Shown here piece by piece: positions 1 to 64,000 of a DNA stretch of 64,000 nt; the first letter of the stretch is position 1, and the number at the start of each line of letters is the position of its first letter. The position numbers and the translations under genes are program-made. The stretch spans positions 1,676,038 through 1,740,037 of the forward strand of contig NZ_JACHIR010000001.1 of assembly GCF_014203355.1 (NCBI RefSeq), in the 5' to 3' direction. Origin of the DNA: Kutzneria kofuensis (GTDB lineage: Bacteria > Actinomycetota > Actinomycetes > Mycobacteriales > Pseudonocardiaceae). The notes under the pieces were generated by a model. The model did no database searches, had not been told where the DNA came from, and worked only from the letters and a program-made list of their open reading frames with translations.

Positions 1-1088
1 CGAGCTCGCCGGCCAACGAGCTGATCGCGGTGCAGGGCCTGCGCTGGCTGGACCAGCAGGTCCGCGCCGGCAAGATCAACTCCGCGCTGTTCCTGGCCAA
101 CCACCCGTCCCGCAACGGCCGGCTGTCGCCGCACGAGCTGCGCAACTGGCGCGACGTCGCCCCGCACATCGCCGTCGGCATGGAGGGCTCCCCCGGCGCG
201 CAGGCCGACTCCACGCCCGCGCCGCTGGGCAACGGCGCCGCCCGCGGCGGCTACTCCAACAGCCCCGGCGTGGACTCCTGGCCCGGCTACCCGCTGGAGC
301 TGTACCGGACGCACGGCGGCTTCGACTGGATGACGGCCAAGCTCGGCGGCCTGTGGGACTCCATGCTCGCCGAGGGCAAGGGCTGGTGGATCACGTCGAA
401 TTCCGACTCGCACCGCAACTTCGGCGACACGCTGACCAGCCCGTCGCCGGACGCCGACTACAACACCACCGGCAAGCACCTCGACGCGGTGGACAGCGGC
501 GTCAGGCACAGCTGGGCCGACTTCCGGCCGGGCCAGTACAGCCGGACCGTGGTCGGCGCGACCGACCGCAGCTACCGCGCGGTCATGGACGGCATCCGCA
601 ACGGCCGGGTCTGGGTGGCGATGGGCGGGCTGCTCGCCGGCCTCGAGGTGACGGTGTTCTCCGACGAGGGCGGCTGGCCGGTGACGTTGGGCGGTCGCAC
701 CACCGTGCGTCGCGGCGGCAACGTGACCGTGCTGGTGGTGGCGCGGCTCGCGACCCGGCCGAACGCCGGCGGCAGCATCCCGCGGCTGGCCCGGATGGAC
801 CTGATCCAGGGCATGGTCACCGGTCCGGTGGCCGACCGCGACACGTTCGCGACGCCGAGCGTGCGGGTCGTGCAGTCGTTCGAGACGCGGCGCGGATTCG
901 TGCCGGTGGCGGTGTTCCAGCACACGTTCCGCAACGTGCGCGACCCGTTCTACCTGCGCCTTCGCGGCACCGACGGCAACTTCCACGCCGAGGGCTCGAT
1001 CGAGCCGCGGATGGACCCGGCCGGCGGTGTGGATCCGTGGAGCGACCTGTGGACGTACTCGAACCCGATCTTCGTGGACGTCCGGTGA
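1..1088 (+). CDS. PHP-domain phosphoesterase-like protein, 5' truncated
   Basis: The gene runs in from the left edge; the reading frame is open from base 3, so at least the last 361 residues are present and the start is missing. The visible part holds an NHPSRNG segment and an SDSHRN segment, the kind of Asn/Asp/His clusters that bind metal in PHP-type phosphoesterases, followed by a C-terminal beta-rich half. A hydrolytic metal-dependent phosphoesterase role follows from that resemblance; the substrate cannot be told. The stop codon overlaps the GTG of the next gene by 3 of 4 bases (GTGA), so the two are probably translationally coupled. Confidence 0.6.
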   Translation, partial: SSPANELIAVQGLRWLDQQVRAGKINSALFLANHPSRNGRLSPHELRNWRDVAPHIAVGMEGSPGAQADSTPAPLGNGAARGGYSNSPGVDSWPGYPLELYRTHGGFDWMTAKLGGLWDSMLAEGKGWWITSNSDSHRNFGDTLTSPSPDADYNTTGKHLDAVDSGVRHSWADFRPGQYSRTVVGATDRSYRAVMDGIRNGRVWVAMGGLLAGLEVTVFSDEGGWPVTLGGRTTVRRGGNVTVLVVARLATRPNAGGSIPRLARMDLIQGMVTGPVADRDTFATPSVRVVQSFETRRGFVPVAVFQHTFRNVRDPFYLRLRGTDGNFHAEGSIEPRMDPAGGVDPWSDLWTYSNPIFVDVR

Positions 1089-1516
1089 CGCTGTACGCGG
1101 CGGACGGCGGTCACCGGGATCGCCACGAGGCCGAGCACTTCGCACTGGAACTGGCGCCGGAGGCTTCGCTGCTGTGCACGCACGTGGTGCGGGAGCCGGT
1201 CCCGCACCACGCGGTGTCGTTCGAACTGAACGGGCACTCGGACTTCGAGGAGCTTCGGGACCGCACCGGCGGCCGAGCCTTTCGCTTCCCCGGCCAGGAC
1301 GCCTTGCGAGGGTCGCTGACCGTGCGGGAGATCGTGGCCTCGAGCGCGATCGACCGTGTCGTCGGTGTCGGCTGCACCGCCACCGACGACACGGTCGTGG
1401 ACACGCGGGACTACGTCCGCCCGGTCTACGCCGACGGGCTGCTCACGCTGCACGTCACGCCGGCGGTGGACGGCTCGGCCGTGCCGTTGGAGGTCGAAGG
1501 CGCCCACGTCTGCTGA
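1085..1516 (+). CDS. hypothetical protein coupled to the PHP-domain gene
   Basis: This 143-residue protein starts at the GTG that overlaps the preceding stop codon. I do not recognise a family. It is soluble and acidic with no membrane segment or signal peptide, and carries several His and Cys residues (a CTHVV and a VGCTATDD segment). The GTGA overlap with the upstream PHP-domain gene suggests a shared operon and a related job. Its last 91 bases overlap the 3' end of the convergent MFS gene, which is unusual but possible; the C-terminal boundary of either gene could be a local annotation artefact. Confidence 0.5.
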   Translation: MTLYAADGGHRDRHEAEHFALELAPEASLLCTHVVREPVPHHAVSFELNGHSDFEELRDRTGGRAFRFPGQDALRGSLTVREIVASSAIDRVVGVGCTATDDTVVDTRDYVRPVYADGLLTLHVTPAVDGSAVPLEVEGAHVC

Positions 1517-2655
1517 CGACGTTCCAGCAGGCCGGAGCTGACCGCCACGACGAGGCCGGCCAACGCGAGCGCCGCGCCGATCCAGTTCGGCGAGGTGTAG
1601 CCGAGGCCGGCGTCGATGGCCAGGCCGCCGAGCCACGCGCCGAACGCGTTGCCGAGGTTGAACGCGGCGATGTTCGCCGTCGACGCCAGCGCCGGCGCGC
1701 CGTCGGCCTGCTGCATCACGCGCGTCTGGAAGCCCGGCACCGTGGCGAAGCCGATCGTGCCGAACAGCACCAGGGTGATCGCGGCCGGGATCTGGGCGTG
1801 CGCCGTGAACACGAAGACGACCAGGATCGCGGCCAGGGCGGCGAGGATGACGTACAGGCTGGGCATCAGCTTGCGGTCGGCCGCCTTGCCGCCGATCAGG
1901 TTGCCGATCACGAGGCCGACGCCGAACAGCACGAGCAGCCAGGCGACCGCGCCGGCGGAGAAGCCGGCGACGCTGGTCATCATCGGCGCGATGTAGGTGA
2001 ACGCGGCGAACACGGCGCCGAAGCCCAGCGCGGTCATGGCCAGCGCGAGCAGCACCTGCGGCCGCTTGAGCACGGCCAGCTCGCCGCGCAGGCCGCGGCT
2101 CGGTTCCAACGGCTGGTGCGGCACCAGGAACGCGACGCCGAGCAGGCCGACCACGCCGAGCGCGGTGACCGCCCAGAACGTGGCGCGCCAGCCGAAAGCC
2201 TGGCCGAGCGCGGTGCCGCCGGGCACGCCGAGCACGTTGGCCACGGTCAGGCCGGTGAACATCAGCGCGATGGCGCTGGCCTGCTTGGCCGCCGGGACCA
2301 GGCTCGCCGCGACGACCGAGCCGACGCCGAAGAACGCGCCGTGCGCCAGCGCCGCGACGACGCGGCCGGTCAGCAGCAGGGCGTAGCTGTGGGCCAGCGC
2401 CGAGATCAGGTTGCCGGCGATGAACAGCACCATCAGGCCGAGCAGCAGGTTCTTGCGGGGGACGCGGTTGCCGGCGACGGTGAGCAGTGGACCGCCGACG
2501 ACCACGCCGAGGGCGTAGCCGGAGATCAGCAGGCCCGCGGTGGGGATCGTGACGTGCAGGTCGCCGGCGACCTCCGGCAGCAGGCCCATGATGACGAACT
2601 CGGTGGTTCCGATGCCGAATGCGCTGACCGCCAGGGCGAGCAGGGCGAGGGGCAT
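1426..2655 (-). CDS. MFS transporter, DHA1 drug/sugar efflux type
   Basis: The 409-residue protein has the twelve hydrophobic segments of a major facilitator. The first helix (FGIGTTEFVIMGLLPEVA) is typical of the DHA1 family of arabinose/chloramphenicol-type exporters. It should sit in the cytoplasmic membrane and drive proton-coupled export of a small molecule. The ATG is chosen because an AAGGAA ribosome site lies 7 bases ahead; the open frame continues far upstream on the antisense of the IS but that part has no family signal. A MarR gene lies beyond the IS110 element on the opposite strand; a divergent MarR-MFS pair is a common efflux arrangement, and here the IS sits in the shared promoter region. 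Confidence 0.85.
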   Translation of the reverse strand: MPLALLALAVSAFGIGTTEFVIMGLLPEVAGDLHVTIPTAGLLISGYALGVVVGGPLLTVAGNRVPRKNLLLGLMVLFIAGNLISALAHSYALLLTGRVVAALAHGAFFGVGSVVAASLVPAAKQASAIALMFTGLTVANVLGVPGGTALGQAFGWRATFWAVTALGVVGLLGVAFLVPHQPLEPSRGLRGELAVLKRPQVLLALAMTALGFGAVFAAFTYIAPMMTSVAGFSAGAVAWLLVLFGVGLVIGNLIGGKAADRKLMPSLYVILAALAAILVVFVFTAHAQIPAAITLVLFGTIGFATVPGFQTRVMQQADGAPALASTANIAAFNLGNAFGAWLGGLAIDAGLGYTSPNWIGAALALAGLVVAVSSGLLERRQQTWAPSTSNGTAEPSTAGVTCSVSSPSA

Positions 2656-2759
2656 GACGTTCCTTATCTTCTGAGTCGGGTCGGTTCTGGTCAGTCGTAA
2701 GATCAGGAAGGCCCGGGGACCTCGGGTGTGGCTGTCATGACGGAGCCGTTGGTGTGGCT

Positions 2760-2892
2760 GGGAAGGATTGGCCGCCCGGGGTCCTGCGACGACTCGGCCG
2801 CTGATTGGGATGAGCGAAACAATCGCTGCATAAGGACGTGACGGCGAGGTCGTCTGCTGGGTGTCTGGCACGAACGACGACGGGAGGTGGCC
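2760..2892 (+). ncRNA. candidate IS110 bridge RNA region in the left end
   Basis: The non-coding stretch ahead of the transposase is GC-rich and can fold, for example GGCCG at 2770 with CGGCC near 2800. In IS110-group elements such as IS621 the sequence between the left end and the transposase gene encodes a bridge RNA that pairs with target and donor DNA. I infer the RNA from position and family only; I cannot define its ends or its two guide loops by eye. Confidence 0.3.
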
Positions 2893-4092
2893 GTGCCGCA
2901 ACTGTGGGCCGGTGTGGACGCGGGCAAAGCCCACCACCACTGCGTGGTGATCAACGCCGAGGGCGACAAGATCCTGTCCCGGCGAGTGCCCAACAACGAG
3001 GCCGAACTGCTGGAGCTGATCGCCGATGTCCGAGCGCTGTCGCCCGACGTGCTGTGGGCGATCGATCTCAACGCCGGCGGCGGCGCGCTGCTGATCGCCC
3101 TGTTGGTCAACCACGACCAGGCCCTGCTCTACATCCCCGGCCGCACCGTCCACCACGCCTCGGCCGGCTACCGAGGATCGGGCAAAAGTGACGCCAAGGA
3201 CGCGTTCATCATCGCCGACCAGGCCCGCATGCGCCGCGACCTGCACCCGATGACCGCCGGCGACGAGATCGCCGTGGACCTGCGGATCCTGACCGCCCGC
3301 CGCTACGACCTGACCGCCGACCGCACGAGGGCGATCAACCGGCTGCGCGCCCAGATCCTGGAGTACTTCCCCGCCCTGGAACGAGCCTTTGACTACAGCT
3401 CCTCCAAAGCCGCGCTGGTGCTGTTGACCGGCTTTCAGACTCCCGCCGCGCTGCGGGAGTGCGGCCAGGCCGAGCTGGCCACCTGGCTGCGGGCCCGCAA
3501 GGTCCGCAACGGCGCCGCAATCGCCGCGACCGCGATCGCCGCAGCCCGGGCCCAGCTCACCGCCGTTCCCGGACAGTCCACTGCCGCGGCCATGACGGCG
3601 CGGCTGGCCAAGGGGGTGATGGCCCTGGATGAGGAGATCGCGGAGACCGACGCCCTGATCGAGGGCCGGTTTCGCCAGCACCGGCACGCCGCCGTGATCC
3701 TGAGCATGCCCGGCATCGGGCCGTTGCTCGGGGCCGAGATCATCGCTCTGACCGGCGGGGATCCGGCCGCGTTCGGCAGCGTTGACCGGCTGGCCGGTGT
3801 CGCCGGCCTGGCGCCGGTCCCGCGTGACTCCGGCCGGGTTCAGGGCAACCTGCGCCGTCCGCGCCGCTACAACCGGCGGCTGCTGCGGGCGTTCTACCTG
3901 TCCGCGCAGTACGCCATCGTCCGGTGTCCGGAGTCGAAGGCCTTCTACGAACGCAAACGGCACGAGGGCAAGGTCCACAAGCAGGCCGTACTGGCCCTGG
4001 CGCGTCGACGCCTCAACGTCGTGTGGGCGCTCGTCCGCGACGAACGAACGTTCCAGCCCCACGTGCCACGACCAGGCAGCGCAGCAGCCTGA
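2893..4092 (+). CDS. IS110-family transposase (DEDD recombinase)
   Basis: The 399-residue protein has the two IS110 domains in order. The N-terminal RuvC-like DEDD domain begins with GVDAGKAHH (Asp9) and includes SDAKDAF; the C-terminal Transposase_20 domain holds LSMPGIGPLLGAEIIA, GVAGLAPVPRDSG and the YNRRLLRAFY helix that carries the conserved serine/helix-hairpin region in this family. It catalyses RNA-guided recombination of the element. GTG 2893 is preferred over GTG 2887 because GGGAGG lies 5 bases ahead of it. The length is normal and no frame break is visible, so the element may be active. Confidence 0.95.
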   Translation: MPQLWAGVDAGKAHHHCVVINAEGDKILSRRVPNNEAELLELIADVRALSPDVLWAIDLNAGGGALLIALLVNHDQALLYIPGRTVHHASAGYRGSGKSDAKDAFIIADQARMRRDLHPMTAGDEIAVDLRILTARRYDLTADRTRAINRLRAQILEYFPALERAFDYSSSKAALVLLTGFQTPAALRECGQAELATWLRARKVRNGAAIAATAIAAARAQLTAVPGQSTAAAMTARLAKGVMALDEEIAETDALIEGRFRQHRHAAVILSMPGIGPLLGAEIIALTGGDPAAFGSVDRLAGVAGLAPVPRDSGRVQGNLRRPRRYNRRLLRAFYLSAQYAIVRCPESKAFYERKRHEGKVHKQAVLALARRRLNVVWALVRDERTFQPHVPRPGSAAA

Positions 4093-4174
4093 CAGGCTCA
4101 CCGCCTATCACCGCTACCGCTTGACAACGTCATTGGGAATCCTTCCCCAGTAGACTCTCGAGTAGCAAGCTTCC

Positions 4175-4212
4175 GCAATAGTTGCAGACGCTTGTTAATG
4201 TTGCACGCAAGT
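4175..4212. promoter_or_regulatory. possible MarR operator ahead of the marR gene
   Basis: A perfect short dyad GCAA-TAG-TTGC lies at 4175-4185, and a second symmetric element, CTTG...CAAG, spans about 4191-4211 just ahead of the MarR start. TTGC/GCAA half-sites like these are common in MarR-family operators. The assignment is by position and symmetry only. Confidence 0.35.
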
Positions 4213-4243
4213 ATGCCCGGGGCAAGCCGAGGAGGAGTGAGCC

Positions 4244-4675
4244 GTGACACTGGCCGACGAGGACGTCCGCAGGGCACAGGGCTGGTGCACGCTGGCGGCG
4301 CTGCACAACCGCATCGAGGACCGGCTGGAGCGGGCGCTGCAGGCTTCGCACGAGCTGTCCGTCCGGGAGTACGGCGTGCTGCTGACGCTGTCCACCCAGC
4401 AGGAGCACCACCTGCGGATGAACCAGCTGGCCGACGCCGTCGTGCTCAGCCAGTCCGCCACCACGCGACTGGTCAACCGGCTGGAGGACCGCGGGCTGCT
4501 GCGGCGCTACCTGTGCCCGACCGACCGCCGGGGCATCTACACCGAGGTCACCGAGGCCGGATTCGCGCTGCTCGAAGCCGCCCGGCCGGTCAACGACGCG
4601 GAGCTGGAGAGGGCCCTGGCCGAGGCGGAGCAGAACCCGGAGTTCGCCCCCCTCGTGCGCGCACTGTCAGCTTGA
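4244..4675 (+). CDS. MarR-family transcriptional regulator
   Basis: The 143-residue protein has the MarR winged-helix fold: an N-terminal dimerisation helix, the recognition helix region (LADAVVLSQSATTRLVNRLE, about residues 66-85) and the basic wing (CPTDRRGIYTEVTEAG). It should bind a palindrome in its own promoter region and respond to a small ligand. GTG 4244 has a GAGGAG ribosome site about 9 bases ahead. It most likely once controlled the MFS exporter to its left, from which it is now separated by the IS110 element. Its last 86 bases overlap the convergent PAP2 gene. Confidence 0.88.
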   Translation: MTLADEDVRRAQGWCTLAALHNRIEDRLERALQASHELSVREYGVLLTLSTQQEHHLRMNQLADAVVLSQSATTRLVNRLEDRGLLRRYLCPTDRRGIYTEVTEAGFALLEAARPVNDAELERALAEAEQNPEFAPLVRALSA

Positions 4676-5165
4676 CCAGCAGATACGCCACCGCCGACCC
4701 GACGAACGCGCCGGCCAGCACGTCGTGCGGGTAGTGCACGCCCAGGTACACCCGGGTGGCGCCGATGAGGACGGCGACGATCAGGGCGACGAGCCCGAGC
4801 CTGCGGTCCAGGACCAGGATCGCGACCGCCGCCGCGAAGGCGATCGTCGCGTGGTTGCTCGGGAACGAGTAGTCGGTCGGCGGATCGCAGGGCTGGACCG
4901 TGTAGAGGTCCTTCAGGGTCAGGCACGGCCTCGGCTCGGTGACCAGCACCTTGAGGCCGATGCTGATCAGCCAGGCCACCGGCGGCGCGACGAGCGCCGC
5001 CAGCAGCGCCGGCCGGGACGCGCCGCGCCGCCAGCACAGCGCCCAGAGCAGGACGAACAGCACGAACCCGTAGTCGGAGAACACCTCGACGGGCAGGTGC
5101 AACCACCCGGTGGCCCGGGCCAGGGCCGTGCCCACCGTCAACACACCGTCGTCGAATTCCTGCAC
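4590..5165 (-). CDS. PAP2-family membrane phosphatase
   Basis: The 191-residue membrane protein carries all three PAP2 signature motifs: KVLVTEPRP (K-x6-RP), SFPSNH (PSGH-like) and ATRVYLGVHYPHD (SR-x5-H-x3-D with Thr for Ser). Such enzymes dephosphorylate lipid pyrophosphates, and bacterial members like BcrC recycle undecaprenyl pyrophosphate and give bacitracin tolerance. The start is a GTG with no clear ribosome site. It is divergent from the BlaI gene, with a symmetric operator 10-23 bases ahead of its start, so it is probably repressed by BlaI. The undecaprenyl substrate is inferred from the UppS-like gene nearby. Confidence 0.88.
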   Translation of the reverse strand: MQEFDDGVLTVGTALARATGWLHLPVEVFSDYGFVLFVLLWALCWRRGASRPALLAALVAPPVAWLISIGLKVLVTEPRPCLTLKDLYTVQPCDPPTDYSFPSNHATIAFAAAVAILVLDRRLGLVALIVAVLIGATRVYLGVHYPHDVLAGAFVGSAVAYLLVKLTVRARGGRTPGSAPPRPGPSPAPRR

Positions 5166-5174
5166 AGTTAACGT

Positions 5175-5188
5175 CTACACCTATGTAG
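5175..5188. promoter_or_regulatory. BlaI/MecI-type operator
   Basis: A perfect dyad CTACA-CCTA-TGTAG sits between the divergent PAP2 and BlaI genes. BlaI/MecI operators are built around TACA...TGTA, as here. Its position, within 25 bases of both start codons, fits autorepression and control of the PAP2 gene. Confidence 0.7.
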
Positions 5189-5217
5189 TAGATCGTGCGC
5201 GGCCGTAGATTGTGCCG

Positions 5218-5571
5218 ATGCGACGCAGGTCCGGCGAACTCGAGTCCGAGGTGCTGGCCGCGCTGTGGGCGGCCGACGGCGCGATGACGCCCGCCCAGAT
5301 GCAGGCCGAACTCGGCGGCACGCTCGCGTACACCACCGTGGTCACGATCCTCTCCCGACTGCACGACAAGGGCGTGGCTGCACGGGAGAGGCAAGGTCGG
5401 GCGTACGCGTACTCCCCAGTGCAGGACGAACCGGGGCTGGCGGCCAGTCGGATGCGTAAGCTCCTCGACGCCGAGCCGGACCGGCGCACCGTGCTGGCCC
5501 GGTTCGTGACGGACCTGAGCGAGGAGGACGAAGTGCTGCTGCGACAACTGCTCGCGGACTCGGATGGATGA
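5218..5571 (+). CDS. BlaI/MecI/CopY-family repressor
   Basis: The 117-residue protein shows the BlaI winged helix: LESEVLAALW at the N terminus, the recognition helix LAYTTVVTILSRLHDKG and the wing with Arg and Tyr (ERQGRAYAYSP), followed by the C-terminal dimerisation helix. It should repress through the CTACA/TGTAG dyad about 30 bases upstream. The ATG is chosen over an in-frame GTG two codons earlier; neither has a ribosome site, so the message may be leaderless. Its stop overlaps the M56 protease gene by 8 bases, the usual pairing of a BlaI repressor with the protease that inactivates it. Confidence 0.9.
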   Translation: MRRRSGELESEVLAALWAADGAMTPAQMQAELGGTLAYTTVVTILSRLHDKGVAARERQGRAYAYSPVQDEPGLAASRMRKLLDAEPDRRTVLARFVTDLSEEDEVLLRQLLADSDG

Positions 5572-6349
5572 CGGCGCGCTGGTGCCGCTGCTGGCGCCGA
5601 TGCTGGCCTGGGCGTTGGTCCACTGCCGGTCGTGGCAGCCGCGGCCGACGAGTTGGCTGATCGCGGGGATCTCCGTGCTGCTGGCCCTGGCCAGCACCGT
5701 GACGCTCGCCGTGACCGCGGTGTCCTCCCTGCTCAGCGGTTCCGTGGTACTCGGTGTGACGCTGACCCTTCTCTTCGTCGCCGCCACGTTCTCCGTCGGC
5801 GCCGCCGCCTGGCACCGGCGGCGGGCGTGGCGGATTCCCGTTGACGGGCTTGCCATCCTGCCCGACGACGAGCCGCTCGCCTATGCGCTGCCCGGCGGCG
5901 TTGTCGTCTCCCGAGGCATGGTCCGTGCCCTCTGCGCCGACCAGCGGCGGGCGCTGCTCGCCCACGAGCGGGCCCACGTTTCCTTGCGGCATCACCGTTT
6001 CGTGCTGCTCGTCGACCTCGCCAGCGCCGCCCAGCCGCTGCTGTGGCCGCTTCGGGCCGCCGTTCGGTACACAGTGGAGCGTTGGGCCGACGAGGTCGCG
6101 GCCAGCGCCACCGGTGACCGCGTGCTCACCGCCCGTGCCGTCGCCACCGCCGCCCTCGCGGCCCGTCACGCCCGGCTTTCCGTTGCCGCGCTGGGCATTT
6201 CCGCCGGTCCCGTCCCGCAACGCGTCGCCGCCCTGCTGACGCCGGTGCGGCCCCGGTACCGGATTCTCGCCCTGCTCACCGTGGCGCTGGTCGCCTACGT
6301 CTTCGTCGAGGCCACCGAGGCCGTGTTCGACCTGTGGCAGCTTCTCTAG
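5564..6349 (+). CDS. M56-family (BlaR1-like) membrane metalloprotease
   Basis: The 261-residue protein has several N-terminal membrane segments, a zinc-binding HERAH motif (HExxH, about residues 134-138), a downstream WADEVA that can supply the third ligand, and a final C-terminal helix. M56 proteases such as BlaR1 and MecR1 act on the partner BlaI repressor to switch on target genes. This one lacks the C-terminal penicillin-binding sensor domain of BlaR1, so the signal must be sensed by the membrane part or another protein. It overlaps blaI by 8 bases and the convergent UppS-like gene by 4. Confidence 0.88.
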   Translation: MDDGALVPLLAPMLAWALVHCRSWQPRPTSWLIAGISVLLALASTVTLAVTAVSSLLSGSVVLGVTLTLLFVAATFSVGAAAWHRRRAWRIPVDGLAILPDDEPLAYALPGGVVVSRGMVRALCADQRRALLAHERAHVSLRHHRFVLLVDLASAAQPLLWPLRAAVRYTVERWADEVAASATGDRVLTARAVATAALAARHARLSVAALGISAGPVPQRVAALLTPVRPRYRILALLTVALVAYVFVEATEAVFDLWQLL

Positions 6350-7092
6350 GCCCCGTGACGACGCTGCCGCTGGGCGTAACTCCTCAGCGCCCTGAGGAAG
6401 TCCACCTCACGGAACGCCGGCCAGTACGCCTCGCAGAAGTACAGCTCCGCGTAGGCGCTCTGCCACAGCAGGAAGTTCGACATCCGCTGCTCGCCGCTGG
6501 TCCGGATCACCAGATCCGGGTCGGGGCGGCCGGCCGTGTACAGCCTTCCCGTGATGTCGTCCATCGTCAGCTCGGCCGCGATGTCCCGGGGATCCCGGTT
6601 CGCGTTGGCGTACAGGTGTTCCCTGACCGCGTCCACCAACTCCTGCCGGCCCCCGTATCCCACCGCCAACGTGATGTGCCCCTTGTCGCGGCGCCTCGTC
6701 GCCTCGACCGCCCGCTTCAACGCGTGCGCCGTGCTGTCCGGCAGCACATCGAGGCTCCCCGCGACGTGCACCCGCCAGTGATCGTTCCGCTTGGTGAGCC
6801 GGTCCGTCACGACGTCCTCGATCACCCCCATCAGGTACGCCACCTCCGCGTCGTCCCGGCGCTGGAGGTTCTCCGTCGAGCACACGAACACCGTCACGTG
6901 CTCGATTCCCGCCGCCCGGCACCACTCCAGCACGTCGTCCACGTGCTCCGCCCCGTAGCGGTGCCCCACGCTCGGCGACGCCATCCCCATCTGCCTGGCC
7001 CAGCGCCGGTTCCCGTCCATGATCAGCCCCACGTGCTGGGGCACGGGGCCGTTCACGACGCGTTTGCGCAGGCGTCGGGCGTACAGGGGCAT
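6346..7092 (-). CDS. uppS: (2Z)-isoprenyl diphosphate synthase, UppS family
   Basis: The 248-residue cis-prenyltransferase has the diagnostic start IMDGNRRWAR (catalytic Asp26) and the C-terminal RTSGEQRMSNFLLWQSAY and ELYF motifs. These enzymes condense isopentenyl diphosphate onto an allylic primer to make the polyprenyl diphosphate used as cell-wall lipid carrier. Actinomycetes usually have two or more copies with different chain lengths; the product of this one cannot be read from sequence. No clear ribosome site precedes the ATG. It is convergent with the M56 gene and close to a PAP2 phosphatase, which hints at a joint role in lipid-carrier supply. Confidence 0.92.
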   Translation of the reverse strand: MPLYARRLRKRVVNGPVPQHVGLIMDGNRRWARQMGMASPSVGHRYGAEHVDDVLEWCRAAGIEHVTVFVCSTENLQRRDDAEVAYLMGVIEDVVTDRLTKRNDHWRVHVAGSLDVLPDSTAHALKRAVEATRRRDKGHITLAVGYGGRQELVDAVREHLYANANRDPRDIAAELTMDDITGRLYTAGRPDPDLVIRTSGEQRMSNFLLWQSAYAELYFCEAYWPAFREVDFLRALRSYAQRQRRHGA

Positions 7093-7173
7093 AGAGCGGT
7101 CCGGTGAGCCAGTCAGCCATACCCTTCACCGAACCAGGAACATGTGCAGATTCCGCGCAGGTCCTGTGAGGAT

Positions 7174-7413
7174 TTACTCCGGACGGTCCTCGCTGCCGAT
7201 CCGGGGGAACGGCCTGGTGGAGAAGACGACCTCCACCGGGACCTCGAAGTACTCGGCGATGCGCAGCGCCAGGTAGAGGCTGGCGCTGTACTCGCCGCGT
7301 TCGAGGTAACCGACGGTCTGGTAGTGCACCCCGAGCGCCTCGGCCAGCTGGCGGCGGCTGATGCCGCGCTCGGCCCGCAGCATGGCGATGCGGTTGTGCA
7401 CCGTCTCGGTCAT
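7174..7413 (-). CDS. small XRE-family helix-turn-helix regulator
   Basis: The 79-residue protein is almost entirely one Cro/C1-type helix-turn-helix: RGISRRQLAEALGVHYQTVG then YLERGEYSASLYLALRIAEYF. ATG 7413 is chosen because GAGG lies 6 bases ahead; an in-frame TTG 15 bases upstream is weaker. It follows the ABC permease by 7 bases on the same strand and is therefore the third gene of an ATPase-permease-regulator operon. Small XRE proteins of this size often control the transporter they travel with. A symmetric site ahead of the ATPase gene (9201-9220) is a possible target. Confidence 0.85.
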   Translation of the reverse strand: MTETVHNRIAMLRAERGISRRQLAEALGVHYQTVGYLERGEYSASLYLALRIAEYFEVPVEVVFSTRPFPRIGSEDRPE

Positions 7414-7420
7414 CCGTGCC

Positions 7421-8272
7421 TCACCCAATCCGCTGCATCGCCTTCTCCCGCCGGGCGGCCACCGTGGAGCCGGACTCGCGCCGGGCCATCCGGCGCAGCA
7501 CGGCGGGGGCCAGCGCGAGGCCGATGACGGCCCAGACGCCCAGCACGGCGAAGGTCTCCCAGCCGCGCCACGAATGCCCGATCTCGACGGCGAGCGCGGA
7601 GTCGGGCAGCAGCGACGACCGCATCCCCAGCCCCAGCCAGTACATCGGGAACGCCTGCGCCAGCCACTGCACCCACACCGGCAGCACGGTGATCGGGTAC
7701 AGGATGCCGGACACGCCGAGCAGGGCCATGATCGGCATGCTGGCGAACCCGATCATCCGCGGGTTGGCGAACAGCGAGCCGAGCACCGCACCCACCGGCA
7801 TGGTGGCGAACAGCCCGACCACGAGGACGGCGACCAGCTTGAGCCAGCCGGCTGGGCCGGGGACGGCCACCTGGTCGAACGCCAGCAGCGCGTACGTCAG
7901 CGTGATGGCGAGCCCGACCACGGTGGCGCCGGTGATCACCACGACCTTGCCGATCAGGTACGCGAGCATGCCGTTGGGCACGGCCTTGGCCCGCAGCAGC
8001 GTGCCGTCCTCCCGCTCGGTGCTCAGCGCCTGCGTCATCGTCAGCAGCCCGGTGAAGCACACGTTGGACCCGAGCACGCTGGTCACCATCAGCGTGCCGA
8101 TGGACAGCCCGGTCGCCCCGGTCGGCACGGCCCGCAGGAAGGCCATCGCCACCATGAAGATCACGTTGGGCAGCAGGAACGCCACCAGGTCCTGGGGCGT
8201 GGTGAACAGCTGCCGGAACTCGATGAGGCCGCGGGCCCAGCCGCTGCGCGCGGCGGTGGTCAGCTTGTTCAC
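7421..8272 (-). CDS. ABC-2 type exporter permease
   Basis: The 283-residue protein has six hydrophobic segments typical of ABC-2 permeases, including the conserved region REDGTLLRAKAVP after the second helix and a C-terminal half ending in basic residues. It should form the membrane part of an exporter with the ATPase encoded just upstream. GTG 8272 overlaps the ATPase stop by 4 bases (GTGA), so synthesis of the two is coupled. Exporters of this DrrA/DrrB-like kind move hydrophobic drugs or lipids out of the cell; the actual substrate is unknown. Confidence 0.88.
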   Translation of the reverse strand: MNKLTTAARSGWARGLIEFRQLFTTPQDLVAFLLPNVIFMVAMAFLRAVPTGATGLSIGTLMVTSVLGSNVCFTGLLTMTQALSTEREDGTLLRAKAVPNGMLAYLIGKVVVITGATVVGLAITLTYALLAFDQVAVPGPAGWLKLVAVLVVGLFATMPVGAVLGSLFANPRMIGFASMPIMALLGVSGILYPITVLPVWVQWLAQAFPMYWLGLGMRSSLLPDSALAVEIGHSWRGWETFAVLGVWAVIGLALAPAVLRRMARRESGSTVAARREKAMQRIG

Positions 8273-9168
8273 CGGGCCACCTCCTCGAACTCGCGCACGG
8301 CGCGGTCGGCCGCGCCGGACTCGACGCCCCGCACCAGGGCCATGTACGTGTCCTCGAGGCTGGCCCGCCGCACCTCCAGATCGGCGATCTCCTCGCCGTA
8401 CTGGGCGAACAGCTGCCGCACGAACGCCGTCGAGTCGGTGCTGGCGTGCACGAACCGCTCGCCGCCACGGCTCCACCGCACCTCGGCGGCGGTGTTCATC
8501 CGCCGTGACAGGGCATCCGCGGAGCCGTCCGCGATCACCCGGCCGCCGGCCAGCACCAGGATCCGGTCGGCCAGCTTCTCGGCCTCGTCGAGGTCGTGCG
8601 TGGTGAGCAGGATCGTGGTGTCCTCGAAGTCGACGAGCTGGTGCACCAGGTCGTGGAAGTCGCGCCGCGCCTCGGGGTCGAAGCCGACCGTCGGCTCGTC
8701 CAGGAACAGCAGGTCGGGCCGGCCGACGATGCCGACGGCGACGTCCAGCCGGCGCCGCTGCCCGCCGGACAGCCGGCTGACCCGCTTGCCGGCGTGCTCG
8801 GTGAGGCCGACCCGCTCCATCAGCTCGTCCGCCGGCCACGGCGTGCGGTACGGCACGTAGTACGTGGCCAGGTGCGCGAGCAGCTCCCGCACCCGCCACC
8901 GGCCGTGGTCGCGCCAGGACTGGAGCACGATGCCCAGCCCGGCGCGCCACGCCTCGTCGCCGCGCGCCGGGTCCACGCCCAGCACGCTGACCTCGCCGGC
9001 CGAGCGTTTCCTGAAGCCCTCCAGGATCTCGATCGTCGTGGTCTTGCCCGCCCCGTTCGGTCCGAGCAGGGCGAGCACCTCCCCCCGGTGGGCCTGGAAC
9101 GTGACCCCGGTCAGCACATCGGTCGAGCCGTAGCGCATCCGCAGGTCACGAACGTCGAGCACGCTCAT
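8269..9168 (-). CDS. ABC transporter ATP-binding protein, drug-export (DrrA-like) type
   Basis: The 299-residue ATPase has a Walker A (GPNGAGKTTT), a Q-loop (GIVLQSW), the signature LSGGQRRRLD, a Walker B LLFLDEPTVGFD and the H-loop LLTTHDLDEAEK, followed by the C-terminal extension found in DrrA-like exporters. It powers the ABC-2 permease encoded immediately downstream. A strong GGGGGAGGGG ribosome site precedes the ATG. It is the first gene of the ATPase-permease-XRE operon, and the symmetric sequence at 9201-9220 lies in its promoter region. Confidence 0.93.
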   Translation of the reverse strand: MSVLDVRDLRMRYGSTDVLTGVTFQAHRGEVLALLGPNGAGKTTTIEILEGFRKRSAGEVSVLGVDPARGDEAWRAGLGIVLQSWRDHGRWRVRELLAHLATYYVPYRTPWPADELMERVGLTEHAGKRVSRLSGGQRRRLDVAVGIVGRPDLLFLDEPTVGFDPEARRDFHDLVHQLVDFEDTTILLTTHDLDEAEKLADRILVLAGGRVIADGSADALSRRMNTAAEVRWSRGGERFVHASTDSTAFVRQLFAQYGEEIADLEVRRASLEDTYMALVRGVESGAADRAVREFEEVAR

Positions 9169-9200
9169 GAACCCCTCCCCCGTCCAACAAGTGGAACGAA

Positions 9201-9220
9201 ATGTAGCAGACCTACTACAT
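9201..9220. promoter_or_regulatory. symmetric operator candidate ahead of the ABC exporter operon
   Basis: ATGTAGCAG-AC-CTACTACAT is a dyad with 9-bp arms and one mismatch, 33 bases ahead of the ATPase start. It sits where an autoregulating repressor would bind, and the XRE gene at the end of the same operon is the obvious candidate. No other feature explains the symmetry. Confidence 0.5.
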
Positions 9221-9243
9221 ACCGAGGAAGGAGTACGACAGGC

Positions 9244-10014
9244 TCAGAGCTCCTCGTGGGTGGCGTCGACCCGCCAGTAGCCGCTGAAGGCGATCATGTT
9301 CTTGGGCACGCCGCGGTCGCCGACGAGGTGCCGGCGCAGCGCCTTCACCACCGACGCCTCGCCGGCGAGCCAGGCGAAGACGTCGCCGTCGGGGAACTCG
9401 GCGGCGCACACCGCGTCGACCAGTCCACTGTGGACCCATCGAACGTCGGCATCGGCCGGGCTCGGCAACTCCTGCACCTCGTTCTCGTCGGCAACCTGGA
9501 TGTACGCCAACGCTTTCGCGCCGGCCGGCAGCGCGGCGAGCGAGGCGGCGATCGCCGGCAGCGCGCTCTGGTCGCCGGCGAACAGCGTCCAGTCGTACGG
9601 GCCGGGCCGGACGAGGTGGCTCTCCGTCGGCCCGAGCAGGCCGACCACGTCGCCGGGCTCGGCGGTGGCCGCCCAGCGCGTCGCCGGACCGTCGACGTCG
9701 TGCAGCAGGAAGTCGATGTCGATCTCGGACGCCTCGGCGCGGTGCGCCCGCACCGAGTAAGCGCGCATCCACGGCCGGCGCTCCTCCGGCACCGCCAGAT
9801 ACGACCGGTACCAGCCCATCACGTCGCCGTCCGACGGCGGCTGCGGCACCCACGGCCGCGGTTCGCCGTTGCGGCCGAAGAACAGCTTGACCTGCTGGTC
9901 CGGCGCCACGGAGGTGAAGTCGGCCAGCTCGGGGCCGCCGAAGGTGAGCCGACGGGTGCGCGGTGACACCTGACGCACGCGCGTGACCGTGACCAGCTTG
10001 TACCGCTTCAGCAT
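9244..10014 (-). CDS. siderophore-interacting protein (FAD-dependent ferric-siderophore reductase)
   Basis: The 256-residue protein matches the SIP family: an N-terminal FAD-binding barrel with RAYSVRAH (the RxYSxR flavin motif) and a C-terminal NAD(P)H-binding half with LFAGDQSALPAI and the final FSGYWRVDATHEE. It releases iron from imported ferric siderophores by reduction in the cytoplasm, as ViuB/FscN-type proteins do. Its ATG lies inside a 30-bp perfect palindrome that matches an IdeR/DmdR iron box, so the gene should be repressed when iron is plentiful. The message may be leaderless or read from the espG gene 9 bases upstream. Confidence 0.92.
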   Translation of the reverse strand: MLKRYKLVTVTRVRQVSPRTRRLTFGGPELADFTSVAPDQQVKLFFGRNGEPRPWVPQPPSDGDVMGWYRSYLAVPEERRPWMRAYSVRAHRAEASEIDIDFLLHDVDGPATRWAATAEPGDVVGLLGPTESHLVRPGPYDWTLFAGDQSALPAIAASLAALPAGAKALAYIQVADENEVQELPSPADADVRWVHSGLVDAVCAAEFPDGDVFAWLAGEASVVKALRRHLVGDRGVPKNMIAFSGYWRVDATHEEL

Positions 10015-10040
10015 TAGCTTAGGCTAGCCTAAGCTAATGC
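10011..10040. promoter_or_regulatory. iron box (IdeR/DmdR-type) as a 30-bp perfect palindrome
   Basis: The left arm GCATTAGCTTAGGCT is followed directly by its exact reverse complement. The inner 19 bases, from 10015 to 10033, match the actinobacterial iron-box consensus TTAGGTTAGGCTAACCTAA at 17 of 19 positions. The palindrome contains the stop codon of espG and the start codon of the siderophore-interacting protein gene. Confidence 0.88.
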
Positions 10041-10638
10041 GGGCGTGCAGCCGCCGCTCCACCTCCGCCGGATCACCCGGCGAGTAGTCGATCCGCGGCC
10101 GGCCGTCGATGCCACGGCTGGTGACCGCCAGGTAGCGCCCGTCATCGGTGTCGACCCAGCCGATGGACTCACCGTCGACGAGAAACGACCCGCCACCCAG
10201 CCGCGGCGAGCCCAGTGGCGTGCCGCCGGGTGCACCGGCCATGGGCGGCAGCTGCGCGACGAGCGTGGGCACGATCCGGGCCCGCGGCACGAAAGTGAAT
10301 CGGATGCCCTCGTCATGCCGAACGGCGATCAGCCCGCGGTCGGCGCCGAACACGCCGAGGGCGGTCAGCTGTTCGTCACCGGTCATGCCGAGCAGGCCGA
10401 TCGCGGGCTGGCCGGTGGCGAACAGCGTCAGCGTGTCCTGCAGCTCGGGCGTGAACCTGTTGCCCCGCAACAAACCCCGCTCCGCGAGGCTCGCGGCGAC
10501 CTGCGCGCGCAGCGCCGTGCGGTTGATTCCGTTGCCGTGGTACGGGAATGCGAACGGGAACCGGCGGAGCGTCAGTCCCAGCGCCTCTCCCACGGCGTCC
10601 AGTTCGACGAATGTGCACTCCAGCGCCACGGCGGCCAT
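10024..10638 (-). CDS. orphan EspG-family (ESX secretion-associated) protein
   Basis: The 204-residue protein resembles the EspG family: an N-terminal ECTFVELDAVGEALGL, a middle DRGLIAVRHDEGIRFTFVPRA strand pair and a C-terminal half with DGRYLAVTS and RIDYSPGD. EspG proteins are cytosolic chaperones for PE/PPE-like substrates of type VII secretion. No ESX components, WXG100 or PE/PPE genes are near, so its partner must lie elsewhere. ATG 10638 is the best start though it lacks a clear ribosome site. The stop codon lies within the iron box of the next gene, so transcription of both may be linked. Confidence 0.7.
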   Translation of the reverse strand: MAAVALECTFVELDAVGEALGLTLRRFPFAFPYHGNGINRTALRAQVAASLAERGLLRGNRFTPELQDTLTLFATGQPAIGLLGMTGDEQLTALGVFGADRGLIAVRHDEGIRFTFVPRARIVPTLVAQLPPMAGAPGGTPLGSPRLGGGSFLVDGESIGWVDTDDGRYLAVTSRGIDGRPRIDYSPGDPAEVERRLHARISLG

Positions 10639-10676
10639 CGTGACACACGAGCCGGCGAGCCAAGGCGTGACTCTTT

Positions 10677-11684
10677 TCAGCGCCGGCTGTCCAACGCCTT
10701 CACCACGTCGGTGGCGAGCTGCCGGGCCTGCGGCATGACATCGGACTTTCCGCCGATGGTGAGGTTCACCGTGACCACTTCGAACTCGTCGTCGGAGAAG
10801 GGAGACTTCGTGTACTGCACCTGCACGAAGCTGCTGGCCAGCTTGTCGTTGCCGATCTTGGCGGCCAGCGCCAGGCGGTTGCCGGCCTGGAAGGGCTGCG
10901 GCGTGCCGAGTTTGAACTGCGGCGGCCAGCCGTCCGAGGACAGCAGGATGCTGACGTAGTCGTGCCCCTTCACCCAGCTGCAGCCGTAGAAGCCGGTGGG
11001 CGTGACGGTGGCGGCGCCGCCGAGCGCCGCCGACGCGACGGAGGTCAGCGTCGAACACAGGTCGACGTCGCCGGCCGACCCGGTCGGGAACGGATTGTGC
11101 TTGAGGTTCCCGGATTTCAGCACGGCGAGTGCGCCCGTGAGCATCGCGTCGGCGGTCGGGCACGGGTCGGCGTCCGGATAGGACGACGAGTTCTTGGCCG
11201 ACAGCACGATCGCCTGGTTGCCGGCCAGCGTGACGCCGCGGACGCAGCCGACGTCCTTCTCGCCCGTGCCGGAGTAGACGGTGCGTCCGTCCACCTGCTT
11301 CGCCGTCACCGAGACCTGAAACTTCTTCAGGTAGTCGTCGGGCGATGCCAGGCCGGTCTCCGTCTCCACGGACAGCAGGTAGCCGGCGGTGACCTTGGGC
11401 GGGGTGGAGGTGTCGGCCAGCACCAGCGAGAAGTAGCACGTGCCGTAGGTGCTCAGCGTGTGGTCCAGCTTGAACTTCGGCGCCAGCGGCTTGAACGCGT
11501 CCTGGGGAGCGAACTGGCACGCGTCGGTCGTGCGCGGATCACCCAGCTCCGAGGCCGTGGTGGCGCCGGTGGACTGGTCCGGCCCGGCGCCGATCGGTTG
11601 GGCCACACCGGCAACTCTGCTGGCGCACCCGGATACGGCCATCGCGACACAGGCCAGGGCGGTGATCACTGTCTTTGTCCCCAC
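10677..11684 (-). CDS. DUF3558-like lipoprotein
   Basis: The 335-residue protein begins with a lipoprotein signal (MGTKTVITALACVAMAVSGC, lipobox VSGC) and so should be exported and anchored to the outer face of the membrane at the Cys. The rest contains two halves that each start with a short Cys-bearing segment (TDACQFAPQDAF and VDLCSTLTSVA) and hold a GxCxF/GCSW strand, the pattern of the DUF3558 family common in Pseudonocardiales. Function is unknown. It lies 38 bases ahead of the EspG gene on the same strand and may be co-transcribed with it. Confidence 0.75.
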   Translation of the reverse strand: MGTKTVITALACVAMAVSGCASRVAGVAQPIGAGPDQSTGATTASELGDPRTTDACQFAPQDAFKPLAPKFKLDHTLSTYGTCYFSLVLADTSTPPKVTAGYLLSVETETGLASPDDYLKKFQVSVTAKQVDGRTVYSGTGEKDVGCVRGVTLAGNQAIVLSAKNSSSYPDADPCPTADAMLTGALAVLKSGNLKHNPFPTGSAGDVDLCSTLTSVASAALGGAATVTPTGFYGCSWVKGHDYVSILLSSDGWPPQFKLGTPQPFQAGNRLALAAKIGNDKLASSFVQVQYTKSPFSDDEFEVVTVNLTIGGKSDVMPQARQLATDVVKALDSRR

Positions 11685-11702
11685 GGCTGGGACTGTAATG
11701 CC

Positions 11703-12275
11703 TCACCACTGTCCAAGCAGGAGGATCGCCGAACTCGTCGCCACCACGCCGATCAGCGCGCCGACAATTGTCTGAGCGATCGTGTGCTCCCGCAGCACCA
11801 CCCGGGACCAGCCGACCGCCACCACCGCGCCGAACCCCAACACCCACCACGGGCTCAGCAGTGCCATGAATGCCGTCACCGCGCCGCTGCCCACCGCCGC
11901 GTGCACGCTCACCTTCCACGCCAGCGTCACCAGGAAGAGTGGGACCAGCACCGTCAACATCGCGATCAGCGCTCCCACCAGGATCGGCGGCGCCCCCAGC
12001 ACCGCGAACAGCACGACGCAGCCGCCCACCGACACCATCACCAGCGGGATCACCACCAGACGGGCCTGCCTGGTGCGGACGTGCGGGTCGTGCCAGCTAC
12101 CCCGGGCGATGCCGAGCCGGATCACCACTCCCGGCACCACTCCCGCGAACACCACCGCCAGCAACGCCCAGGCCAGCCCGGTCGGCCCGCCCGTGCGCCA
12201 CCCGATCAGCACCAGCCCCGCCACCACCACGTTCTTCGGGTCCAGCACGTCACTGACCGCCTTGGCGAGCCTCAC
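11703..12275 (-). CDS. PAP2-like integral membrane protein, degenerate motifs
   Basis: The 190-residue protein is almost all hydrophobic, with about six membrane segments. Near the C terminus it has WSRVVLREHTIAQTIVGALIG, which lines up with the third PAP2 motif (SR-x-H-x3-D) except that Gln replaces the Asp, and KVSVHAAVGSG may match the second. The first PAP2 motif is not obvious. It may therefore be a PAP2-related protein with altered or lost phosphatase activity. The start is GTG. It lies just downstream of paaE on the same strand but is separated from it by a 130-bp repeat-bearing gap. Confidence 0.65.
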   Translation of the reverse strand: MRLAKAVSDVLDPKNVVVAGLVLIGWRTGGPTGLAWALLAVVFAGVVPGVVIRLGIARGSWHDPHVRTRQARLVVIPLVMVSVGGCVVLFAVLGAPPILVGALIAMLTVLVPLFLVTLAWKVSVHAAVGSGAVTAFMALLSPWWVLGFGAVVAVGWSRVVLREHTIAQTIVGALIGVVATSSAILLLGQW

Positions 12276-12295
12276 CCCACCATGATCGACACTGA

Positions 12296-12404
12296 ACCCC
12301 CGCGAGTCACGCTCTCAGGCACACCGAATGTGGGTTTCCGGTCCACACGATCGGGTGGGCCGGACAGTGACATTCGGTGTGTCCGAGAGCGTGACTCGCC
12401 GGGG
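12296..12404. repeat. inverted pair of the CATTCGGTGTGCC dispersed repeat
   Basis: Two copies of a roughly 30-bp repeat face each other. The right one contains ACATTCGGTGTG followed by CCGAGAGCGTGACTCGC; the left one (12302-12332) is the same sequence on the other strand, separated by about 37 bases. The pair can form a long hairpin right at the paaE stop codon, which suggests a terminator or mRNA-stability role. Further copies are at 27403 and 54334. Confidence 0.8.
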
Positions 12405-12406
12405 CT

Positions 12407-13459
12407 TCAGGCGTCGAAGTCGATCTCGATGTGGTCGGACGCCGGGAAGCTCTGGCAGGTGAGCACGAAGCCGGCGGCGACCTCGGCCGGTTCCAGGGCG
12501 AAGTTGCGGCGCATGTCGACCTCGCCGCACACCACCCTGGCCCGGCAGGTGCCGCACACGCCGCCCTTGCACGCGAACGGCAGGTCGGGGCGGACCCGCT
12601 GAGCGCCTTCAAGGATGGTGACGTCACGCGGCAGAGTGACGTCGGTGGTGCGCCCGTCGAGCTGAACCTTCACGGCGGAACTGGGGCCCTCGACGCCGGG
12701 TTCGGTGTGCCGCACGGGCTCCGGCGGCAGATCGTCGACGAAGAACAGCTCCTGGTGCACCCGCTCCCGCGGCACCCCGAGCTCGGCCAGCACGGTCTGA
12801 GCGTCGGTGACCATGCCGTACGGCCCGCACAGCCACCAGTGATCGACCTCGGCGACGTCCAGCAGTGCCGGCAGCAAAGCCCGCAGCTTGTCGGCGTCGA
12901 GCCGGCCGCTGAACAACTCGGCCTCCCGCGGCTCACGGGACAGCACGTGCACGAGGTCGAGGTTCTCCCGGTTGGCGTCCTTCAGGTCGGCCAGCTCGTC
13001 GGCGAACATCACCGTGTCGGTGCGCCGGTTCCCGTACAGCAACGTCGCCGACGACTTGCGCAGCACGGACGACGCGATGGACAGGATCGGCGTGATGCCG
13101 CTGCCGGCGGCGATCAGCACGTGGTGACCCGGCACGTCGAGGTCGGGGCTGAAGGAACCGGTCGGCGGCAGCACCTCGATCCGGTCGCCGGGACGGACCT
13201 CGCGCACCAGCCACGGCGAGAAGGAGCCGCCGGGCACCTCACGCACGCCGATCCGCGGCTTCGAACCCGCCGGGGCGCAGATCGAGTACGACCGACGCGC
13301 CTCGAGGCCGTCGATCTCCCGGCGCAGCGTCAGCGACTGACCGGGCTTGAACGCGTACAACTCCGTCAACTCGTCGGGCACGTCGAACGTGACGGCGACG
13401 GCATCGTCGCACAGTCGCTCCACATCGGACACCGTGAGCGCGTGAAACGTGGTGGCCAC
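12407..13459 (-). CDS. paaE: phenylacetyl-CoA 1,2-epoxidase reductase subunit PaaE
   Basis: The 350-residue protein has an N-terminal FAD domain (RRSYSICAP), an NAD(P)H domain (HVLIAAGSGITPILSI, WWLCGPYGMV) and a C-terminal plant-type [2Fe-2S] ferredoxin with Cys297, Cys302, Cys305 and Cys335. PaaE passes electrons from NADPH to the diiron PaaA subunit during ring epoxidation of phenylacetyl-CoA. It is the last gene of paaABCDE; its GTG follows the paaD stop codon with no gap. Its stop lies at the edge of the dispersed repeat. Confidence 0.95.
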   Translation of the reverse strand: MATTFHALTVSDVERLCDDAVAVTFDVPDELTELYAFKPGQSLTLRREIDGLEARRSYSICAPAGSKPRIGVREVPGGSFSPWLVREVRPGDRIEVLPPTGSFSPDLDVPGHHVLIAAGSGITPILSIASSVLRKSSATLLYGNRRTDTVMFADELADLKDANRENLDLVHVLSREPREAELFSGRLDADKLRALLPALLDVAEVDHWWLCGPYGMVTDAQTVLAELGVPRERVHQELFFVDDLPPEPVRHTEPGVEGPSSAVKVQLDGRTTDVTLPRDVTILEGAQRVRPDLPFACKGGVCGTCRARVVCGEVDMRRNFALEPAEVAAGFVLTCQSFPASDHIEIDFDA

Positions 13460-13951
13460 TCAGATCTCCTTGACGTGCTCGAAAGGTTCCGCGCAGGACC
13501 GGCACCGCCACAGCGCCTTGCAGGCGGTCGCGCTGAACCCGGAAACCTCGACGGTGTCGGCACTTCCGCACCGCGGGCAGGACACCGTCCGCACGGACGG
13601 TCCCAGTGTCAACGGAATCGGTCCGGACGCCCGCTTGGGCGCCGGCCCCGGCGGGGCGATGCCGGCCTCGGCGAGCTTGCGCCGGCCGGACTCGGTGATC
13701 CAGTCGGTCGTCCATGCCGGCTCCAGCACGACCTTGATCTCCACGTCCCGATAGCCGGCCGAACGCAGCCGGTGGTCGAGGTCGTCGCGCATGGCATCCA
13801 TTGCGGGGCAACCGGTGTAGGTCGGCGTGATGGCCACGACGACCCGATCCCCGTTGTCCTCGACGGACCGCAGCACACCCAGCTCCGCCAGCGTCAGCAT
13901 CGGCAGCTCGGGATCCGTCACGGTCTCGGCGACGGCCTGTGCGGTCACCAT
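13460..13951 (-). CDS. paaD: PaaD, MIP18/DUF59 iron-sulfur assembly factor of the phenylacetyl-CoA epoxidase
   Basis: The 163-residue protein has the DUF59 core (PELPMLTLAELGVLRSV, TPTYTGCPAMDAM with its conserved Cys) and a C-terminal zinc-ribbon-like region with two Cys pairs (CPRCGSAD and CRSC) preceded by an additional Cys. PaaD is needed for maturation of the epoxidase, probably of its iron centres. ATG 13951 or GTG 13948 could be the start; the latter would give a 4-bp GTGA overlap with paaC. Confidence 0.93.
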   Translation of the reverse strand: MVTAQAVAETVTDPELPMLTLAELGVLRSVEDNGDRVVVAITPTYTGCPAMDAMRDDLDHRLRSAGYRDVEIKVVLEPAWTTDWITESGRRKLAEAGIAPPGPAPKRASGPIPLTLGPSVRTVSCPRCGSADTVEVSGFSATACKALWRCRSCAEPFEHVKEI

Positions 13952-14790
13952 GTCGCACCCGGATGCGCCCGCGCCACGCTCTGCATCTCGGCCAGCATCT
14001 CCGCCAGCGCCTCGGTGTGCGAACCGTCGCGGCCCAGAACCTCGGCCACGCCGACGGATTCCGGCAAATGCAACCCCGAGGCGTCCAGCACCTGCGCGAT
14101 CACGGCGTCGAACTCGTCCCGAACCGAGGCCGGGTCGACCATCTCCGACGGATGTCCGGCGAACAACTCGCCGACATACGGCCAGACGGCGTCGATCCCC
14201 TCCTGCATCCTCTGGTGCGACAAGTCCGTGCCGTCGCCCAGCCGCACGACCCACTGCGCGGCGTAGTCACGGTGATACGTGACCTCCTTGACGCCCTTGG
14301 CCGCGATCGCCGCCAACACCGGATCCGCCGCCGACACCAGGCGCTGCAGCAGAGCCAGCCGCCACGTGCTGAACACCAGCAGCCGGGCCATGGAGAACGC
14401 GAAGTCGCCGTTCGGCAGCTCCACCAGCCGCACGTTCCGGAAGTCCGGCGCATCCCGCAGGAACGCGAAGTCGTCGTCGGAACGCTCGGTGCCGTCGGCC
14501 TTTCCGGCCCGCGTCAGCAGCAACCGGGCCTGCCCCAACAGGTCCAGCCCGATGTTGGCCAGAGCGACCTCGTCCTCCAGCTCCGGCGCCCGCGTGCACC
14601 ACTCCTGCAACCGGTGCGACATCACCAGAGCATCGTCGGCCAGCATCAGGGAGTACGCCGCCAGCCGGTCGGCGTCCACATCGGACGGAACGGTCGTGTC
14701 CACACCGGACAGCGGGTCGGCGAAGCCGGTGCCGAACGCCCAGCGGGCGTCGCCCTCGGAACTCAGTGCCTCATAGGCGTTGTCGAACAT
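13945..14790 (-). CDS. paaC: phenylacetyl-CoA 1,2-epoxidase structural subunit PaaC
   Basis: The 281-residue protein is the ferritin-like partner of PaaA: an N-terminal YSLMLADDALVMSHRLQEW helix, NIGLDLLGQARLLL and the later VKEVTYHRDYAAQWVVRLGDGT region are typical. PaaC lacks a working diiron site and supports the catalytic PaaA subunit in the epoxidase complex. It starts 10 bases after the paaB stop and overlaps paaD by 4-7 bases. Confidence 0.95.
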   Translation of the reverse strand: MFDNAYEALSSEGDARWAFGTGFADPLSGVDTTVPSDVDADRLAAYSLMLADDALVMSHRLQEWCTRAPELEDEVALANIGLDLLGQARLLLTRAGKADGTERSDDDFAFLRDAPDFRNVRLVELPNGDFAFSMARLLVFSTWRLALLQRLVSAADPVLAAIAAKGVKEVTYHRDYAAQWVVRLGDGTDLSHQRMQEGIDAVWPYVGELFAGHPSEMVDPASVRDEFDAVIAQVLDASGLHLPESVGVAEVLGRDGSHTEALAEMLAEMQSVARAHPGATW

Positions 14791-14800
14791 GGCCGCCTGC

Positions 14801-15088
14801 TCACATGTGGGGGACGTCGTCGGGGATCTCGTAGAACGTCGGGTGCCGGTACACCTTGTCGCCGCTGGGCTCGAAGAAGGGGTCCTTCTCGTCCGGACTG
14901 GACGCGGTGATGTCCGCGGCCTTCACGACCCAGATGCTCACGCCCTCGTTGCGCCGGGTGTAGAGGTCCCGGGCGTGCCGAACGGCCATCTCGTCGTCGG
15001 CGGCGTGCAGCGAACCGACGTGCACGTGGTTCAGCCCCCGCTTGCCCCGCACGAAAACCTCGTACAGCGGCCAACTGTTCCTGCTCAT
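14801..15088 (-). CDS. paaB: phenylacetyl-CoA 1,2-epoxidase subunit PaaB
   Basis: This 95-residue subunit has the usual PaaB layout: [20 protein letters not shown] at the N terminus, a central [20 protein letters not shown], and a C-terminal [16 protein letters not shown] tail. PaaB bridges PaaAC units and is required for activity of the complex. Its ATG overlaps the paaA stop (ATGA). Confidence 0.96.
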
Positions 15089-16035
15089 GCCACCGTCGCC
15101 TTCCCGGCCCGATTCCCATCCGCCCGCTTCGCCGCGTGGGCGAGCGCGGCCTCGCGAACCCATTCGCCGTCCTCGTGCGCCCGGCGCCGGTTGGCGATCC
15201 GCTCCTTGTTGCACGGCCCGTCACCGGAGATCACGCGCTTGAGCTCGTCCCAGTCGATCGGCCCGAAGTCGTAGTGGTTCCGCTCGGCGTTCCACTTCAG
15301 CAGCGGATCCGGCAGCGTCACCCCGAGCTTCTCGGCCTGAGGAACGCTCATGTCCACGAACCGCTGGCGCAGCTCGTCGTTGGTGTGCCGCTTGATCTTC
15401 CACGCCATCGACTGCGCCGTGTTCGGCGACGCGTCGTCCGGCGGCCCGAACATCATCAGCGACGGCCACCACCACCGGTTCACCGCGTCCTGCACCATGT
15501 CCCGCTGCGCCTGGGTGCCCCGCATCAGCGTCAGCAGCAGCTCGTAGCCCTGCCGCTGGTGGAAGGACTCCTCCTTGCAGATGCGGATCATCGCCCGCGC
15601 GTACGGGCCGTAGGAGCTGCGGCACAACGGAACCTGGTTGCAGATCGCCGCGCCGTCCACCAGCCAGCCGATCACGCCCACGTCGGCGAAGGTCAGCGTC
15701 GGGTAGTTGAAGATCGACGAGTACTTCTGCCGGCCGGAGATCAGCATCTCGGTCAGCTCGCCGCGGTCCGCGCCCAGCGTCTCCGCCGCCGAGTACAGGT
15801 ACAGCCCGTGCCCGGCCTCGTCCTGCACCTTGGCCAGCAGGATCGCCTTGCGCCGCAACGACGGCGCGCGGGTGATCCAGTTGCCCTCCGGCTGCATGCC
15901 GATGATCTCCGAGTGCGCGTGCTGCGCGATCTGCCGGACCATCGTCTTGCGGTAGCCCTCGGGCACCCAGTCCCGCGGCTCGATCCGGTGATCGGCCGCG
16001 ATGGTCGCCTCGAAGTGCCGCTCCAGCTCGCTCAT
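15085..16035 (-). CDS. paaA: phenylacetyl-CoA 1,2-epoxidase catalytic subunit PaaA
   Basis: The 316-residue oxygenase subunit carries the diiron ligands in a four-helix bundle: the first EXXH in [16 protein letters not shown] and the second in [16 protein letters not shown]. It inserts one oxygen atom into the ring of phenylacetyl-CoA to make the 1,2-epoxide. ATG 16035 overlaps the paaZ stop by 4 bases, so the order on the minus strand is paaZ-A-B-C-D-E and the whole set is probably one transcript starting ahead of paaZ. Confidence 0.97.
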
Positions 16036-18056
16036 TTCGCCACCAGCGTCAACACGTCGTACTTGGCGACCGAGTCGCCGTTCTGGTTGGTCACGTCCGC
16101 GTCCCAGCGGACCTCGCCGTAGTCGTTGGCCTCGCGCGGGGTGATCTGCTTGGCGGTCAACGTCACGGTCAGCTCGTCGCCGGGATTCACCGGCGTCAGG
16201 AAGCGCAGGTTCTCCAGGCCGTAGTTGGCCAGCACCGGTCCGGGCTCCGGCGACACGAACAGGCCGGCGGCGAACGAGACGATCAGGTAGCCGTGCGCCA
16301 CCCGGCCGTCGAAGAACGGGTTGGCCTTGGCCGCTTCCTCGTCCATGTGCGCGTAGAAGGTGTCGCCGGTGAACTCGGCGAAGTGCTCGATGTCCGCCAG
16401 CGTCACGGGCCGCGGTCCGGCCACCACCGTGTCGCCGATCTTCAGCTCCGCCAACGACTTCCGGAACGGGTGCACACCGTCGTCGTTGCGGTCGGCGCCG
16501 GCCACCCAGCGGTTGGTGACCTTGCTGAGCACCTTCGGGCTGGCCTGGACGGCGGTGCGCTGCATGTGGTGCAGCACGCCGCGGATGCCGCCCATCTCCT
16601 CGCCGCCGCCGGCACGGCCGGGGCCACCGTGCACGAGCATCGGCAGCGGCGAGCCGTGGCCGGTGGACTCCTTGGCGTCGTCGGCGTCCAGCACCAGCAG
16701 GCGGCCGTGCCACGGGGCGACGCCGAGCACGACGTCACGGGCGAAGTCGGCGTCGGCGGTGACGATCGAGCCGACCAGGCTGCCCTGGCCACGCACCGCC
16801 AGGTCGACGACCTGCTCGGTCGAGGTGTAGGGCAGCAGCGTGCTGACCGGGCCGAACGCCTCCACCTCGTGCGGTTGCGGCAGGTCGGCGTCGTCCGCGC
16901 GGAGCAGGACCGGTGACATGAAGGCGCCCCTGGTTGCGTCAGCGTCGACCAGGTCCACCTTCTCGGCATCGCCGAACACGACCCGACCGGCCTCCAGCAG
17001 GCCCTTCAGCGAACGCCGGACCTCCTCCCGCTGCTCCAGGCTGGCCAGCGCGCCCATCCGCACGCCCTCGGCCGCCGGGTTGCCGACCTTGACCTTGGCC
17101 AGCCGCTCGGACGCCGCCTCGGCGACCGCGTCCATCAGGTCGGCGGGCACGAAGGCGCGGCGGATGGCGGTGCACTTCTGGCCGGCCTTCACGGTCATCT
17201 CGGTGACCAGCTGCTTCACGTACAGGTCGAACTCGGTCGTGCCGGGCCGGGCGTCCGGGCCGAGGATCGAGCAGTTCAGGGAGTCGGCCTCGGCGTTGAA
17301 GCGGACCGAGCGGGACACCACGACCGGGTGCGCGCGCAGCCGCTGCGCGGTCGACGCGGAACCGGTGAAGCCGACCAGGTCCTGCTCGGTGAGGTGGTCC
17401 AGCAGGTCGCCGGCCCCGCCGGCGACGAACTGCAGCGAGCCCTCCGGCAGCAGCCCGGACTCGATGATCAGCTCCACCAGACGGGCGGTCAGGTAGGCGG
17501 TCTGGCTGGCCGGCTTGATCAGCGACGGCACGCCGGCGACGAAGGCGGGCGCGAACTTCTCCAGCGGGCCCCACATCGGGAAGTTGAACGCGTTGATCTG
17601 CACGGCCACGCCGCGCAGCGGGGTGTGGATGTGCTGGCCGAGGAAGGTGCCGGCCTTGCCGAGCGGCTCGACGTCGCCGTCGACGTAGACGGTGTCGTTG
17701 GGCAGCTCGCGGCGGCCCTTGCTGGAGTAGCTGAACAGCACGCCGATGCCGCCGTCGATGTCGACCATCGAGTCGGTCCTGGTGGCGCCGGTGCGCGCGG
17801 ACAGCGTGTACAGCTCCTCGCGGTGCTCGCGCAGCATGGAGGCGACGGTCTTGAGCAGGGCGGCGCGCTGGTGGAACGTCAGCTCGCGCAGCGCCGGACC
17901 GCCCACCCGGCGGCCGTACTCGAGCGCGGCGGCGAAGTCGACGCCCGCCGAGGAGATCGTGCACACCTCCTCGCCGGTCACCGCGTCGTGCAGCGGCTGG
18001 CCGTCGACCGTCGGCGTGTGCCACCGGCCGTTGACATAGCTGCGCAGCAAAGCCAT
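16032..18056 (-). CDS. paaZ: PaaZ, bifunctional oxepin-CoA hydrolase / 3-oxo-5,6-dehydrosuberyl-CoA semialdehyde dehydrogenase
   Basis: The 674-residue fusion has an N-terminal aldehyde dehydrogenase (about residues 1-520, catalytic Cys in [23 protein letters not shown] cofactor loop) and a C-terminal MaoC-like hydratase ([21 protein letters not shown] then VAHGYLI). It opens the oxepin-CoA ring and oxidises the resulting aldehyde. ATG 18056 is used, with GAGAGG about 10 bases ahead; the frame continues 16 codons further without support. A TetR-type operator lies 25-46 bases ahead of the start. Confidence 0.95.
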
Positions 18057-18080
18057 CTGGAGCACCTCTCCCGACCGAAT

Positions 18081-18102
18081 TACTGACCGTCCGTTCGTTA
18101 AC
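18081..18102. promoter_or_regulatory. PaaR-type TetR operator between paaZ and paaG
   Basis: ACTGACCG-TCCGTT-CGTTAA is an imperfect dyad between the divergent paaZ and paaG genes. The same half-sites with the same 6-base spacing appear ahead of paaJ and the TetR gene at 20951-20973, which supports a shared regulator. Confidence 0.7.
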
Positions 18103-18118
18103 ATGCTAGCGTGAGGAC

Positions 18119-18910
18119 ATGGATGGGGAAACCGTGTCGCTCGATGTCGACGGAGCTGTCGCGACCATCACCCTGGACGCGCAGGCTCGCCGCAACGCGC
18201 TCACCGTGGAGATGAAGCAGGCGCTGCTGGCCGCGGTACGGCAGGTCGCCGCCGACGATTCGGTCCGCGCCGTCGTGCTCACCGGCTCCGGACGCGCGTT
18301 CTGCGCAGGTCAAGACCTTGCCGAGCACGCCGCCGCGCTGCGGGCGGACGCCGCCACCGCGCTGGACACGGTCGGCGACCACTACAACCCGCTTGTGCTG
18401 GCGCTGACCGGCATGCCCAAGCCGGTGCTCGCGGCCGTGAACGGAACCTGTGTCGGCGCCGGGTTGGGCCTGGCGCTGGCCTGCGACCTGCGGATCGCCG
18501 CCGAATCGGCCAAGTTCGCCACGGCCTTCACCGGCATCGGACTGACCTGCGACTCCGGTCTGTCGGCGACCCTCGCCCGGGCCGTCGGCGCGGCCCGGGC
18601 CAGCGAACTCGTGCTGCTAGGGCAGCCCTTCACCGCCGCTCAGGCGCTGGAGTGGGGCGTGGTCGGCCGGATCGTGCCGGACGAGTCGTTCCTCGGGGAG
18701 GTCAAAGCCCTGGCGGCGAAGCTCGCGGCGGGGCCGACGCTTGCGTACGCCGAAGCGAAGGCCGCCTTGGCGGCGAGCTTCCAGCCGCCGCTGGCCGACG
18801 TGCTGGCCGCGGAAGCGGCGGCGCAGACCCGGCTCGGCCTGACCGCCGACCATCAGGGGGCCGTGGAGTCCTTCCTGGCCAAGCAGCCGGTCGTCTTCCA
18901 CGGCAAGTAG
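18119..18910 (+). CDS. paaG: enoyl-CoA hydratase/isomerase, PaaG-type epoxide isomerase
   Basis: The 263-residue crotonase-fold protein has GRAFCAGQDLAEH (oxyanion hole), NGTCVGAGLGLALACDLRIA and FTGIGLTCDSGLSATLAR, the last being typical of PaaG rather than PaaF. PaaG converts the ring 1,2-epoxide to oxepin-CoA. It is divergent from paaZ across the shared operator, and its stop abuts the stop of the convergent paaH gene with no spacer. GAGGA lies very close to the ATG. PaaF activity could also come from this or another hydratase; no second one is in the window. Confidence 0.88.
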   Translation: MDGETVSLDVDGAVATITLDAQARRNALTVEMKQALLAAVRQVAADDSVRAVVLTGSGRAFCAGQDLAEHAAALRADAATALDTVGDHYNPLVLALTGMPKPVLAAVNGTCVGAGLGLALACDLRIAAESAKFATAFTGIGLTCDSGLSATLARAVGAARASELVLLGQPFTAAQALEWGVVGRIVPDESFLGEVKALAAKLAAGPTLAYAEAKAALAASFQPPLADVLAAEAAAQTRLGLTADHQGAVESFLAKQPVVFHGK

Positions 18911-19750
18911 TCAGTTCCAGGGGTAGAAGCCCTGCCCCGACTTGCGGCCCAGTTCGCCCCGCTCCACCTTGTCCCGCAACAGCCTCGGCGGGGCGAACCG
19001 GTCGCCCAGCGTCCGCTCCAGGTACTCCGCGATGGCCAGCCGCACGTCCAGGCCGACCAGGTCGGTCGAGCGCAGCGGCCCCATCGGGTGGCCGTAGCCC
19101 AGCTCCATGGCCCGGTCGATGGCCTCGGCGTCGGCGACGCCCTCCTCCAGCATCCGGATCGCCTCCAGGCCGAGCATCACGCCCAACCGGCTGGTGGCGA
19201 AGCCCGGCGAGTCGCGGACGACCACGTCGGCCTTGCCCAGCAGCCGCACCCACTCCAGTGCCTTGTCCCGGACGGCGTCGGAGGTGTTGGGGCCCAGCAC
19301 GATCTCCACCAGCTTGGACACCGGCACCGGGTTGAAGAAGTGCATGCCCAGGAACCGGTCCGGATGCACCAGCACGGCGCCCAGCTCGGCGACCGACAGC
19401 GAGCTGGTGTTGGTGGCCACCACGGTGGTCGTGGAGACGGCGAGCTCGACCGCCGTGAGCACGCGGACCTTCAGCTCGGGAGCCTCCGGCACGGCCTCCA
19501 CCACCAGGTCGGCCCGTGACGGCAGCGACGGGATCTCCGTGACGAAGTCGATGCGCGAGAGCACCTGGGTCGGCGTGCCGTCCAGCTTGCCCCGCTCGGC
19601 GGCGCGGCGCAGGCCCGTCTCGACCCGCGTCAAGGCGGCCTTGGCGGCGATGGTGTCGCTCTCCACCACCGTCACCTCGGCGCCGACCGCGGCGAACACC
19701 TGAGCGATGCCGGCCCCCATCCGGCCGCCCCCGACAACACCGATCTGCAC
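18911..19750 (-). CDS. paaH: 3-hydroxyacyl-CoA dehydrogenase (PaaH type)
   Basis: The 279-residue protein opens with the Rossmann motif VVGGGRMGAGIAQ and has the catalytic His segment LGMHFFNPVPVSKLVEIV (HFFNP) and the C-terminal helical domain with LGYGHPMGPLRSTDLVGLD. It oxidises 3-hydroxyadipyl-CoA to 3-oxoadipyl-CoA with NAD. It is shorter than the E. coli PaaH, which has a tandem C-terminal domain. It follows paaJ with a 1-base gap and is co-transcribed with it. Confidence 0.9.
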   Translation of the reverse strand: MQIGVVGGGRMGAGIAQVFAAVGAEVTVVESDTIAAKAALTRVETGLRRAAERGKLDGTPTQVLSRIDFVTEIPSLPSRADLVVEAVPEAPELKVRVLTAVELAVSTTTVVATNTSSLSVAELGAVLVHPDRFLGMHFFNPVPVSKLVEIVLGPNTSDAVRDKALEWVRLLGKADVVVRDSPGFATSRLGVMLGLEAIRMLEEGVADAEAIDRAMELGYGHPMGPLRSTDLVGLDVRLAIAEYLERTLGDRFAPPRLLRDKVERGELGRKSGQGFYPWN

Positions 19751-19751
19751 G

Positions 19752-20918
<1,167 letters not shown>

Positions 20919-20950
20919 GGCGGCTCTCCTTCGGGCGTCTGCACGCTATT

Positions 20951-20973
20951 ATTAACCGGCCATTCGGTCAGTT
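20951..20973. promoter_or_regulatory. PaaR-type TetR operator between paaJ and the TetR gene
   Basis: TTAACCG-GCCATT-CGGTCAGTT matches the reverse of the site at 18081-18102: both have an ACTGACCG-like and a CGGTTAA-like half-site around a 6-base spacer. It lies 33 bases ahead of paaJ and 20 bases ahead of the regulator, suiting repression of both. Confidence 0.7.
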
Positions 20974-20992
20974 CGCAAGGGTGGGAGGCACC

Positions 20993-21577
20993 GTGGAGCC
21001 AGCGCCACGCCGGGGTCGGCCCGGCTATGACCAGGAGTCGCTGCTCGCCGTCGCGGTGAAGGTGTTCAACGAGCGCGGTTACGAGGCCACCTCGATGGAG
21101 GAGCTGTCGCGCAAGCTCGGCATCACCAAGTCCGCCATCTACCACCACGTCAGCAGCAAGGAGGAGTTGCTGCGGCTGGCCATGGACCGGGCGCTGGACG
21201 GCCTGTTCGCCGTCGCCGACGAGGCGCACGGCATGGACGGGCGCGCCATCGACCGTCTCGAGCATCTTGTCCGCGGCAGCGTCGGCGTGCTCATCGACCG
21301 GCTGCCCTTCGTCACCCTGCTGCTACGGGCCCGCGGCAACACCAAGATCGAACGTGCCGCCGTCGCCCGGCGCAAGGAGTTCGACCGGCTCGTCACCGAC
21401 CTCGTCAAGCAGGCCGAGGCCGAGGGCGATGTTCGGCCCGATGTTGACCCCGCCGTGACCGCCCGCCTGCTGTTCGGCATGGTCAACTCGCTGATCGAGT
21501 GGTACAAGCCCCGCTCCGGCGCCTCGATCGCTGACGCTGTGTGCACGATCGCGTTCGACGGGTTGCGAACCCGGTAG
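20993..21577 (+). CDS. paaR: TetR-family regulator, likely PaaR
   Basis: The 194-residue protein has a TetR helix-turn-helix (FNERGYEATSMEELSRKLGI then TKSAIYHHVSSKEELL) and an all-helical ligand-binding half. GTG 20993 has a GGGAGG ribosome site 5 bases ahead. It is divergent from the thiolase gene and matching operators lie in front of it and between paaZ and paaG, so by context it should be the phenylacetyl-CoA-responsive repressor of the paa genes. The ligand is inferred from PaaR regulators in other actinobacteria. Confidence 0.82.
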   Translation: MEPAPRRGRPGYDQESLLAVAVKVFNERGYEATSMEELSRKLGITKSAIYHHVSSKEELLRLAMDRALDGLFAVADEAHGMDGRAIDRLEHLVRGSVGVLIDRLPFVTLLLRARGNTKIERAAVARRKEFDRLVTDLVKQAEAEGDVRPDVDPAVTARLLFGMVNSLIEWYKPRSGASIADAVCTIAFDGLRTR

Positions 21578-21630
21578 CCCAATCGGACGTTGCGCCCGTT
21601 TTCGTCGCCGCCCCATACTGAACCTCGGCA

Positions 21631-21646
21631 AGTGGTCTATACCACT
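21631..21646. promoter_or_regulatory. DasR-responsive element (dre) ahead of the LPMO gene
   Basis: AGTGGTCTATACCACT has perfect 6-bp arms and closely fits the DasR site consensus. It is 45 bases ahead of the LPMO start. The same 10-base core GGTCTATACC is found ahead of nagA at 40884, which ties both genes to one GntR-type GlcNAc regulator. Confidence 0.82.
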
Positions 21647-21690
21647 TTGGCCGCCGCGCCTGATTCCCTGCCGACCCCTGGGGGTTGTTC

Positions 21691-22281
21691 ATGCGCAAGA
21701 GGTTCGCCTTACCCCTGTTCGCCGCCTTGGCCGTCGCCCTGCCCGTGCTGTTCGCCGGCACCGCGCAGGCCCACGGCTACACCACCAACCCCGTCAGCCG
21801 TTCCTCCCTGTGCGCCCAGCGCATCGTCACCGGCTGCGGCGACATCCAGTACGAGCCCCAGTCCGTCGAGGGTCCCAAGAACTTCCCCCAGGCCGGGCCC
21901 GCCGACGGCAAGATCTGCGCCGGTGGCATCTCCCGCTTCAGCCAGCTCGACGACCCTCGCGGCGGCACCTGGCCCGCCACCAAGCTCACCAGCGGGGCCG
22001 CCTACACCTTCACCTGGCACTTCACCGCCATCCACGCCACCACGTCTTTCCGCTACTTCGTCACCCGTAACGGCTGGGACCCCACCAAGCCCCTCACCCG
22101 GGCCGCCCTCGACCCCGCCCCCTTCCTCGTCTCCAACTGGGGCGGCAAGCGGCCCTCCGGTGACGTCTCCATCCCCGGCACCCTCCCCGCCGGCAAGTCC
22201 GGCCGCCACCTCATCCTCGGCGTCTGGGACATCGCCGACACCGGCAACGCGTTCTACTCCTGCGCCGACGTCACCTTCTGA
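21691..22281 (+). CDS. secreted lytic polysaccharide monooxygenase, AA10 (chitin-type)
   Basis: The 196-residue protein has a Sec signal peptide ending FAGTAQA after residue 27, so the mature enzyme begins with His28, the copper-binding N-terminal His of LPMOs. The second copper His is His115 in TAIHATTSFRYFVT. It is a single AA10 domain with no chitin-binding module. Such enzymes cleave crystalline chitin (or cellulose) oxidatively outside the cell. The dre site ahead of it points to chitin. ATG 21691 is chosen with GGGGG as a weak ribosome site. A strong hairpin follows the stop. Confidence 0.93.
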   Translation: MRKRFALPLFAALAVALPVLFAGTAQAHGYTTNPVSRSSLCAQRIVTGCGDIQYEPQSVEGPKNFPQAGPADGKICAGGISRFSQLDDPRGGTWPATKLTSGAAYTFTWHFTAIHATTSFRYFVTRNGWDPTKPLTRAALDPAPFLVSNWGGKRPSGDVSIPGTLPAGKSGRHLILGVWDIADTGNAFYSCADVTF

Positions 22282-22289
22282 CGGCGGCA

Positions 22290-22330
22290 GTGGCTCCTGC
22301 CCGACACCCCTGCCGTCGAGCAGGAGCCAC
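22290..22330. terminator. hairpin terminator between LPMO and the convergent oxidoreductase
   Basis: GTGGCTCCTGC (22290-22300) and GCAGGAGCCAC (22320-22330) form an 11-bp perfect stem just after the LPMO stop, followed by CCCCTT. It lies between two convergent genes and could serve both strands. Confidence 0.6.
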
Positions 22331-22354
22331 CCCTTACTTGGACAGCGGGCGGCG

Positions 22355-23848
22355 TCATCCCTTGGCACTGAGGATTTTCATGGCGGCGTTGTGGCCGGGG
22401 ATGCCGGAGACGCCGCCGCCGCGTTGGGCGCCGGCGCCGCAGAGGAGGATGCGGGGGTGGGCGGTTTCGACGCCCCAGGAGCCGGGGGCATCGTCGCTGT
22501 AGGGCCAGGAGAGGTCACGGTGGAAGATGTGGCCGCCGGGGAGGCCGATGGACTGTTCGAGGTCGACGGGGGTTTTGGCTTCGATGCAGGGGCGGCCGGC
22601 GGGGTCCAGCCAGAGGCAGTCCTCGATGGGCTCGGCGAGAACGTGGTTGAGGGAAGCCAAGGTGGCGGCGAGGGCCTGGGAGCGGGCGGAAGGGTTGTCG
22701 GAGGCGAAGAGGCGCGCGGGCATGTGCAGGCCGAAAAGGGTGAGGGTGTGGGCACCGGGTTCGCGGACGATGGAGGGGTCGGTGAGGGAGTGGCAGTAGA
22801 TCTCGCAAGGGGGTAGCGAGGGGATCCGGCCGGCGGAGGCTTCGGCGAAAGCGCTGGCGAGCTGGGAAAAGCTCTCGTTGACGTGGAAGGTGCCGCCGAA
22901 GGCGTCGCGGGGGTCGACGGAGGTGTCGCGGAGGCGGGGCAGGCGGCGGAGGACCATGTTGACCTTGAGCTGGGCGCCCTCGGCGGGTGAAGGGGTCTCG
23001 CCGAGGAGTCGGGAGAGCTCGGCCGGCGAGGCGTTGACCAGGACGTGGTCGCCGTGCACGACATGGGAGGTTTCGTCGGCGACGTAATGGACTTCGCCGT
23101 CGGGGGTGATGGAGGTGACGGTGGCGCCGGTGCGGATCTGGGCGCCGGCGGAGCGGGCGGCGTGCTCCAGGGCAGCGGTGACGGAACCCATGCCGCCGAC
23201 AGGGACATCCCAGTCGCCGGTGCCGTTTCCGATGACATGGTAAAGGAAACACCGGTTCTGGAGCAGTGAAGGGTCGTCGGCGGAGGCGAAGGTGCCGATG
23301 AGGGCGTCGGTGAGCACAACGCCGCGGACGGTGTCGTCACGGAAGGTGCGCTCGATGACGTGGCCGACGGGCTCCTCGAACAAGGCGTGCCAAGCCTGGT
23401 CGTCGTCGACGACGGAACGCAGGGAAGCCTTGCTGGGCAGGGGTTCCGTGAGAGTGGGAAACACGCGTTGGGCGACGCGGCCCGTCATGGCGTAGAAGCG
23501 TTGCCAGGCGGCGAAGTCATCGGGGTCCACGAAGGACTGAGAAGTACGGGAAGGGTCTTCGGTGTCGATGAGCAGGCCGCGATCGCCGACGGGCGTGTAG
23601 GAGGACATCCGGCGGCGGAGCAAGGTGATCGGCAGACCGAGGTCGTCGATCACCTTGCGCGGCAACAGGCTCACCAGGTACGAGTAGCGCGACAGCCGGA
23701 CGTCGACGCCGGGGAAGGCCTGGAAGGACACGGCGGCGCCGCCGACGGAGTCGAGCCGCTCCAGGACCTGCACGGACTTCCCGGCCCGAGCCAGGTACGC
23801 CGCGGCCACCAGGCCGTTGTGCCCACCACCGACGATGACGACGTCCAC
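22355..23848 (-). CDS. FAD-dependent oxidoreductase, phytoene-desaturase/PYROXD2-like
   Basis: The 497-residue flavoprotein starts with the dinucleotide motif VDVVIVGGGHNGLVAAAYLA and ends with LLCGAGAQRGGGVSGIPGHNAA, the C-terminal FAD motif of the phytoene-desaturase/CrtI-like group. It should oxidise or desaturate an unknown substrate. GTG 23848 is preferred because AGGAG lies 8 bases ahead; an ATG 10 codons upstream would sit inside the preceding gene. It is the third gene of a GS-like/decarboxylase/oxidoreductase operon on the minus strand, and so may act on a product of the decarboxylase. Confidence 0.85.
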   Translation of the reverse strand: MDVVIVGGGHNGLVAAAYLARAGKSVQVLERLDSVGGAAVSFQAFPGVDVRLSRYSYLVSLLPRKVIDDLGLPITLLRRRMSSYTPVGDRGLLIDTEDPSRTSQSFVDPDDFAAWQRFYAMTGRVAQRVFPTLTEPLPSKASLRSVVDDDQAWHALFEEPVGHVIERTFRDDTVRGVVLTDALIGTFASADDPSLLQNRCFLYHVIGNGTGDWDVPVGGMGSVTAALEHAARSAGAQIRTGATVTSITPDGEVHYVADETSHVVHGDHVLVNASPAELSRLLGETPSPAEGAQLKVNMVLRRLPRLRDTSVDPRDAFGGTFHVNESFSQLASAFAEASAGRIPSLPPCEIYCHSLTDPSIVREPGAHTLTLFGLHMPARLFASDNPSARSQALAATLASLNHVLAEPIEDCLWLDPAGRPCIEAKTPVDLEQSIGLPGGHIFHRDLSWPYSDDAPGSWGVETAHPRILLCGAGAQRGGGVSGIPGHNAAMKILSAKG

Positions 23849-23858
23849 CAGGCGACTC

Positions 23859-25220
23859 CTATCCGGCCAGCGCGACAACCCTTTCGTGCAGCCTACCCAG
23901 ATAGCCCTCGGACTCGGGCTTCATCAACACACTGCGCAGCACCCGGGCCCCGGCGACGTCGGCGACGGCGGCGATGCCCCGCATGCCGAACGCGTCGGCG
24001 CCGGCCCGCAGCGTGCTGAGGTAGATCGGATCGTCCTTGTCGGTCATGCCCTCCCGCAGCATCCGCCCGGACGCGGCGTCGATCGCGGAGAGCGTCGACT
24101 CGGCGGGGAAATAGGTGACGATGTCCAACTCGGGCCGCTGGTAGGGCACGAGTCGATCGGACTGGCCGATCAGCTCGTGCCACCGGACGGCGGCGCGGCG
24201 GCCGGCGGCGAGCACGGCGCCGAGACCGTCGGACCGCAGCGGCAGGAGCTTGAGCGTCAGCCACAGCGCCGCGGCGGCGGCGCCGGGGCGGGAGCACTCC
24301 AGGCTGATCTCCCCGAGATGCAGCTCGTCGGAGGTGAAGTAGGTGTACGGGGAATCGTGCACGTAGAAGCGTCCGACGGACGGATCGGCGAACAGCACTG
24401 CACCGCAACCATAGGGTTGAAGGCCGTGCTTGTGCGGATCGACCACAATGGAGTCACAGTGCCGAATTGCCTGCCATGGCACGGGATCGATGCCTTCGGT
24501 GCCGGCAATCAGGCTGAAGAACCCGCCATAGGCAGCATCGACGTGGATCCGGAAGTCGTACCGGGACCGCAGTGCCACAACCTCGTGCACGGGGTCGACG
24601 ACGCCAAGCCCGGTGGTGCCGGCGGTGACGACGACAGTGCCGATCTTTCCCTTACGGAGCAAGGACTCCAGGGCATCCAGGTCTATCTTGCCAGTGCCGT
24701 CGACCGGGACGGCGTGACCGGCCACGCCGATCAGCTTACACATCCGCGAATGCGTGTAGTGACTGTCCGCGCTGTACGCCACACCGAGGCCGGGATGCAT
24801 TTCCCTTGCCACGTGAAGGGCTTCGAGGTTGGCGATGGTGCCGCTGGAGGTCAGGTGACCGAGGTGCTCGCCGTAGCCGAACATCTCAGCGAGCTGGCGG
24901 ACGACCTCCCGCTCCATCTTCGCGGTGGCGGGACCACCGTCGAGGGCGTGGTTGTTGGGATTGATCAGCATCGCCGCGGCGTAGCCGGCGATCGCCACCG
25001 GGTGCGGCGGCTTGAGCATCTGGCCGGCGTACCGGGGATGGAAGAACGGGTAGTTGTCGCGTAGCCGGGACGCCAGCTCGTCGAGCGCGGCCTCGACCTC
25101 GCTTTCCTTGAGTGCCAACGAATCGTGCGGCGTGAACTGGCCGAACTCGGCGGCCCACGACTCGTGGTTGGCCAGCACCCGGTCCAGCCAGGGGCGCAAC
25201 TGCTCAGATGTGGTAGGCAT
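23859..25220 (-). CDS. PLP-dependent decarboxylase (group II, aromatic/glutamate decarboxylase family)
   Basis: The 453-residue enzyme belongs to the group II PLP decarboxylases: HLTSSGTIANLEAL binds the phosphate, HVDAAYGGFFSL contains the Asp that pairs with the PLP ring nitrogen, and VDPHKHGLQPYGCG contains the PLP-binding Lys. It should convert an amino acid to an amine; tyrosine, DOPA or glutamate cannot be told apart by eye. Its ATG overlaps the end of the glutamine-synthetase-like gene by 17 bases. Context near hpa genes favours an aromatic amino acid, as inference. Confidence 0.88.
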   Translation of the reverse strand: MPTTSEQLRPWLDRVLANHESWAAEFGQFTPHDSLALKESEVEAALDELASRLRDNYPFFHPRYAGQMLKPPHPVAIAGYAAAMLINPNNHALDGGPATAKMEREVVRQLAEMFGYGEHLGHLTSSGTIANLEALHVAREMHPGLGVAYSADSHYTHSRMCKLIGVAGHAVPVDGTGKIDLDALESLLRKGKIGTVVVTAGTTGLGVVDPVHEVVALRSRYDFRIHVDAAYGGFFSLIAGTEGIDPVPWQAIRHCDSIVVDPHKHGLQPYGCGAVLFADPSVGRFYVHDSPYTYFTSDELHLGEISLECSRPGAAAAALWLTLKLLPLRSDGLGAVLAAGRRAAVRWHELIGQSDRLVPYQRPELDIVTYFPAESTLSAIDAASGRMLREGMTDKDDPIYLSTLRAGADAFGMRGIAAVADVAGARVLRSVLMKPESEGYLGRLHERVVALAG

Positions 25221-26520
25221 ACTCGCGGAACTCCCAATCGGTCACCCACTGCTCGAACCGGGCGACCTCGGCCCGCTTGAGCACGCTGAACGAGCTCACG
25301 AAGTCCTTGCCCAGCACGGCCTGCAGCGCCGAGTCGTCGTCGAGCGCGTCCAGCGCGGCGGTGAGCGACATGGGCAGCACGGCCGTGCGATCGGCGTCGT
25401 AGCCGTAACCCTCAAGCGGCGCAGGGGGTTCCAGCCCGTCCTCGATGCCGAGCCGCATCGCGGCCAGCACACCCGCGTGCACCAGATACGGGTTGGCGGA
25501 GGCGTCGGGCAGCCGCACCTCGACACGGGTGTTGGCACCACGCTCGGGCGGCACGCGGACCATCGCGCTGCGGTTGTCCAGGCCCCAATCGATCAACCAC
25601 GGCGCGAGCGTGTCCGGGCCGAAACGCTTGTAGGAGTTGACGGTCGGGTTGGTCAGCGCGGTCAGCGCGGGCGCGTGCCGGAGCACGCCGGCCAGGGCGT
25701 GACGCAGCAGCGGGCTCATGCCGTACTCGGCGGACTCGTCGGCGCCGAGGTTCTCCCCCGCCGCGTCGACGAACGACACGTGCACGTGGAAGCCGGACGC
25801 GCCGTGCTCGTTGAACGGCTTGGCCATGAACGTCGCGAGCTTGCCCTCGCGCCGGGCCAGATCCTTGACGGCGGCCTTGAACCGGAAGGCCCGGTCGGCG
25901 GAGTCCAGCGCGCCGGAGTGGGCGAGGTTGATCTCGAACTGGCCCGGGCAGTACTCGTGGTTGCCGCTGAGCACGCCGAGCCCGAGGTCGCGCAGGTGTC
26001 GGACGGTGCGGATCAGGTGCAGGTCGGGGTCGCCGCGGGTGCCGCTGACGTAGATGTTGCCGGGTTCCGGGGAGTACGGCGCGAAACCGGTCCCGGCCGG
26101 CACGCACAGGTAGTACTCCAGTTCGGGGCCGACCAGCGGACGCAGCCCGGACTCGGCGAGTCCGGCGACGACCCGGCCGAGCACCGCCCGCGGCGACTCG
26201 CCGCCGTCGCGCTGGTCGCCGATGCACGTCGCCACGCCCGGTTCCCACGGCACCATGGCAAGCGTGTCGAGGTCGGGGATGATCTCCATGTCCGGCAGGC
26301 CGGCGTTCAGTCCACCGGGGACCGGAACCGTGTCGCCGAGCGGGCTGGTGTGGTAGACGGCGCGGCAGAAGGCGACGCCTCGTTCGACGGCGGCGGGCAG
26401 CTGCTCGACCAGCAGCTCCTTGGAGCGCTCGGTGCCCATCAGGTCCGGAAAGGCGACCCGGACGACGTCCACGCCCTTGGCGGTCAGTTCGGCCACGACG
26501 CGGTCGGCCTGCGCTGCCAT
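25204..26520 (-). CDS. glutamine synthetase-like gamma-glutamyl-amine ligase
   Basis: The 438-residue protein has the type I glutamine synthetase catalytic fold: GPELEYYL (metal Glu), NHEYCPGQFEINL, GFHVHVSF (metal His) and the C-terminal RVEVRLPDASANPYLV. The N-terminal half has diverged from true GlnA. Homologues with this pattern (PuuA, IpuC, GlnA3/GlnA4) attach glutamate to amines rather than ammonia. It is the first gene of an operon with a PLP decarboxylase and an FAD oxidoreductase. GGAGGGTGGAGG lies directly ahead of the ATG. Amine specificity is inferred from the neighbours. Confidence 0.85.
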   Translation of the reverse strand: MAAQADRVVAELTAKGVDVVRVAFPDLMGTERSKELLVEQLPAAVERGVAFCRAVYHTSPLGDTVPVPGGLNAGLPDMEIIPDLDTLAMVPWEPGVATCIGDQRDGGESPRAVLGRVVAGLAESGLRPLVGPELEYYLCVPAGTGFAPYSPEPGNIYVSGTRGDPDLHLIRTVRHLRDLGLGVLSGNHEYCPGQFEINLAHSGALDSADRAFRFKAAVKDLARREGKLATFMAKPFNEHGASGFHVHVSFVDAAGENLGADESAEYGMSPLLRHALAGVLRHAPALTALTNPTVNSYKRFGPDTLAPWLIDWGLDNRSAMVRVPPERGANTRVEVRLPDASANPYLVHAGVLAAMRLGIEDGLEPPAPLEGYGYDADRTAVLPMSLTAALDALDDDSALQAVLGKDFVSSFSVLKRAEVARFEQWVTDWEFREYAYHI

Positions 26521-26585
26521 CCTCCACCCTCCGTCGTTTGATTCCGAACCATAGCGCCGTGACAGGTCGGCAACAAGAGCGATAT

Positions 26586-26601
26586 CGTACGTATCCAAAC
26601 G
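26586..26601. promoter_or_regulatory. operator in the GS-operon/AAD divergent promoter
   Basis: CGTACG-TATC-CAAACG shares the CAAACG half-site and the GTATCC core with the perfect dyad ahead of hpaE (27483). It lies between the divergent glutamine-synthetase-like operon and the acetoacetate-decarboxylase-like gene, so one regulator could govern both directions. Confidence 0.6.
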
Positions 26602-26619
26602 AACTTGGGGAGGCGGGAC

Positions 26620-27396
26620 GTGAAGGGCTTTCTGCATCCGCGCACACCTACCGGGCGGGCGTCGGTGACCGCCGGGCCGCCGTGGCACTACGCGGGCGAC
26701 CTGATCACCATCGAGTACCGCACGGATCCGGGCAAGGTCGCCGCGCTGCTGCCCGACCCCCTCACCCCGGCCGCCGACGATCCCGGCGCCGTCGCACTCA
26801 TCTGGGCCGACTGGCAGGCGTGTTCCGACGGCGGCGAGGAGCTGCTCGACCCGGTCCGCTCGCAGTACAAGGAATGCTTTGTCGTCGTGCGCTGCCAGTT
26901 CGCCGGCCGGACCTATTCGCGGTGTGTGTTCATCTGGGTGGACAAGGACTTCTCCATCGCGCGCGGTGTGCACCAGGGCTATCCCAAGAAGTTCGGCTCC
27001 ATCCACCAGACCCGGCCGCACCCCTTCGGCCCCGCCCCGCGGCTCGAGACCGGCGCCCGGTTCGGCGCCACCCTCGCCGCCGGCGACCGCCGACTCGCCG
27101 AGGCCGTCATCGAGTTGACCGAACCCAGTCCCCACAACGGTTTCGTCAATGCGCATCCGATGGCGCACCACCGTTGGCAGCCCAGCATCGAGCCCGGCAA
27201 GCCGGACAGCTACGCGGAGTTGGTGGAGTCGAAGTCGGCGTCGTTCGAGGGCGGCCAGGCCTGGGCCGCCCGGGCCGACCTGCGGCTGTTCGAGGCACCG
27301 ACCGAGGAGTTGGCGGATCTCACCGTGGACGAGCACATCGGGGCCTACTACCGGCAGGTCGGTGTCACCTGGAACGGCGGAACCGTGCTGGCCTGA
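26620..27396 (+). CDS. acetoacetate decarboxylase-family protein
   Basis: The 258-residue protein matches the acetoacetate decarboxylase fold: PPWHYAGDLITIEYRTDP at the N terminus and GYPKKFGSIHQTR, which keeps the paired Lys of which one forms the Schiff base in the classical enzyme. Family members act as decarboxylases or as aldolase/dehydratases on keto acids. GTG 26620 is chosen, with GGGGAGG ahead. It directly precedes hpaE-hpaD-hpaG on the same strand, so its substrate is probably a keto-acid intermediate of homoprotocatechuate breakdown. That role is inference. Confidence 0.82.
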   Translation: MKGFLHPRTPTGRASVTAGPPWHYAGDLITIEYRTDPGKVAALLPDPLTPAADDPGAVALIWADWQACSDGGEELLDPVRSQYKECFVVVRCQFAGRTYSRCVFIWVDKDFSIARGVHQGYPKKFGSIHQTRPHPFGPAPRLETGARFGATLAAGDRRLAEAVIELTEPSPHNGFVNAHPMAHHRWQPSIEPGKPDSYAELVESKSASFEGGQAWAARADLRLFEAPTEELADLTVDEHIGAYYRQVGVTWNGGTVLA

Positions 27397-27402
27397 TGTG
27401 CC

Positions 27403-27449
27403 CGAAACCTGCATTCGGTGTGCCCGAGAGCGTGACTCGCGGGGGTGTC
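27403..27449 (+). repeat. dispersed repeat copy (CATTCGGTGTGCC type) after the AAD gene
   Basis: The sequence GAAACCTGCATTCGGTGTGC followed by CCGAGAGCGTGACTCGCGGG begins a few bases after the stop of the acetoacetate-decarboxylase-like gene. It is a close copy of the repeats at 12302, 12370 and 54334. It is not part of any gene. Confidence 0.8.
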
Positions 27450-27482
27450 GGGGCGGGTTGACGGGCCCAACCGAGCGACGTA

Positions 27483-27498
27483 CGTTTGGATACAAACG
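27483..27498. promoter_or_regulatory. operator ahead of hpaE
   Basis: CGTTTG-GATA-CAAACG is a perfect dyad with 6-bp arms 17-32 bases ahead of hpaE. It shares an 11-base stretch with the site at 26586-26601. A MarR/HpaR- or TetR-type repressor is a plausible binder; the MarR gene at the end of this gene group is a candidate. Confidence 0.7.
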
Positions 27499-27514
27499 AT
27501 ATTACGGAGACATG

Positions 27515-28948
27515 ATGGTCGACCACTGGATCGGGGGCAGGCGAGTCACGTCGCCGGTCCGCTTCGACGACATCTCCCCCATCGACGGCTCGGTGCTCGC
27601 GCACGTGTCCCGGGCCTGTCCCTACGAGGTCGACCTCGCCGTCGACGCGGCGGAACGGGCCTTCACGGACTGGCGCCGAACCACCCGCGAGCAACGCGCC
27701 GAATACCTGCACAAGATCGCCGACGGCGTCGAGAAGCGGATCGACGAACTGGCCGCGGTCGAGACCTCGGACAACGGAGCGCTGCTGCGCTCGCACGTGC
27801 GCGGCGTGATGCCCCGCGTGGTGCACAACTTCCGCTTCTTCGCGGACTGGCTGGTCGACGAGGTCAGCCACCCCGACTTCGACACCCGAGGCCACACCAA
27901 CCACGTCAGCTGGGACCCGGCCGGCGTGTGCGCGCTGATCACGCCCTGGAACGCGCCGCTGATGCTGGCCAGCTGGAAGATCGCGCCGGCCCTGGCCGCG
28001 GGCAACACGGTGGTGCTCAAGCCGGCCGAGTGGTCGCCGCTGACGGCGTCGCTGCTCGCCGACATCACCGCCGAGGCGAACCTGCCGGACGGCGTGTTCA
28101 ACGTGGTCAACGGCTACGGCGTGGAAACCGGCCAGCACCTGGTGAACAACCCGAAGCTGCGCCGGATCAGCTTCACCGGCTCGGTGCCGACCGGCCGCGC
28201 CATCGCCCAGGCCGCCGCGGCCAACCTGGTGCCGGCGTCGCTGGAACTCGGCGGCAAGTCGCCGCTGATCGTGTTCGCCGACGCCGATCTGGACTTGGCA
28301 GTTCAGTTGGCCGTCGAGCAGTACGACAACGCCGGGCAGGTGTGCCTGGCCGGGGTGCGGCTGCTGGTCGAGGAGTCGATCGTCGCCGAGTTCCTCGCCG
28401 GCTTCCTGACCAGGGCGGACGCCCTCAAGCAGGGGGATCCCCGCGATCCTTCGACGGACGTCGGCCCGCTGGTCCACCGCCGCCAGCTGGAACGCGTGGA
28501 CACGTTCGTGCGGCGGGCGAAGGCCGAAGGGGCGCGAGTGCTGCTCGGCGGCGGCCCGAACACCGACCTCGGCGGCCTCTACTATCGGCCGACGCTGCTG
28601 GCGGATGTCCAGCCGGGCAGCGAAATCCTCACCGAGGAGGTGTTCGGCCCGGTGCTGACGGTCCAGACCTTCCGCCGCGAGGAGGATGCCGTCACGATGG
28701 CCAACGGCACCCGCTTCGGGTTGGCGGCGACCCTGGTGACCGGCGACGAGGACCGCGCGAACCGGGTCACCGAGCAGCTGGTCGCCGGCACGGTGTGGGT
28801 GAACTGCTTCTTCGTGCGGGACCTGCGGGCGCCGTTCGGCGGCAGCCGCGAGTCCGGCATCGGCCGCGAGGGCGGCAACTGGAGCTTCGATTTCTATTGC
28901 GACGTCAAGAACACGGTCACGGCGGGACAGGGGTGGCGGCATGGGTGA
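27515..28948 (+). CDS. hpaE: 5-carboxymethyl-2-hydroxymuconate semialdehyde dehydrogenase (HpaE)
   Basis: The 477-residue aldehyde dehydrogenase has ITPWNAPLMLASWKIAPALA, the catalytic Glu in LELGGKSPL and the catalytic Cys in NAGQVCLAGVRLLV. Together with the adjacent ring-cleavage dioxygenase this fits HpaE, which oxidises the semialdehyde formed by meta cleavage of homoprotocatechuate. ATG 27515 has GGAG at a good distance; the ATG one codon earlier is too close. It overlaps hpaD by 8 bases. Confidence 0.9.
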   Translation: MVDHWIGGRRVTSPVRFDDISPIDGSVLAHVSRACPYEVDLAVDAAERAFTDWRRTTREQRAEYLHKIADGVEKRIDELAAVETSDNGALLRSHVRGVMPRVVHNFRFFADWLVDEVSHPDFDTRGHTNHVSWDPAGVCALITPWNAPLMLASWKIAPALAAGNTVVLKPAEWSPLTASLLADITAEANLPDGVFNVVNGYGVETGQHLVNNPKLRRISFTGSVPTGRAIAQAAAANLVPASLELGGKSPLIVFADADLDLAVQLAVEQYDNAGQVCLAGVRLLVEESIVAEFLAGFLTRADALKQGDPRDPSTDVGPLVHRRQLERVDTFVRRAKAEGARVLLGGGPNTDLGGLYYRPTLLADVQPGSEILTEEVFGPVLTVQTFRREEDAVTMANGTRFGLAATLVTGDEDRANRVTEQLVAGTVWVNCFFVRDLRAPFGGSRESGIGREGGNWSFDFYCDVKNTVTAGQGWRHG

Positions 28949-29816
28949 GGTTGTCGGCGCGGGTCTGCTCTCCCACGTTCCGACGATCATGTTGCCCGAG
29001 CACGAGCGGCGGGAGCTGAACGGCGGCCGGGACTTCACGCTGGTCGCCGGCCTGGAACAGCTGCGCGCGGAGGTGTTCGAACGACTGGACTACGACACGG
29101 TGGTGGTGCTGGACTCGCACTGGGCGACCACCGTCGAGTTCGTCGTGACCGCGCACGCGAGAAGGGCCGGCCTGTTCACGTCCGAGGAGCTGCCGCGCGG
29201 GATGTGCCGCATTCCGTACGACTTCGAGGGCGACCCGGAGCTGGCGCGGGCCGTCGCCGCGCACGGCGAGAAGCAGGGAACCTGGATCACCCCGATCGAC
29301 GACCAGTACCTGCCGATCTACTACGCCACCGTGAACCTGTGGCGCTACCTGGGCGTGCCGGGCAAGCGCTGGGTGTCGATCGGCGTCTGCCAGACCGCCG
29401 ACATGGAGGACAACCTGCGGCTGGGCCGGGCGCTGGCCGCCGGGATCGCCGACAGCGACCGGAAGGTGCTGCTGGTCGCGTCGGGGGCGCTCAGCCACAC
29501 CTTCTGGCCGCTGCGCGAGCTTCGCCAGCACGAGGCCGCCGGCATCGAGCACATCCGCACGCCGGAGGCGGCGCGGGCGGACCTGCAGCGCATCGACTGG
29601 TTCCGCCGCGGCGATCACGCGAAGATCCTCGACACCATGCCGGAGTTCGCGAAGTTCAAGCCCGAGGCGGGTTTCGGGCACTACCTGATGATGGCCGGCG
29701 CGCTGGGCGAGCGGGCGTGGCGGGCGCCGGGGCGGCTGTACAGCGAGTACGAGAACGCGGTCGGCACCGGACAGGTGCACATCTGGTTCGACCGCCCGGC
29801 CGAGGGATGGACGTGA
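28941..29816 (+). CDS. hpaD: 3,4-dihydroxyphenylacetate 2,3-dioxygenase (HpaD, LigB-type)
   Basis: The 291-residue protein belongs to the LigB class III extradiol dioxygenases: GLLSHVPTIMLP near the N terminus, VVVLDSHWATT, and VASGALSHTFWP supply the conserved His and Glu-type ligands of the iron site. It cleaves homoprotocatechuate next to its hydroxyl groups using oxygen. Position between hpaE and hpaG, with overlaps at both ends, fits this substrate well. Confidence 0.9.
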   Translation: MGEVVGAGLLSHVPTIMLPEHERRELNGGRDFTLVAGLEQLRAEVFERLDYDTVVVLDSHWATTVEFVVTAHARRAGLFTSEELPRGMCRIPYDFEGDPELARAVAAHGEKQGTWITPIDDQYLPIYYATVNLWRYLGVPGKRWVSIGVCQTADMEDNLRLGRALAAGIADSDRKVLLVASGALSHTFWPLRELRQHEAAGIEHIRTPEAARADLQRIDWFRRGDHAKILDTMPEFAKFKPEAGFGHYLMMAGALGERAWRAPGRLYSEYENAVGTGQVHIWFDRPAEGWT

Positions 29817-30658
29817 CGGAGTACCGCAGGATCCTGCTCGACGGCGCCGTCGTCGAGGTCACGCGAGACGGCGACGAGCTGTACGCCCCGGACGGGCGAT
29901 CCGTGAAACTGGACGGTGCAGTTCACCTACCGCCCTGCGAACCGTCGAAGATCATCGCGGTGCACCTGAACCACCGCAGCCGGGTCGAGGAGTTCCAGGC
30001 GAGGCTCCCCGCCGCCCCGACGTACTTCCACAAGCCGACGTCGGCGCTGAACGCCCACGGCGGGGCGGTGGTCAGGCCCGAGGGCTGCCGGTGGCTGAAC
30101 TACGAGGGCGAGGTCGCCATCGTGATCGGCCGGACCTGCCGCAACATCGCGCCGGACGAGGCGGGCGACCACATCCGCGGCTACACCATCGCCAACGACT
30201 ACGGCCTGCACGACTTCCGCGACACCGACGCCGGCTCCATGCTGCGGGTGAAGGGATCGGACACGTTGTGCCCCTTGGGTCCCGGCCTCGTGACCGACTG
30301 GGACTTCCGCGGCCGCACCCTGACCACCCGCGTCAACGGGGAGGTCAAGCAGCGGGGCAGCACCGACGAGATGGAGTGGGACATGCACTACCTCGTCGCC
30401 GACATCGCGCGGACCATCACCCTCCACCCCGGCGACGTCCTGCTGTCCGGGACGCCGGCCAATTCCCGCCCCGTGCAGCCGGGGGACGTCGTCGAGGTCG
30501 AGGTGGACGGGCTCGGCGTGCTGCGCAACCACATCGTCAGCGGCCCGAAAGGCATCCGCAGCGACGTGGGAGCACAGCCCACGGAGTCGGAGGAGGTCCG
30601 CTCCACGGCTCTCGGCGGCGACTGGGAGTTCCGCGGCATCCGCCCGCCTCGCCGCTGA
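29807..30658 (+). CDS. hpaG: fumarylacetoacetate hydrolase-family isomerase/decarboxylase (HpaG)
   Basis: The 283-residue protein has one FAH domain: LNYEGEVAIVIGR and the later DVLLSGTP and PGDVVEVEVDGLG. HpaG enzymes isomerise and decarboxylate the linear product after HpaE. The E. coli enzyme is made of two such domains in about 430 residues, one for each step; here only one domain is present, so one of the two reactions may be done by another protein. ATG 29807 is used; GTG 29813 (GTGA overlap with hpaD, GAGGG ahead) is equally possible. Confidence 0.85.
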   Translation: MDVTEYRRILLDGAVVEVTRDGDELYAPDGRSVKLDGAVHLPPCEPSKIIAVHLNHRSRVEEFQARLPAAPTYFHKPTSALNAHGGAVVRPEGCRWLNYEGEVAIVIGRTCRNIAPDEAGDHIRGYTIANDYGLHDFRDTDAGSMLRVKGSDTLCPLGPGLVTDWDFRGRTLTTRVNGEVKQRGSTDEMEWDMHYLVADIARTITLHPGDVLLSGTPANSRPVQPGDVVEVEVDGLGVLRNHIVSGPKGIRSDVGAQPTESEEVRSTALGGDWEFRGIRPPRR

Positions 30659-30680
30659 CGCTCCGTGACCCCCGATGTTG

Positions 30681-30725
30681 GGAAAGGACCATTCCTAGCG
30701 TTAGGTGAGAGGAATGGTCCCTTCC
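30681..30725. terminator. bidirectional hairpin between hpaG and the marR gene
   Basis: GGAAAGGACCATTCCT and AGGAATGGTCCCTTCC form a 16-bp stem with one mismatch and a 13-base loop between convergent genes. The sequence leading in, CCCCGATGTT, and part of the stem are shared with the hairpin at 42140-42190. Confidence 0.75.
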
Positions 30726-30739
30726 ACTCTCGGATACGG

Positions 30740-31315
30740 CTACGAAGCGTCGTTGGCGGCGAGGGTGGGCAGCGAGCTGGACTGGACCTGCTGGCGGACC
30801 TCGGCCTGCCGGGCCGTCGAGGTCTGCTCGAAGTGGTTGAGCATGTGCCGCAGCACCCGGGTCAGCTCCGCGATCCGCCGCTGCGACAGCCCCTCGAGGC
30901 TGTACACCTCCTCGGCGTTGAAGCGCGGGAACAGCTCGGTCATCAGCGCCTTGCCGCGGTCGGTCAGCGACAGCACGCTCAGCCGCCGGTCGTCGGCGGG
31001 CGTGGTCCGGGTCAGCAGTCCCCGGTTGGCCAGGGTCCGCGCGACGCCCGTGAGCGTGCCCTTGGAGATGCCGCTCTCCTCGGCCACGTGCCGGGTCTCG
31101 ATGTCGCCCCAGATCCACACCACCCACAGCACCACGAAACCGGTCCACGAGAGGTCCACGTCCCGCAGCACGGACTGCTCGAAGTGGTTGCGCACCACCA
31201 GGGCCGTCCGGTGCAGGTTGGACAGCGCCATCATCGACTCGACGTCGATCGGCAGGCCGTTGAGGCGCTCGCCGACGGCCTTCTCGGTCTCGCGCAGCGT
31301 GTAGTAGCCGGTCAC
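30740..31315 (-). CDS. MarR-family transcriptional regulator
   Basis: The 191-residue protein has a MarR winged helix: the recognition region VAEESGISKGTLTGVARTLA and the wing TTPADDRRLSVLSLTDRG, with longer N- and C-terminal helices than usual and a polar C-terminal tail. GTG 31315 is chosen without a clear ribosome site. It lies downstream of the glycosyltransferase gene on the same strand and is convergent with the hpa operon. It could be the HpaR-type repressor of the hpa genes or a regulator for the glycosyltransferase; the sequence does not decide. Confidence 0.85.
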   Translation of the reverse strand: MTGYYTLRETEKAVGERLNGLPIDVESMMALSNLHRTALVVRNHFEQSVLRDVDLSWTGFVVLWVVWIWGDIETRHVAEESGISKGTLTGVARTLANRGLLTRTTPADDRRLSVLSLTDRGKALMTELFPRFNAEEVYSLEGLSQRRIAELTRVLRHMLNHFEQTSTARQAEVRQQVQSSSLPTLAANDAS

Positions 31316-31362
31316 GGCCGCCAGCGTAGTCCGAGGACGGTTCGGGACCGGAACTTCGGCGG

Positions 31363-32496
31363 CTAGACCAGTTCGGCCAACCGGGCCACCACCGCGGCGG
31401 GGCTGGGCTGCTCGGCGATCTCGTCCCGCACCTCGGCGGCGGCCTTGCCGAACGCGGGGTCGTCGAGCACCCGGGCCAGCGCCGCCCCGACCTGCTCCGG
31501 CTCGGCGACGGTCAGCCCGACCCCGCGATCGGCCATCAGCTTGGCGTTGAGCGGCTGGTCGGCGAACTTGGGCAGCGACACCTGCGGCACCCCGTGGACC
31601 AGCGGCGTCATCACCGTCGCCGAGCCGCCGTGATGCACGATCGCGGCGCACGTCGGCATCAGCGCCCCCAGCGGCATCCAGCCGAGCGGCCGGACGTTGG
31701 CCGGCAGCTCCCCCAGCTCGGAGAGGTCGATGTCGCCGAGCGCCAACAGGATCTCGATGTCCATTGTGGACAGATCGGCCAGGATGCCGCGCAGCACGCC
31801 GACCCCGCCCAGCGCCGGCAGCACGCTGCCGAGGGTGAGACACACGCGGGGACGCTCCGGCGGCAGGGCGACCCAACCCGGCACGACACGGGACTCGTTG
31901 TACGGGACGTACCGCATCAGGAACTGGGTGTCGGTGGCGGTGCCGCCCATGCTCGGCGGGCGGACGTCGATGGTCGCCACGGGCTCGACCGGCGCCTCGG
32001 GCAGGCCCAGCCGCTGCCGGGTCGGCTCCAGGTAGTCGGCGATGTCCCGCCGGGAGGTCACCACGTGCTCCTCCAGGCCGGCCCAGCCCAGCCGGATGCC
32101 CTGCTCGACCAGCGGCACGCCCAGGTCGGCGGCGATCAGCCGGCCGGCGCCCTGCTCGGTCGTGGTGATCACCAGGTCCGGCCGGAACGCCCGGGCCACG
32201 GGCAGCATGCCGTCGATCATGTGCTGGCCGAACCAGCCGAAGCCGCCCCGCTCCGGCTCGCGGTCGGCGTCCCCCTTGAGCATGCCGGCGACGGCGGCCA
32301 GGAACTCCGCCCACAGGTCGCGCTCGGGCAGCGGGTCCACCACCGGCAGGCCGGCGCCGGCGGCCGCGCGGGCCCCGTCGCCGTTGTTGAGCAGCAGCAC
32401 CTCGTGGCCGGCGGCCCGCAAGGCCCAGGCCAGCGGCACGGTCGGCAGGAACAGCCCGCTTCCGGGCACGGCGGTGCACAGCACTCGCACGGTCAT
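31363..32496 (-). CDS. macrolide-type (GT1, EryCIII-like) glycosyltransferase
   Basis: The 377-residue protein is a GT-B fold enzyme of the antibiotic glycosyltransferase group: N-terminal VRVLCTAVPGSGLFLPTVPLA and a C-terminal nucleotide-sugar site with AAIVHHGGSATVMTPLVHGVPQV and FADQPLNAKLMAD. Such enzymes add sugars to polyketides or inactivate macrolides by glucosylation. It is an isolated tailoring-type gene with no polyketide synthase near. It is divergent from a TetR regulator across a long palindrome, the usual set-up for an inducible resistance gene. GGGGGAG precedes the ATG. Confidence 0.88.
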   Translation of the reverse strand: MTVRVLCTAVPGSGLFLPTVPLAWALRAAGHEVLLLNNGDGARAAAGAGLPVVDPLPERDLWAEFLAAVAGMLKGDADREPERGGFGWFGQHMIDGMLPVARAFRPDLVITTTEQGAGRLIAADLGVPLVEQGIRLGWAGLEEHVVTSRRDIADYLEPTRQRLGLPEAPVEPVATIDVRPPSMGGTATDTQFLMRYVPYNESRVVPGWVALPPERPRVCLTLGSVLPALGGVGVLRGILADLSTMDIEILLALGDIDLSELGELPANVRPLGWMPLGALMPTCAAIVHHGGSATVMTPLVHGVPQVSLPKFADQPLNAKLMADRGVGLTVAEPEQVGAALARVLDDPAFGKAAAEVRDEIAEQPSPAAVVARLAELV

Positions 32497-32511
32497 CTCC
32501 CCCTTGATCGT

Positions 32512-32543
32512 CTTGAGCGGCGCTCAATTGAGCGCTGCTCAAG
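32512..32543. promoter_or_regulatory. 32-bp near-perfect palindrome, TetR operator
   Basis: The left half CTTGAGCGGCGCTCAA is followed by its reverse complement with one mismatch. It contains two TTGAGC/GCTCAA pairs and lies between the divergent glycosyltransferase and TetR genes, 16 and 48 bases from their starts. Two TetR dimers could bind. Confidence 0.85.
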
Positions 32544-32590
32544 CTACGGTGGGTAGACTGCCGCCGTCAAGAGGCGAGGAGAGGAAGCGG

Positions 32591-33193
32591 ATGCCGCTGC
32601 GACGGGAACAGGTGGTCGAGGCCGCGCTGGAGCTGCTGGACGAGGTGGGGCTGGACGCCTTCACCACACGCGCGCTCACCGACCGGCTCGGCGTGCAGCG
32701 CGGCGCCCTGTACTGGCACGTCAAGAGCAAGCAGGAGCTGCTCACCGCCGTCACCGAGCTGCTGGTGCGGCCGGTCTTCGAGGTCGACGGCGAGGACCTC
32801 GACTGGCCCGACGCGCTGGTCGAGTTCGCCCACCGGCTGCGCGCCGCCATGCTGGCCCACCGCGACGGCGCTCGGCTCGTCGCCGCGCACGTCACCCTCA
32901 GCGCGGCGGGGGTCGAGCTGCTCGAACGGGTCCTCGCCCAGTACGCCCGGCAGGGCATCCCGGCGGTCGTGGCCGCGCGCTGGGGCGACATCATGGCCAG
33001 CTACGTCACCGGCTTCGTGCTCCAGGAGCAGTCCGCCCCGGCCGAGATCCCCGTCGACACCAGTGCGGCCGGCCCGGCCATGCGGGAGTTCTTCGCCGAC
33101 GGCCAGCCCAGCAGCGCCGAGACCTTCGCCGCCTCCGTCCGAACCATCGTCCTGGGCATGCAGGCCGAAGCCGCCACGCTGATCCAGGCTTGA
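32591..33193 (+). CDS. TetR-family repressor, tetracycline-repressor (TetR_C) type
   Basis: The 200-residue protein has the helix-turn-helix GLDAFTTRALTDRLGVQRGALYWHVKSKQELL, very close to that of the tetracycline repressor class, and a TetR_C-like ligand domain. It probably represses itself and the divergent glycosyltransferase through the 32-bp palindrome and is released by a drug-like ligand. It ends 7 bases before the SARP gene, so the two may be co-transcribed. Confidence 0.9.
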   Translation: MPLRREQVVEAALELLDEVGLDAFTTRALTDRLGVQRGALYWHVKSKQELLTAVTELLVRPVFEVDGEDLDWPDALVEFAHRLRAAMLAHRDGARLVAAHVTLSAAGVELLERVLAQYARQGIPAVVAARWGDIMASYVTGFVLQEQSAPAEIPVDTSAAGPAMREFFADGQPSSAETFAASVRTIVLGMQAEAATLIQA

Positions 33194-33200
33194 GGGTTGA

Positions 33201-35882
33201 ATGGGCGCCGTGTGGGTCGGGGTGCTCGGCGAGCTGGAGGTGCGCGGACCGGACGGCGAGCGCGTGGAGGTCGGCGGGCCGATGGTCCGCACACTGCTGG
33301 TGCGGCTGGCGGTGGACGCGGGCCGGATCGTCACGACGGACCGGCTGATCGCCGACCTGTGGCCGGAGTCGGCGCCGGCGGAGCCGGGGGCGGCGCTGCA
33401 GTCGCTGGTGGCGAGGCTGCGCCGGGCGATCGGGCGGGCGACGATCGGCTCGCACCCGACCGGCTACCGGCTGGAGGTTCCGCCGGTCGAGGTCGACCTG
33501 CGGCAGTTCGAACGGGCGATCGCCGAGGGCCGGCCGCGGGAGGCGCTGGAGCTGTGGCGGGGTTGCCCGCTGGCCGACGTCGGCGACGCGGAGTTCGCCC
33601 GCGCGCCGATCGCGCGGCTGGAGGAGCTCCGGGCCACGGCGGTCGAGGCCCGGATCGACGCGGACATCGCGGCACGGCGGGACGTGATCGCCGAGGTCGA
33701 GGAGCTGGCGGCGGCGCAGCCGCTGCGCGAGGGCCTGCACGCGAGGCTGATGCGAGCCTTGACGGCGAAGGGCCGCCAGGCGGACGCGCTGGCGGTGTAC
33801 GACCGCGTGCGGAAGCTGCTGGCGGAGCAGCTGGGCGTGGATCCGGGGCCGGAGCTCCGGGAGGCGCACCTCCAGGCGCTGCGCACGACGTCGACCCGGT
33901 CCAACCTGCCGGCCCGGCTGACCAGCTTCGTCGGCCGTGACCTCGAACTGGAGCAGGTGACGCGGGCGTTGGCGGCCGCGCGGCTGGTGACGCTGACGGG
34001 AACCGGCGGGGCGGGCAAGACGCGGCTGGCGATCGAGGCGGCGGAGCGGCTGCTGACGGAGTTCCCCGACGGCGTCTGGCTGATCGATCTCGCGCCGACC
34101 ACGGACGTCGCGGCGGCGATCCGGGAGGCCCTGAACACGGCGGATCATCCCCGTGACTACCTGGCCACCCGGAATTCCCTACTGGTACTGGACAACTGCG
34201 AGCACGTGATCGACGCTGCGGCGGACTTCGCGGCCGGTCTGCTGGCCCGGTGCCCCCGTCTGAAGATCCTGGCGACGAGCCGGGAGCCGCTGAGCATCAC
34301 CGGCGAGACGCTGTGCCCGCTGCGTCCGTTGGCGGACAACCAAGCCGTCACATTGTTCACCGATCGAGCCCGCGCGGTGAGCCCGGACTTCCGACCCGAC
34401 GAATCCACAGTGGACATCTGCAGGGCGTTGGACGGCCTGCCGTTGGCGATCGAACTGGCCGCGGCGCGGACGAGGTCGCTCACGCCGGCGCAGCTCGTGG
34501 AGCGACTGGGCGACCGGATCGGGTTGCTGGACAAGGGGACCCGGGCCGCGCCGCAGCGGCACCGCACGCTCCGTGCGGTGATCGACTGGAGCTGGGACCT
34601 GCTCGACGACGCGGAACGCACACTGCTGAGCCGACTGTCGGTGTTCGCCGGCGGGGCGACGCTGGAAGCGATCGAGCGGGTGACGGACGGAACCCTGGAC
34701 CAGCTGACGTCCCTGGTGGACAAGTCACTCGTCGTCGCGACCGAGGAGCGGTACCGGCTGCTCGAAACGATCCGGGAGTACGCAGCGTCCAAACTGGACG
34801 GTGACGAAACCCGGCAACGTCACACGGAGTACTACACGGAGCTGGTCGAGCGCGCGGAACCGTTGCTACGCGGGCCGGAGCAGGCGACGTGGCTGGCGCG
34901 GCTCACCGCGGAGCGGGCGAACCTGGACCTGGCGATGTCGCCCCGCATGTTCACGGCCCGCCTCTGGCTCTGGCTGCTGCTCGCCCAACTGCAGGATCCC
35001 TTGCGCTGGGCCGAAACCATCGACACCGACGAGGCGAGGCTGCTCCGCGCTCCCACCGAGGAGATGCTGGACCGGCTGGCCCTGGAGGACGGTCCCGCGA
35101 CGCTGGCGCTGGTCGTCGTCCGCAGCGGCGACAACACCGCCAGGCTGAGCGGCATCGCGAAGCGGCTCGGCGAGTCCGTCGACCCGTGGCGGCGGGCCGC
35201 CGGCGAGCTGCTGCACGGATACGTCGCCTCGGAGATCAGCGACGGCCGTGTCGCCACGGCGGAACACCACTTCACCCGCGCGGCAACAGCTTTCCGTGAA
35301 CTCGGCGATCAGGTCGGGCTCAGCTACGCGCTGATGTTCCTGTCCATCTCGCTGGCCAGTCGCGGCGAGAACGAGGCCGCGCTGAAGTCCGTCTCGGAGG
35401 CCCTGGCGCTCGGCGTGCACATGCCGACGCTGCTGCAGGTGCAGTCGGCGCAGCTGCAGGCCCGCACCGGCGACATCGCAGGCGCGCGGCGGCTGCTGGA
35501 GCGGGCCGAGCGGAGCGCACCCGAGGACGATCCCGTGTCGCTGACCCGGATCCGCAACGCCCTCGCCGAGCTCGCCCGCCTCGGCGGGCGCCTCGACGAG
35601 GCCCTGGAGTGGCACCAGGCGGCGCTGGCGGTCGACCATCCCGACGCCCCGAACCAGTTCTTGGCGCACGCCCGCACCAACTACGCGCTGACGCTGGCCG
35701 CCCTCGGCGACCGGGAGGAAGCCGGCCGCCAGCACGAGATCGCCGTGGAGTTGGCGATGCGAACCAAGGACGCGCCGGCGCGGGCGTTGGTGTTGGAGGC
35801 GCAGGCGGATTGGTACGAAAGCGGCGGCGACCAGGAACAGGCCGCCGCCCTCCGGGCACGAGCGGCGGAGCTCAGGGGTTGA
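33201..35882 (+). CDS. SARP/AfsR-like regulator (BTAD, NB-ARC, TPR)
   Basis: The 893-residue protein has three parts. Residues 1-95 form an OmpR-like winged helix (LGELEVRGPDGERVEVGG, SLVARLRRAIG); 100-235 are a bacterial transcriptional activator domain (LMRALTAKGRQADALAVYD, LGVDPGPEL). Residues 250-530 are an NB-ARC ATPase with Walker A TGTGGAGKTRLA near 266 and Walker B LLVLDNCEH near 328; the rest is helical TPR-like. SARPs activate secondary-metabolite or stress genes by recruiting RNA polymerase to repeated sites. Its target is unknown; the neighbouring oxidoreductase gene is convergent. Confidence 0.92.
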   Translation: MGAVWVGVLGELEVRGPDGERVEVGGPMVRTLLVRLAVDAGRIVTTDRLIADLWPESAPAEPGAALQSLVARLRRAIGRATIGSHPTGYRLEVPPVEVDLRQFERAIAEGRPREALELWRGCPLADVGDAEFARAPIARLEELRATAVEARIDADIAARRDVIAEVEELAAAQPLREGLHARLMRALTAKGRQADALAVYDRVRKLLAEQLGVDPGPELREAHLQALRTTSTRSNLPARLTSFVGRDLELEQVTRALAAARLVTLTGTGGAGKTRLAIEAAERLLTEFPDGVWLIDLAPTTDVAAAIREALNTADHPRDYLATRNSLLVLDNCEHVIDAAADFAAGLLARCPRLKILATSREPLSITGETLCPLRPLADNQAVTLFTDRARAVSPDFRPDESTVDICRALDGLPLAIELAAARTRSLTPAQLVERLGDRIGLLDKGTRAAPQRHRTLRAVIDWSWDLLDDAERTLLSRLSVFAGGATLEAIERVTDGTLDQLTSLVDKSLVVATEERYRLLETIREYAASKLDGDETRQRHTEYYTELVERAEPLLRGPEQATWLARLTAERANLDLAMSPRMFTARLWLWLLLAQLQDPLRWAETIDTDEARLLRAPTEEMLDRLALEDGPATLALVVVRSGDNTARLSGIAKRLGESVDPWRRAAGELLHGYVASEISDGRVATAEHHFTRAATAFRELGDQVGLSYALMFLSISLASRGENEAALKSVSEALALGVHMPTLLQVQSAQLQARTGDIAGARRLLERAERSAPEDDPVSLTRIRNALAELARLGGRLDEALEWHQAALAVDHPDAPNQFLAHARTNYALTLAALGDREEAGRQHEIAVELAMRTKDAPARALVLEAQADWYESGGDQEQAAALRARAAELRG

Positions 35883-35883
35883 C

Positions 35884-37236
35884 CTACCAGCGCCCCAAGT
35901 ACTGGCGGACGTCGGCCGCGTCCGCCGCGATCATGCCGATGTATCCGTCCGGTCGCACAACGACATAGGCGTCCTCGATGTCGTAGGCGGGGGCATCCGT
36001 CACCGCTACCCCGCCGGGGTAATCGGCCGTGCCGAACGTCAGCACAGTGAACTGCGGTCCCTGCAACGCCTCGTGGATACGGCGGGTGCCGGCGAGCCCG
36101 TCGGGTGCGCGGTCACCGGCCCGCAGGGAACCGGCCACCGCTCGCGTGTCGACGGAAAGCTTGCTGTCGCGGTAGTGCAGCCCGAGCTGCCGCAGCGCGG
36201 GGTCGCTGCGGTCCATGGCATCGTCCCGCCGCTCGACGCCGCGGTTGAACAGTTCGGTGCTGATGCCCAGCACATCGGCGGCGATGGGCAGCCGCTCGTC
36301 CTCGTAGCTGTCGAGCAGTTCCTCGGAGCCGTTGGCGAGTTTCCAGCCGAGGTTGTACGCGTCCTGCACGCCGGTGTTGAGCCCCTGCCCGCCGGCGGGC
36401 GTGTGCACGTGCGCCGCGTCGCCGGCCAGGAACACGCGGCCGACCCGGTAGCGGTCGACCATGCGAACGTTTGCCCGCCACTGGCTGGACCAGCCCACGT
36501 CGGTGAGCGTGAAGCCGCTGACGGATCGGACCAACTCGGAGAGATCGACCTCGTCGTCGCGGGTGGTGGTGAGCTGGAAGGTGTCGGTGCCGGCCAACGG
36601 GCACAGCGCCAGCACCGGCCCCTCGGTGGTCGTCCAGATGTGCCAGTGGTCCCGGTCCAACCCGTCGATCTTCACGTCGGCGATCAGCAGCCGGTGCTGC
36701 TCCAGCGTCTCGCCGGCGAAGTCGACCCCGGCGGCCTTGCGCACGCCGCTGCGCCCGCCGTCGGCGCCGACGAGATACCGCGCCCGCACCGGCTTCCCGT
36801 CGAGCATCGCGGTGACGGCGTCGTCGTCCTGGGTGAAGCCCTGGAACTCGACGCCGGGTTCGACGCGGCCGCCGAGCTCGACCAGCCGGTCGCGCAGGAT
36901 CTCGGCGGTCCGCCACTGCGGCAGCATCAGCGGATTCGGGTACGGCACGTCGGGCCGCGGGTCCACGGTCGGCGCCAACGTCCGCTCCCACACGACCTGC
37001 CCGTCCTGGTACCCGCGCATCGGCGGGTACGGGCCGCCGTGCTCCTGCGCCGCGTCGATCACGCCGAGGTCGGCGAACACCTCGAGGGTGCGCGGCTGGA
37101 TGCCCTTGCCGCGGGAGCCGGCGAAGTCGCCGGGGTCGCGGTCCACGATGCGGTGCGCGACGCCGCGGCGGGCGAGGTCGACGGCCAGGGTGAGGCCGGT
37201 CGGGCCGGCTCCGATGATCAGGATTTCGGTGTCCAT
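35884..37236 (-). CDS. FAD-dependent aromatic monooxygenase (PHBH/RdmE-like)
   Basis: The 450-residue protein has the FAD motif ILIIGAGPTGLTLAVDLARRG, the middle YLVGADGGRSGVRK (DG motif) and VFLAGDAAHVHTPAGGQGLNTGVQDAYNLGWKLA (GD motif), which define class A flavoprotein hydroxylases. Such enzymes hydroxylate polyketides, phenols or drugs, and some inactivate tetracycline or rifampicin. ATG 37236 is used; an in-frame GTG three codons earlier is possible. Its stop is 1 base from the convergent SARP stop. Confidence 0.9.
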   Translation of the reverse strand: MDTEILIIGAGPTGLTLAVDLARRGVAHRIVDRDPGDFAGSRGKGIQPRTLEVFADLGVIDAAQEHGGPYPPMRGYQDGQVVWERTLAPTVDPRPDVPYPNPLMLPQWRTAEILRDRLVELGGRVEPGVEFQGFTQDDDAVTAMLDGKPVRARYLVGADGGRSGVRKAAGVDFAGETLEQHRLLIADVKIDGLDRDHWHIWTTTEGPVLALCPLAGTDTFQLTTTRDDEVDLSELVRSVSGFTLTDVGWSSQWRANVRMVDRYRVGRVFLAGDAAHVHTPAGGQGLNTGVQDAYNLGWKLANGSEELLDSYEDERLPIAADVLGISTELFNRGVERRDDAMDRSDPALRQLGLHYRDSKLSVDTRAVAGSLRAGDRAPDGLAGTRRIHEALQGPQFTVLTFGTADYPGGVAVTDAPAYDIEDAYVVVRPDGYIGMIAADAADVRQYLGRW

Positions 37237-37284
37237 GGCGAACACCGTGCCCGGGGCCGCTGTCAGGCCACCGACAACGCGCTG

Positions 37285-38097
37285 TCAGCGCGCACGCCGT
37301 CCGGTGTCGATGAGGAAGTCGTCGAACAGGTTCGGCAGGTACGCCACCAGCAGGCCCAGCGCGGAGAAGGCGCCGCCGACGGGGTTGAGCCGGGACAGCG
37401 CCCACGCGAAGGCGCAGCCGCGGTAGGCCGGCACGGGCGTGGCGACATCGGTGAACCAGCTCAGGAACGGCATCCGCAGTTCGCGGATGCGGGGGTTGAC
37501 CAGCGGGCCGCCCAGCGCCAGCAGCGCGGTCGGCTCGTTGCGCATGGCCCAGCGGTACACCTGGGAGAACTGGTAGAACCGCCACTCGGCGGCGGTCGGC
37601 GGGATGCCGAGGGTGCGGGCGAGGGCGACGCCGTGCTCGGTGGCGGCCTGCTCGGCCCGGCTCCAGGCGGCGTCGTGCACGCTGCGCCGGTCCAGCTCGC
37701 CGTCACTGAGCCGACGTAAGTACGTAGCCCATTCGGTTGAGCCGGGGTTGCCGAACGTGTCCTCGGACAGCCCCAGCGCGATGGCGGTGCCGCGCTCCAG
37801 ACCCTCCAGAATGGAGGCGTCCACAATGGACATCCAGCTGCCCGGACGGGCCAGCTCGTTGTCCCGGAAGAATTCGAGCACACCTTCGATGTTCCGCCAT
37901 CGACGTGGGTCGATGGCGAGCCGGCTCGCGTACTCCGACTGCACGTCGCGCAGAAAGTCCAGGCGGTCGGCCACATTCATGTGGTCGAGCTCGGCGAGGG
38001 TGCGACCGAGCGGGCGCGCCGCGACCTTGCGGGCGCGCGGGACCGCGACCGGCGCGACAGGCGCGCAGGTGTCGGCCATCACATCTCGGGCGTACAC
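37285..38097 (-). CDS. unrecognised protein upstream of the flavin monooxygenase
   Basis: I do not recognise a family for this 270-residue protein. It is rich in Arg and Trp, with segments such as RWRNIEGVLEFFRDNELARPGSW... (start of a mostly helical body) and a hydrophobic C-terminal stretch SALGLLVAYLPNLF. GTG 38097 is chosen because GGGGAG lies 7 bases ahead; an ATG seven codons earlier is possible. It is 48 bases ahead of the monooxygenase gene on the same strand and probably in the same transcript. Confidence 0.6.
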   Translation of the reverse strand: MYARDVMADTCAPVAPVAVPRARKVAARPLGRTLAELDHMNVADRLDFLRDVQSEYASRLAIDPRRWRNIEGVLEFFRDNELARPGSWMSIVDASILEGLERGTAIALGLSEDTFGNPGSTEWATYLRRLSDGELDRRSVHDAAWSRAEQAATEHGVALARTLGIPPTAAEWRFYQFSQVYRWAMRNEPTALLALGGPLVNPRIRELRMPFLSWFTDVATPVPAYRGCAFAWALSRLNPVGGAFSALGLLVAYLPNLFDDFLIDTGRRAR

Positions 38098-38463
38098 GAA
38101 ACGACTCCCCGGTGGCATGAACAAGACAACGCCCGAAAATCGTATCCGCCCCGAATGGGTGCACCTGTCGTCACATTGGGCGAACCACTGCCGCCGACCA
38201 GCCGATCTTGGCGAAAGCCCAGGCCAGGAGGATGTGTCTAGTGTGGTCGGTCACGTAACAAGGTGAAAAGTCCTGGCGTGCCGCGAGAAGATCACCACGC
38301 ACGGTGCGGCTCCGGTCACAGGGGCGCACCGATCCGCTCACGGTTCGGCCAACGGTCTTGACTCCACAGTGGACCACGCGGGCGGACAGGGCTCTGTAGA
38401 AGAAGATCACGTCGCCAGCGAAAGGCTTCGGCCACGACGTCCGTACGGGCTAAGCCAATCAGA
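38098..38463. other. 366-bp intergenic region without a convincing gene
   Basis: I see no ORF here with a ribosome site or family signal. It should hold the promoter of the minus-strand gene ending at 37285 and the 3' region of the PadR gene. Its composition is a little lower in GC than its surroundings. Confidence 0.5.
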
Positions 38464-38832
38464 TCATCTCTGGAACCGATAGACCGCGGCGCCACGGGAG
38501 TTCTCCGCGCGGCGCGCGTACCGGTGCAGGAACGCGTCGATGGACGCGCGGGTGCGGGTGAGCGCGGCGGCGGACTCGGCCAGCACCGCCGCGCCGTTGG
38601 CGGTCAGGTGGTACATCCGCCGGGCCGGCCCCGGCGTCGCGGTGGTCCAGCTGGAGCACACCAGCCCGGCCCGCTCCAGGTTGCGCAGCGCGCGGTAGAT
38701 TCCGCTGGCGTCGTTGTCCACGCCGCACAACAGCCGCAGCCGCTCGATGAGCTCGTAGCCGTGGTCCGGCCGCTCGTCGAGCAACAGCAGCAGGCACGGC
38801 TGGACGAAGTTGCGCGGTTCCCCTTCGCGCAT
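38464..38832 (-). CDS. PadR-family transcriptional regulator
   Basis: The 122-residue protein has the PadR winged helix: FVQPCLLLLLDERPDHGYELIERL then DASGIYRALRNLERAGLV, with a wing GPARRMYHLTANG and a short C-terminal dimerisation helix. PadR proteins usually repress a neighbouring gene and themselves. ATG 38832 has GAGG about 9 bases ahead. A perfect palindrome overlaps this ribosome site, which fits autorepression. Confidence 0.87.
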   Translation of the reverse strand: MREGEPRNFVQPCLLLLLDERPDHGYELIERLRLLCGVDNDASGIYRALRNLERAGLVCSSWTTATPGPARRMYHLTANGAAVLAESAAALTRTRASIDAFLHRYARRAENSRGAAVYRFQR

Positions 38833-38849
38833 CAGGCGACCTCGCCTGA
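38832..38849. promoter_or_regulatory. 18-bp palindrome at the padR start
   Basis: TCAGGCGA-CC-TCGCCTGA has perfect 8-bp arms and covers the ribosome site and first base of the PadR gene. It could be a PadR operator or an mRNA hairpin that limits translation. Confidence 0.55.
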
Positions 38850-39090
38850 ATTCATGACGGCCTCCACGTCGAATTCTCGCCCGTGACCCCGACCAAGGAT
38901 AAAACCGAATGGCGGCGGCCGACAGGGACACCGCCGCGTCCAATCGGGTACCGCACGAGCCGCGTTCACCGGGTAAATCAAGGATGCAGCCGCCGAAAGG
39001 TAGAGTCTGCGCTGGTCCGACCGGAACAACCGCAACCCATTCGGCCTGATAACCTGCGGCCACCGCGGACGGCACCGGTACGGTTCAACG

Positions 39091-39825
39091 ATGACCGCGA
39101 TGTCCCCGGCGCGGCTGGCGGAAACGTTCGCCAGCATCGCCGATACCCTCGTCGATGACGTGGACCATGTCGAGTTCGCGCGATTCCTGGCTGCACGTGC
39201 ACGGGAAACGTTGCTCGTGGCCGCCGCCGGCGCCGTTCTCGTCGATCATCGCGGACAGCCGCACATCGGGCACTCGGCTCCCGATCGCCTGGCGGCTTCG
39301 CCATTGTGGCCACTGCTGCGCGGCGACGGCCCGAGCATGGAGTGCCACCGCACCGGAACTGCGATCGTGGTGCCGGACACCGACCAGCGAAACAACCGAT
39401 GGAACCGTTTTCTCGCGGAGGCCAGAGCGTGCGGCTTCGGCTCGCTGACCGCCGTGCCGTTACGCGTGCGGGAAACCACGATCGGGGCCTTGACAGTACT
39501 GCGGACCGAGCGCGGAACCTTGTCGGATCAGGACAGCCGAATCATCGAGGCGATGGCACTCACGGCCGCCGCCGGCGTGCGCGGACTTGGGGAGCTGACC
39601 CAGGCGCAAACGCTCGCCGCGCAGCTCCAGACCGCGTTCAGCAGTCGAATAGTGATCGAACAAGCCAAAGGCGTGCTGGCCGAACGGCACGGCAGTTCGG
39701 TGGACCGCGCATTCGGCGCCCTTCGCGAGTACGCCAGGCGGCGCAACCTCCGCCTCTCCGACCTCGCGAACGCGGTGGTCGCCGGATCGGAGCAGGTGCC
39801 GCCGCTGCCGCCGGCGACGAAGTGA
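39091..39825 (+). CDS. GAF-ANTAR RNA-binding antiterminator
   Basis: The 244-residue protein has a GAF-like sensor (LLVAAAGAVLVDHRG to IGALTVLRTERGTLS, roughly residues 40-160) and a C-terminal ANTAR domain (LQTAFSSRIVIEQAKGVLAE then AFGALREYARRRNLRLSDLA). ANTAR proteins bind paired hairpins in leader RNAs and stop early termination. The GAF part should sense a ligand or partner. No close ANTAR-type target is evident in the window. The next gene is on the same strand 159 bases downstream. Confidence 0.88.
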   Translation: MTAMSPARLAETFASIADTLVDDVDHVEFARFLAARARETLLVAAAGAVLVDHRGQPHIGHSAPDRLAASPLWPLLRGDGPSMECHRTGTAIVVPDTDQRNNRWNRFLAEARACGFGSLTAVPLRVRETTIGALTVLRTERGTLSDQDSRIIEAMALTAAAGVRGLGELTQAQTLAAQLQTAFSSRIVIEQAKGVLAERHGSSVDRAFGALREYARRRNLRLSDLANAVVAGSEQVPPLPPATK

Positions 39826-39984
39826 TCTTCGTCCTGATGGGTTGCGACGTTAATTCACCAGGTGCATCGTTGACCCTGAATGGCCGAATTCACCGTGCAT
39901 TGTCGCCGGCACTCGCCCATCGCACCGCTCCGGACCCTGGCGGATCATCACAAGAAGTCGTGAGAAGGACCAGGGAGGTGTGTC

Positions 39985-40836
39985 GTGTCCGGGTGGGTGT
40001 CCGTCTCGGCCCGGCGGTCCGCGTACACCGGCGAGCCGCTGAGCCGGGCCAGCACCGCGGTCGGTGACCTGGCGGGCCACGGACTCGACTTCTGCTCCGC
40101 CGGCCAGCGCCGGTTCCGCGCCCTGCTCGCGCTGCTGGTGTGCAATTCCGACGGCAGCGAGAACCAGTTGACGCGCTGGCAGCTCGACTGGTCCGCCGCC
40201 GGACGCATCGTCTACTCCCCCGAGCAGCACGCGCTCGTCGTGCTCACGCCGATACCGCACCTGCTGGCCTCGGCCGCGCTGGTCCACCCGGATCCGGTGC
40301 GCCGCCAGGGTTTTCCGGGGCTGCGGCCGCTCAACGCGCATCCCGACGGGCTGTGGTTCCGGATGCGGCACGTGCCGACGCGCACGCTGCTGCGCATCGA
40401 AGCAGTCGAATCCGAGACCGCCGCGGTGCATCCGCAGGTGCCGATCGCATGGGAGATCGCCAGCCGCAGCTGGGAGATCCTGCCCGAGGAGGACGCGGCG
40501 CTGCAATCGGTGCCGCCGATGCACGTGGACGCCGAGCAGCTGCTGGCCGCCGTGCTGGTCCGCCTCGGCGCCGACGAGCCGGACGGGCGCTGGCACGTGG
40601 GCGCGACGTTGGCCCGTGCGCACCAGCGGGGCACGGCGTCGCCGCTGCGCTCGCTGTGGGGCCGGGGCCGGCACTGGCAGCTGGTGTGCCGGGATCGTGC
40701 CACCGTGACGGGCCTGTCGTGGGCGTTGACGGGCGCGGAGATAGGACTGGCCGGGGCGGTGTTGTTGGAGCGCACGCGGTCCACGGCCCTGATCGGCCAC
40801 CGGGAGGCCACGCTGCGACTGGTCGGTCCCGGATGA
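39985..40836 (+). CDS. unrecognised 283-residue protein
   Basis: GTG 39985 has a GGGAGG ribosome site 6 bases ahead, and codon use is normal, so this is a real gene. I do not recognise its family. It is soluble, without signal peptide or membrane helix, and has two similar-sized halves: an N-terminal part with RWQLDWSAAGRIVYSPEQHAL and a C-terminal part with RLGADEPDGRWHVGATLARA and WALTGAEIGLAGAVLLERT. It follows the GAF-ANTAR gene and precedes nagA. Confidence 0.65.
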   Translation: MSGWVSVSARRSAYTGEPLSRASTAVGDLAGHGLDFCSAGQRRFRALLALLVCNSDGSENQLTRWQLDWSAAGRIVYSPEQHALVVLTPIPHLLASAALVHPDPVRRQGFPGLRPLNAHPDGLWFRMRHVPTRTLLRIEAVESETAAVHPQVPIAWEIASRSWEILPEEDAALQSVPPMHVDAEQLLAAVLVRLGADEPDGRWHVGATLARAHQRGTASPLRSLWGRGRHWQLVCRDRATVTGLSWALTGAEIGLAGAVLLERTRSTALIGHREATLRLVGPG

Positions 40837-40880
40837 CGGACCGTTCGGCCCGGCGGTCGTGTGCACGGCACCGCTTCCGA

Positions 40881-40896
40881 TAAGGTCTATACCAAT
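40881..40896. promoter_or_regulatory. DasR-like site (dre) ahead of nagA
   Basis: TAAGGTCTATACCAAT carries the core GGTCTATACC with imperfect flanking arms. It lies 57 bases ahead of the nagA start and has the same core as the LPMO site at 21631. Confidence 0.72.
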
Positions 40897-40952
40897 ACCG
40901 CCAAGCTGCCGTGGCGGCAGTCGGACCCTGACGCCTAGTCCAGGAGGCACCC

Positions 40953-42128
40953 GTGTACCTGCTGCGCCACGCCCGGCTCGTGTTGCCGGGGGGAGTCGTC
41001 GACGACGGCCGCCTCGCCGTCGACGGCGAATGGATCACCGAGCTGGGCACCGGCGCCAACGGCGGACCGCATGCCGGCACCGAGGTCGTCGACCTCACCG
41101 GATACCTGGTGGTGCCCGGATTCGTGGACATGCACGTCCACGGCGGTGGCGGCGGCTCCTTCGGCGAGGACCTGGAGCAGGCGCGCAAGGTCGTGGAGTT
41201 CCATCGCGCGCACGGCACGACGACGTCCATCGCCAGCACCGTCACGATGGCGCTGCCCGAGCTCGAACGCGCCGTCGAGGCACTGTCCGGACTGGTGCAG
41301 GACGGCCTGCTGGCCGGCATCCACCTCGAAGGGCCGTTCATCAGCAAGGCCCGCTGCGGCGCCCACGATCCCGCGCTGCTGCGGGAACCCGAGGAGCACG
41401 TCATCGGCAAGCTGTTGGAACGCGGGCACGGCGCCGTGAAGATGGTGACGCTGGCGACCGAGCTGACCGGCGGGCTGCGGGCGGTGCGGCAGCTCACCGA
41501 CAACGGCGTGATCGCCGCCTTGGGGCACACCGATTCCAGCTACGAGCAGGCACGCGAGGCCATCGACGCCGGCGTCACCGTGGCCACGCACCTGTTCAAC
41601 GCCATGCGCGGCCTGCACCACCGCGAGCCGGGGCCGATCGCCGCGATGCTGGAGTCCGAAACAGTTGCGGTGGAATTGGTGAACGACGGGCACCATCTGC
41701 ACGACGCCGCCGTTGAGCTGGCGTTCCAGGCGGCCGGGCACTCCCGGGTCTCGCTGATCACCGACGCGATGAGCGCCGCCGGCGTCGGCGACGGCAGCTA
41801 CGAGCTGGGGCAGCTGGCCGTTCGCGTCGTCGACGGGGTGGCGCGACTGGCCGACAACGGTTCCATCGCCGGCTCCACGCTCACCATGGACAACGCTTTC
41901 CGGCGGGCCGTGCTCGTCAACCAGATCCCGCTGGAGCAGGCCGCCGTCGCCGCCTCCGGCACCCCCGCCCGGGTGCTCGGCATCGACGACCTCGTCGGCT
42001 CGCTGGAGGTCGGCAAGCGGGCGGACCTCGTGGTGCTCGACGACCGCCTCGCCGTCGCCGGCGTGATGTCCCGCGGCCGCTGGGTCACCGAGGTCCCCGC
42101 CCCCCTCACCACCGTCGACGCTCAGTAA
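40953..42128 (+). CDS. nagA: N-acetylglucosamine-6-phosphate deacetylase
   Basis: The 391-residue amidohydrolase has the metal motif DMHVHGGGGGSFGED, the LEGPFISKARCGAH loop, the ALGHTDSSYEQA and HLFNAMRGLHHREPG motifs and LITDAMSAAGVGDGSYELG, all typical of NagA. It removes acetate from GlcNAc-6-phosphate in the cytosol. The start is GTG, with AGGAGG about 6 bases ahead. A dre site upstream places it in the DasR GlcNAc regulon. Confidence 0.96.
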   Translation: MYLLRHARLVLPGGVVDDGRLAVDGEWITELGTGANGGPHAGTEVVDLTGYLVVPGFVDMHVHGGGGGSFGEDLEQARKVVEFHRAHGTTTSIASTVTMALPELERAVEALSGLVQDGLLAGIHLEGPFISKARCGAHDPALLREPEEHVIGKLLERGHGAVKMVTLATELTGGLRAVRQLTDNGVIAALGHTDSSYEQAREAIDAGVTVATHLFNAMRGLHHREPGPIAAMLESETVAVELVNDGHHLHDAAVELAFQAAGHSRVSLITDAMSAAGVGDGSYELGQLAVRVVDGVARLADNGSIAGSTLTMDNAFRRAVLVNQIPLEQAAVAASGTPARVLGIDDLVGSLEVGKRADLVVLDDRLAVAGVMSRGRWVTEVPAPLTTVDAQ

Positions 42129-42139
42129 CTACCCCGATG

Positions 42140-42190
42140 TTCGGAACGGACCGTTCCTCCACTCCGAGTAGAGGAAAGGTCCGTTCCGAA
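42140..42190. terminator. bidirectional hairpin between nagA and the permease
   Basis: TTCGGAACGGACCGTTCCTC and GAGGAAAGGTCCGTTCCGAA form a 20-bp stem with one mismatch between convergent genes. It shares the CCCCGATGTT lead-in and the GGAMGGACC stem with the hairpin at 30681-30725. Confidence 0.8.
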
Positions 42191-42210
42191 CGGTGAAGGC
42201 GGCTGGGCGG

Positions 42211-43623
42211 TTACCGTGCGTGCTCGGCGGCGACGGCGCGGACGCGGTGCCGCACGGCGAACCAGCCGAGCACCAGCAGCAGGACCACGCCCGGGATGGC
42301 GTAGATCATGATCCGGCCGGCCGGCACGTCCCAGTAGCTCAGCGCCAGCACGAGCACCAGGAACGCCAGCGTCAGGTAGTTGGTGAACGGGGCCCACGGC
42401 AGCCGGTAGGCCGGCCGCTCGATCTCCCCGCGCCGGGCCTTCCGCTGCAGCGCCAGGTTGCAGATCATGATCATCGACCACATGCTGAGGATGCCCAGCG
42501 CCGAGAAGTTCAGGGCGATCTCGAACGACTCCCCGGGCACCACCAGGTTCAGCACCACGCCGAGCACGTACACACAGGCGGTCAGCAGCACTCCCCCGTA
42601 CGGCACGCCGCCGCGGCTCATCACGCCCAGGAACCTCGGCGCGGACCCGGCGGCGGACAGCGACCGCAGGATCCGCCCGGTGGAGTACAGACCCGAGTTC
42701 ACGCTGGACAGGGCCGCGGTCAGCACGACGATGTCCATGATGCCGGCGGCCCCGGGCACGCCGAGCGAGGACAGGAACGTCACGAACGGGCTGACGTCCT
42801 TGTCGTACGAGGTGGACGGCATCAGCATCACCAGCAGCAGCACCGAGCCGACGTAGAAGATGGCGATGCGCCAGCCGACCGAGTTGACCGCCTTGGGAAT
42901 CACCTTGCGCGGCTCGGCGGTCTCGCCCGCGGCGACGCCGACCATCTCGATCGCGGCGTACGCGAACACCACGCCCTGCAGGATCAGCACCGCCGGCAGC
43001 AGCCCGTGCGGGAAGAAGCCGCCGTGCTCGGCGATCAACGCCGGCCCGGTGGCGTTGCCGTCGATCGGGGTGCGCGAGACCAGCACCACGATGGCGATCA
43101 CCATGAACGCCACCAGCGCCAGCACCTTGATCGCGGCGAACCAGAACTCCAGCTCCCCGAACAGGGTCACCGACACCATGTTCACGGCGAGCACGAGCAC
43201 CAGCGCCCCCAGCGCCGGGATCCACTGCGGCACGTTCGGCCAGAAGAACTGCACGTACTTGGCGGCCGCGGTGACGTCGGCGACGCCACTGCAGGCCCAG
43301 TTCAGGAAGTACATCCAACCCACGAAAAACGCGGACCGCTCACCCAGGAACTCCCGCGAGTACGACACGAACGAGCCGGAGCTGGGCCGGTGCATGACGA
43401 GCTCGCCCATGGCCCGCACCACGAAGAACGCGAACACGCCGGCGATCGCGTAGACGATCGCCAGCGACGGCCCCGCGGTCACCAGCCGGCCGCTGGCGCC
43501 GAGGAACAGGCCGGTGCCGATGGCCCCGCCCATCGCGATCATCTGCACCTGTCGGCTCTTGAGGCCCTTGTGGTAGCCGGCGTCGCCGTCGTCCACCGCG
43601 ACGGTCTCCGAGGTGTGCGACAT
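42211..43623 (-). CDS. amino acid permease (AAT family, asparagine/GABA-type)
   Basis: The 470-residue permease has twelve hydrophobic segments and the family N terminus KSRQVQMIAMGGAIGTGLFLG with the GAIGTG substrate-binding break, plus EMVGVAAGETAEPRKVIPKA. AAT-family members import amino acids with protons; AnsP, GabP and relatives share these features. The exact substrate cannot be told. It is convergent with nagA. Confidence 0.92.
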   Translation of the reverse strand: MSHTSETVAVDDGDAGYHKGLKSRQVQMIAMGGAIGTGLFLGASGRLVTAGPSLAIVYAIAGVFAFFVVRAMGELVMHRPSSGSFVSYSREFLGERSAFFVGWMYFLNWACSGVADVTAAAKYVQFFWPNVPQWIPALGALVLVLAVNMVSVTLFGELEFWFAAIKVLALVAFMVIAIVVLVSRTPIDGNATGPALIAEHGGFFPHGLLPAVLILQGVVFAYAAIEMVGVAAGETAEPRKVIPKAVNSVGWRIAIFYVGSVLLLVMLMPSTSYDKDVSPFVTFLSSLGVPGAAGIMDIVVLTAALSSVNSGLYSTGRILRSLSAAGSAPRFLGVMSRGGVPYGGVLLTACVYVLGVVLNLVVPGESFEIALNFSALGILSMWSMIMICNLALQRKARRGEIERPAYRLPWAPFTNYLTLAFLVLVLALSYWDVPAGRIMIYAIPGVVLLLVLGWFAVRHRVRAVAAEHAR

Positions 43624-43737
43624 GGGGTCCTTTCGGCCGCGGATTACCCCGTTTGTAGCAGAGTGATCGGACCGTCACGCGCTGGAGGCGATGTCACGGG
43701 GCGAACGTGACATCTGTCCCGGGCGAACGGTCCCCCG

Positions 43738-44265
43738 GTGGGGCATGGTTTGCTCGTGGACGTGAGTGAGACGACGGGGGTGCGGCTGCGGGCGCCACGG
43801 CACCGGATCAGCCGAAAGGCGATTCCGTACTGGACGGTGCGCGCGCTGCCGGGGTGGGTCGTGCTGCTGGCGATCGAGATCGCCGTGAAGGTGCTGCCGG
43901 ACGACCCGCCGGGGACGTGGCTGGTCGCGGTGATCGTGGCGACCGCGGTGCTGGCGCTGGTCCACCTGGCCGTGATGCCGAGCTGGCGCTACCGGGTGCA
44001 CCGCTGGGAGGTCACGCCGACCGCCGTCTACACCCAGTCCGGCTGGTTCGACCAGGAGTGGCGGGTCGCGCCGCTGAGCCGGATCCAGACCGTCGACACC
44101 GAGCGCGGGCCGTGGGAGCAGCTGTTCGGCCTGGCCAAGGTCACCGTGACGACCGCGTCCGCGGCCGGCCCGCTGCACATCCACGGCCTCGACCTGGACG
44201 TGGCCCGGCAACTGGTGGACGACCTCACCGCGGCCACCGAGGCCAGCGAGGGTGACGCGACATGA
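43738..44265 (+). CDS. bPH2-domain membrane protein (YdbS-like)
   Basis: The 175-residue protein has two membrane helices (WVVLLAIEIAVKVL and WLVAVIVATAVLALVHLAVM) followed by a bacterial PH-like (bPH2, PF03703) domain with YRVHRWEVTPTAVYTQSGWF and PLSRIQTVDTERGPWEQLFGLAKVTVTTAS. The start is uncertain; GTGs at 43738, 43756 and 43762 are possible. It overlaps the next gene by 4 bases (ATGA), and the pair matches the YdbS-YdbT arrangement in Bacillus, which has been linked to antimicrobial resistance. Confidence 0.85.
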   Translation: MGHGLLVDVSETTGVRLRAPRHRISRKAIPYWTVRALPGWVVLLAIEIAVKVLPDDPPGTWLVAVIVATAVLALVHLAVMPSWRYRVHRWEVTPTAVYTQSGWFDQEWRVAPLSRIQTVDTERGPWEQLFGLAKVTVTTASAAGPLHIHGLDLDVARQLVDDLTAATEASEGDAT

Positions 44266-45797
44266 CCGAGCTCGACGTCGCCGCCGCCCCGCCGCTGAAC
44301 GAGCCGCCGGAGTGGTTGCGGCTCAACGGGAAGATGGTGATCATCAGCCCGCTCAAGGAGGTCGTGCGGGCGGCGGTGCCGCTGGTCGCGGTGTTCGTCG
44401 CCGGCATCAGCACGCACAACTGGTGGCAGTGGCTGTCCCTGGTCGGCGTGGTCCTGCTGATCGCGCGTGGCGTCACGCACTGGGCGACGGCCCGCTACCG
44501 CATCACCGACGAGCAGGTCGAGCTGCGCTCGGGCCTGTTCAACCGGAAGACGCGGGCGGTGCCGCGGGACCGGATCCGCACCGTGGACATCACCTCGGAG
44601 TGGCAGCACCGGCTGGCCGGGCTGAGCGCGCTGAAGATCGGCACGGGTCGTCAGGACAAGGGCAAGGACGACGAGCTGATCCTGGATGCCATCACCAAGG
44701 CGGAGGCGGAGCGGCTGCGCACCCTGCTGCTCACCAAGGCCGTGCCGGCGCCGGCCGAACAGTCCGTTGTGGACGGACAGCCGCCGGAGGCCGAACTGGT
44801 CCGGGTGGACCGCCGCTGGACCTGGTACGCCCCGTTCACGCTGTCCGGCATCGCCGTCGTCGCGGCGGCGTTCGGCGCGGTCTGGCATTTCGCCAACGAC
44901 CTGCACATCCGGCCGGACGACTTCGAGATCATCCGCGCGGCGCTGGGCGTGGTCGGCACGGAGTCGCCGTGGCTGCTGATCCCGGCCGCCGCGGTGGCGC
45001 TGCTGGTCGTCGCGACCATCGCCTCGGTGCTCGGCTACATCCTGTCGTACTGGAACTTCTCCGTGACCCGGGAGCAGAGCGGCACCCTGCACATCCGGCA
45101 CGGCCTGTTGAACACGCGGTCGGTGTCGATCGAAGAGGCCCGGCTGCGCGGCGTCGAGGTGAAGGAAACGTTGCCGCTGCGCCTGGTGCGCGGCGGGCGC
45201 GCCACCGCCGTGGTGAGCGGCCTGCGCACGGGTCGCGGCGACGAGCGCGGCGGCGGCCTGCTGCTGCCGGCGGCGCCGGTCGCACAGGCGCACCTGGTGG
45301 CGGCGAAGGTGTTGCGGGAGCCCACCGATCCGACGACCGCCGCGCTCACGCCGCACCCGGCGGCCGCTTTGCGCCGCCGGATCACGCGGGCGGTGGCGGC
45401 GGTGCTGGCGCTGGCGTTGGTGGCCTGGATCGGCTACCAGCTGGACATTCTGCCGTTCTGGGTGTGGATCGTGTTCCTGGTGCTGACGCCGTTCTCGGCC
45501 TGGCTGGGCTACGACCGGTACCGCAGCCTCGGGCACACCCTGGCCAACGGCTACCTGGTCAGCCGCTCCGGCTCGCTCGTGCGGGAGACGGTCGCGCTGC
45601 GCAGCGACGGCGTGATCGGCTGGCGGGTGCACGCCTCGTACTTCCAGCGCCGGTCCGGGCTGGTCACGCTGGTCGCGACGACCGCGGCCGGGCGGGGCGG
45701 CTATCACGTGACCGACGCCGGTGCGAGCCACGCGCTCGCCTTCGCCGACGAGGTCGTCCCCGATCTGGTGGCCCAGTTCCTGGAACCGGCCACATAG
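44262..45797 (+). CDS. multi-bPH2-domain membrane protein (YdbT-like)
   Basis: The 511-residue protein has pairs of membrane helices each followed by a bPH2 domain: the first with YRITDEQVELRSGLFNRKTR and RIRTVDITSEWQHRLAGL, the second with LNTRSVSIEEARLRGVEVKE, and a third towards the C terminus with GYLVSRSGSLVRETVALR. This triple layout is typical of YdbT. It should sit in the membrane next to the smaller bPH2 protein encoded upstream. Function in lipid or wall homeostasis is likely but unproven. Confidence 0.87.
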   Translation: MTELDVAAAPPLNEPPEWLRLNGKMVIISPLKEVVRAAVPLVAVFVAGISTHNWWQWLSLVGVVLLIARGVTHWATARYRITDEQVELRSGLFNRKTRAVPRDRIRTVDITSEWQHRLAGLSALKIGTGRQDKGKDDELILDAITKAEAERLRTLLLTKAVPAPAEQSVVDGQPPEAELVRVDRRWTWYAPFTLSGIAVVAAAFGAVWHFANDLHIRPDDFEIIRAALGVVGTESPWLLIPAAAVALLVVATIASVLGYILSYWNFSVTREQSGTLHIRHGLLNTRSVSIEEARLRGVEVKETLPLRLVRGGRATAVVSGLRTGRGDERGGGLLLPAAPVAQAHLVAAKVLREPTDPTTAALTPHPAAALRRRITRAVAAVLALALVAWIGYQLDILPFWVWIVFLVLTPFSAWLGYDRYRSLGHTLANGYLVSRSGSLVRETVALRSDGVIGWRVHASYFQRRSGLVTLVATTAAGRGGYHVTDAGASHALAFADEVVPDLVAQFLEPAT

Positions 45798-45824
45798 GAC
45801 AACTCCGGTGTTAGTGTCCGGTCC

Positions 45825-47408
45825 ATGTCTTGGATTCGGGGGGCCGCCGTCGCGGCGGTGGCGCTGACGCTGGGCGGGTGCGGCACGACGATGGCGGGGC
45901 AGGCGGAGCCGGTGCTCGGCGCGCAGGCCAAGATGAAGGGGCCGCCGGACCGCGACGGTGACGCGGTGCTGACGGCGCTGCGGCAGCTCGACGCGTGCGC
46001 GCTGCTGGACGGGCCGGCGATGGCCGCCGCCGGCCTGCCGCCGAACTCGCACCCGATCCCACGCGGGCCGCACGCCTGCTCGTTCAGCGTGGACCGGGTG
46101 TTGGACGACTCGGTCGACGTGATGGTCGGCAAGAAGACGGGCTTCGCGGCCAAGCACCGCGAGCTGCCGGTGACCATCGCCGGCGCCAAGGCCTACCTCG
46201 ACGACCTCACGATGGGCGACCACTCCGAGTGCGCGGTCGACATCCCGGTCAGCTTCGTGATGTCGATCGAGGTGCGGGACAAGCCCGGCTTCCAGTCCAG
46301 GACCAACTCCTGCGACCAGGCCAAGGCCGCCGCGGCCGGCGTGATCGGCAAGCTGGGCAACCCCGACTCGGTCACGGTGCCGGCCTCGCGGCCGCTGGCC
46401 AACTGGGACGGCTGCTCGCTGCTGACCGCGGCGCTGCCCGACCTGGACCCCAAGAAGGTCAGGCTGGAGATGGACTCGGCCCGCTCGCCGTACGACAGCT
46501 GCTCGGCCAGCCAGGACGACGGCAAGGGCACGTCGACCTCCCTGGGCCAGGTGGAAGTCAAGTACGACTCGGATCCGCTGTCCGGCGCCAACCGCACGCC
46601 GCGACAGGTCGGCGACAAGACCGCCAACGTCTCCGACATGAGCACCAGCTGCTACGTCGAGTGGGGCCTCGGGCCGTCGGGCTCGCCGGACAAGCTGTAC
46701 GACACCGTGACCGTCGAGGTCAAGCTGAAGGGCTGCGACGCCGCGACCGCGCTGGCGGTGAAGATCCAGAAGGCGCTGGCCGGTCCCGCGCCGACCGGTG
46801 GCAAGCCGCAGCGGCCGCTGGTCTACCGCCCCGACGAGCCGGACACCGACGCCGTCGGCGCGTGCCTCGACTTCGCCATGGACGACGGCAACTGCGCGCC
46901 GTACCAGCCGTTCACGCTGCCCGCCTCGTTCGCGCAATGGTTCCCCAGCACCGACGACCAGCCGGCGATCGGCTGCGCGCTCGCGGTGGACGCGGTCAAG
47001 GAGGTGTTCGGAGACGCCTTCAAGCCCGTGGTGTGGGGCCAGCACTGCTTCTTCGTGGAGCCGACGCACGCGCTGACCATAACCATCGACGTGTCCACCC
47101 AGTACGCGCCGGCCAAGTACGGGGCCAATCCGCAGCTGTTCTCCAACGTGCAGACCGTGGCCGTGTCCGGCAAGCAGGCCAAGGCCTTCACCAACACGAT
47201 CCACACCAGCAAGCCCGGACACCCGGCGTACGACGAGTACGACGTCTATGTGTCGCCGCACAACAACATCGAGCAGCCGGGCATGATCGCCGGCCTGGCC
47301 CAGGCCCGGACACCCCGTGGCAGCAACCAGGACGCCGTGGCCGACGTCAGCAAGCTGCACGACCTGGACAAGGTCATGGCCAAGATCATCGCCAAGTACG
47401 TGCCGTGA
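45825..47408 (+). CDS. large lipoprotein, DUF3558-like repeats
   Basis: The 527-residue protein has a lipoprotein signal (MSWIRGAAVAAVALTLGGC) with the lipobox LGGC. The mature part has three similar segments, each beginning with a short Cys-containing motif (LDACALLDGPA, WDGCSLLTAALP, IGCALAVDAVKEVFG) and later a GPHACSF or GQHCFF strand, like tandem DUF3558-type domains. It is probably exported and anchored outside. Function is unknown. A terminator hairpin follows 10-45 bases after the stop. Confidence 0.78.
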   Translation: MSWIRGAAVAAVALTLGGCGTTMAGQAEPVLGAQAKMKGPPDRDGDAVLTALRQLDACALLDGPAMAAAGLPPNSHPIPRGPHACSFSVDRVLDDSVDVMVGKKTGFAAKHRELPVTIAGAKAYLDDLTMGDHSECAVDIPVSFVMSIEVRDKPGFQSRTNSCDQAKAAAAGVIGKLGNPDSVTVPASRPLANWDGCSLLTAALPDLDPKKVRLEMDSARSPYDSCSASQDDGKGTSTSLGQVEVKYDSDPLSGANRTPRQVGDKTANVSDMSTSCYVEWGLGPSGSPDKLYDTVTVEVKLKGCDAATALAVKIQKALAGPAPTGGKPQRPLVYRPDEPDTDAVGACLDFAMDDGNCAPYQPFTLPASFAQWFPSTDDQPAIGCALAVDAVKEVFGDAFKPVVWGQHCFFVEPTHALTITIDVSTQYAPAKYGANPQLFSNVQTVAVSGKQAKAFTNTIHTSKPGHPAYDEYDVYVSPHNNIEQPGMIAGLAQARTPRGSNQDAVADVSKLHDLDKVMAKIIAKYVP

Positions 47409-47410
47409 AC

Positions 47411-47452
47411 GGAAAACGGGCCGTTCCCCCGCGGGGAACGGCCCGTTTCGGC
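47411..47452. terminator. bidirectional GC-rich terminator
   Basis: AAACGGGCCGTTCCCC and GGGGAACGGCCCGTTT are perfect 16-bp arms around a 3-base loop, directly between the convergent lipoprotein and zinc-ribbon genes. The A-run and T-run at the ends make it a strong terminator in both directions. Confidence 0.9.
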
Positions 47453-47455
47453 GTC

Positions 47456-47761
47456 TCAGCCCAGGTTCTGCGGAAGCTGCGGCTGAACCGACTGCTGCTG
47501 GGCGGCGGTGTCGTTCTGCGCCACCAGCGCCTGCGACTGCTCCTTGGACAGCTCGCTCACGAAGCCGCAGTACGTGCACTGCAACTGGTAGCGGCTGCTC
47601 ACCGGGAACAGCGGGATGAAGAACAGCGTGAACTTCGTGGTGAACTTGCGCAGCCCGTGCGCGGCCGGGTTGTGGCAGTTGTTGCACACCAACATCGTCA
47701 TCAGCAGTTGCTGCACGTATCTGCGGAAACCCCAGATCAGCAAGAACACCGTCTTCTCCAC
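47456..47761 (-). CDS. zinc-ribbon protein with hydrophobic N terminus
   Basis: The 101-residue protein starts with hydrophobic residues (VFLLIWGFRRYVQQLL) and then has two Cys pairs, VCNNCHNPAAH and LQCTYCGF, separated by about 35 residues, with a positively charged aromatic stretch between. The C-terminal part is Gln-rich. It resembles the zinc-ribbon family proteins of unknown function in actinomycetes. GTG 47761 is the best start. Confidence 0.78.
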   Translation of the reverse strand: MEKTVFLLIWGFRRYVQQLLMTMLVCNNCHNPAAHGLRKFTTKFTLFFIPLFPVSSRYQLQCTYCGFVSELSKEQSQALVAQNDTAAQQQSVQPQLPQNLG

Positions 47762-47787
47762 CCCTGAGTCGGACCTTGGGCGGGAGC

Positions 47788-49161
47788 TTACAGCGCCTGC
47801 CACCCGTTCGGGTCCACTCCACCGGGAATCTCGGCGGTGGTCTCGTACGGCTCCCGGCTGAAGATGAACGTGGCCAGGTCGAGGTGGCTGATCGAACCGT
47901 CCGTTCGGCGCACCACTCGCAACGTCTCGCCCGCGTAGTAGCCGTCCAGGCCGAGCCAGGTGTCCTTGCCCGTCGGCCGGAACCGCGACGCGCGGCCGCC
48001 GGTGCCGGTGAGCGGCGTCAGGCTGATCCAGCCGTCGTGCAGCAGCCGCAGCGCCCGCGGCGCCGGGCCCCAGTACCAGGTTCCGGTGAGGGCCAACAGC
48101 TCCGGATCGACCTCCGGCAGCGGCGCCCACTCGACCGGCAGCGCCGGCTCCAGCGTGGAGATGATGTCGATCAGGTCCGTGCACAGCGTCGGCACGTCGA
48201 CGCCGGTGGTCGTGTTGGTCATGCCGATGGCGGCGGTGCCGCTCTCCGGATGCATCCACACCGTGGCCAGGAAGCCCGGCATCGAGCCGGTGTGCCCGGC
48301 CAGCCGGCGGCCGCGGTTGCGGGCCAGCTGCAAGCCGAGGCCGTAGCCGCCGGTCCACTGCTCGCCGTCCTCGACGACGGCCGGCTCCCGCATCTCCGCC
48401 ACGGTGTCGGGGCGCAGCACGCCGCCGGTGTCACCGCCGACGACGCGGGCCCACCGGGACAGGTCGGTCAGCGTCGACCACAGCTGGCCGGCCGGGGCCA
48501 TCGACACGGCGTCGTGCGCCGGCTCCGGCAGCAGCACGTCCGCCCACGGGTGCACGGCGAAGCCCTCGGCGTGCGGCTTCTCCGGCATCGGCGTGGTGCG
48601 GGTCATGCCCAGCGGCTGCAGGAGTTCCGTGCGGACCGCCTCCAGCCAGCTGACGCCGCGCAGCCGCGCCACCAGCTCGCCGAGCGCGCCGTAGCCGAGG
48701 TTGGAGTAGTGGAACCGGCGGCCGGGCCGGTGCTTGAGCTCCTCGGCGCCGACCCGGTCGGCCATCTCCGGCCACTCGACGCCGGGCGTGCGCTCCCACC
48801 ACTGGCCCGGCGACTCCGCGGTGATGCCGCCGGCGTGCGCGAGCAGCTGAGCCACGGTCACGTCGCCGAAGGCGGTGCCCGGCACGTACTTGTCGTACGG
48901 GGCGTTCAGCTCCACCTTGCCCTCGTCGCGTAGCCGCATCACCAGCGCGGCGACGAACGTCTTGGTGATGGAGCCGATGCGGTACTGCGTGTCCACTCCG
49001 GGCACTTCGCCGGCGACACGGCCGCGGCCGCCGCTCCACGCGATCCGGCCGTCGCGCACCACCGCGGCGACGAGCGACGGGGCACGCTTGGCGGACTGCT
49101 CGGTGGCGACGCGCTGGAGCAGGGCGCGCTCGGTGGTCGGCAGCAGGGGTTCGATGGGCAC
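47788..49161 (-). CDS. serine hydrolase of the beta-lactamase/esterase (class C) family
   Basis: The 457-residue protein has the catalytic SITK (SxxK) motif followed by FVAALVMRLRDEG, the YSN (YxN) motif in HYSNLGYGALGE, and an AGHTGSMPGF segment in place of KTG. These define the class C beta-lactamase-related hydrolases, which include esterases and D-amino-peptidases. There is a C-terminal extra domain of about 100 residues. It has no signal peptide, so it should act in the cytosol. The substrate is unknown. Confidence 0.9.
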   Translation of the reverse strand: MPIEPLLPTTERALLQRVATEQSAKRAPSLVAAVVRDGRIAWSGGRGRVAGEVPGVDTQYRIGSITKTFVAALVMRLRDEGKVELNAPYDKYVPGTAFGDVTVAQLLAHAGGITAESPGQWWERTPGVEWPEMADRVGAEELKHRPGRRFHYSNLGYGALGELVARLRGVSWLEAVRTELLQPLGMTRTTPMPEKPHAEGFAVHPWADVLLPEPAHDAVSMAPAGQLWSTLTDLSRWARVVGGDTGGVLRPDTVAEMREPAVVEDGEQWTGGYGLGLQLARNRGRRLAGHTGSMPGFLATVWMHPESGTAAIGMTNTTTGVDVPTLCTDLIDIISTLEPALPVEWAPLPEVDPELLALTGTWYWGPAPRALRLLHDGWISLTPLTGTGGRASRFRPTGKDTWLGLDGYYAGETLRVVRRTDGSISHLDLATFIFSREPYETTAEIPGGVDPNGWQAL

Positions 49162-49220
49162 GCCAGGTCCTTCCCGTCAACAGCGCGTAGCGGCGGAGGC
49201 GGGCCGTTAGCCTGGCAGCC

Positions 49221-50192
49221 ATGGCTCGCACCCGGCTCTACCGTAACGGCGTCCTCGTCGCCGAGGACTTCAACCCCGCGGAGATCTCCGACCACCTGGC
49301 CGAGCCCGGGGTGGCGATGTGGCTGGACATGTGCGAACCGGACGAATCGGATCTGGTCACCATCAGCGAGGAGCTGGGGCTGCACCGGCTGGCCGTCGAG
49401 GACGCCGTGCACGAGCACCAGCGGCCCAAGCTGGACCACTACGACTCGCACCTGTTCATCTCCGCCTACCTGGCTGCCGTGGATCCGGTCACGGAGCGGC
49501 TGAGCACCAGCGAGATCTCGGTGTTCATCACCCCCGCCGCGCTGGTCACCGTGCGCAAGGACGACGGGTTCGACATCGAGAAGGTGGTCGCCCGCTGGGA
49601 CGCCGCCGCCGACCTGGCCAAGAGCGGCGTCGCCTACCTGCTGCACGGCGTGCTGGACTTCGTCGTGGACAGTCACATCGACGCCGTGCAGCTGCTGGAC
49701 GAACGGATCGAGCAGCTGGAGGAGGTGCTGTTCGAGGACTCCGTCGACCTGCGGCCGCTGCAGCGCCGGTCCTACGGGCTGCGGCGCAGCCTGATGGGGC
49801 TGCGCAAGGTCGCCGGGCCCATGCGGGAGGTGCTGGAGGGCGTGCTGCGGCACGGTTCCCACCTGGTCGACCGCACCATGCGGCCGTACTACGGGGACGT
49901 GCAGGACCACGTGCTCAAGACCGCCGGCCGCATCGAGTCGCTGCGGGAGCTCGTGGCGACCCTGCGGGAGACCGAGCTGACCGTGCAGGGCAACCAGCTC
50001 AACATGATCATGAAGAAGGTGACCTCATGGGCCGCGATCATCGCGGTGCCGACGCTGATCACCGGGTTCTACGGGCAGAACGTGACCTACCCCGGCATCA
50101 ACACCGAGTGGGGCTTCTGGGTGTCGAGCCTGGTGATCGTGGTGGCCTCGGTCGCGCTGTGGTGGTCGTTCAGGCGGCGCGGGTGGCTGTAG
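49221..50192 (+). CDS. CorA-family divalent-cation transporter with GQN in place of GMN
   Basis: The 323-residue protein has the CorA layout: an N-terminal cytosolic alpha-beta funnel, a long helix (SVDLRPLQRRSYGLRRSLMG region) and two C-terminal membrane helices. The signature loop reads YGQNVTYPG where most CorA channels have YGMN. The Met-to-Gln change lies in the ion-entry filter. It should move Mg2+ or another divalent ion; ion choice may be altered. It is a lone gene, upstream of the trp leader. Confidence 0.88.
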   Translation: MARTRLYRNGVLVAEDFNPAEISDHLAEPGVAMWLDMCEPDESDLVTISEELGLHRLAVEDAVHEHQRPKLDHYDSHLFISAYLAAVDPVTERLSTSEISVFITPAALVTVRKDDGFDIEKVVARWDAAADLAKSGVAYLLHGVLDFVVDSHIDAVQLLDERIEQLEEVLFEDSVDLRPLQRRSYGLRRSLMGLRKVAGPMREVLEGVLRHGSHLVDRTMRPYYGDVQDHVLKTAGRIESLRELVATLRETELTVQGNQLNMIMKKVTSWAAIIAVPTLITGFYGQNVTYPGINTEWGFWVSSLVIVVASVALWWSFRRRGWL

Positions 50193-50286
50193 TGGCCCGG
50201 CGGCCCTTCGCCGCGTGGTCCCGCTGTGGTCCTTCCGCGGCCGCGACCGGCTGTAGTACCTTGTCCCCGTGTCCGCGCGTCAGAAC

Positions 50287-50310
50287 ATGAACTGGTGGCC
50301 CGCCTGGTAG
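50287..50310 (+). CDS. trpL: trp leader peptide (MNWWPAW)
   Basis: A seven-codon ORF, Met-Asn-Trp-Trp-Pro-Ala-Trp then TAG, carries three Trp codons. It lies 27 bases ahead of a terminator hairpin that precedes trpEG. Ribosome stalling at these codons when charged tRNA-Trp is short would let the antiterminator form. The function is clear from position and content. Confidence 0.92.
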   Translation: MNWWPAW

Positions 50311-50363
50311 GCGGCCCACTCCCACGCGCATCCCGCGGCCGTCTCATCCGAGGCGGCCTTTTT
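50310..50363 (+). promoter_or_regulatory. trp attenuator (antiterminator and terminator)
   Basis: GGCCGTCTC and GAGGCGGCC (50337-50358) form a 9-bp stem with a 4-base loop followed by five Ts, an intrinsic terminator. GGCGGCC at 50310-50316 can instead pair with GGCCGTC at 50337-50343, an antiterminator that excludes the terminator stem. The first element includes the leader stop codon. Confidence 0.9.
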
Positions 50364-50411
50364 GTTGCCCCGTCTCGGTTGTGACGGCCCCTTCGACAAG
50401 GAGCCCCGACC

Positions 50412-52200
50412 GTGCTGCTCGACCGCATCTCCGCCGCCCCCGCCTACGCCCTGCTGCGCCGCTCCCCCGACGCCGTCGACGTGCTCGTCGGCGACGTCGT
50501 GGAGATACCCGCGCTGGCGGACATTCCCCTGTCCGACAAGGAAGTGCTGGCGATCGTGCCGTACCGGCAGATCGCCGAGCGCGGCTTCGAGTGCGTCGAC
50601 GACGGCGCCCCGCTGCTCGCCCTGCTCGTCCGCGAGCGGGAGACCGTGTCGTTGGACGACGTGCTGGCGCGGGTCCCCGACGTGCCGTTCGAGCTGGTCG
50701 ACGCCGGCTTCGACGTGGACGACGAGGCCTACGGCGAGATCGTGCGCAAGGTGCTCGCCGAGGAGATCGGGCAGGGCGCCGGGGCCAACTTCGTCATCAA
50801 GAGGACTTACACCGCAACGATTCCCGACTACACGCCGGCGACCGCGCTGGCCGTGTTCCGCCGGCTGCTGCTCGCCGAGCGCGGCGCGTACTGGACGTTC
50901 CTCGTGAACACGGGCTCGCGGGTGTTCGTCGGCGCCACCCCCGAGCGGCACGTGTCCGTGACCGACGGCATCGCCATGATGAACCCGATCAGCGGCACCT
51001 ACCGTCATCCCGACGGCCGTCCCGACCGCGCCGAGCTGCTGGCGTTTCTGGCCGACGGCAAGGAGACCGACGAGCTGTACATGGTCGTCGACGAGGAGCT
51101 CAAGATGATGGCCCGGGTCGCCGGCCGGGGCGGCCGCGTGCTCGGGCCGTACCTGAAGGAGATGTCCCGGCTCACCCACACCGAGTACCTGCTCGCCGGT
51201 CAGACCACTGTGGACGTTCGGGAGGTGTTGCGGGAGACCATGTTCGCGCCCACCGTCACCGGCAGCCCCTTGGAGAACGCCTGCCGGGTCATCGCCCGCT
51301 ACGAGCAGCGTGGTCGCGGCTACTACGCCGGCGTGCTGGCCTTGATCGGCCCGCACGGCTCGTCCCTGGACGCCCCCATCCTGATCCGCACCGCGGAGAT
51401 TTCCGCTGATGGCGCTTTGCAGGTCTCCGTCGGCGCCACTCTCGTGCGGAACTCCGTGCCCGACAACGAGATCGCCGAGACCCACGCCAAGGCCGCCGGT
51501 GTTCTGTCCGCCCTGCACGGACGGTCCACCCCGGACGGTTCCGGCGTTTCCTTCGCCGATGACGTCCAGGTGCTCAGCGCCTTGGCTTCCCGCAACGACC
51601 GCCTGGCTCGTTTCTGGCTGGAACACCGCTCAGCGACCGTGGGCCCTTTCAGCGGCAAGCGGGCTCTTGTTGTTGATGCCGAGGACACCTTCACCGCCAT
51701 GCTCTCGCACCTCCTCCAGACCCTCGGCCTCTCCGTCACCACCGTTCCCCACGACTCTCGCCCCGTCCTGCGTGGCTACGACCTCGTCATCGCCGGCCCC
51801 GGCCCCGGCGACCCCCCGTGAACACTCCTCCCCCAAGATCGCCGCTCTGCGGGGCATCGTCCGTGACGTCCTGGAGTCCGGCACCCCTCTGCTGGCCATC
51901 TGCCTGGGCCACCAGGTCCTGTCTTCCCTGCTCGGCTTCTCCCTGATCCGCAAACCCCAGCCGTATCAGGGCATGCAACGCTCCATCGACTTCTTCGGGC
52001 GGCAGGAACGCGTGGGCTTCTACAGCACCTTCGTCGCTGTCGGAGACGTCCCCGGCCTCTCCATCAGCTCCGACCCTGATACCGGCGAAGTCCACGCCCT
52101 GCGAGCCCCCGGCTTCGCCTCCACCCAGTTCCACCCCGAGTCGGTGTTGACCGAACACGGCATCGACATCCTGGCGGAGCTCCTGACCGGCCTGCTGTAA
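50412..52200 (+). pseudogene. trpEG: anthranilate synthase TrpEG (PhzE-like fusion), frameshifted
   Basis: Two adjacent frames together encode one TrpE-TrpG fusion. The first, from GTG 50412 to a stop at 51821, holds the chorismate-binding domain (FVIKRTYTATIPDY, MNPISGTYRHPDGRPD, VTGSPLENACRVI) and the start of the glutamine amidotransferase (VIAGPGPGDPP). The second continues from there to 52200, with the catalytic LAICLGHQVL and FHPESVL. The break is a run of six Cs at 51812-51817 where five would keep the frame. It may be a sequencing error, a true mutation or slippage. The trp leader upstream shows it serves tryptophan synthesis. Confidence 0.85.
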
Positions 52201-52277
52201 CCGCAGCCTGCCGCTGACATCCGATGGGGCTCCCGCCCACTGCGGGAGTCCCATCGCGGCAGCGCCCCTCGCCTCGG

Positions 52278-54179
52278 CTACATGCGGCGGGTGACGGTGG
52301 TTACGGGGCCTTTCTGGGCGATGCCGGAGTTGGCCAGCCAGCCGTCGAGCTGCTGCTGGACACGGCCCAGGGTGGGGCGGCGGGCGGGATCCTTGTCCAG
52401 GGAGGCCATGAGCAGGCGGCGGTGGACGGAGCGCTCGGGGAGCTTGGTGTTGGGCTCGGCGTTGGCGCCGGCCAGCAGGGCGGCCATGGGGTTCTCGCGG
52501 GTGCCGCGGGGAGGGTGGCCGGTGAGGGCGTAGCTGACGGTGGCGGCGAGCTGCCAGGCATCGGAGGCGGGGCTGGCGGATTCGCCGCGGGCGACCTCGG
52601 GGGCCAGGTAGTCGGGGGTGCCCATCATCATGCCGGTGGCGGTGAGGGTGGAGTCGCCACGGCGGCGGGCCAGGCCGAAGTCGATGAGGTGGGGAATGCC
52701 CTCGGGATCGATGATCACGTTGGACGGCTTGAGGTCCCGGTGCAGCACGGACTTCTCGTGGGCGGCGGTGAGGGCGCCGGCGAGGGTGGACCACAGGCGG
52801 GCGGCGGCGACATCGTCGAGAAGGCCGTTGCGCTGCATGGCCTGGGCGAGGGACAGGCCCTCGACGTACTCCATGACGATGGCGATGCCGTCATCGTCCT
52901 CGAGGATGTCGTAGACGTGGACGCAGTTCTCATGGCGGACGGCGGCCAGGGCGCGGGCCTCCCGGTACATCCGCTCCTGGGTGTCGGCGTCGGAGGTGTG
53001 GGCGATCTTGATGGCGACCTGGCGGTTCAGGTTGGCGTCCATGGCCAGCCACACCTTGCCGAAACCGCCGGCGCCGAGCTGGCGGATGCGACGGAACCGA
53101 CCGCCGAAGGAGTCGCCGGTGCTGTCGAACTTGGTGGGGGCGTCCAGCGGGTTGTAGACGGTCTTGTCGGGGTCCGGCGCGGGCGGCGTGGCCCACGGCA
53201 GCGGACCCGGAGTCATGGCCAGGCCGGCGGCCGCGGGGTCGCCGGCCAGGGACGGGCCGGCGGGCTGGACCCGGGTGGGAGGCGGAGGCGGACCGCCGAC
53301 CGGCGGCCCGGCGGGGTGAACGCGGGTCGGCGGGGGCAGCTGCCGGGGCTGGACCTGGGGACGCGGCGGCTGGGGCTGGGTGTACGTCTTCGTGGGCGGG
53401 TTCTGCCGGGGCATCGCGGCCTGCGTCTGCGGCTTGGCGGGCGGCAGCGACGGCGGAACGGGGCGCTGCTCGCTCAACGCCTTGGCCCCGGCATCAGCGG
53501 TGGACGGGTGCAGCACGGCGTCGCTGGGGGTGCCGAGCAGCTTCACGGCCAGCACGCCGACGGCGCTCACCGGCAGGAAACCCAGCCACAGCACCCCGAC
53601 CACGCCGGCCGGCAGGTTGAGGGTGGCGAACACCAGGATGATGAACGGGGCGTAGTACAGCCGGGCGGGCCAGCGGGCACCGCCGCGGAACGCGTTCTTG
53701 GCCTGCTTGGTGATCCAGAACAGCACGAAGGCGGGCACCACGATCAGGGAGGCGATGGCCAGCAGGCGCACCGGCTCGCTCTCGTAGCCGGTGATCGCCC
53801 GAGCGGCGAGCGTCGAACGGGCCAGCAGGTTGTCCTGGCTGGTCAGCACGTAGCAGAAGGGGTCCTGCAGGCTCCCGCCACCGGACAGCCGGTCCGGATT
53901 CTGCAGGGCGGCGGTGGCCCCGGCGAACGCTGAGAACGGCAGCAGCAGGTTGCCGACCACGCCGATGCCGGTGAACAGGATCACCATGATCGGGTTGTAG
54001 TTGTTGCCGCTGACCTTGCGAATGAGGGCAACGAGCATGGCCGCGGCGATCGGCGCCACGGCGAAGAAGCCGCCGGCGAGAAAGGTCGTCAGCAGCCAGT
54101 CACCATTGCAGACCCGCAGTCCGAACGCGCTGTGCAGTCCAGAGAGCAGGCCGATCACCAGCGCGCCGACACCGTCCAC
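52278..54179 (-). CDS. membrane-anchored Ser/Thr protein kinase, kinase domain C-terminal
   Basis: The 633-residue protein has five to six membrane helices in residues 1-215, a Pro-rich linker (about 235-335) and a C-terminal Hanks-type kinase domain: GAGGFGKVWLA near 368, the ATP Lys in VAIKIA, HRDLKPSN near 480, DFGLA and MGTPDYLAPEV. Most bacterial kinases (PknB) have the kinase domain first and the membrane helix after. It should phosphorylate partners at the inner face of the membrane; the helical domain is unlike PASTA sensors. The start is GTG 54179. Confidence 0.92.
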   Translation of the reverse strand: MDGVGALVIGLLSGLHSAFGLRVCNGDWLLTTFLAGGFFAVAPIAAAMLVALIRKVSGNNYNPIMVILFTGIGVVGNLLLPFSAFAGATAALQNPDRLSGGGSLQDPFCYVLTSQDNLLARSTLAARAITGYESEPVRLLAIASLIVVPAFVLFWITKQAKNAFRGGARWPARLYYAPFIILVFATLNLPAGVVGVLWLGFLPVSAVGVLAVKLLGTPSDAVLHPSTADAGAKALSEQRPVPPSLPPAKPQTQAAMPRQNPPTKTYTQPQPPRPQVQPRQLPPPTRVHPAGPPVGGPPPPPTRVQPAGPSLAGDPAAAGLAMTPGPLPWATPPAPDPDKTVYNPLDAPTKFDSTGDSFGGRFRRIRQLGAGGFGKVWLAMDANLNRQVAIKIAHTSDADTQERMYREARALAAVRHENCVHVYDILEDDDGIAIVMEYVEGLSLAQAMQRNGLLDDVAAARLWSTLAGALTAAHEKSVLHRDLKPSNVIIDPEGIPHLIDFGLARRRGDSTLTATGMMMGTPDYLAPEVARGESASPASDAWQLAATVSYALTGHPPRGTRENPMAALLAGANAEPNTKLPERSVHRRLLMASLDKDPARRPTLGRVQQQLDGWLANSGIAQKGPVTTVTRRM

Positions 54180-54271
54180 GCAGCCACTGTATCGCCGAGG
54201 CGCGGGTGGTAGCCCGGACAGCTCACAACCGATACGCCCGAGAGACCGGCTCGCCGTTTGCGCAAACGCCC

Positions 54272-54312
54272 CCTCCCTGTGTCACATGCTGTCCGCATGT
54301 GACACAGGGAGG
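54272..54312. terminator. 18-bp stem hairpin between GH92 and the kinase gene
   Basis: CCTCCCTGTGTCACATGC (54272-54289) and GCATGTGACACAGGGAGG (54295-54312) are perfect complements around a 5-base loop. It lies downstream of the GH92 gene stop and ahead of the kinase gene. It has no long T run. It could be a transcription terminator or an operator. Confidence 0.6.
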
Positions 54313-54333
54313 CAACTACACATTCGAATGTGC

Positions 54334-54380
54334 CGGAAACCTCCATTCGGTGTGCCGGAGAGCGGGACTCGCCGGGGTCA
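54334..54380 (+). repeat. dispersed repeat copy (CATTCGGTGTGCC type) at the GH92 stop
   Basis: GGAAACCTCCATTCGGTGTG followed by CCGGAGAGCGGGACTCGCCG lies next to the GH92 stop codon. It is a near copy of repeats at 12302, 12370 and 27403. Confidence 0.8.
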
Positions 54381-57053
54381 GGGGAGGGTCCAGGACTGGG
54401 CCACGGAGTTGTTGCAGTCGTAGATCTGCAGCTGGGTGCCGTTGGTGGTGGTGCTGTTGGGGTCGTCCAGGCAGCGCCCGGACTGCGGGTTGACCAGGCC
54501 GGCGCCCCGCACCTGCCACTGCTGCGCCCCGGTGCCGTTGCAGTCGTAGAGCTGCACCTTGACGCCGTTCGCGGTGCCGGAGTTCACCACGTCCATGCAC
54601 TTGCCCATCACCTGAAGGGTGCCGTCGCCGGGCGCCGCCCACCGCTGCGCGTTGGTGCCGTTGCAGTCGTACAGCTGGATCGCGGTGTTGTTGCCGAGGC
54701 CGCTGTGGTTGTCGTCGACGCACTTGCCGGCCAGCGCCGACGTGATCGGACCGGTCTTCACGTACGGAGCGCCGGTGCCGGGGTAGGACGGCGGCGGGGA
54801 GGAGGCGGCCCACGAGGTGTTCGCGGTGGTGCCGAGCACGTAGTCAAGCGTCCCACCGGTGTTGACGATTGACGGCGGAAGGAACGCATTGTTCCACGTG
54901 GATCCATTGAGCGACAACGATTGCACGTACGGCGCGTTGTCGGCGGCCTGCGGCGCGTTCACGGTCAGCGTGTGCCCGCCGGGCAGCGTGACCACGGCCT
55001 GCGTGAACATCGGGCTGCCCAGCGCCAGGTCGGCGGTGCCCGGCGTCTCCGGGAACATGCCCAGCGCCGACCACACGTACCAGGCGCTCATGGTGCCGAG
55101 ATCGTCGTTGCCGGCCAGGCCGTTCGGCTTGTCGGTCCAGATCTGGTCCTGGACCTGCCGAATCACCTGCTGCGCCCGGTACGGCTGGCCGACGTAGTCG
55201 TACTCCCACGGCAGCTCGATGCTGGGCTCGTTGCCGAGATCCGACTTGCTGCCGCCGGCGCCGTCGAAGCCGGACAGCACGCTGTTCAGGTAGCTGACGT
55301 ACGCCGCGTTGCCCCCGAAGGCCGTGGCCAGCCCGTGAATGTTGAACGGAACCATTCCGGTGTACTGCCACGAGGTGCCCTCGACGAAATTGCTGCCGCT
55401 GGTGGCACTGAATCCACCGGTCCACGAGCCGTCGGCCTGCCGAGGCTGCATGAACTTGCTGGACGTGTTGAACACGTTGGCCCACTCCTGGGCGCGATTG
55501 GCGAATCGGGTCTGGTTCGCCGTGTCGCCCAACGCGCCGGCGAAGGCCGACAGCGCGAAGTCGGCGGTGTCGTACTCCAGCTGCGTCGACACCGGCCCGT
55601 AGAAGTTGCAGCAGTTCCACTGGCCGTTGGCCGGCAGGTAGCCCGGGGTCGTCATGTAGTTCTGACCAGGGCGGATGTTGTTCTGCACGGACGCCTCGTG
55701 CACCATGGCGGTCAACGCCGTCGCCGTGTCGAAATCGCGTGCGCCGAACGCGTAGTAGTCGGCGAGAATGGCCGTTCCCGGGTCGCCGACCATCACGTAC
55801 GTCTCGCCGTTGTTCAACGACCACTTCGGCAGCATGCCGCTCTGCGAATAGTCGTTGACCATCGACTGCGCGATGTCGCTGACCTTGTCCGGGGCCAGCA
55901 GCGCCGACAACTGGGCCTGTGAGCGGTAGATGTCCCAGCCGGAGAAATTGGCGTACTGGGCGTGACCGGCGGCGACGCTGTGCACCTTGTTGTCGAATCC
56001 GATGTACTGCCCGTTGACGTCGGAGAACACGTTCGGATGCAGCAGCGAGTGATACAGAGCCGAGTAGAAAGTCTGCTGCTGGGCGACGGTGCCGCCGGCG
56101 ATCGCGATCCGGCCCAGCATCGAGTTCCACGCCGCGTGCGCGGCCTGGTGCACCGAGTCGAAGTCCCACTGCGGGTTCTCGGTGTCCCGGTTGCCCTGCG
56201 CGTTGGCTGTCGACACGTACGAGACGCCGACCTTGGCCTGCACGACCTGGTCGGCGGTGGTGTCGAAGGTCAGGTATTCGCCGGACGGCCCGGCCAGCTG
56301 CGGGGAGGCGGTCCGTGGTTGGGCCGGCGCGCCCGGACGCGCGGTGTCCGGCGCGGGACCCGAGTTCAGAGCGCTGAAACCGCCGCTGGTCGTGAACGGA
56401 TGATCGAACTTGGCGGCGAAGTACACGGTGTAGGTCGGGCTCGCGCCGCAGAAGTGGCCGGTCGTCACGGAGCCGACGACCTCGGTGTTGCTGACCACGG
56501 TCACGGTCGTGTTGCTGACCGAGGTCTGGCTGCCGGCGAGCTTGATCAGCAGGTTGGCCTGCTTGGTCGCGGGGAAGGTGAAGCGCCCCATGCCGGATCT
56601 TGTGGTCGTGGTCAGCTCGGTGGTGATGCCGGAGTTGAGCTTGACCTTGTAGTAGCCGGCGTCGGCCTGTTCGTTGGCGTGCGAGAACGGCGCGGTCGCG
56701 GAGCCGTTGACCGCGCCGGTCGTGGGCAGGAACGGCACGTCGCCCATGGCGCCGCAGCCGGGGCCGGCGATGTGGGTGAGGCTGAAGCCGGTGATGGAGG
56801 TGTCGTTGTACTCGTAGCCCCCGCCGTCGGGACGGCTCGGCGTGTCGGGGCTCCACTGGACCATGCCGAACGGCGTGTCGGCGCCGGGGAAGTCATCGGC
56901 GGCGTTGCTCGTGCCGATGAACGTGTTGACGACGGATGCAGGGTCGGCCACCAGGGTCGGCTGCGCCGCAGCGGCTTGCGCGGAGGGAAGCTGGCCCAGG
57001 GAAATCAGCAGGGTCGCCAGCGCGGCCAACGCCGGCGTCGGGGATGACGCCAT
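54378..57053 (-). CDS. secreted GH92 alpha-mannosidase with C-terminal ricin-type (CBM13) lectin
   Basis: The 891-residue protein starts with a signal peptide ending LPSAQA. The catalytic part (about residues 30-740) has GH92 traits: VNTFIGTSNAADDFPGAD, FSLTHIAGPGCGAMGDVP, YHSLLHPNVFSDVNGQYIG, VEGTSWQYTGMVPFN and GNDDLGTMSAWYVWSALGMF. The last 125 residues are three beta-trefoil repeats each with a QxW motif (AQRWAAPG, AQQWQVRG, AQSWTLP), a CBM13. It should remove alpha-mannose outside the cell. ATG 57053 is preferred because AAAGG lies at a suitable distance. Confidence 0.94.
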   Translation of the reverse strand: MASSPTPALAALATLLISLGQLPSAQAAAAQPTLVADPASVVNTFIGTSNAADDFPGADTPFGMVQWSPDTPSRPDGGGYEYNDTSITGFSLTHIAGPGCGAMGDVPFLPTTGAVNGSATAPFSHANEQADAGYYKVKLNSGITTELTTTTRSGMGRFTFPATKQANLLIKLAGSQTSVSNTTVTVVSNTEVVGSVTTGHFCGASPTYTVYFAAKFDHPFTTSGGFSALNSGPAPDTARPGAPAQPRTASPQLAGPSGEYLTFDTTADQVVQAKVGVSYVSTANAQGNRDTENPQWDFDSVHQAAHAAWNSMLGRIAIAGGTVAQQQTFYSALYHSLLHPNVFSDVNGQYIGFDNKVHSVAAGHAQYANFSGWDIYRSQAQLSALLAPDKVSDIAQSMVNDYSQSGMLPKWSLNNGETYVMVGDPGTAILADYYAFGARDFDTATALTAMVHEASVQNNIRPGQNYMTTPGYLPANGQWNCCNFYGPVSTQLEYDTADFALSAFAGALGDTANQTRFANRAQEWANVFNTSSKFMQPRQADGSWTGGFSATSGSNFVEGTSWQYTGMVPFNIHGLATAFGGNAAYVSYLNSVLSGFDGAGGSKSDLGNEPSIELPWEYDYVGQPYRAQQVIRQVQDQIWTDKPNGLAGNDDLGTMSAWYVWSALGMFPETPGTADLALGSPMFTQAVVTLPGGHTLTVNAPQAADNAPYVQSLSLNGSTWNNAFLPPSIVNTGGTLDYVLGTTANTSWAASSPPPSYPGTGAPYVKTGPITSALAGKCVDDNHSGLGNNTAIQLYDCNGTNAQRWAAPGDGTLQVMGKCMDVVNSGTANGVKVQLYDCNGTGAQQWQVRGAGLVNPQSGRCLDDPNSTTTNGTQLQIYDCNNSVAQSWTLP

Positions 57054-57071
57054 CAAGTTCATCCTTTCGCG

Positions 57072-57087
57072 ATGACATCGTTGTCAT
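57072..57087. promoter_or_regulatory. LacI-type operator ahead of GH92
   Basis: ATGACA-TCGT-TGTCAT is a dyad with 6-bp arms that resembles actinobacterial LacI-family operators (GACAACGTTGTC-like). It lies 18 bases ahead of the GH92 start in the divergent region shared with the alginate-lyase-like gene. Confidence 0.65.
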
Positions 57088-57092
57088 GTCCA

Positions 57093-57108
57093 CCGATGTG
57101 AACATCGG
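57093..57108. promoter_or_regulatory. second palindrome in the GH92/alginate-lyase divergent region
   Basis: CCGATGT-GA-ACATCGG has perfect 7-bp arms, five bases beyond the LacI-type site. It has no known match to me and may be a second regulator site. Confidence 0.5.
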
Positions 57109-57313
57109 CCGCCATCGCGACACCCCGCACCGCCGTGCGGCCGATCATGGCCACTGGTCACGTCCACCATGCGGCCCAGGGACGAACCGGATTCATCTTC
57201 AGGACCCGTTGACCTCGGCCGTTCCGCCGCGTAGAAAAGCACTGCCGCGCGCCACCGCCATGCCGCCCTCGTTCCGCACGGGTGCGGCTCGTTCCTCGTG
57301 AGGACGTGGATAG

Positions 57314-58579
57314 GTGATCGGACAGCTCGGTGCTGCGCTGGCGACAACGGTGGGCCTGGTCCTGGCCCCACTGTGCCACGACGCGGCCTCGGTGAAGGCC
57401 CCGCACACCGTCGTGATGGACGGCCACGCCCTGGCCGCCACCAAGATCCAACTCGTGACGGGCACCGCGTCCAAGGCGACCCGCACCGCCTACAACCTGC
57501 TCATCAAGACCGCCGACGCGGACCTGACGGCCGGGCCGTGGTCGGTGATGGACAAGCCGCAGACCCCGCCCAGCGGCGACAAGCACGACTACATGAGCCA
57601 GGCCCCGTACTGGTGGGCCGGCCCCAAGACGCCGGAGAACCCGCAGGGCTGCCCGTACGTCAACAAGGACGGCCAGCGCAACCCCGAGGCCGACGCGATC
57701 ACCGACCACACCTACCGGATGGTGGCCTGGGACGCGATCCGCGACCTGGCGCTGGCCTGGTACTACAGCGGCGACCCGAAGTACGCGGCGCGGGCGGAGC
57801 TGGACATCCGCACCTGGTTCCTGAACCCGGCGACCGCGATGAACCCGAACCTGAACTTCGCGCAGCGGATCCCGTGCAGCACCAAGATCTCCGGCACCGG
57901 CATCATCGACTCCTCGCAGAGCCTGACCCAGGTGCTGGACGCGATCACGGTGCTGGAGTCCGGCGCGCCGGGCTGGAGCGGCAAGGACAGCACCGGCCTC
58001 AAGGCGTGGTTCACCAAGTTCCTGGACTGGATGCAGACCAGCCCGCAGGCCAAGCTGGAACTGGCCGCCACCAACAACCACGGCAGCTTCATCGACCAGC
58101 AGAACGCCGCCATGGCGGTCTACGTCGGCAATACCAAGCTGGCCAAGAGCATCGTCGAGTCGGTCAAGACCAATCGGATCGACAAGCAGATCAAGCCCGA
58201 CGGCAGCCAGCCGCTTGAGCTGTCGCGCACGATGTCCTGGCACTACGCCAACTTCAACCTGGTGGCGCTGGGCCGGCTGGCCGAGATCGGCAAGAACCTC
58301 GGCATCGACCTGTGGCACTACACCGGCCCGAACGGCGGCAACCTGCTCAAGGCCGTCGACTTCCTGATCCCGGCCGCGGAGAAGGGCCAGAGCGTCTGGC
58401 CGTGGCAGCAGATCAACGTGTTCGACCAGTCGATCGCCGTGGACATCTTCCATGCCGCCGCCGAGCAGGGGCACGACAAGGCCGCGGGCGCAGCCATCGC
58501 CAAGACCCCGGTGCCAGCGCTGGGTGACCTGTGGCCGGTGCGGCCCGGCGTGACCTCGCTGGACCCGCCGCTGAAGTAG
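57314..58579 (+). CDS. secreted alginate lyase-family (PL5-like) protein
   Basis: The 421-residue protein has a short hydrophobic N terminus (LGAALATTVGLVLAPL) and an alginate-lyase domain: HDYMSQAPYWW near the start, NNHGSFIDQQNAAMA with catalytic Asn/His, and LSRTMSWHYANFNLVALGRLAEI. Many actinomycete members of this fold degrade other uronate-rich or glycan chains, so the substrate is open. GTG 57314 is used; the ribosome site GAGGAC is somewhat distant. It is divergent from GH92, and a strong terminator follows. Confidence 0.87.
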   Translation: MIGQLGAALATTVGLVLAPLCHDAASVKAPHTVVMDGHALAATKIQLVTGTASKATRTAYNLLIKTADADLTAGPWSVMDKPQTPPSGDKHDYMSQAPYWWAGPKTPENPQGCPYVNKDGQRNPEADAITDHTYRMVAWDAIRDLALAWYYSGDPKYAARAELDIRTWFLNPATAMNPNLNFAQRIPCSTKISGTGIIDSSQSLTQVLDAITVLESGAPGWSGKDSTGLKAWFTKFLDWMQTSPQAKLELAATNNHGSFIDQQNAAMAVYVGNTKLAKSIVESVKTNRIDKQIKPDGSQPLELSRTMSWHYANFNLVALGRLAEIGKNLGIDLWHYTGPNGGNLLKAVDFLIPAAEKGQSVWPWQQINVFDQSIAVDIFHAAAEQGHDKAAGAAIAKTPVPALGDLWPVRPGVTSLDPPLK

Positions 58580-58582
58580 CGG

Positions 58583-58615
58583 CAACGGGGTGGCGCCGCT
58601 GGCGCCACCCCGTTG
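58583..58615. terminator. bidirectional terminator, 15-bp perfect stem
   Basis: CAACGGGGTGGCGCC and GGCGCCACCCCGTTG are perfect arms around a 3-base loop, between the convergent alginate-lyase-like and VOC genes. Confidence 0.9.
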
Positions 58616-58618
58616 TCC

Positions 58619-59029
58619 TCAGCTCAGGGGCTGGCTGAAGCGGATGGCGTTGCCGAAGGGGTCGCGCAGGCCGCAGTCGATGCCGTAGTCGCGCTTGGTC
58701 GGCTCGTCGGTGAACTCCACGCCCTTGGCCAGCAGCGTCTCGTAAGTCTTCTGGCAGTCGTCGGTGGTGAAGAACAGGGTGCCGGCCATCGCGCCCTTGG
58801 TGAGCAGCTCCCGCACCTGCGCGGCGGTCGCCTCGTCCATGCGGGGCGCGCCGGGGCGCTCCAGCAGGATCTCCCGGTCGGGCTGACCGGGGACGTTGAC
58901 CGTCAGCCACCGCATGAAGCCGAGGTCGGCGTCGGTGTGGACCTCCAGGCCGAGCTTGCCGACGTAGAAGTCGAGGGCCTGGTCCTGGTCGAGCACGAAG
59001 ATCTGGGAAATGGTGAGCGCGTTGAACAT
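58619..59029 (-). CDS. VOC (glyoxalase/bleomycin-resistance) family protein
   Basis: The 136-residue protein has two beta-alpha-beta-beta-beta units: ISQIFVLDQDQALDFYVGKLG then EVHTDADLGFMRWLTV, and GTLFFTTDDCQKTYETLLAKGVEF then GLRDPFGNAIRFSQP. VOC proteins bind metals and act on, or sequester, small molecules. It follows the AraC gene by 35 bases on the same strand and is probably its regulatory target or partner. Confidence 0.88.
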   Translation of the reverse strand: MFNALTISQIFVLDQDQALDFYVGKLGLEVHTDADLGFMRWLTVNVPGQPDREILLERPGAPRMDEATAAQVRELLTKGAMAGTLFFTTDDCQKTYETLLAKGVEFTDEPTKRDYGIDCGLRDPFGNAIRFSQPLS

Positions 59030-59064
59030 GTCGCAGACGCTAGTGGCGGCGCCCGCGCACCCGC

Positions 59065-59481
59065 TTATCCAAAACTGCTGGGTCTCATCCAGGACATCGC
59101 GAAGCAGGTCGGCACGGCGGCGAGCGGCCCGCGGGAGCGGTAGGCCGACGGCGACTCGCCGACGATGTCCCGGAAGGTGCGGCTGAACGTGCCGAGGCTG
59201 GTGAAGCCGACCTCCAGGCAGATGTCGGTGACGCTGCGGTCGCACGACCGGAGCAGGAACATGGCCCGCTCCACCCGGCGCCGCTGCAGGTACCGGTGCG
59301 GGGTCTCGCCGAAGGTGGCCCGGAAGGTGCGGATGAAGTGCGCCTCCGACACGTGCGCGACCCGGGCCAGCGCGGCCACGTCCAGCGGCTCGGCGTAGTG
59401 CCGGTCCATGGTGTCGCGGGCCCGCAGCATCCGACGGTTGGTGTCCTCCACGGCACGGCCCACGTCCAGATCACACCACAT
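59065..59481 (-). CDS. AraC-family transcriptional regulator
   Basis: The 138-residue protein is little more than the AraC DNA-binding domain: two helix-turn-helices, VAALARVAHVSEAHFIRTFR and CDRSVTDICLEVGFTSLGTF, with the family signature FSRTFRDIVGESPSAYR. It has only about 20 residues ahead of the domain, so no ligand-binding part. It is the first gene of an araC-VOC pair and divergent from the FMN reductase gene. Confidence 0.9.
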   Translation of the reverse strand: MWCDLDVGRAVEDTNRRMLRARDTMDRHYAEPLDVAALARVAHVSEAHFIRTFRATFGETPHRYLQRRRVERAMFLLRSCDRSVTDICLEVGFTSLGTFSRTFRDIVGESPSAYRSRGPLAAVPTCFAMSWMRPSSFG

Positions 59482-59528
59482 GATGGGAACGATTGCGGGC
59501 GGCCCGACCGGGTGAGGATGCTCGGATC

Positions 59529-60068
59529 ATGTCCACCACCAGCGGCGTGCTCGTCGGCAATCCCCGTCCCGCTTCCCGCACCCTCGGCGCGGCCGTCGCG
59601 CTGCGCGATGCCGTGCACCGCCTCGTTCCCGACGTCGAGACCGGCCCGGTCGTCGACGCGGCCGAACTGGCCCAGCAGGTGTTCGCCCCGGGCGCGACCG
59701 AAGTGAAGGCGGCCTTGGCGGCGCTGGGGGAAGTGAATGTGCTCGTCGTCGCCTCCCCCACGTACAAGGCGACCTACACCGGCCTGCTCAAGGCCGTGCT
59801 CGACCAGGCCCCCGGTGGCTGGCTCAAGGGCGTCGTGGCGCTGCCGCTGCAGGTCGCCGCCGCCGACAAGCACGCCCTGGCCGTCGACCTGCACCTGCGG
59901 CCGGTGCTGGTGGAGCTCGGCGCGACCGTGCCGGGGCCGGGAGTGTTCGTGAACGAGGCCCGACTGAACGGCGACCACGAATTGCTCACCGGCGAATTGG
60001 CCGCCGAACTGGAGTCGACCGGCGTCGCCAATACCCTCCGGGCATTGCTCACCACCGCGAAGGTCTGA
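59529..60068 (+). CDS. NADPH-dependent FMN reductase
   Basis: The 179-residue flavodoxin-like protein has GNPRPASRT (FMN phosphate loop) and VASPTYKATYTGLLKAVLDQ, both typical of the SsuE/NADPH-FMN reductase family. It supplies reduced flavin to partner monooxygenases. It is divergent from the AraC gene and followed after 44 bases by an MFS transporter on the same strand. Confidence 0.9.
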   Translation: MSTTSGVLVGNPRPASRTLGAAVALRDAVHRLVPDVETGPVVDAAELAQQVFAPGATEVKAALAALGEVNVLVVASPTYKATYTGLLKAVLDQAPGGWLKGVVALPLQVAAADKHALAVDLHLRPVLVELGATVPGPGVFVNEARLNGDHELLTGELAAELESTGVANTLRALLTTAKV

Positions 60069-60083
60069 CCGGCTTCCACTGGA

Positions 60084-60120
60084 TTACGGGCAGTGTCTGT
60101 TAACTTACGGCAATGTCTGT
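60084..60120 (+). repeat. tandem imperfect repeat across the MFS start
   Basis: TTACGGGCAGTGTCTGT (60084-60100) is followed after 4 bases by TTACGGCAATGTCTGT (60105-60120). The second copy contains the ATG used as the MFS start. Confidence 0.6.
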
Positions 60121-61429
60121 AGCGGCAAGAATGAACCGGTTGCCGGTGACGAGGTCGCACCGGTTGGCCACCGTCGCGGTGGGTCTCGGCCTGTTCTTCG
60201 ACATTTACGAAATCTTCCTCGCCGGCACGCTTGCCAACGTCCTGGTCGCGAACTTCCACCTGGACAAGGCCATCCTGCCGGCGGTGCTGTCGTCGACGTT
60301 CATCGGCATGTTCGCCGGCGCGATCCTGCTCGGCCGGCTGGCCGACCGGATCGGCCGCCGCCGGGCATTTCTGGCCAGCCTCGGCGTGTATTCGGTGTTC
60401 TCGCTGCTGGGCGCGTTCAGCATCGGGCCGTGGACGCTGATGGCGAGCCGATTCCTGGCCGGGCTGGGAATCGGCGCCGAGCCTGCGGTGTCCGATACGT
60501 ACCTCGGTGACCTGTTGCCGCCGAAGAAGCGCGGTCTCTACACGGGAATCGCGTACACGCTGTCCTTCTTCGGCGTGCCGGCGGTCGGCTTTCTCGCCGG
60601 CTGGCTGGTGCCGCTGGGGCCGGACGCGTGGCGCTGGCTGTTCGTGTTCGGCGCGGCCGGCGCGGTGATCGTGTTCCTGCTGCGCACCGGGCTGCCCGAG
60701 TCGCCGCGCTGGCTGGAGTCGGTCGGACGGCACGAGGAGGCCGAGAGGATCGTCGCCCGGTTCGAGGCCGAGGCCGGCGCCAACCTGCCCGAGCCGGCCG
60801 CCGACGAGGCGCCCAACACCACCGGTTCGGTCGGCGCGCTGCTGCGGCCGCCGTACCGGAAGCGGACGCTGATGATGGCCGTCTTCCACCTGCTGCAGAC
60901 GTTCGGCTACTACGGCTTCGGCACGCTGGTGCCGCAGGTGCTGGCGGCCAAGGGCTATCCGATCGTGCAGTCGCTGGTGTTCAGCGCCATCACCTTCGTC
61001 GGCTACCCGGTCGGCGCCGCGCTGTCGCTGCCGATCATCGAGCGGGTCGAGCGCAAGCACCTGGTGATCGCCTCCGGCCTGGGCATGGCGGTGTGCGGGC
61101 TGGCGTTCGGCTTCTCCTCGTCGACGGCGCTGATCCTGGCCTTCGGCTTCCTCTACACCGCCATCAGCAACGTGTTCAGCAACGCGTTCCACGTCTACCA
61201 GGCGGAGATCTTCCCGACCGCGCTGCGCTCCACCGCCGCCGGCTCCACCTACTCGCTGTCCAGGCTGTCCAGCGCGGCCATGCCGTTCGTGCTGGTGCCG
61301 CTGCTGCACGCGACCAACTCGGCGGTGCTGTTCGCCGTGGTCGCCGCCGCGATGATCGTCGTCGCGCTGGACGTGGGCCTGTTCGGGCCGCGCACCACCG
61401 GCCGCGACCTGGAATTGGTCAACGTCTGA
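60113..61429 (+). CDS. MFS transporter, sugar-porter/aromatic-acid type
   Basis: The 438-residue protein has twelve helices, the loop-2 signature GRLADRIGRRRAF, and PESPRWLESVGRHEEAERIV and YQAEIFPTALRSTAAG, typical of the sugar/metabolite porter group with a TM6-7 loop. It should import an organic substrate, possibly an aromatic acid. ATG 60113 lies in a tandem repeat; ATG 60131 is a possible alternative start. Confidence 0.9.
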   Translation: MSVAARMNRLPVTRSHRLATVAVGLGLFFDIYEIFLAGTLANVLVANFHLDKAILPAVLSSTFIGMFAGAILLGRLADRIGRRRAFLASLGVYSVFSLLGAFSIGPWTLMASRFLAGLGIGAEPAVSDTYLGDLLPPKKRGLYTGIAYTLSFFGVPAVGFLAGWLVPLGPDAWRWLFVFGAAGAVIVFLLRTGLPESPRWLESVGRHEEAERIVARFEAEAGANLPEPAADEAPNTTGSVGALLRPPYRKRTLMMAVFHLLQTFGYYGFGTLVPQVLAAKGYPIVQSLVFSAITFVGYPVGAALSLPIIERVERKHLVIASGLGMAVCGLAFGFSSSTALILAFGFLYTAISNVFSNAFHVYQAEIFPTALRSTAAGSTYSLSRLSSAAMPFVLVPLLHATNSAVLFAVVAAAMIVVALDVGLFGPRTTGRDLELVNV

Positions 61430-61466
61430 GCAAACCCATCGGCCTACTCGCGCGTAGATAGAGGAT

Positions 61467-62408
61467 GTGGGACGACTGACGGCGAGTGGCCGACTCCGGC
61501 AGGCCCGGCAACACACCCGGCGCGCGGCGCAGCCCCTGGCCGCGCCCGCGCAGCCGCCGCGCCCCGAGCGCAAAAAGCCCGGGGCCGGCTGGCTGGTGTA
61601 CGTGTTTCCGCTGGTCATCGCCCTGACGGCGATCACCGCGTTCCGGGTCGTCAAGGAGGAGCCGCCGGCGGAGCCGACGCCGACCCCGGTGGTCGCCGGC
61701 TCCGCCACGCCCGTGTCCATCGGCGAGGCCCCGCCCGGCGCGAAGTTCGCCAAGCAGCTCGCCTCCGCCCAGCTGCCCGACGGCGGCCCCATCCCCGGCC
61801 CGGGCAAGGGCACGTTCCACGTCGTGCCCGGCACCTCGGCCCAGGTCGGCAAGGGCAAGCTCACCACGTACACCATCGAGGTCGAGGACGGTTTCCAGCC
61901 GGTCGGCGGGGACGCGCTGTTCGCCGAGACGGTGCAGAACACGCTGTCCAACCCCAAGAGCTGGATCGGCGGCGGTCAGATCGCGCTCAAGCGCGTCGAC
62001 TCCGGCAAGGCCGACCTGCACATCCGGCTGGCGTCCCAGGAGACCACCCGCGGCCCCAAGGTGTGCGGCTTCGACATCCCGTACGACACGTCCTGCCGCC
62101 TCGACGACAACGTCTACCTCAACGACGCCCGCTGGGAGCGAGGGGCCGTCGCGTTCCAGGGCAACATCCTGCTGTACCAGCAGTACGCCGTGAACCACGA
62201 GGTCGGGCACTTCTTCGGCGGCAACCACCTGCCGTGCGCGCAGAACGGCGGGCTGGCGCCGGTGATGATGCAGCAGACCCTGAGCACGGCCGACAACGAC
62301 CTCGCCGACCTCACGACCCAGAACCCGCAGGGCATCGTCGTCCCGCACGACGACAAGGTCTGCCAGCCCAATCCGTGGCCGTTCCCGGTCGCCGGCCAGG
62401 GCCAGTGA
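61467..62408 (+). CDS. DUF3152 zinc-metalloprotease-like membrane-anchored protein
   Basis: The 313-residue protein has a basic N terminus, one membrane helix (WLVYVFPLVIALTAITAF, about residues 45-62), a Pro-rich linker and an extracellular domain with HEVGHFFGGNH at about 244-254, the HExxHxxGxxH metzincin zinc site. Homologues in actinomycetes are DUF3152. It should be a secreted-side protease. Its peptide targets are unknown. Confidence 0.88.
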   Translation: MGRLTASGRLRQARQHTRRAAQPLAAPAQPPRPERKKPGAGWLVYVFPLVIALTAITAFRVVKEEPPAEPTPTPVVAGSATPVSIGEAPPGAKFAKQLASAQLPDGGPIPGPGKGTFHVVPGTSAQVGKGKLTTYTIEVEDGFQPVGGDALFAETVQNTLSNPKSWIGGGQIALKRVDSGKADLHIRLASQETTRGPKVCGFDIPYDTSCRLDDNVYLNDARWERGAVAFQGNILLYQQYAVNHEVGHFFGGNHLPCAQNGGLAPVMMQQTLSTADNDLADLTTQNPQGIVVPHDDKVCQPNPWPFPVAGQGQ

Positions 62409-62527
62409 CCTCCAGGCTGGGGTACGGTGGCCACGTCGGGAGCAACTCGCACGTCGGCGTAGGTGCCGGCGTCGGCCCCGGCGATCCGACCCGGCCTCGC
62501 CTTCCGGCCGGAGACGGGAGCGCCGAC

Positions 62528-63124
62528 ATGACGTCGGACCGCGTACACAGTGGTGACAGCGCCCGGATGTCCAAGGTCCACGCGGACGCCCAGCAGGTGT
62601 TCCGGACCCAGCAGGCACTGGCTGCTCGAACCGTGGCCGACCACGCCGTCGACGCGGCGGACCGCGGCACCCTGCTGGAAATGCTCGGCCTTGTCGACGA
62701 GGACAGCGGGCCCGACGACGTCGCGAGGGCGCTCACCCTCGGCCTCTCCGGCTATCTGCGGGCGGTGGCCGACGCGGTCGGCGAGTCGGCCGACGGCACC
62801 TCGTGCGAGGTCAGCGACACCGCCACCGCGTACATCGGACTGACCCGGCGCGGGCCGCGATCCGGCCGGGACCTGATGCTGGTGTGGAGCGAACGCGACG
62901 GCTGGGCGGTGCTGGTGGAAACCGATCCGACCGAGTCGCCGATCGTCGTGTCCCGTTTCGGCGGCGACGATCCGGCCCCGGCGCCGTGGGTCGTCGCGCG
63001 CTTCGTCGCCGACACGCTGACCGGCGTGCCGGCCCAGCCGCAGGCCCGCGCCCACCACCGGCAGGACCGGCGGCTGCTGGCCGACCGGCTCGCGCGCTAC
63101 GCCGCGCCGGCGGACTTCGGCTAG
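62528..63124 (+). CDS. hypothetical protein, DUF6292-like
   Basis: The 198-residue protein is soluble; its central part GYLRAVADAVGE ... RDLMLVWSERDGWAVLVET resembles the DUF6292 proteins common in Pseudonocardiales. ATG 62528 has GGGAG 8 bases ahead and is used. Function unknown. A terminator follows its stop. Confidence 0.65.
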   Translation: MTSDRVHSGDSARMSKVHADAQQVFRTQQALAARTVADHAVDAADRGTLLEMLGLVDEDSGPDDVARALTLGLSGYLRAVADAVGESADGTSCEVSDTATAYIGLTRRGPRSGRDLMLVWSERDGWAVLVETDPTESPIVVSRFGGDDPAPAPWVVARFVADTLTGVPAQPQARAHHRQDRRLLADRLARYAAPADFG

Positions 63125-63134
63125 CCGACACGAA

Positions 63135-63169
63135 TCCGCGCCCGGCGGGCGAGTGCCACCGGGCGCGGA
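63135..63169. terminator. bidirectional terminator between the DUF6292-like gene and cspA
   Basis: TCCGCGCCCGG and CCGGGCGCGGA are perfect 11-bp arms around a 13-base loop, between convergent genes. Confidence 0.8.
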
Positions 63170-63185
63170 ATCACGGGCGTCGTGG

Positions 63186-63389
63186 TCAGACGGCGCTGAC
63201 GGCCTGGGCCTGCGGGCCCTTCTGGCCCTGGCCGACCTCGAACTGCACGCGCTGGTTCTCGTCGAGCGACTTGAAGCCGCCGCCCTGGATCTCCGAGTAG
63301 TGCACGAACAGGTCGGCGCCGCCGTCGTCGGGGGAGATGAAGCCGAAGCCCTTCTCCGAGTTGAACCACTTCACGGTGCCCTGAGCCAT
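63186..63389 (-). CDS. cspA: cold-shock protein CspA family
   Basis: The 67-residue OB-fold protein has both RNA-binding motifs: KGFGFI (RNP1) and DLFVHY (RNP2-like), plus the initial [11 protein letters not shown]. It binds single-stranded nucleic acid and helps translation. GGAG lies 6 bases ahead of the ATG, and the gap of about 218 bases upstream may include a long 5' leader. Confidence 0.97.
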
Positions 63390-63607
63390 ATTGTCTCCTC
63401 GACAGGTGTCTTGTGGTCCGCCGCGGCTGCCGCGGACCGAGCCGCTTGCGGCGGGGAAGCGCTTCCTGGAGGAATCCATACGCCCGACACTGTTTCGCGA
63501 GCGTGATGAGCACGAACACAAAACCAACGACTACAACCAGTTAACCACATCGGATCCCGCGCGACAAACCCGGTGTCGGTGGCGGCGCGGGCTGCCAGCA
63601 TGGGCGC

Positions 63608-64000
63608 ATGCTTCAGGAACACTCGTTCGACCACGACGACCGGGCCCCGGGAAAGGTCCTGTTCCGCACCGACCGGACCGTCCGCATCTGGCTGCAGACC
63701 GTGTCCCACAGGCAGTTGATGCTCAGCGCGGTCGATGGCGCGCCGACCCGGCTGGACCTGCTGTTCAAGGTCGTCGACCGGCAGTGCCTGAGCTCCTCGT
63801 ACGACGGGCTGGTCGTGCGGTTTCCCCACGAGGACGAGGATTTCGCGCCGGGCACGTTCGTGCTGGAGTCCGGCGGCGTGCGGGATTTCGTCACCGCTCG
63901 GGTCTTCGGCTGGCAGGAGGACGAGCAGACCGACTTCGGGCCGGACGTGATGGTGGCGAAGATGATGCCGCTGCCGTTCGAGCCTTCGCCGGAGAAGTTC
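63608..64000 (+). CDS. hypothetical protein, 3' truncated by the window edge
   Basis: An ATG opens a frame with no stop to the right edge (131 codons). It starts MLQEHSFDHDDRAPGKVLFRTDR and continues with WLQTVSHRQLMLSAVDGAPT and VVRFPHEDEDFAPGTFVLES. I do not recognise the family. Codon use is normal for a gene; there is no strong ribosome site. It is divergent from cspA. Confidence 0.55.
   Translation, partial: MLQEHSFDHDDRAPGKVLFRTDRTVRIWLQTVSHRQLMLSAVDGAPTRLDLLFKVVDRQCLSSSYDGLVVRFPHEDEDFAPGTFVLESGGVRDFVTARVFGWQEDEQTDFGPDVMVAKMMPLPFEPSPEKF

What the first reader, a model, noticed from the sequence alone, without database searches (positions are those of the whole stretch)
22355..30658. 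Shared operator links a GS-like/decarboxylase/oxidoreductase operon to homoprotocatechuate genes
The same motif (CGTTTGGATAC, part of CGTTTG-GATA-CAAACG) lies in the divergent region of the GS-like operon and AAD gene and ahead of hpaE. Seven genes would then be co-controlled: a PLP decarboxylase that makes an amine, a ligase that may glutamylate it, an FAD oxidoreductase, and the meta-cleavage genes. This would fit an aromatic amine (tyramine/dopamine-like) route to homoprotocatechuate via gamma-glutamyl intermediates, not a route I know as described.
Basis: partly seen in the sequence, partly recalled or inferred. Interest (0 to 1): 0.75.

Follow-up and report, generated by a model that had tools for sequence, protein, structure and literature searches.

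The report
Glutamylated catecholamine ring-cleavage pathway
A set of soil-bacterium genes sharing one DNA switch looks like an undescribed way of eating tyramine or dopamine: attach glutamate to the amine, break the aromatic ring while the glutamate stays on, and finish as pyruvate, GABA and glutamate.

Summary
The shared motif is real and is one copy of an operator conserved across Actinobacteria: the palindrome GTTTG-N4-CAAAC (up to 1 mismatch) occurs 178 times in 276 upstream regions of this gene set, against 0.85 expected from shuffles. The window belongs to Kutzneria. Of 59 HpaD-like loci with 8 kb or more on each side, GS-like is present in 52, the acetoacetate-decarboxylase-like (ADC) gene in 54, PuuC-like in 48, PuuD-like in 47.

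PuuC and PuuD have no use in a route to free homoprotocatechuate. They fit if the ring is cleaved while still N-gamma-glutamylated: the same chemistry on gamma-glutamyl-dopamine gives pyruvate plus gamma-glutamyl-4-aminobutanal (formula check), the PuuC substrate; PuuD then releases GABA and glutamate. The MppR-like ADC protein is the likely hydratase/aldolase. The HpaD/E/G-like proteins score below their curated cut-offs, and HpaI was not found in the host genome.

So co-regulation is supported, gamma-glutamyl intermediates are supported by inference, and "to homoprotocatechuate" is probably wrong. No enzyme was assayed, the window itself lacks PuuC, PuuD and the P450, and ten literature searches of an open-access library found no such route.

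The parts
22355..23848 (-). FAD-dependent oxidoreductase (497 aa), last gene of the GS operon; found only in Kutzneria among the loci held; role unassigned
   Evidence: Pfam DAO/Amino_oxidase, best NCBIfam beta-carotene ketolase CrtO far below cut-off; recurrent cluster in the window and 5 Kutzneria genomes
23859..25220 (-). PLP decarboxylase (453 aa), nearest to tyrosine decarboxylases; inferred to make dopamine from L-DOPA or tyramine from tyrosine
   Evidence: Pyridoxal_deC; TIGR03811 133 bits and MfnA 132 bits, both below cut-off; solved-structure relatives
25204..26520 (-). GS-like ligase (438 aa), inferred gamma-glutamyl-dopamine/tyramine synthetase
   Evidence: Gln-synt_C 323 bits; flap Glu of true GS replaced by Leu305 in 67 of 67 rows, other active-site acids kept; separate clade
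26535..26550 (.). operator-like site 1, CGTTTGATTCCGAACC, 2 mismatches
   Evidence: conserved, 51 bp from site 2, in four other Kutzneria
26620..27396 (+). ADC-like protein (258 aa), MppR-type; inferred hydratase/retro-aldolase giving pyruvate + gamma-glutamyl-4-aminobutanal
   Evidence: ADC 190.8 bits, MppR 191.4 bits below cut-off 380, solved relatives, Schiff-base Lys in 66 of 68 rows, the other 2 gaps
27483..27498 (.). operator site 3, perfect palindrome CGTTTGGATACAAACG
27512..28948 (+). HpaE-like semialdehyde dehydrogenase (478 aa)
   Evidence: HpaE 520.4 bits, cut-off 638.35
28941..29816 (+). HpaD-like LigB-type extradiol dioxygenase (291 aa)
   Evidence: HpaD_Fe 136.8 bits, cut-off 315.95; H12, H60, E242 in 81 of 82 rows
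29807..30658 (+). HpaG-like decarboxylase/isomerase (283 aa)
   Evidence: HpaG C-terminal 199.7 bits, cut-off 276.4
30740..31315 (-). MarR-family regulator (191 aa), inferred to bind the operator
   Evidence: MarR 41.7 bits; HpaR 44.6 bits, cut-off 121.2; relative in 46 of 59 well-flanked loci

Best explanation
The locus is the Kutzneria version of a dedicated actinobacterial pathway that degrades tyramine/dopamine with the amine masked as a gamma-glutamyl amide. (1) A decarboxylase makes dopamine from L-DOPA (Kutzneria and a few others), or a P450, often with ferredoxin and reductase, adds the second ring hydroxyl to tyramine or its glutamyl form (most other genera seen). (2) The GS-like ligase makes gamma-glutamyl-dopamine. 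(3) The HpaD-like dioxygenase opens the ring; the mask stops the amine from condensing with the new aldehyde. (4) HpaE-like oxidises that aldehyde. (5) HpaG-like removes CO2. (6) The MppR-like ADC protein hydrates and cleaves, giving pyruvate and gamma-glutamyl-4-aminobutanal. (7) PuuC-like makes gamma-glutamyl-GABA. (8) PuuD-like releases GABA and glutamate. A regulator, most likely the MarR protein, controls the set through GTTTG-N4-CAAAC. Shown here: gene set, conservation, operator, residue conservation, formula balance. Inferred: every substrate and activity, and MarR binding. In the window's genome steps 7-8 would have to use genes elsewhere (a GS+PuuD+PuuC-like group near 2.29 Mb).
For: Of 59 well-flanked HpaD loci, 41 hold all of GS, ADC, HpaE, HpaD, HpaG, PuuC, PuuD; GS is accompanied by P450 or PLPdec in 50 of 52. 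Operator 178 against 0.85 expected; GS|ferredoxin 22 of 22, divergent aldehyde-dehydrogenase regions 28 of 28, ADC|GS 16 of 19 and GS|ADC 12 of 13. Genome G022 splits the set about 1.4 Mb apart and both parts have an operator. Genome G006: first locus lacks ADC/PuuC/PuuD, second locus (L080) has them beside HpaE/HpaD and an FAD monooxygenase. Formula balance ends in C9H16N2O4 = gamma-glutamyl-aminobutanal. HpaD/E/G-like below Hpa cut-offs; HpaI not found in 5 of 7 genomes including the host; none of 38 annotated recurrent neighbour clusters (of 39) is HpaH- or HpaI-like. GS flap Glu lost. ADC-like genes induced on phenol beside a meta-cleavage dioxygenase in Saccharolobus, aldolase role suggested by its authors (PMC7820114, passages).
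Against: No activity known. Window and L035 lack PuuC/PuuD locally, and in L034 puuC is broken. 7 of 59 well-flanked HpaD loci lack GS; G013 has the GS ortholog but no HpaD, and G012 only a 56% one with no cluster gene around it. HpaH-like proteins occur in 7 of 7 genomes and an HpaB-like protein in 3 of 7 including the host. Operator absent before marR alone (0 of 22), P450 alone (0 of 13) and in MarR|permease regions (0 of 11). The FAD oxidoreductase has no step; no ring hydroxylase assigned in Kutzneria. Loci were picked by HpaD; 306 of 386 relatives were not looked at.
Confidence: 0.63

Rival explanations
1. One reading: an aromatic amine is glutamylated and later converted to free homoprotocatechuate, which the HpaD/E/G proteins degrade in the ordinary way to succinic semialdehyde.
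For: HpaD/E/G homology; gamma-glutamyl ligase and decarboxylase in the same regulon; HpaH-like proteins in 7 of 7 genomes.
Against: Needs deamination of an amide-masked amine with no enzyme for it recognised in the set; leaves PuuC- and PuuD-like genes unexplained (48 and 47 of 59 loci); HpaI not found in the host; scores below Hpa cut-offs.
Confidence: 0.12
2. Ordinary tyramine/dopamine or 4-hydroxyphenylacetate degradation via homoprotocatechuate, with the GS/Puu genes serving another amine and sharing only the regulator.
For: HpaB-like protein in the host on another contig; PuuC-like enzyme could act as an arylacetaldehyde dehydrogenase (StyD-type scores 468 bits).
Against: No linked HpaB, HpaH, HpaI or amine oxidase recognised among recurrent clusters; GS and HpaD stay together in 52 of 59 loci over many families.
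Confidence: 0.1
3. Polyamine (putrescine) gamma-glutamylation genes that happen to neighbour an aromatic cluster.
For: GS/PuuC/PuuD resemble the putrescine route; the host has a second GS+PuuD+PuuC-like group.
Against: No PuuB-like oxidase among recurrent clusters outside the Kutzneria-only FAD oxidoreductase; cluster GS is its own clade; shared operator.
Confidence: 0.05
4. Same logic, other substrate: another catechol-ethylamine or a derivative (for example phenethylamine after ring dihydroxylation, octopamine-like or a plant phenolamine).
For: Substrate is read from pathway logic only; P450, FAD monooxygenase (L080) or a Rieske-type oxygenase (L098) occur as possible hydroxylases.
Against: PLP decarboxylase nearest to tyrosine decarboxylases; the final PuuC/PuuD steps fit a two-carbon amine side chain.
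Confidence: 0.1

Closest known systems
4-hydroxyphenylacetate/homoprotocatechuate meta-cleavage pathway (Hpa; in P. putida U also for tyramine and dopamine)
   Same: HpaD-, HpaE- and HpaG-like proteins, HpaR-like MarR regulator, same ring chemistry
   Different: All below equivalog cut-offs; no linked HpaB/HpaH/HpaI recognised; GS, PuuC and PuuD added. P. putida U route seen only as an introduction passage and a reference title in PMC10606097; enzyme order from the abstract of PMC12718150
Putrescine gamma-glutamylation (Puu; GlnA3 route of Streptomyces)
   Same: GS-like ligase, PuuC- and PuuD-like last steps, proposed shared intermediate gamma-glutamyl-4-aminobutanal (PMC9397018, passages)
   Different: The intermediate would come from an aromatic ring, not from oxidation of a second amine; no PuuB-like oxidase recognised in the widespread set
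Aniline and 1-naphthylamine degradation (AtdA1/NpaA1 GoaS enzymes)
   Same: A GS-like enzyme glutamylates an aromatic amine before oxidation; GATase-like partner gene
   Different: There the dioxygenase turns the glutamylated amine into catechol or 1,2-dihydroxynaphthalene, so the nitrogen leaves before ring cleavage (PMC11335346, passages and section 9); here it is proposed to stay through ring cleavage
MppR / ADC-like aldolase-dehydratases (4jm3, 4zbo, 5upb)
   Same: Family, Schiff-base lysine, pyruvate chemistry
   Different: Proposed breakdown direction in a catabolic route; below the MppR cut-off (191 against 380 bits). That 4zbo is Sbi_00515 and 5upb is Swit_4259 is recalled
MfnA/MfnD gamma-glutamyltyramine formation in methanofuran biosynthesis
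   Same: Tyrosine decarboxylase followed by gamma-glutamylation of tyramine (recalled)
   Different: Biosynthetic; MfnD is not GS-like (recalled)

Membership tests
Homoprotocatechuate (Hpa) meta-cleavage pathway | HpaD, HpaE, HpaG at equivalog score | tested here: not met
   136.8/315.95, 520.4/638.35, 199.7/276.4 bits
Homoprotocatechuate (Hpa) meta-cleavage pathway | HpaI aldolase in the host genome | tested here: not met
   no match in the host; 2 of 7 genomes have sub-cut-off matches
Homoprotocatechuate (Hpa) meta-cleavage pathway | HpaH hydratase | tested here: inconclusive
   HpaH-like in 7 of 7 genomes, over cut-off in 1 (G032), none at the locus
Homoprotocatechuate (Hpa) meta-cleavage pathway | linked 4-HPA 3-hydroxylase HpaB | tested here: not met
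   one HpaB-like match in the host, on contig C3, 678.7 bits below cut-off 885.2
Homoprotocatechuate (Hpa) meta-cleavage pathway | activity on homoprotocatechuate | not testable with these tools
   needs enzyme assay
Puu gamma-glutamylation pathway | PuuA-type ligase at equivalog score | tested here: not met
   GGputSyn 252.5 bits, cut-off 650
Puu gamma-glutamylation pathway | PuuC and PuuD homologs in the set | tested here: met
   48 and 47 of 59 well-flanked loci, family level only: scores below cut-offs; not met at the window's own locus
Puu gamma-glutamylation pathway | PuuB oxidase | tested here: inconclusive
   none recognised among recurrent clusters, FAD oxidoreductase only in Kutzneria
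Glutamine synthetase (ammonia-using) | flap Glu of the ammonia site | tested here: not met
   Leu305 in 67 of 67 rows, aligned to the Glu of GYEAP in five solved GS; role of the Glu recalled
GS-like amine ligases (GoaS) | GS fold with active-site acids kept but not an ammonia enzyme | tested here: met
   Gln-synt_C 323 bits; E133, E135, E189, E196, E334 in 67 of 67 rows
GS-like amine ligases (GoaS) | activity on an organic amine | not testable with these tools
   needs enzyme assay
MppR-type ADC-like aldolase-dehydratase | ADC fold family and Schiff-base Lys | tested here: met
   160.6 bits to MppR 4jm3; Lys128 in 66 of 68 rows, 2 gaps
MppR-type ADC-like aldolase-dehydratase | MppR equivalog score | tested here: not met
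   191.4 bits, cut-off 380
HpaR (MarR family) | MarR domain | tested here: met
   41.7 bits, cut-off 24.6
HpaR (MarR family) | HpaR equivalog score | tested here: not met
   44.6 bits, cut-off 121.2
Tyrosine decarboxylase | equivalog score | tested here: not met
   133.2/905.3 (TIGR03811) and 132.1/299.4 (MfnA) bits, yet the two best matches

The most novel reading that the evidence does not exclude
A widespread actinobacterial pathway degrades tyramine/dopamine by masking the amine with glutamate and cleaving the aromatic ring while the mask stays on, merging aromatic meta-cleavage with the gamma-glutamylation pathway into pyruvate + GABA + glutamate, with an acetoacetate-decarboxylase-like enzyme as hydratase/aldolase and one operator family controlling it.
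Probability: 0.6. Interest if true: 0.86.

Novelty: new variant of a known kind. Interest (0 to 1): 0.8.

Why it matters
It would be a further way for bacteria to use tyramine and dopamine, beside routes through 3,4-dihydroxyphenylacetate. It would explain a gene set found in many actinobacterial families whose members look, one by one, like glutamine synthetase, acetoacetate decarboxylase and homoprotocatechuate genes. It gives MppR-like ADC proteins a natural catabolic role, predicts the substrate of a GS-like clade, and shows a protecting-group logic: glutamate keeps the amine from reacting with the aldehyde that ring cleavage makes. Each step gives a directly testable prediction.

Tried and rejected
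The two other CGTTTGNATAC sites in the genome (L031, L032) were fetched; they lack the second half-site, and the three ORFs tested beside or over them have no Pfam match. Treated as chance. The other perfect GTTTGNNNNCAAACG site (C1:5669785, L139) lies in a region with a histidine kinase, a response regulator and a PhoU-domain protein; no link seen.

A loose scan of the window for the palindrome (up to 3 mismatches) found fewer sites than expected (10 against 20.5), so the case does not rest on the window alone.

The first GS tree was spoiled by four paralogs read in a wrong frame (L013, L016, L025, L030). The repeat used 34 of the 66 cluster rows and 14 of the 18 paralogs and is the one cited.

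The tyrosinase search was uninformative because no control genome rang. The best full-length P450 relative in the host is 40% identical, so no ring hydroxylase could be assigned for Kutzneria.

Literature: ten searches listed no gamma-glutamyl-tyramine/dopamine ring-cleavage pathway. The library is open-access PMC only, and listings were read by title and abstract start, apart from five papers opened. Structure prediction was not used; it would not settle substrate.
Full report
Observation. The copy before the hpaE-like gene is part of a perfect palindrome at 27483-27498; the copy between the divergent GS-like and ADC-like genes sits in an imperfect palindrome at 26586-26601; a third imperfect site at 26535-26550 had been missed. 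Each site is 13-18 nt from a start codon (hpaE, ADC, GS; read). In the 10.4 Mb genome CGTTTGNATAC occurs four times, two of them here, against none for the reversed control; the other two lack the second half-site. In-window scans with mismatches are not enriched.

Where it is from. A search of 60 related genomes for the GS-like protein gave 10 close orthologs beside the window's own, at 55-95% identity. Stretches of 17-20 kb around them hold GS, PLPdec, ADC, HpaE, HpaD, HpaG and MarR all together in 4 of 10 (L033, L034, L036, L037); L035 lacks ADC, L039 lacks PLPdec, L038 ends inside HpaG and lacks HpaE and MarR, L042 holds GS, PLPdec, MarR and HpaE, L040 GS, PLPdec and MarR, L041 GS and MarR. 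In L035 hpaE lies directly divergent from GS, with a perfect operator and an imperfect one between them.

The missing pieces. L037 and L039 carry two further genes inside the cluster: a PuuC-like aldehyde dehydrogenase (577 and 559 bits to PuuC, cut-off 850) and a PuuD-like hydrolase (64 and 66 bits to gamma-glutamyl-GABA hydrolase, cut-off 266); L039 also has a P450 and an amino-acid permease. L033 and L036 have the PuuC-like gene; in L034 it is broken; the window and L035 lack it. In the 80 best HpaD loci of 386 relatives the same set recurs. Ferredoxin and ferredoxin reductase are further recurrent neighbours, together in 38 of 85 de-duplicated loci, 33 of them with the P450. Of the 59 loci with at least 8 kb on each side of hpaD: HpaE 59, HpaG 57, ADC 54, GS 52, PuuC 48, PuuD 47, MarR 46, P450 44, permease 37, PLPdec 8, FAD oxidoreductase 4; all of GS, ADC, HpaE, HpaD, HpaG, PuuC and PuuD in 41. 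GS is accompanied by P450 or PLPdec in 50 of 52. PLPdec and P450 occur together in one of the 59 (L070; Fisher p 1.3e-4, kinship ignored).

The operator is conserved. In 276 upstream regions of cluster genes from 83 loci (five loci repeating genomes already held were dropped), GTTTG-N4-CAAAC occurs 76 times exactly and 178 times with up to one mismatch; Markov-shuffled copies give 0.0 and 0.85. The 348 other upstream regions of the same loci give 5 and 21 (0.0 and 0.6 in shuffles). At least one site is present in 77 of 83 loci and two or more in 63. It lies in GS|ferredoxin regions (22 of 22), divergent aldehyde-dehydrogenase regions (28 of 28), ADC|GS (16 of 19), GS|ADC (12 of 13) and before the permease (17 of 21); it is absent before marR alone (0 of 22), P450 alone (0 of 13), ferredoxin alone (0 of 9) and in MarR|permease regions (0 of 11). 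When the set is split the operator goes with it: in genome G022, GS/PLPdec/MarR/HpaE and ADC/HpaE/HpaD/HpaG are about 1.4 Mb apart and each has a site. That the MarR protein binds it is inferred.

What the pathway most likely does. Ordinary homoprotocatechuate cleavage ends in pyruvate plus succinic semialdehyde; the enzymes are listed in the abstract of PMC12718150. That route has no use for a gamma-glutamyl ligase, PuuC or PuuD. If the dioxygenase, dehydrogenase, decarboxylase and hydratase/aldolase act on N-gamma-glutamyl-dopamine instead, the side chain CH2-CH2-NH-Glu replaces CH2-COOH, and the last product besides pyruvate is gamma-glutamyl-4-aminobutanal, C9H16N2O4 (formula bookkeeping). 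That is what PuuC handles in the putrescine pathway, and PuuD then makes GABA and glutamate (pathway order: passages of PMC9397018). Glutamylation also makes sense as a mask: a free amine would be expected to condense with the aldehyde formed on ring cleavage, as in betalamic-acid chemistry (recalled). Genome G006 supports the order: its first locus (L035) lacks ADC, PuuC and PuuD, and its second (L080) has HpaE, HpaD, ADC, PuuC and PuuD in a row behind an FAD monooxygenase, without GS or HpaG.

Support from the proteins. The GS-like protein keeps the conserved active-site acids, but the Glu of the GYEAP flap in true glutamine synthetases is Leu in 67 of 67 rows (the window's is counted twice; role of that Glu recalled). 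Cluster GS form one side of a branch with 99/94 support. HpaD-, HpaE- and HpaG-like proteins score below the curated cut-offs, while H12, H60 and E242 of HpaD, its probable metal ligands (recalled), are kept in 81 of 82 rows. The ADC-like protein matches MppR and related solved structures and keeps the Schiff-base lysine. HpaI was not found in 5 of 7 genomes including the host. Of the 39 neighbour clusters present in four or more loci, 38 were annotated through representatives (the last is about 80 aa); none is HpaH- or HpaI-like. The authors of PMC7820114 saw two ADC-like genes induced 77- and 82-fold on phenol in Saccharolobus and suggested an aldolase role from MppR (passages). The PLP decarboxylase is nearest to tyrosine decarboxylases, though far below their cut-offs.

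Results against. The window lacks PuuC, PuuD and P450; its genome has relatives elsewhere (PuuD-like, 41% and 54% identical in two pieces, beside a second GS and a 42% PuuC-like gene near 2.29 Mb; best PuuC-like 46%). Seven of 59 well-flanked HpaD loci lack GS. G013 has a GS ortholog but no HpaD, and G012 only a 56% HpaD with no other cluster gene near it. HpaH-like proteins (7 of 7 genomes) and an HpaB-like protein (3 of 7, host included) leave room for an ordinary pathway. The Kutzneria-only FAD oxidoreductase has no assigned step, and how Kutzneria gets the second ring hydroxyl is open; L-DOPA as the starting point would remove the need, but that is a guess. Loci were chosen by HpaD similarity, so the association of the other genes with HpaD is measured, not the reverse; from the GS side, HpaD lies within the stretch in 8 of 11 (the window, L033-L039).

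Known or new. The parts are known kinds. The combination, ring cleavage of a still-glutamylated catecholamine ending in GABA, was not listed by ten searches of the open-access library; subscription papers were not searchable. Pseudomonas putida U uses tyramine and dopamine through 3,4-dihydroxyphenylacetate (an introduction passage and a reference title in PMC10606097). In aniline and naphthylamine routes the glutamylated nitrogen is lost when the diol is formed (PMC11335346, passages and section 9).

Noticed in passing
14801-20918: Phenylacetyl-CoA (paa) genes beside the finding: PaaB, PaaA and PaaZ over cut-off, PaaG-like, 3-hydroxyacyl-CoA dehydrogenase and thiolase; kept beside the cluster in several Kutzneria.
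   Followed up: partly
21685-22281: AA10-type lytic polysaccharide monooxygenase (LPMO_10, 168.6 bits) directly beside the FAD oxidoreductase gene.
   Followed up: no
L034 13074-14030: The PuuC-like gene of K. buriramensis is broken into separate pieces, while the window and L035 lack it altogether: repeated local loss within the genus.
   Followed up: partly
L080 7000-13835: Second cluster in Kutzneria sp. CA-103260: FAD aromatic monooxygenase, HpaE, HpaD, ADC, PuuC, PuuD in a row, without GS or HpaG.
   Followed up: partly
L071 6341-11200 and L074: Short variants with a second GATase, P450, GS, HpaD, ferredoxin and reductase but no HpaE, HpaG or ADC in the held stretch.
   Followed up: no
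L056, L062, L071, L091, L098, L099 and others (35 loci): A second glutamine-amidotransferase-like gene (cluster 10, PRK07053-like) recurs beside the set; role unknown, perhaps like the GATase partner of aniline GoaS enzymes.
   Followed up: partly
L082 13618-14529 and 26 other loci: A luciferase-like (F420-type) oxidoreductase recurs beside the set.
   Followed up: no
L098 12208-13929, L099 4242-5186: A Rieske/VanA-type oxygenase (L098) and Fer2 reductases in loci of Aeromicrobium and Mycolicibacterium, possible alternative hydroxylase.
   Followed up: partly
L130 7345-8430: A TnpB gene sits between ADC and HpaE in Actinosynnema sp. ALI-1.44.
   Followed up: no
31363-35882: EryCIII-like glycosyltransferase, TetR and a BTAD-type regulator follow the MarR gene and are kept beside it in several Kutzneria; possibly a separate natural-product function.
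   Followed up: no
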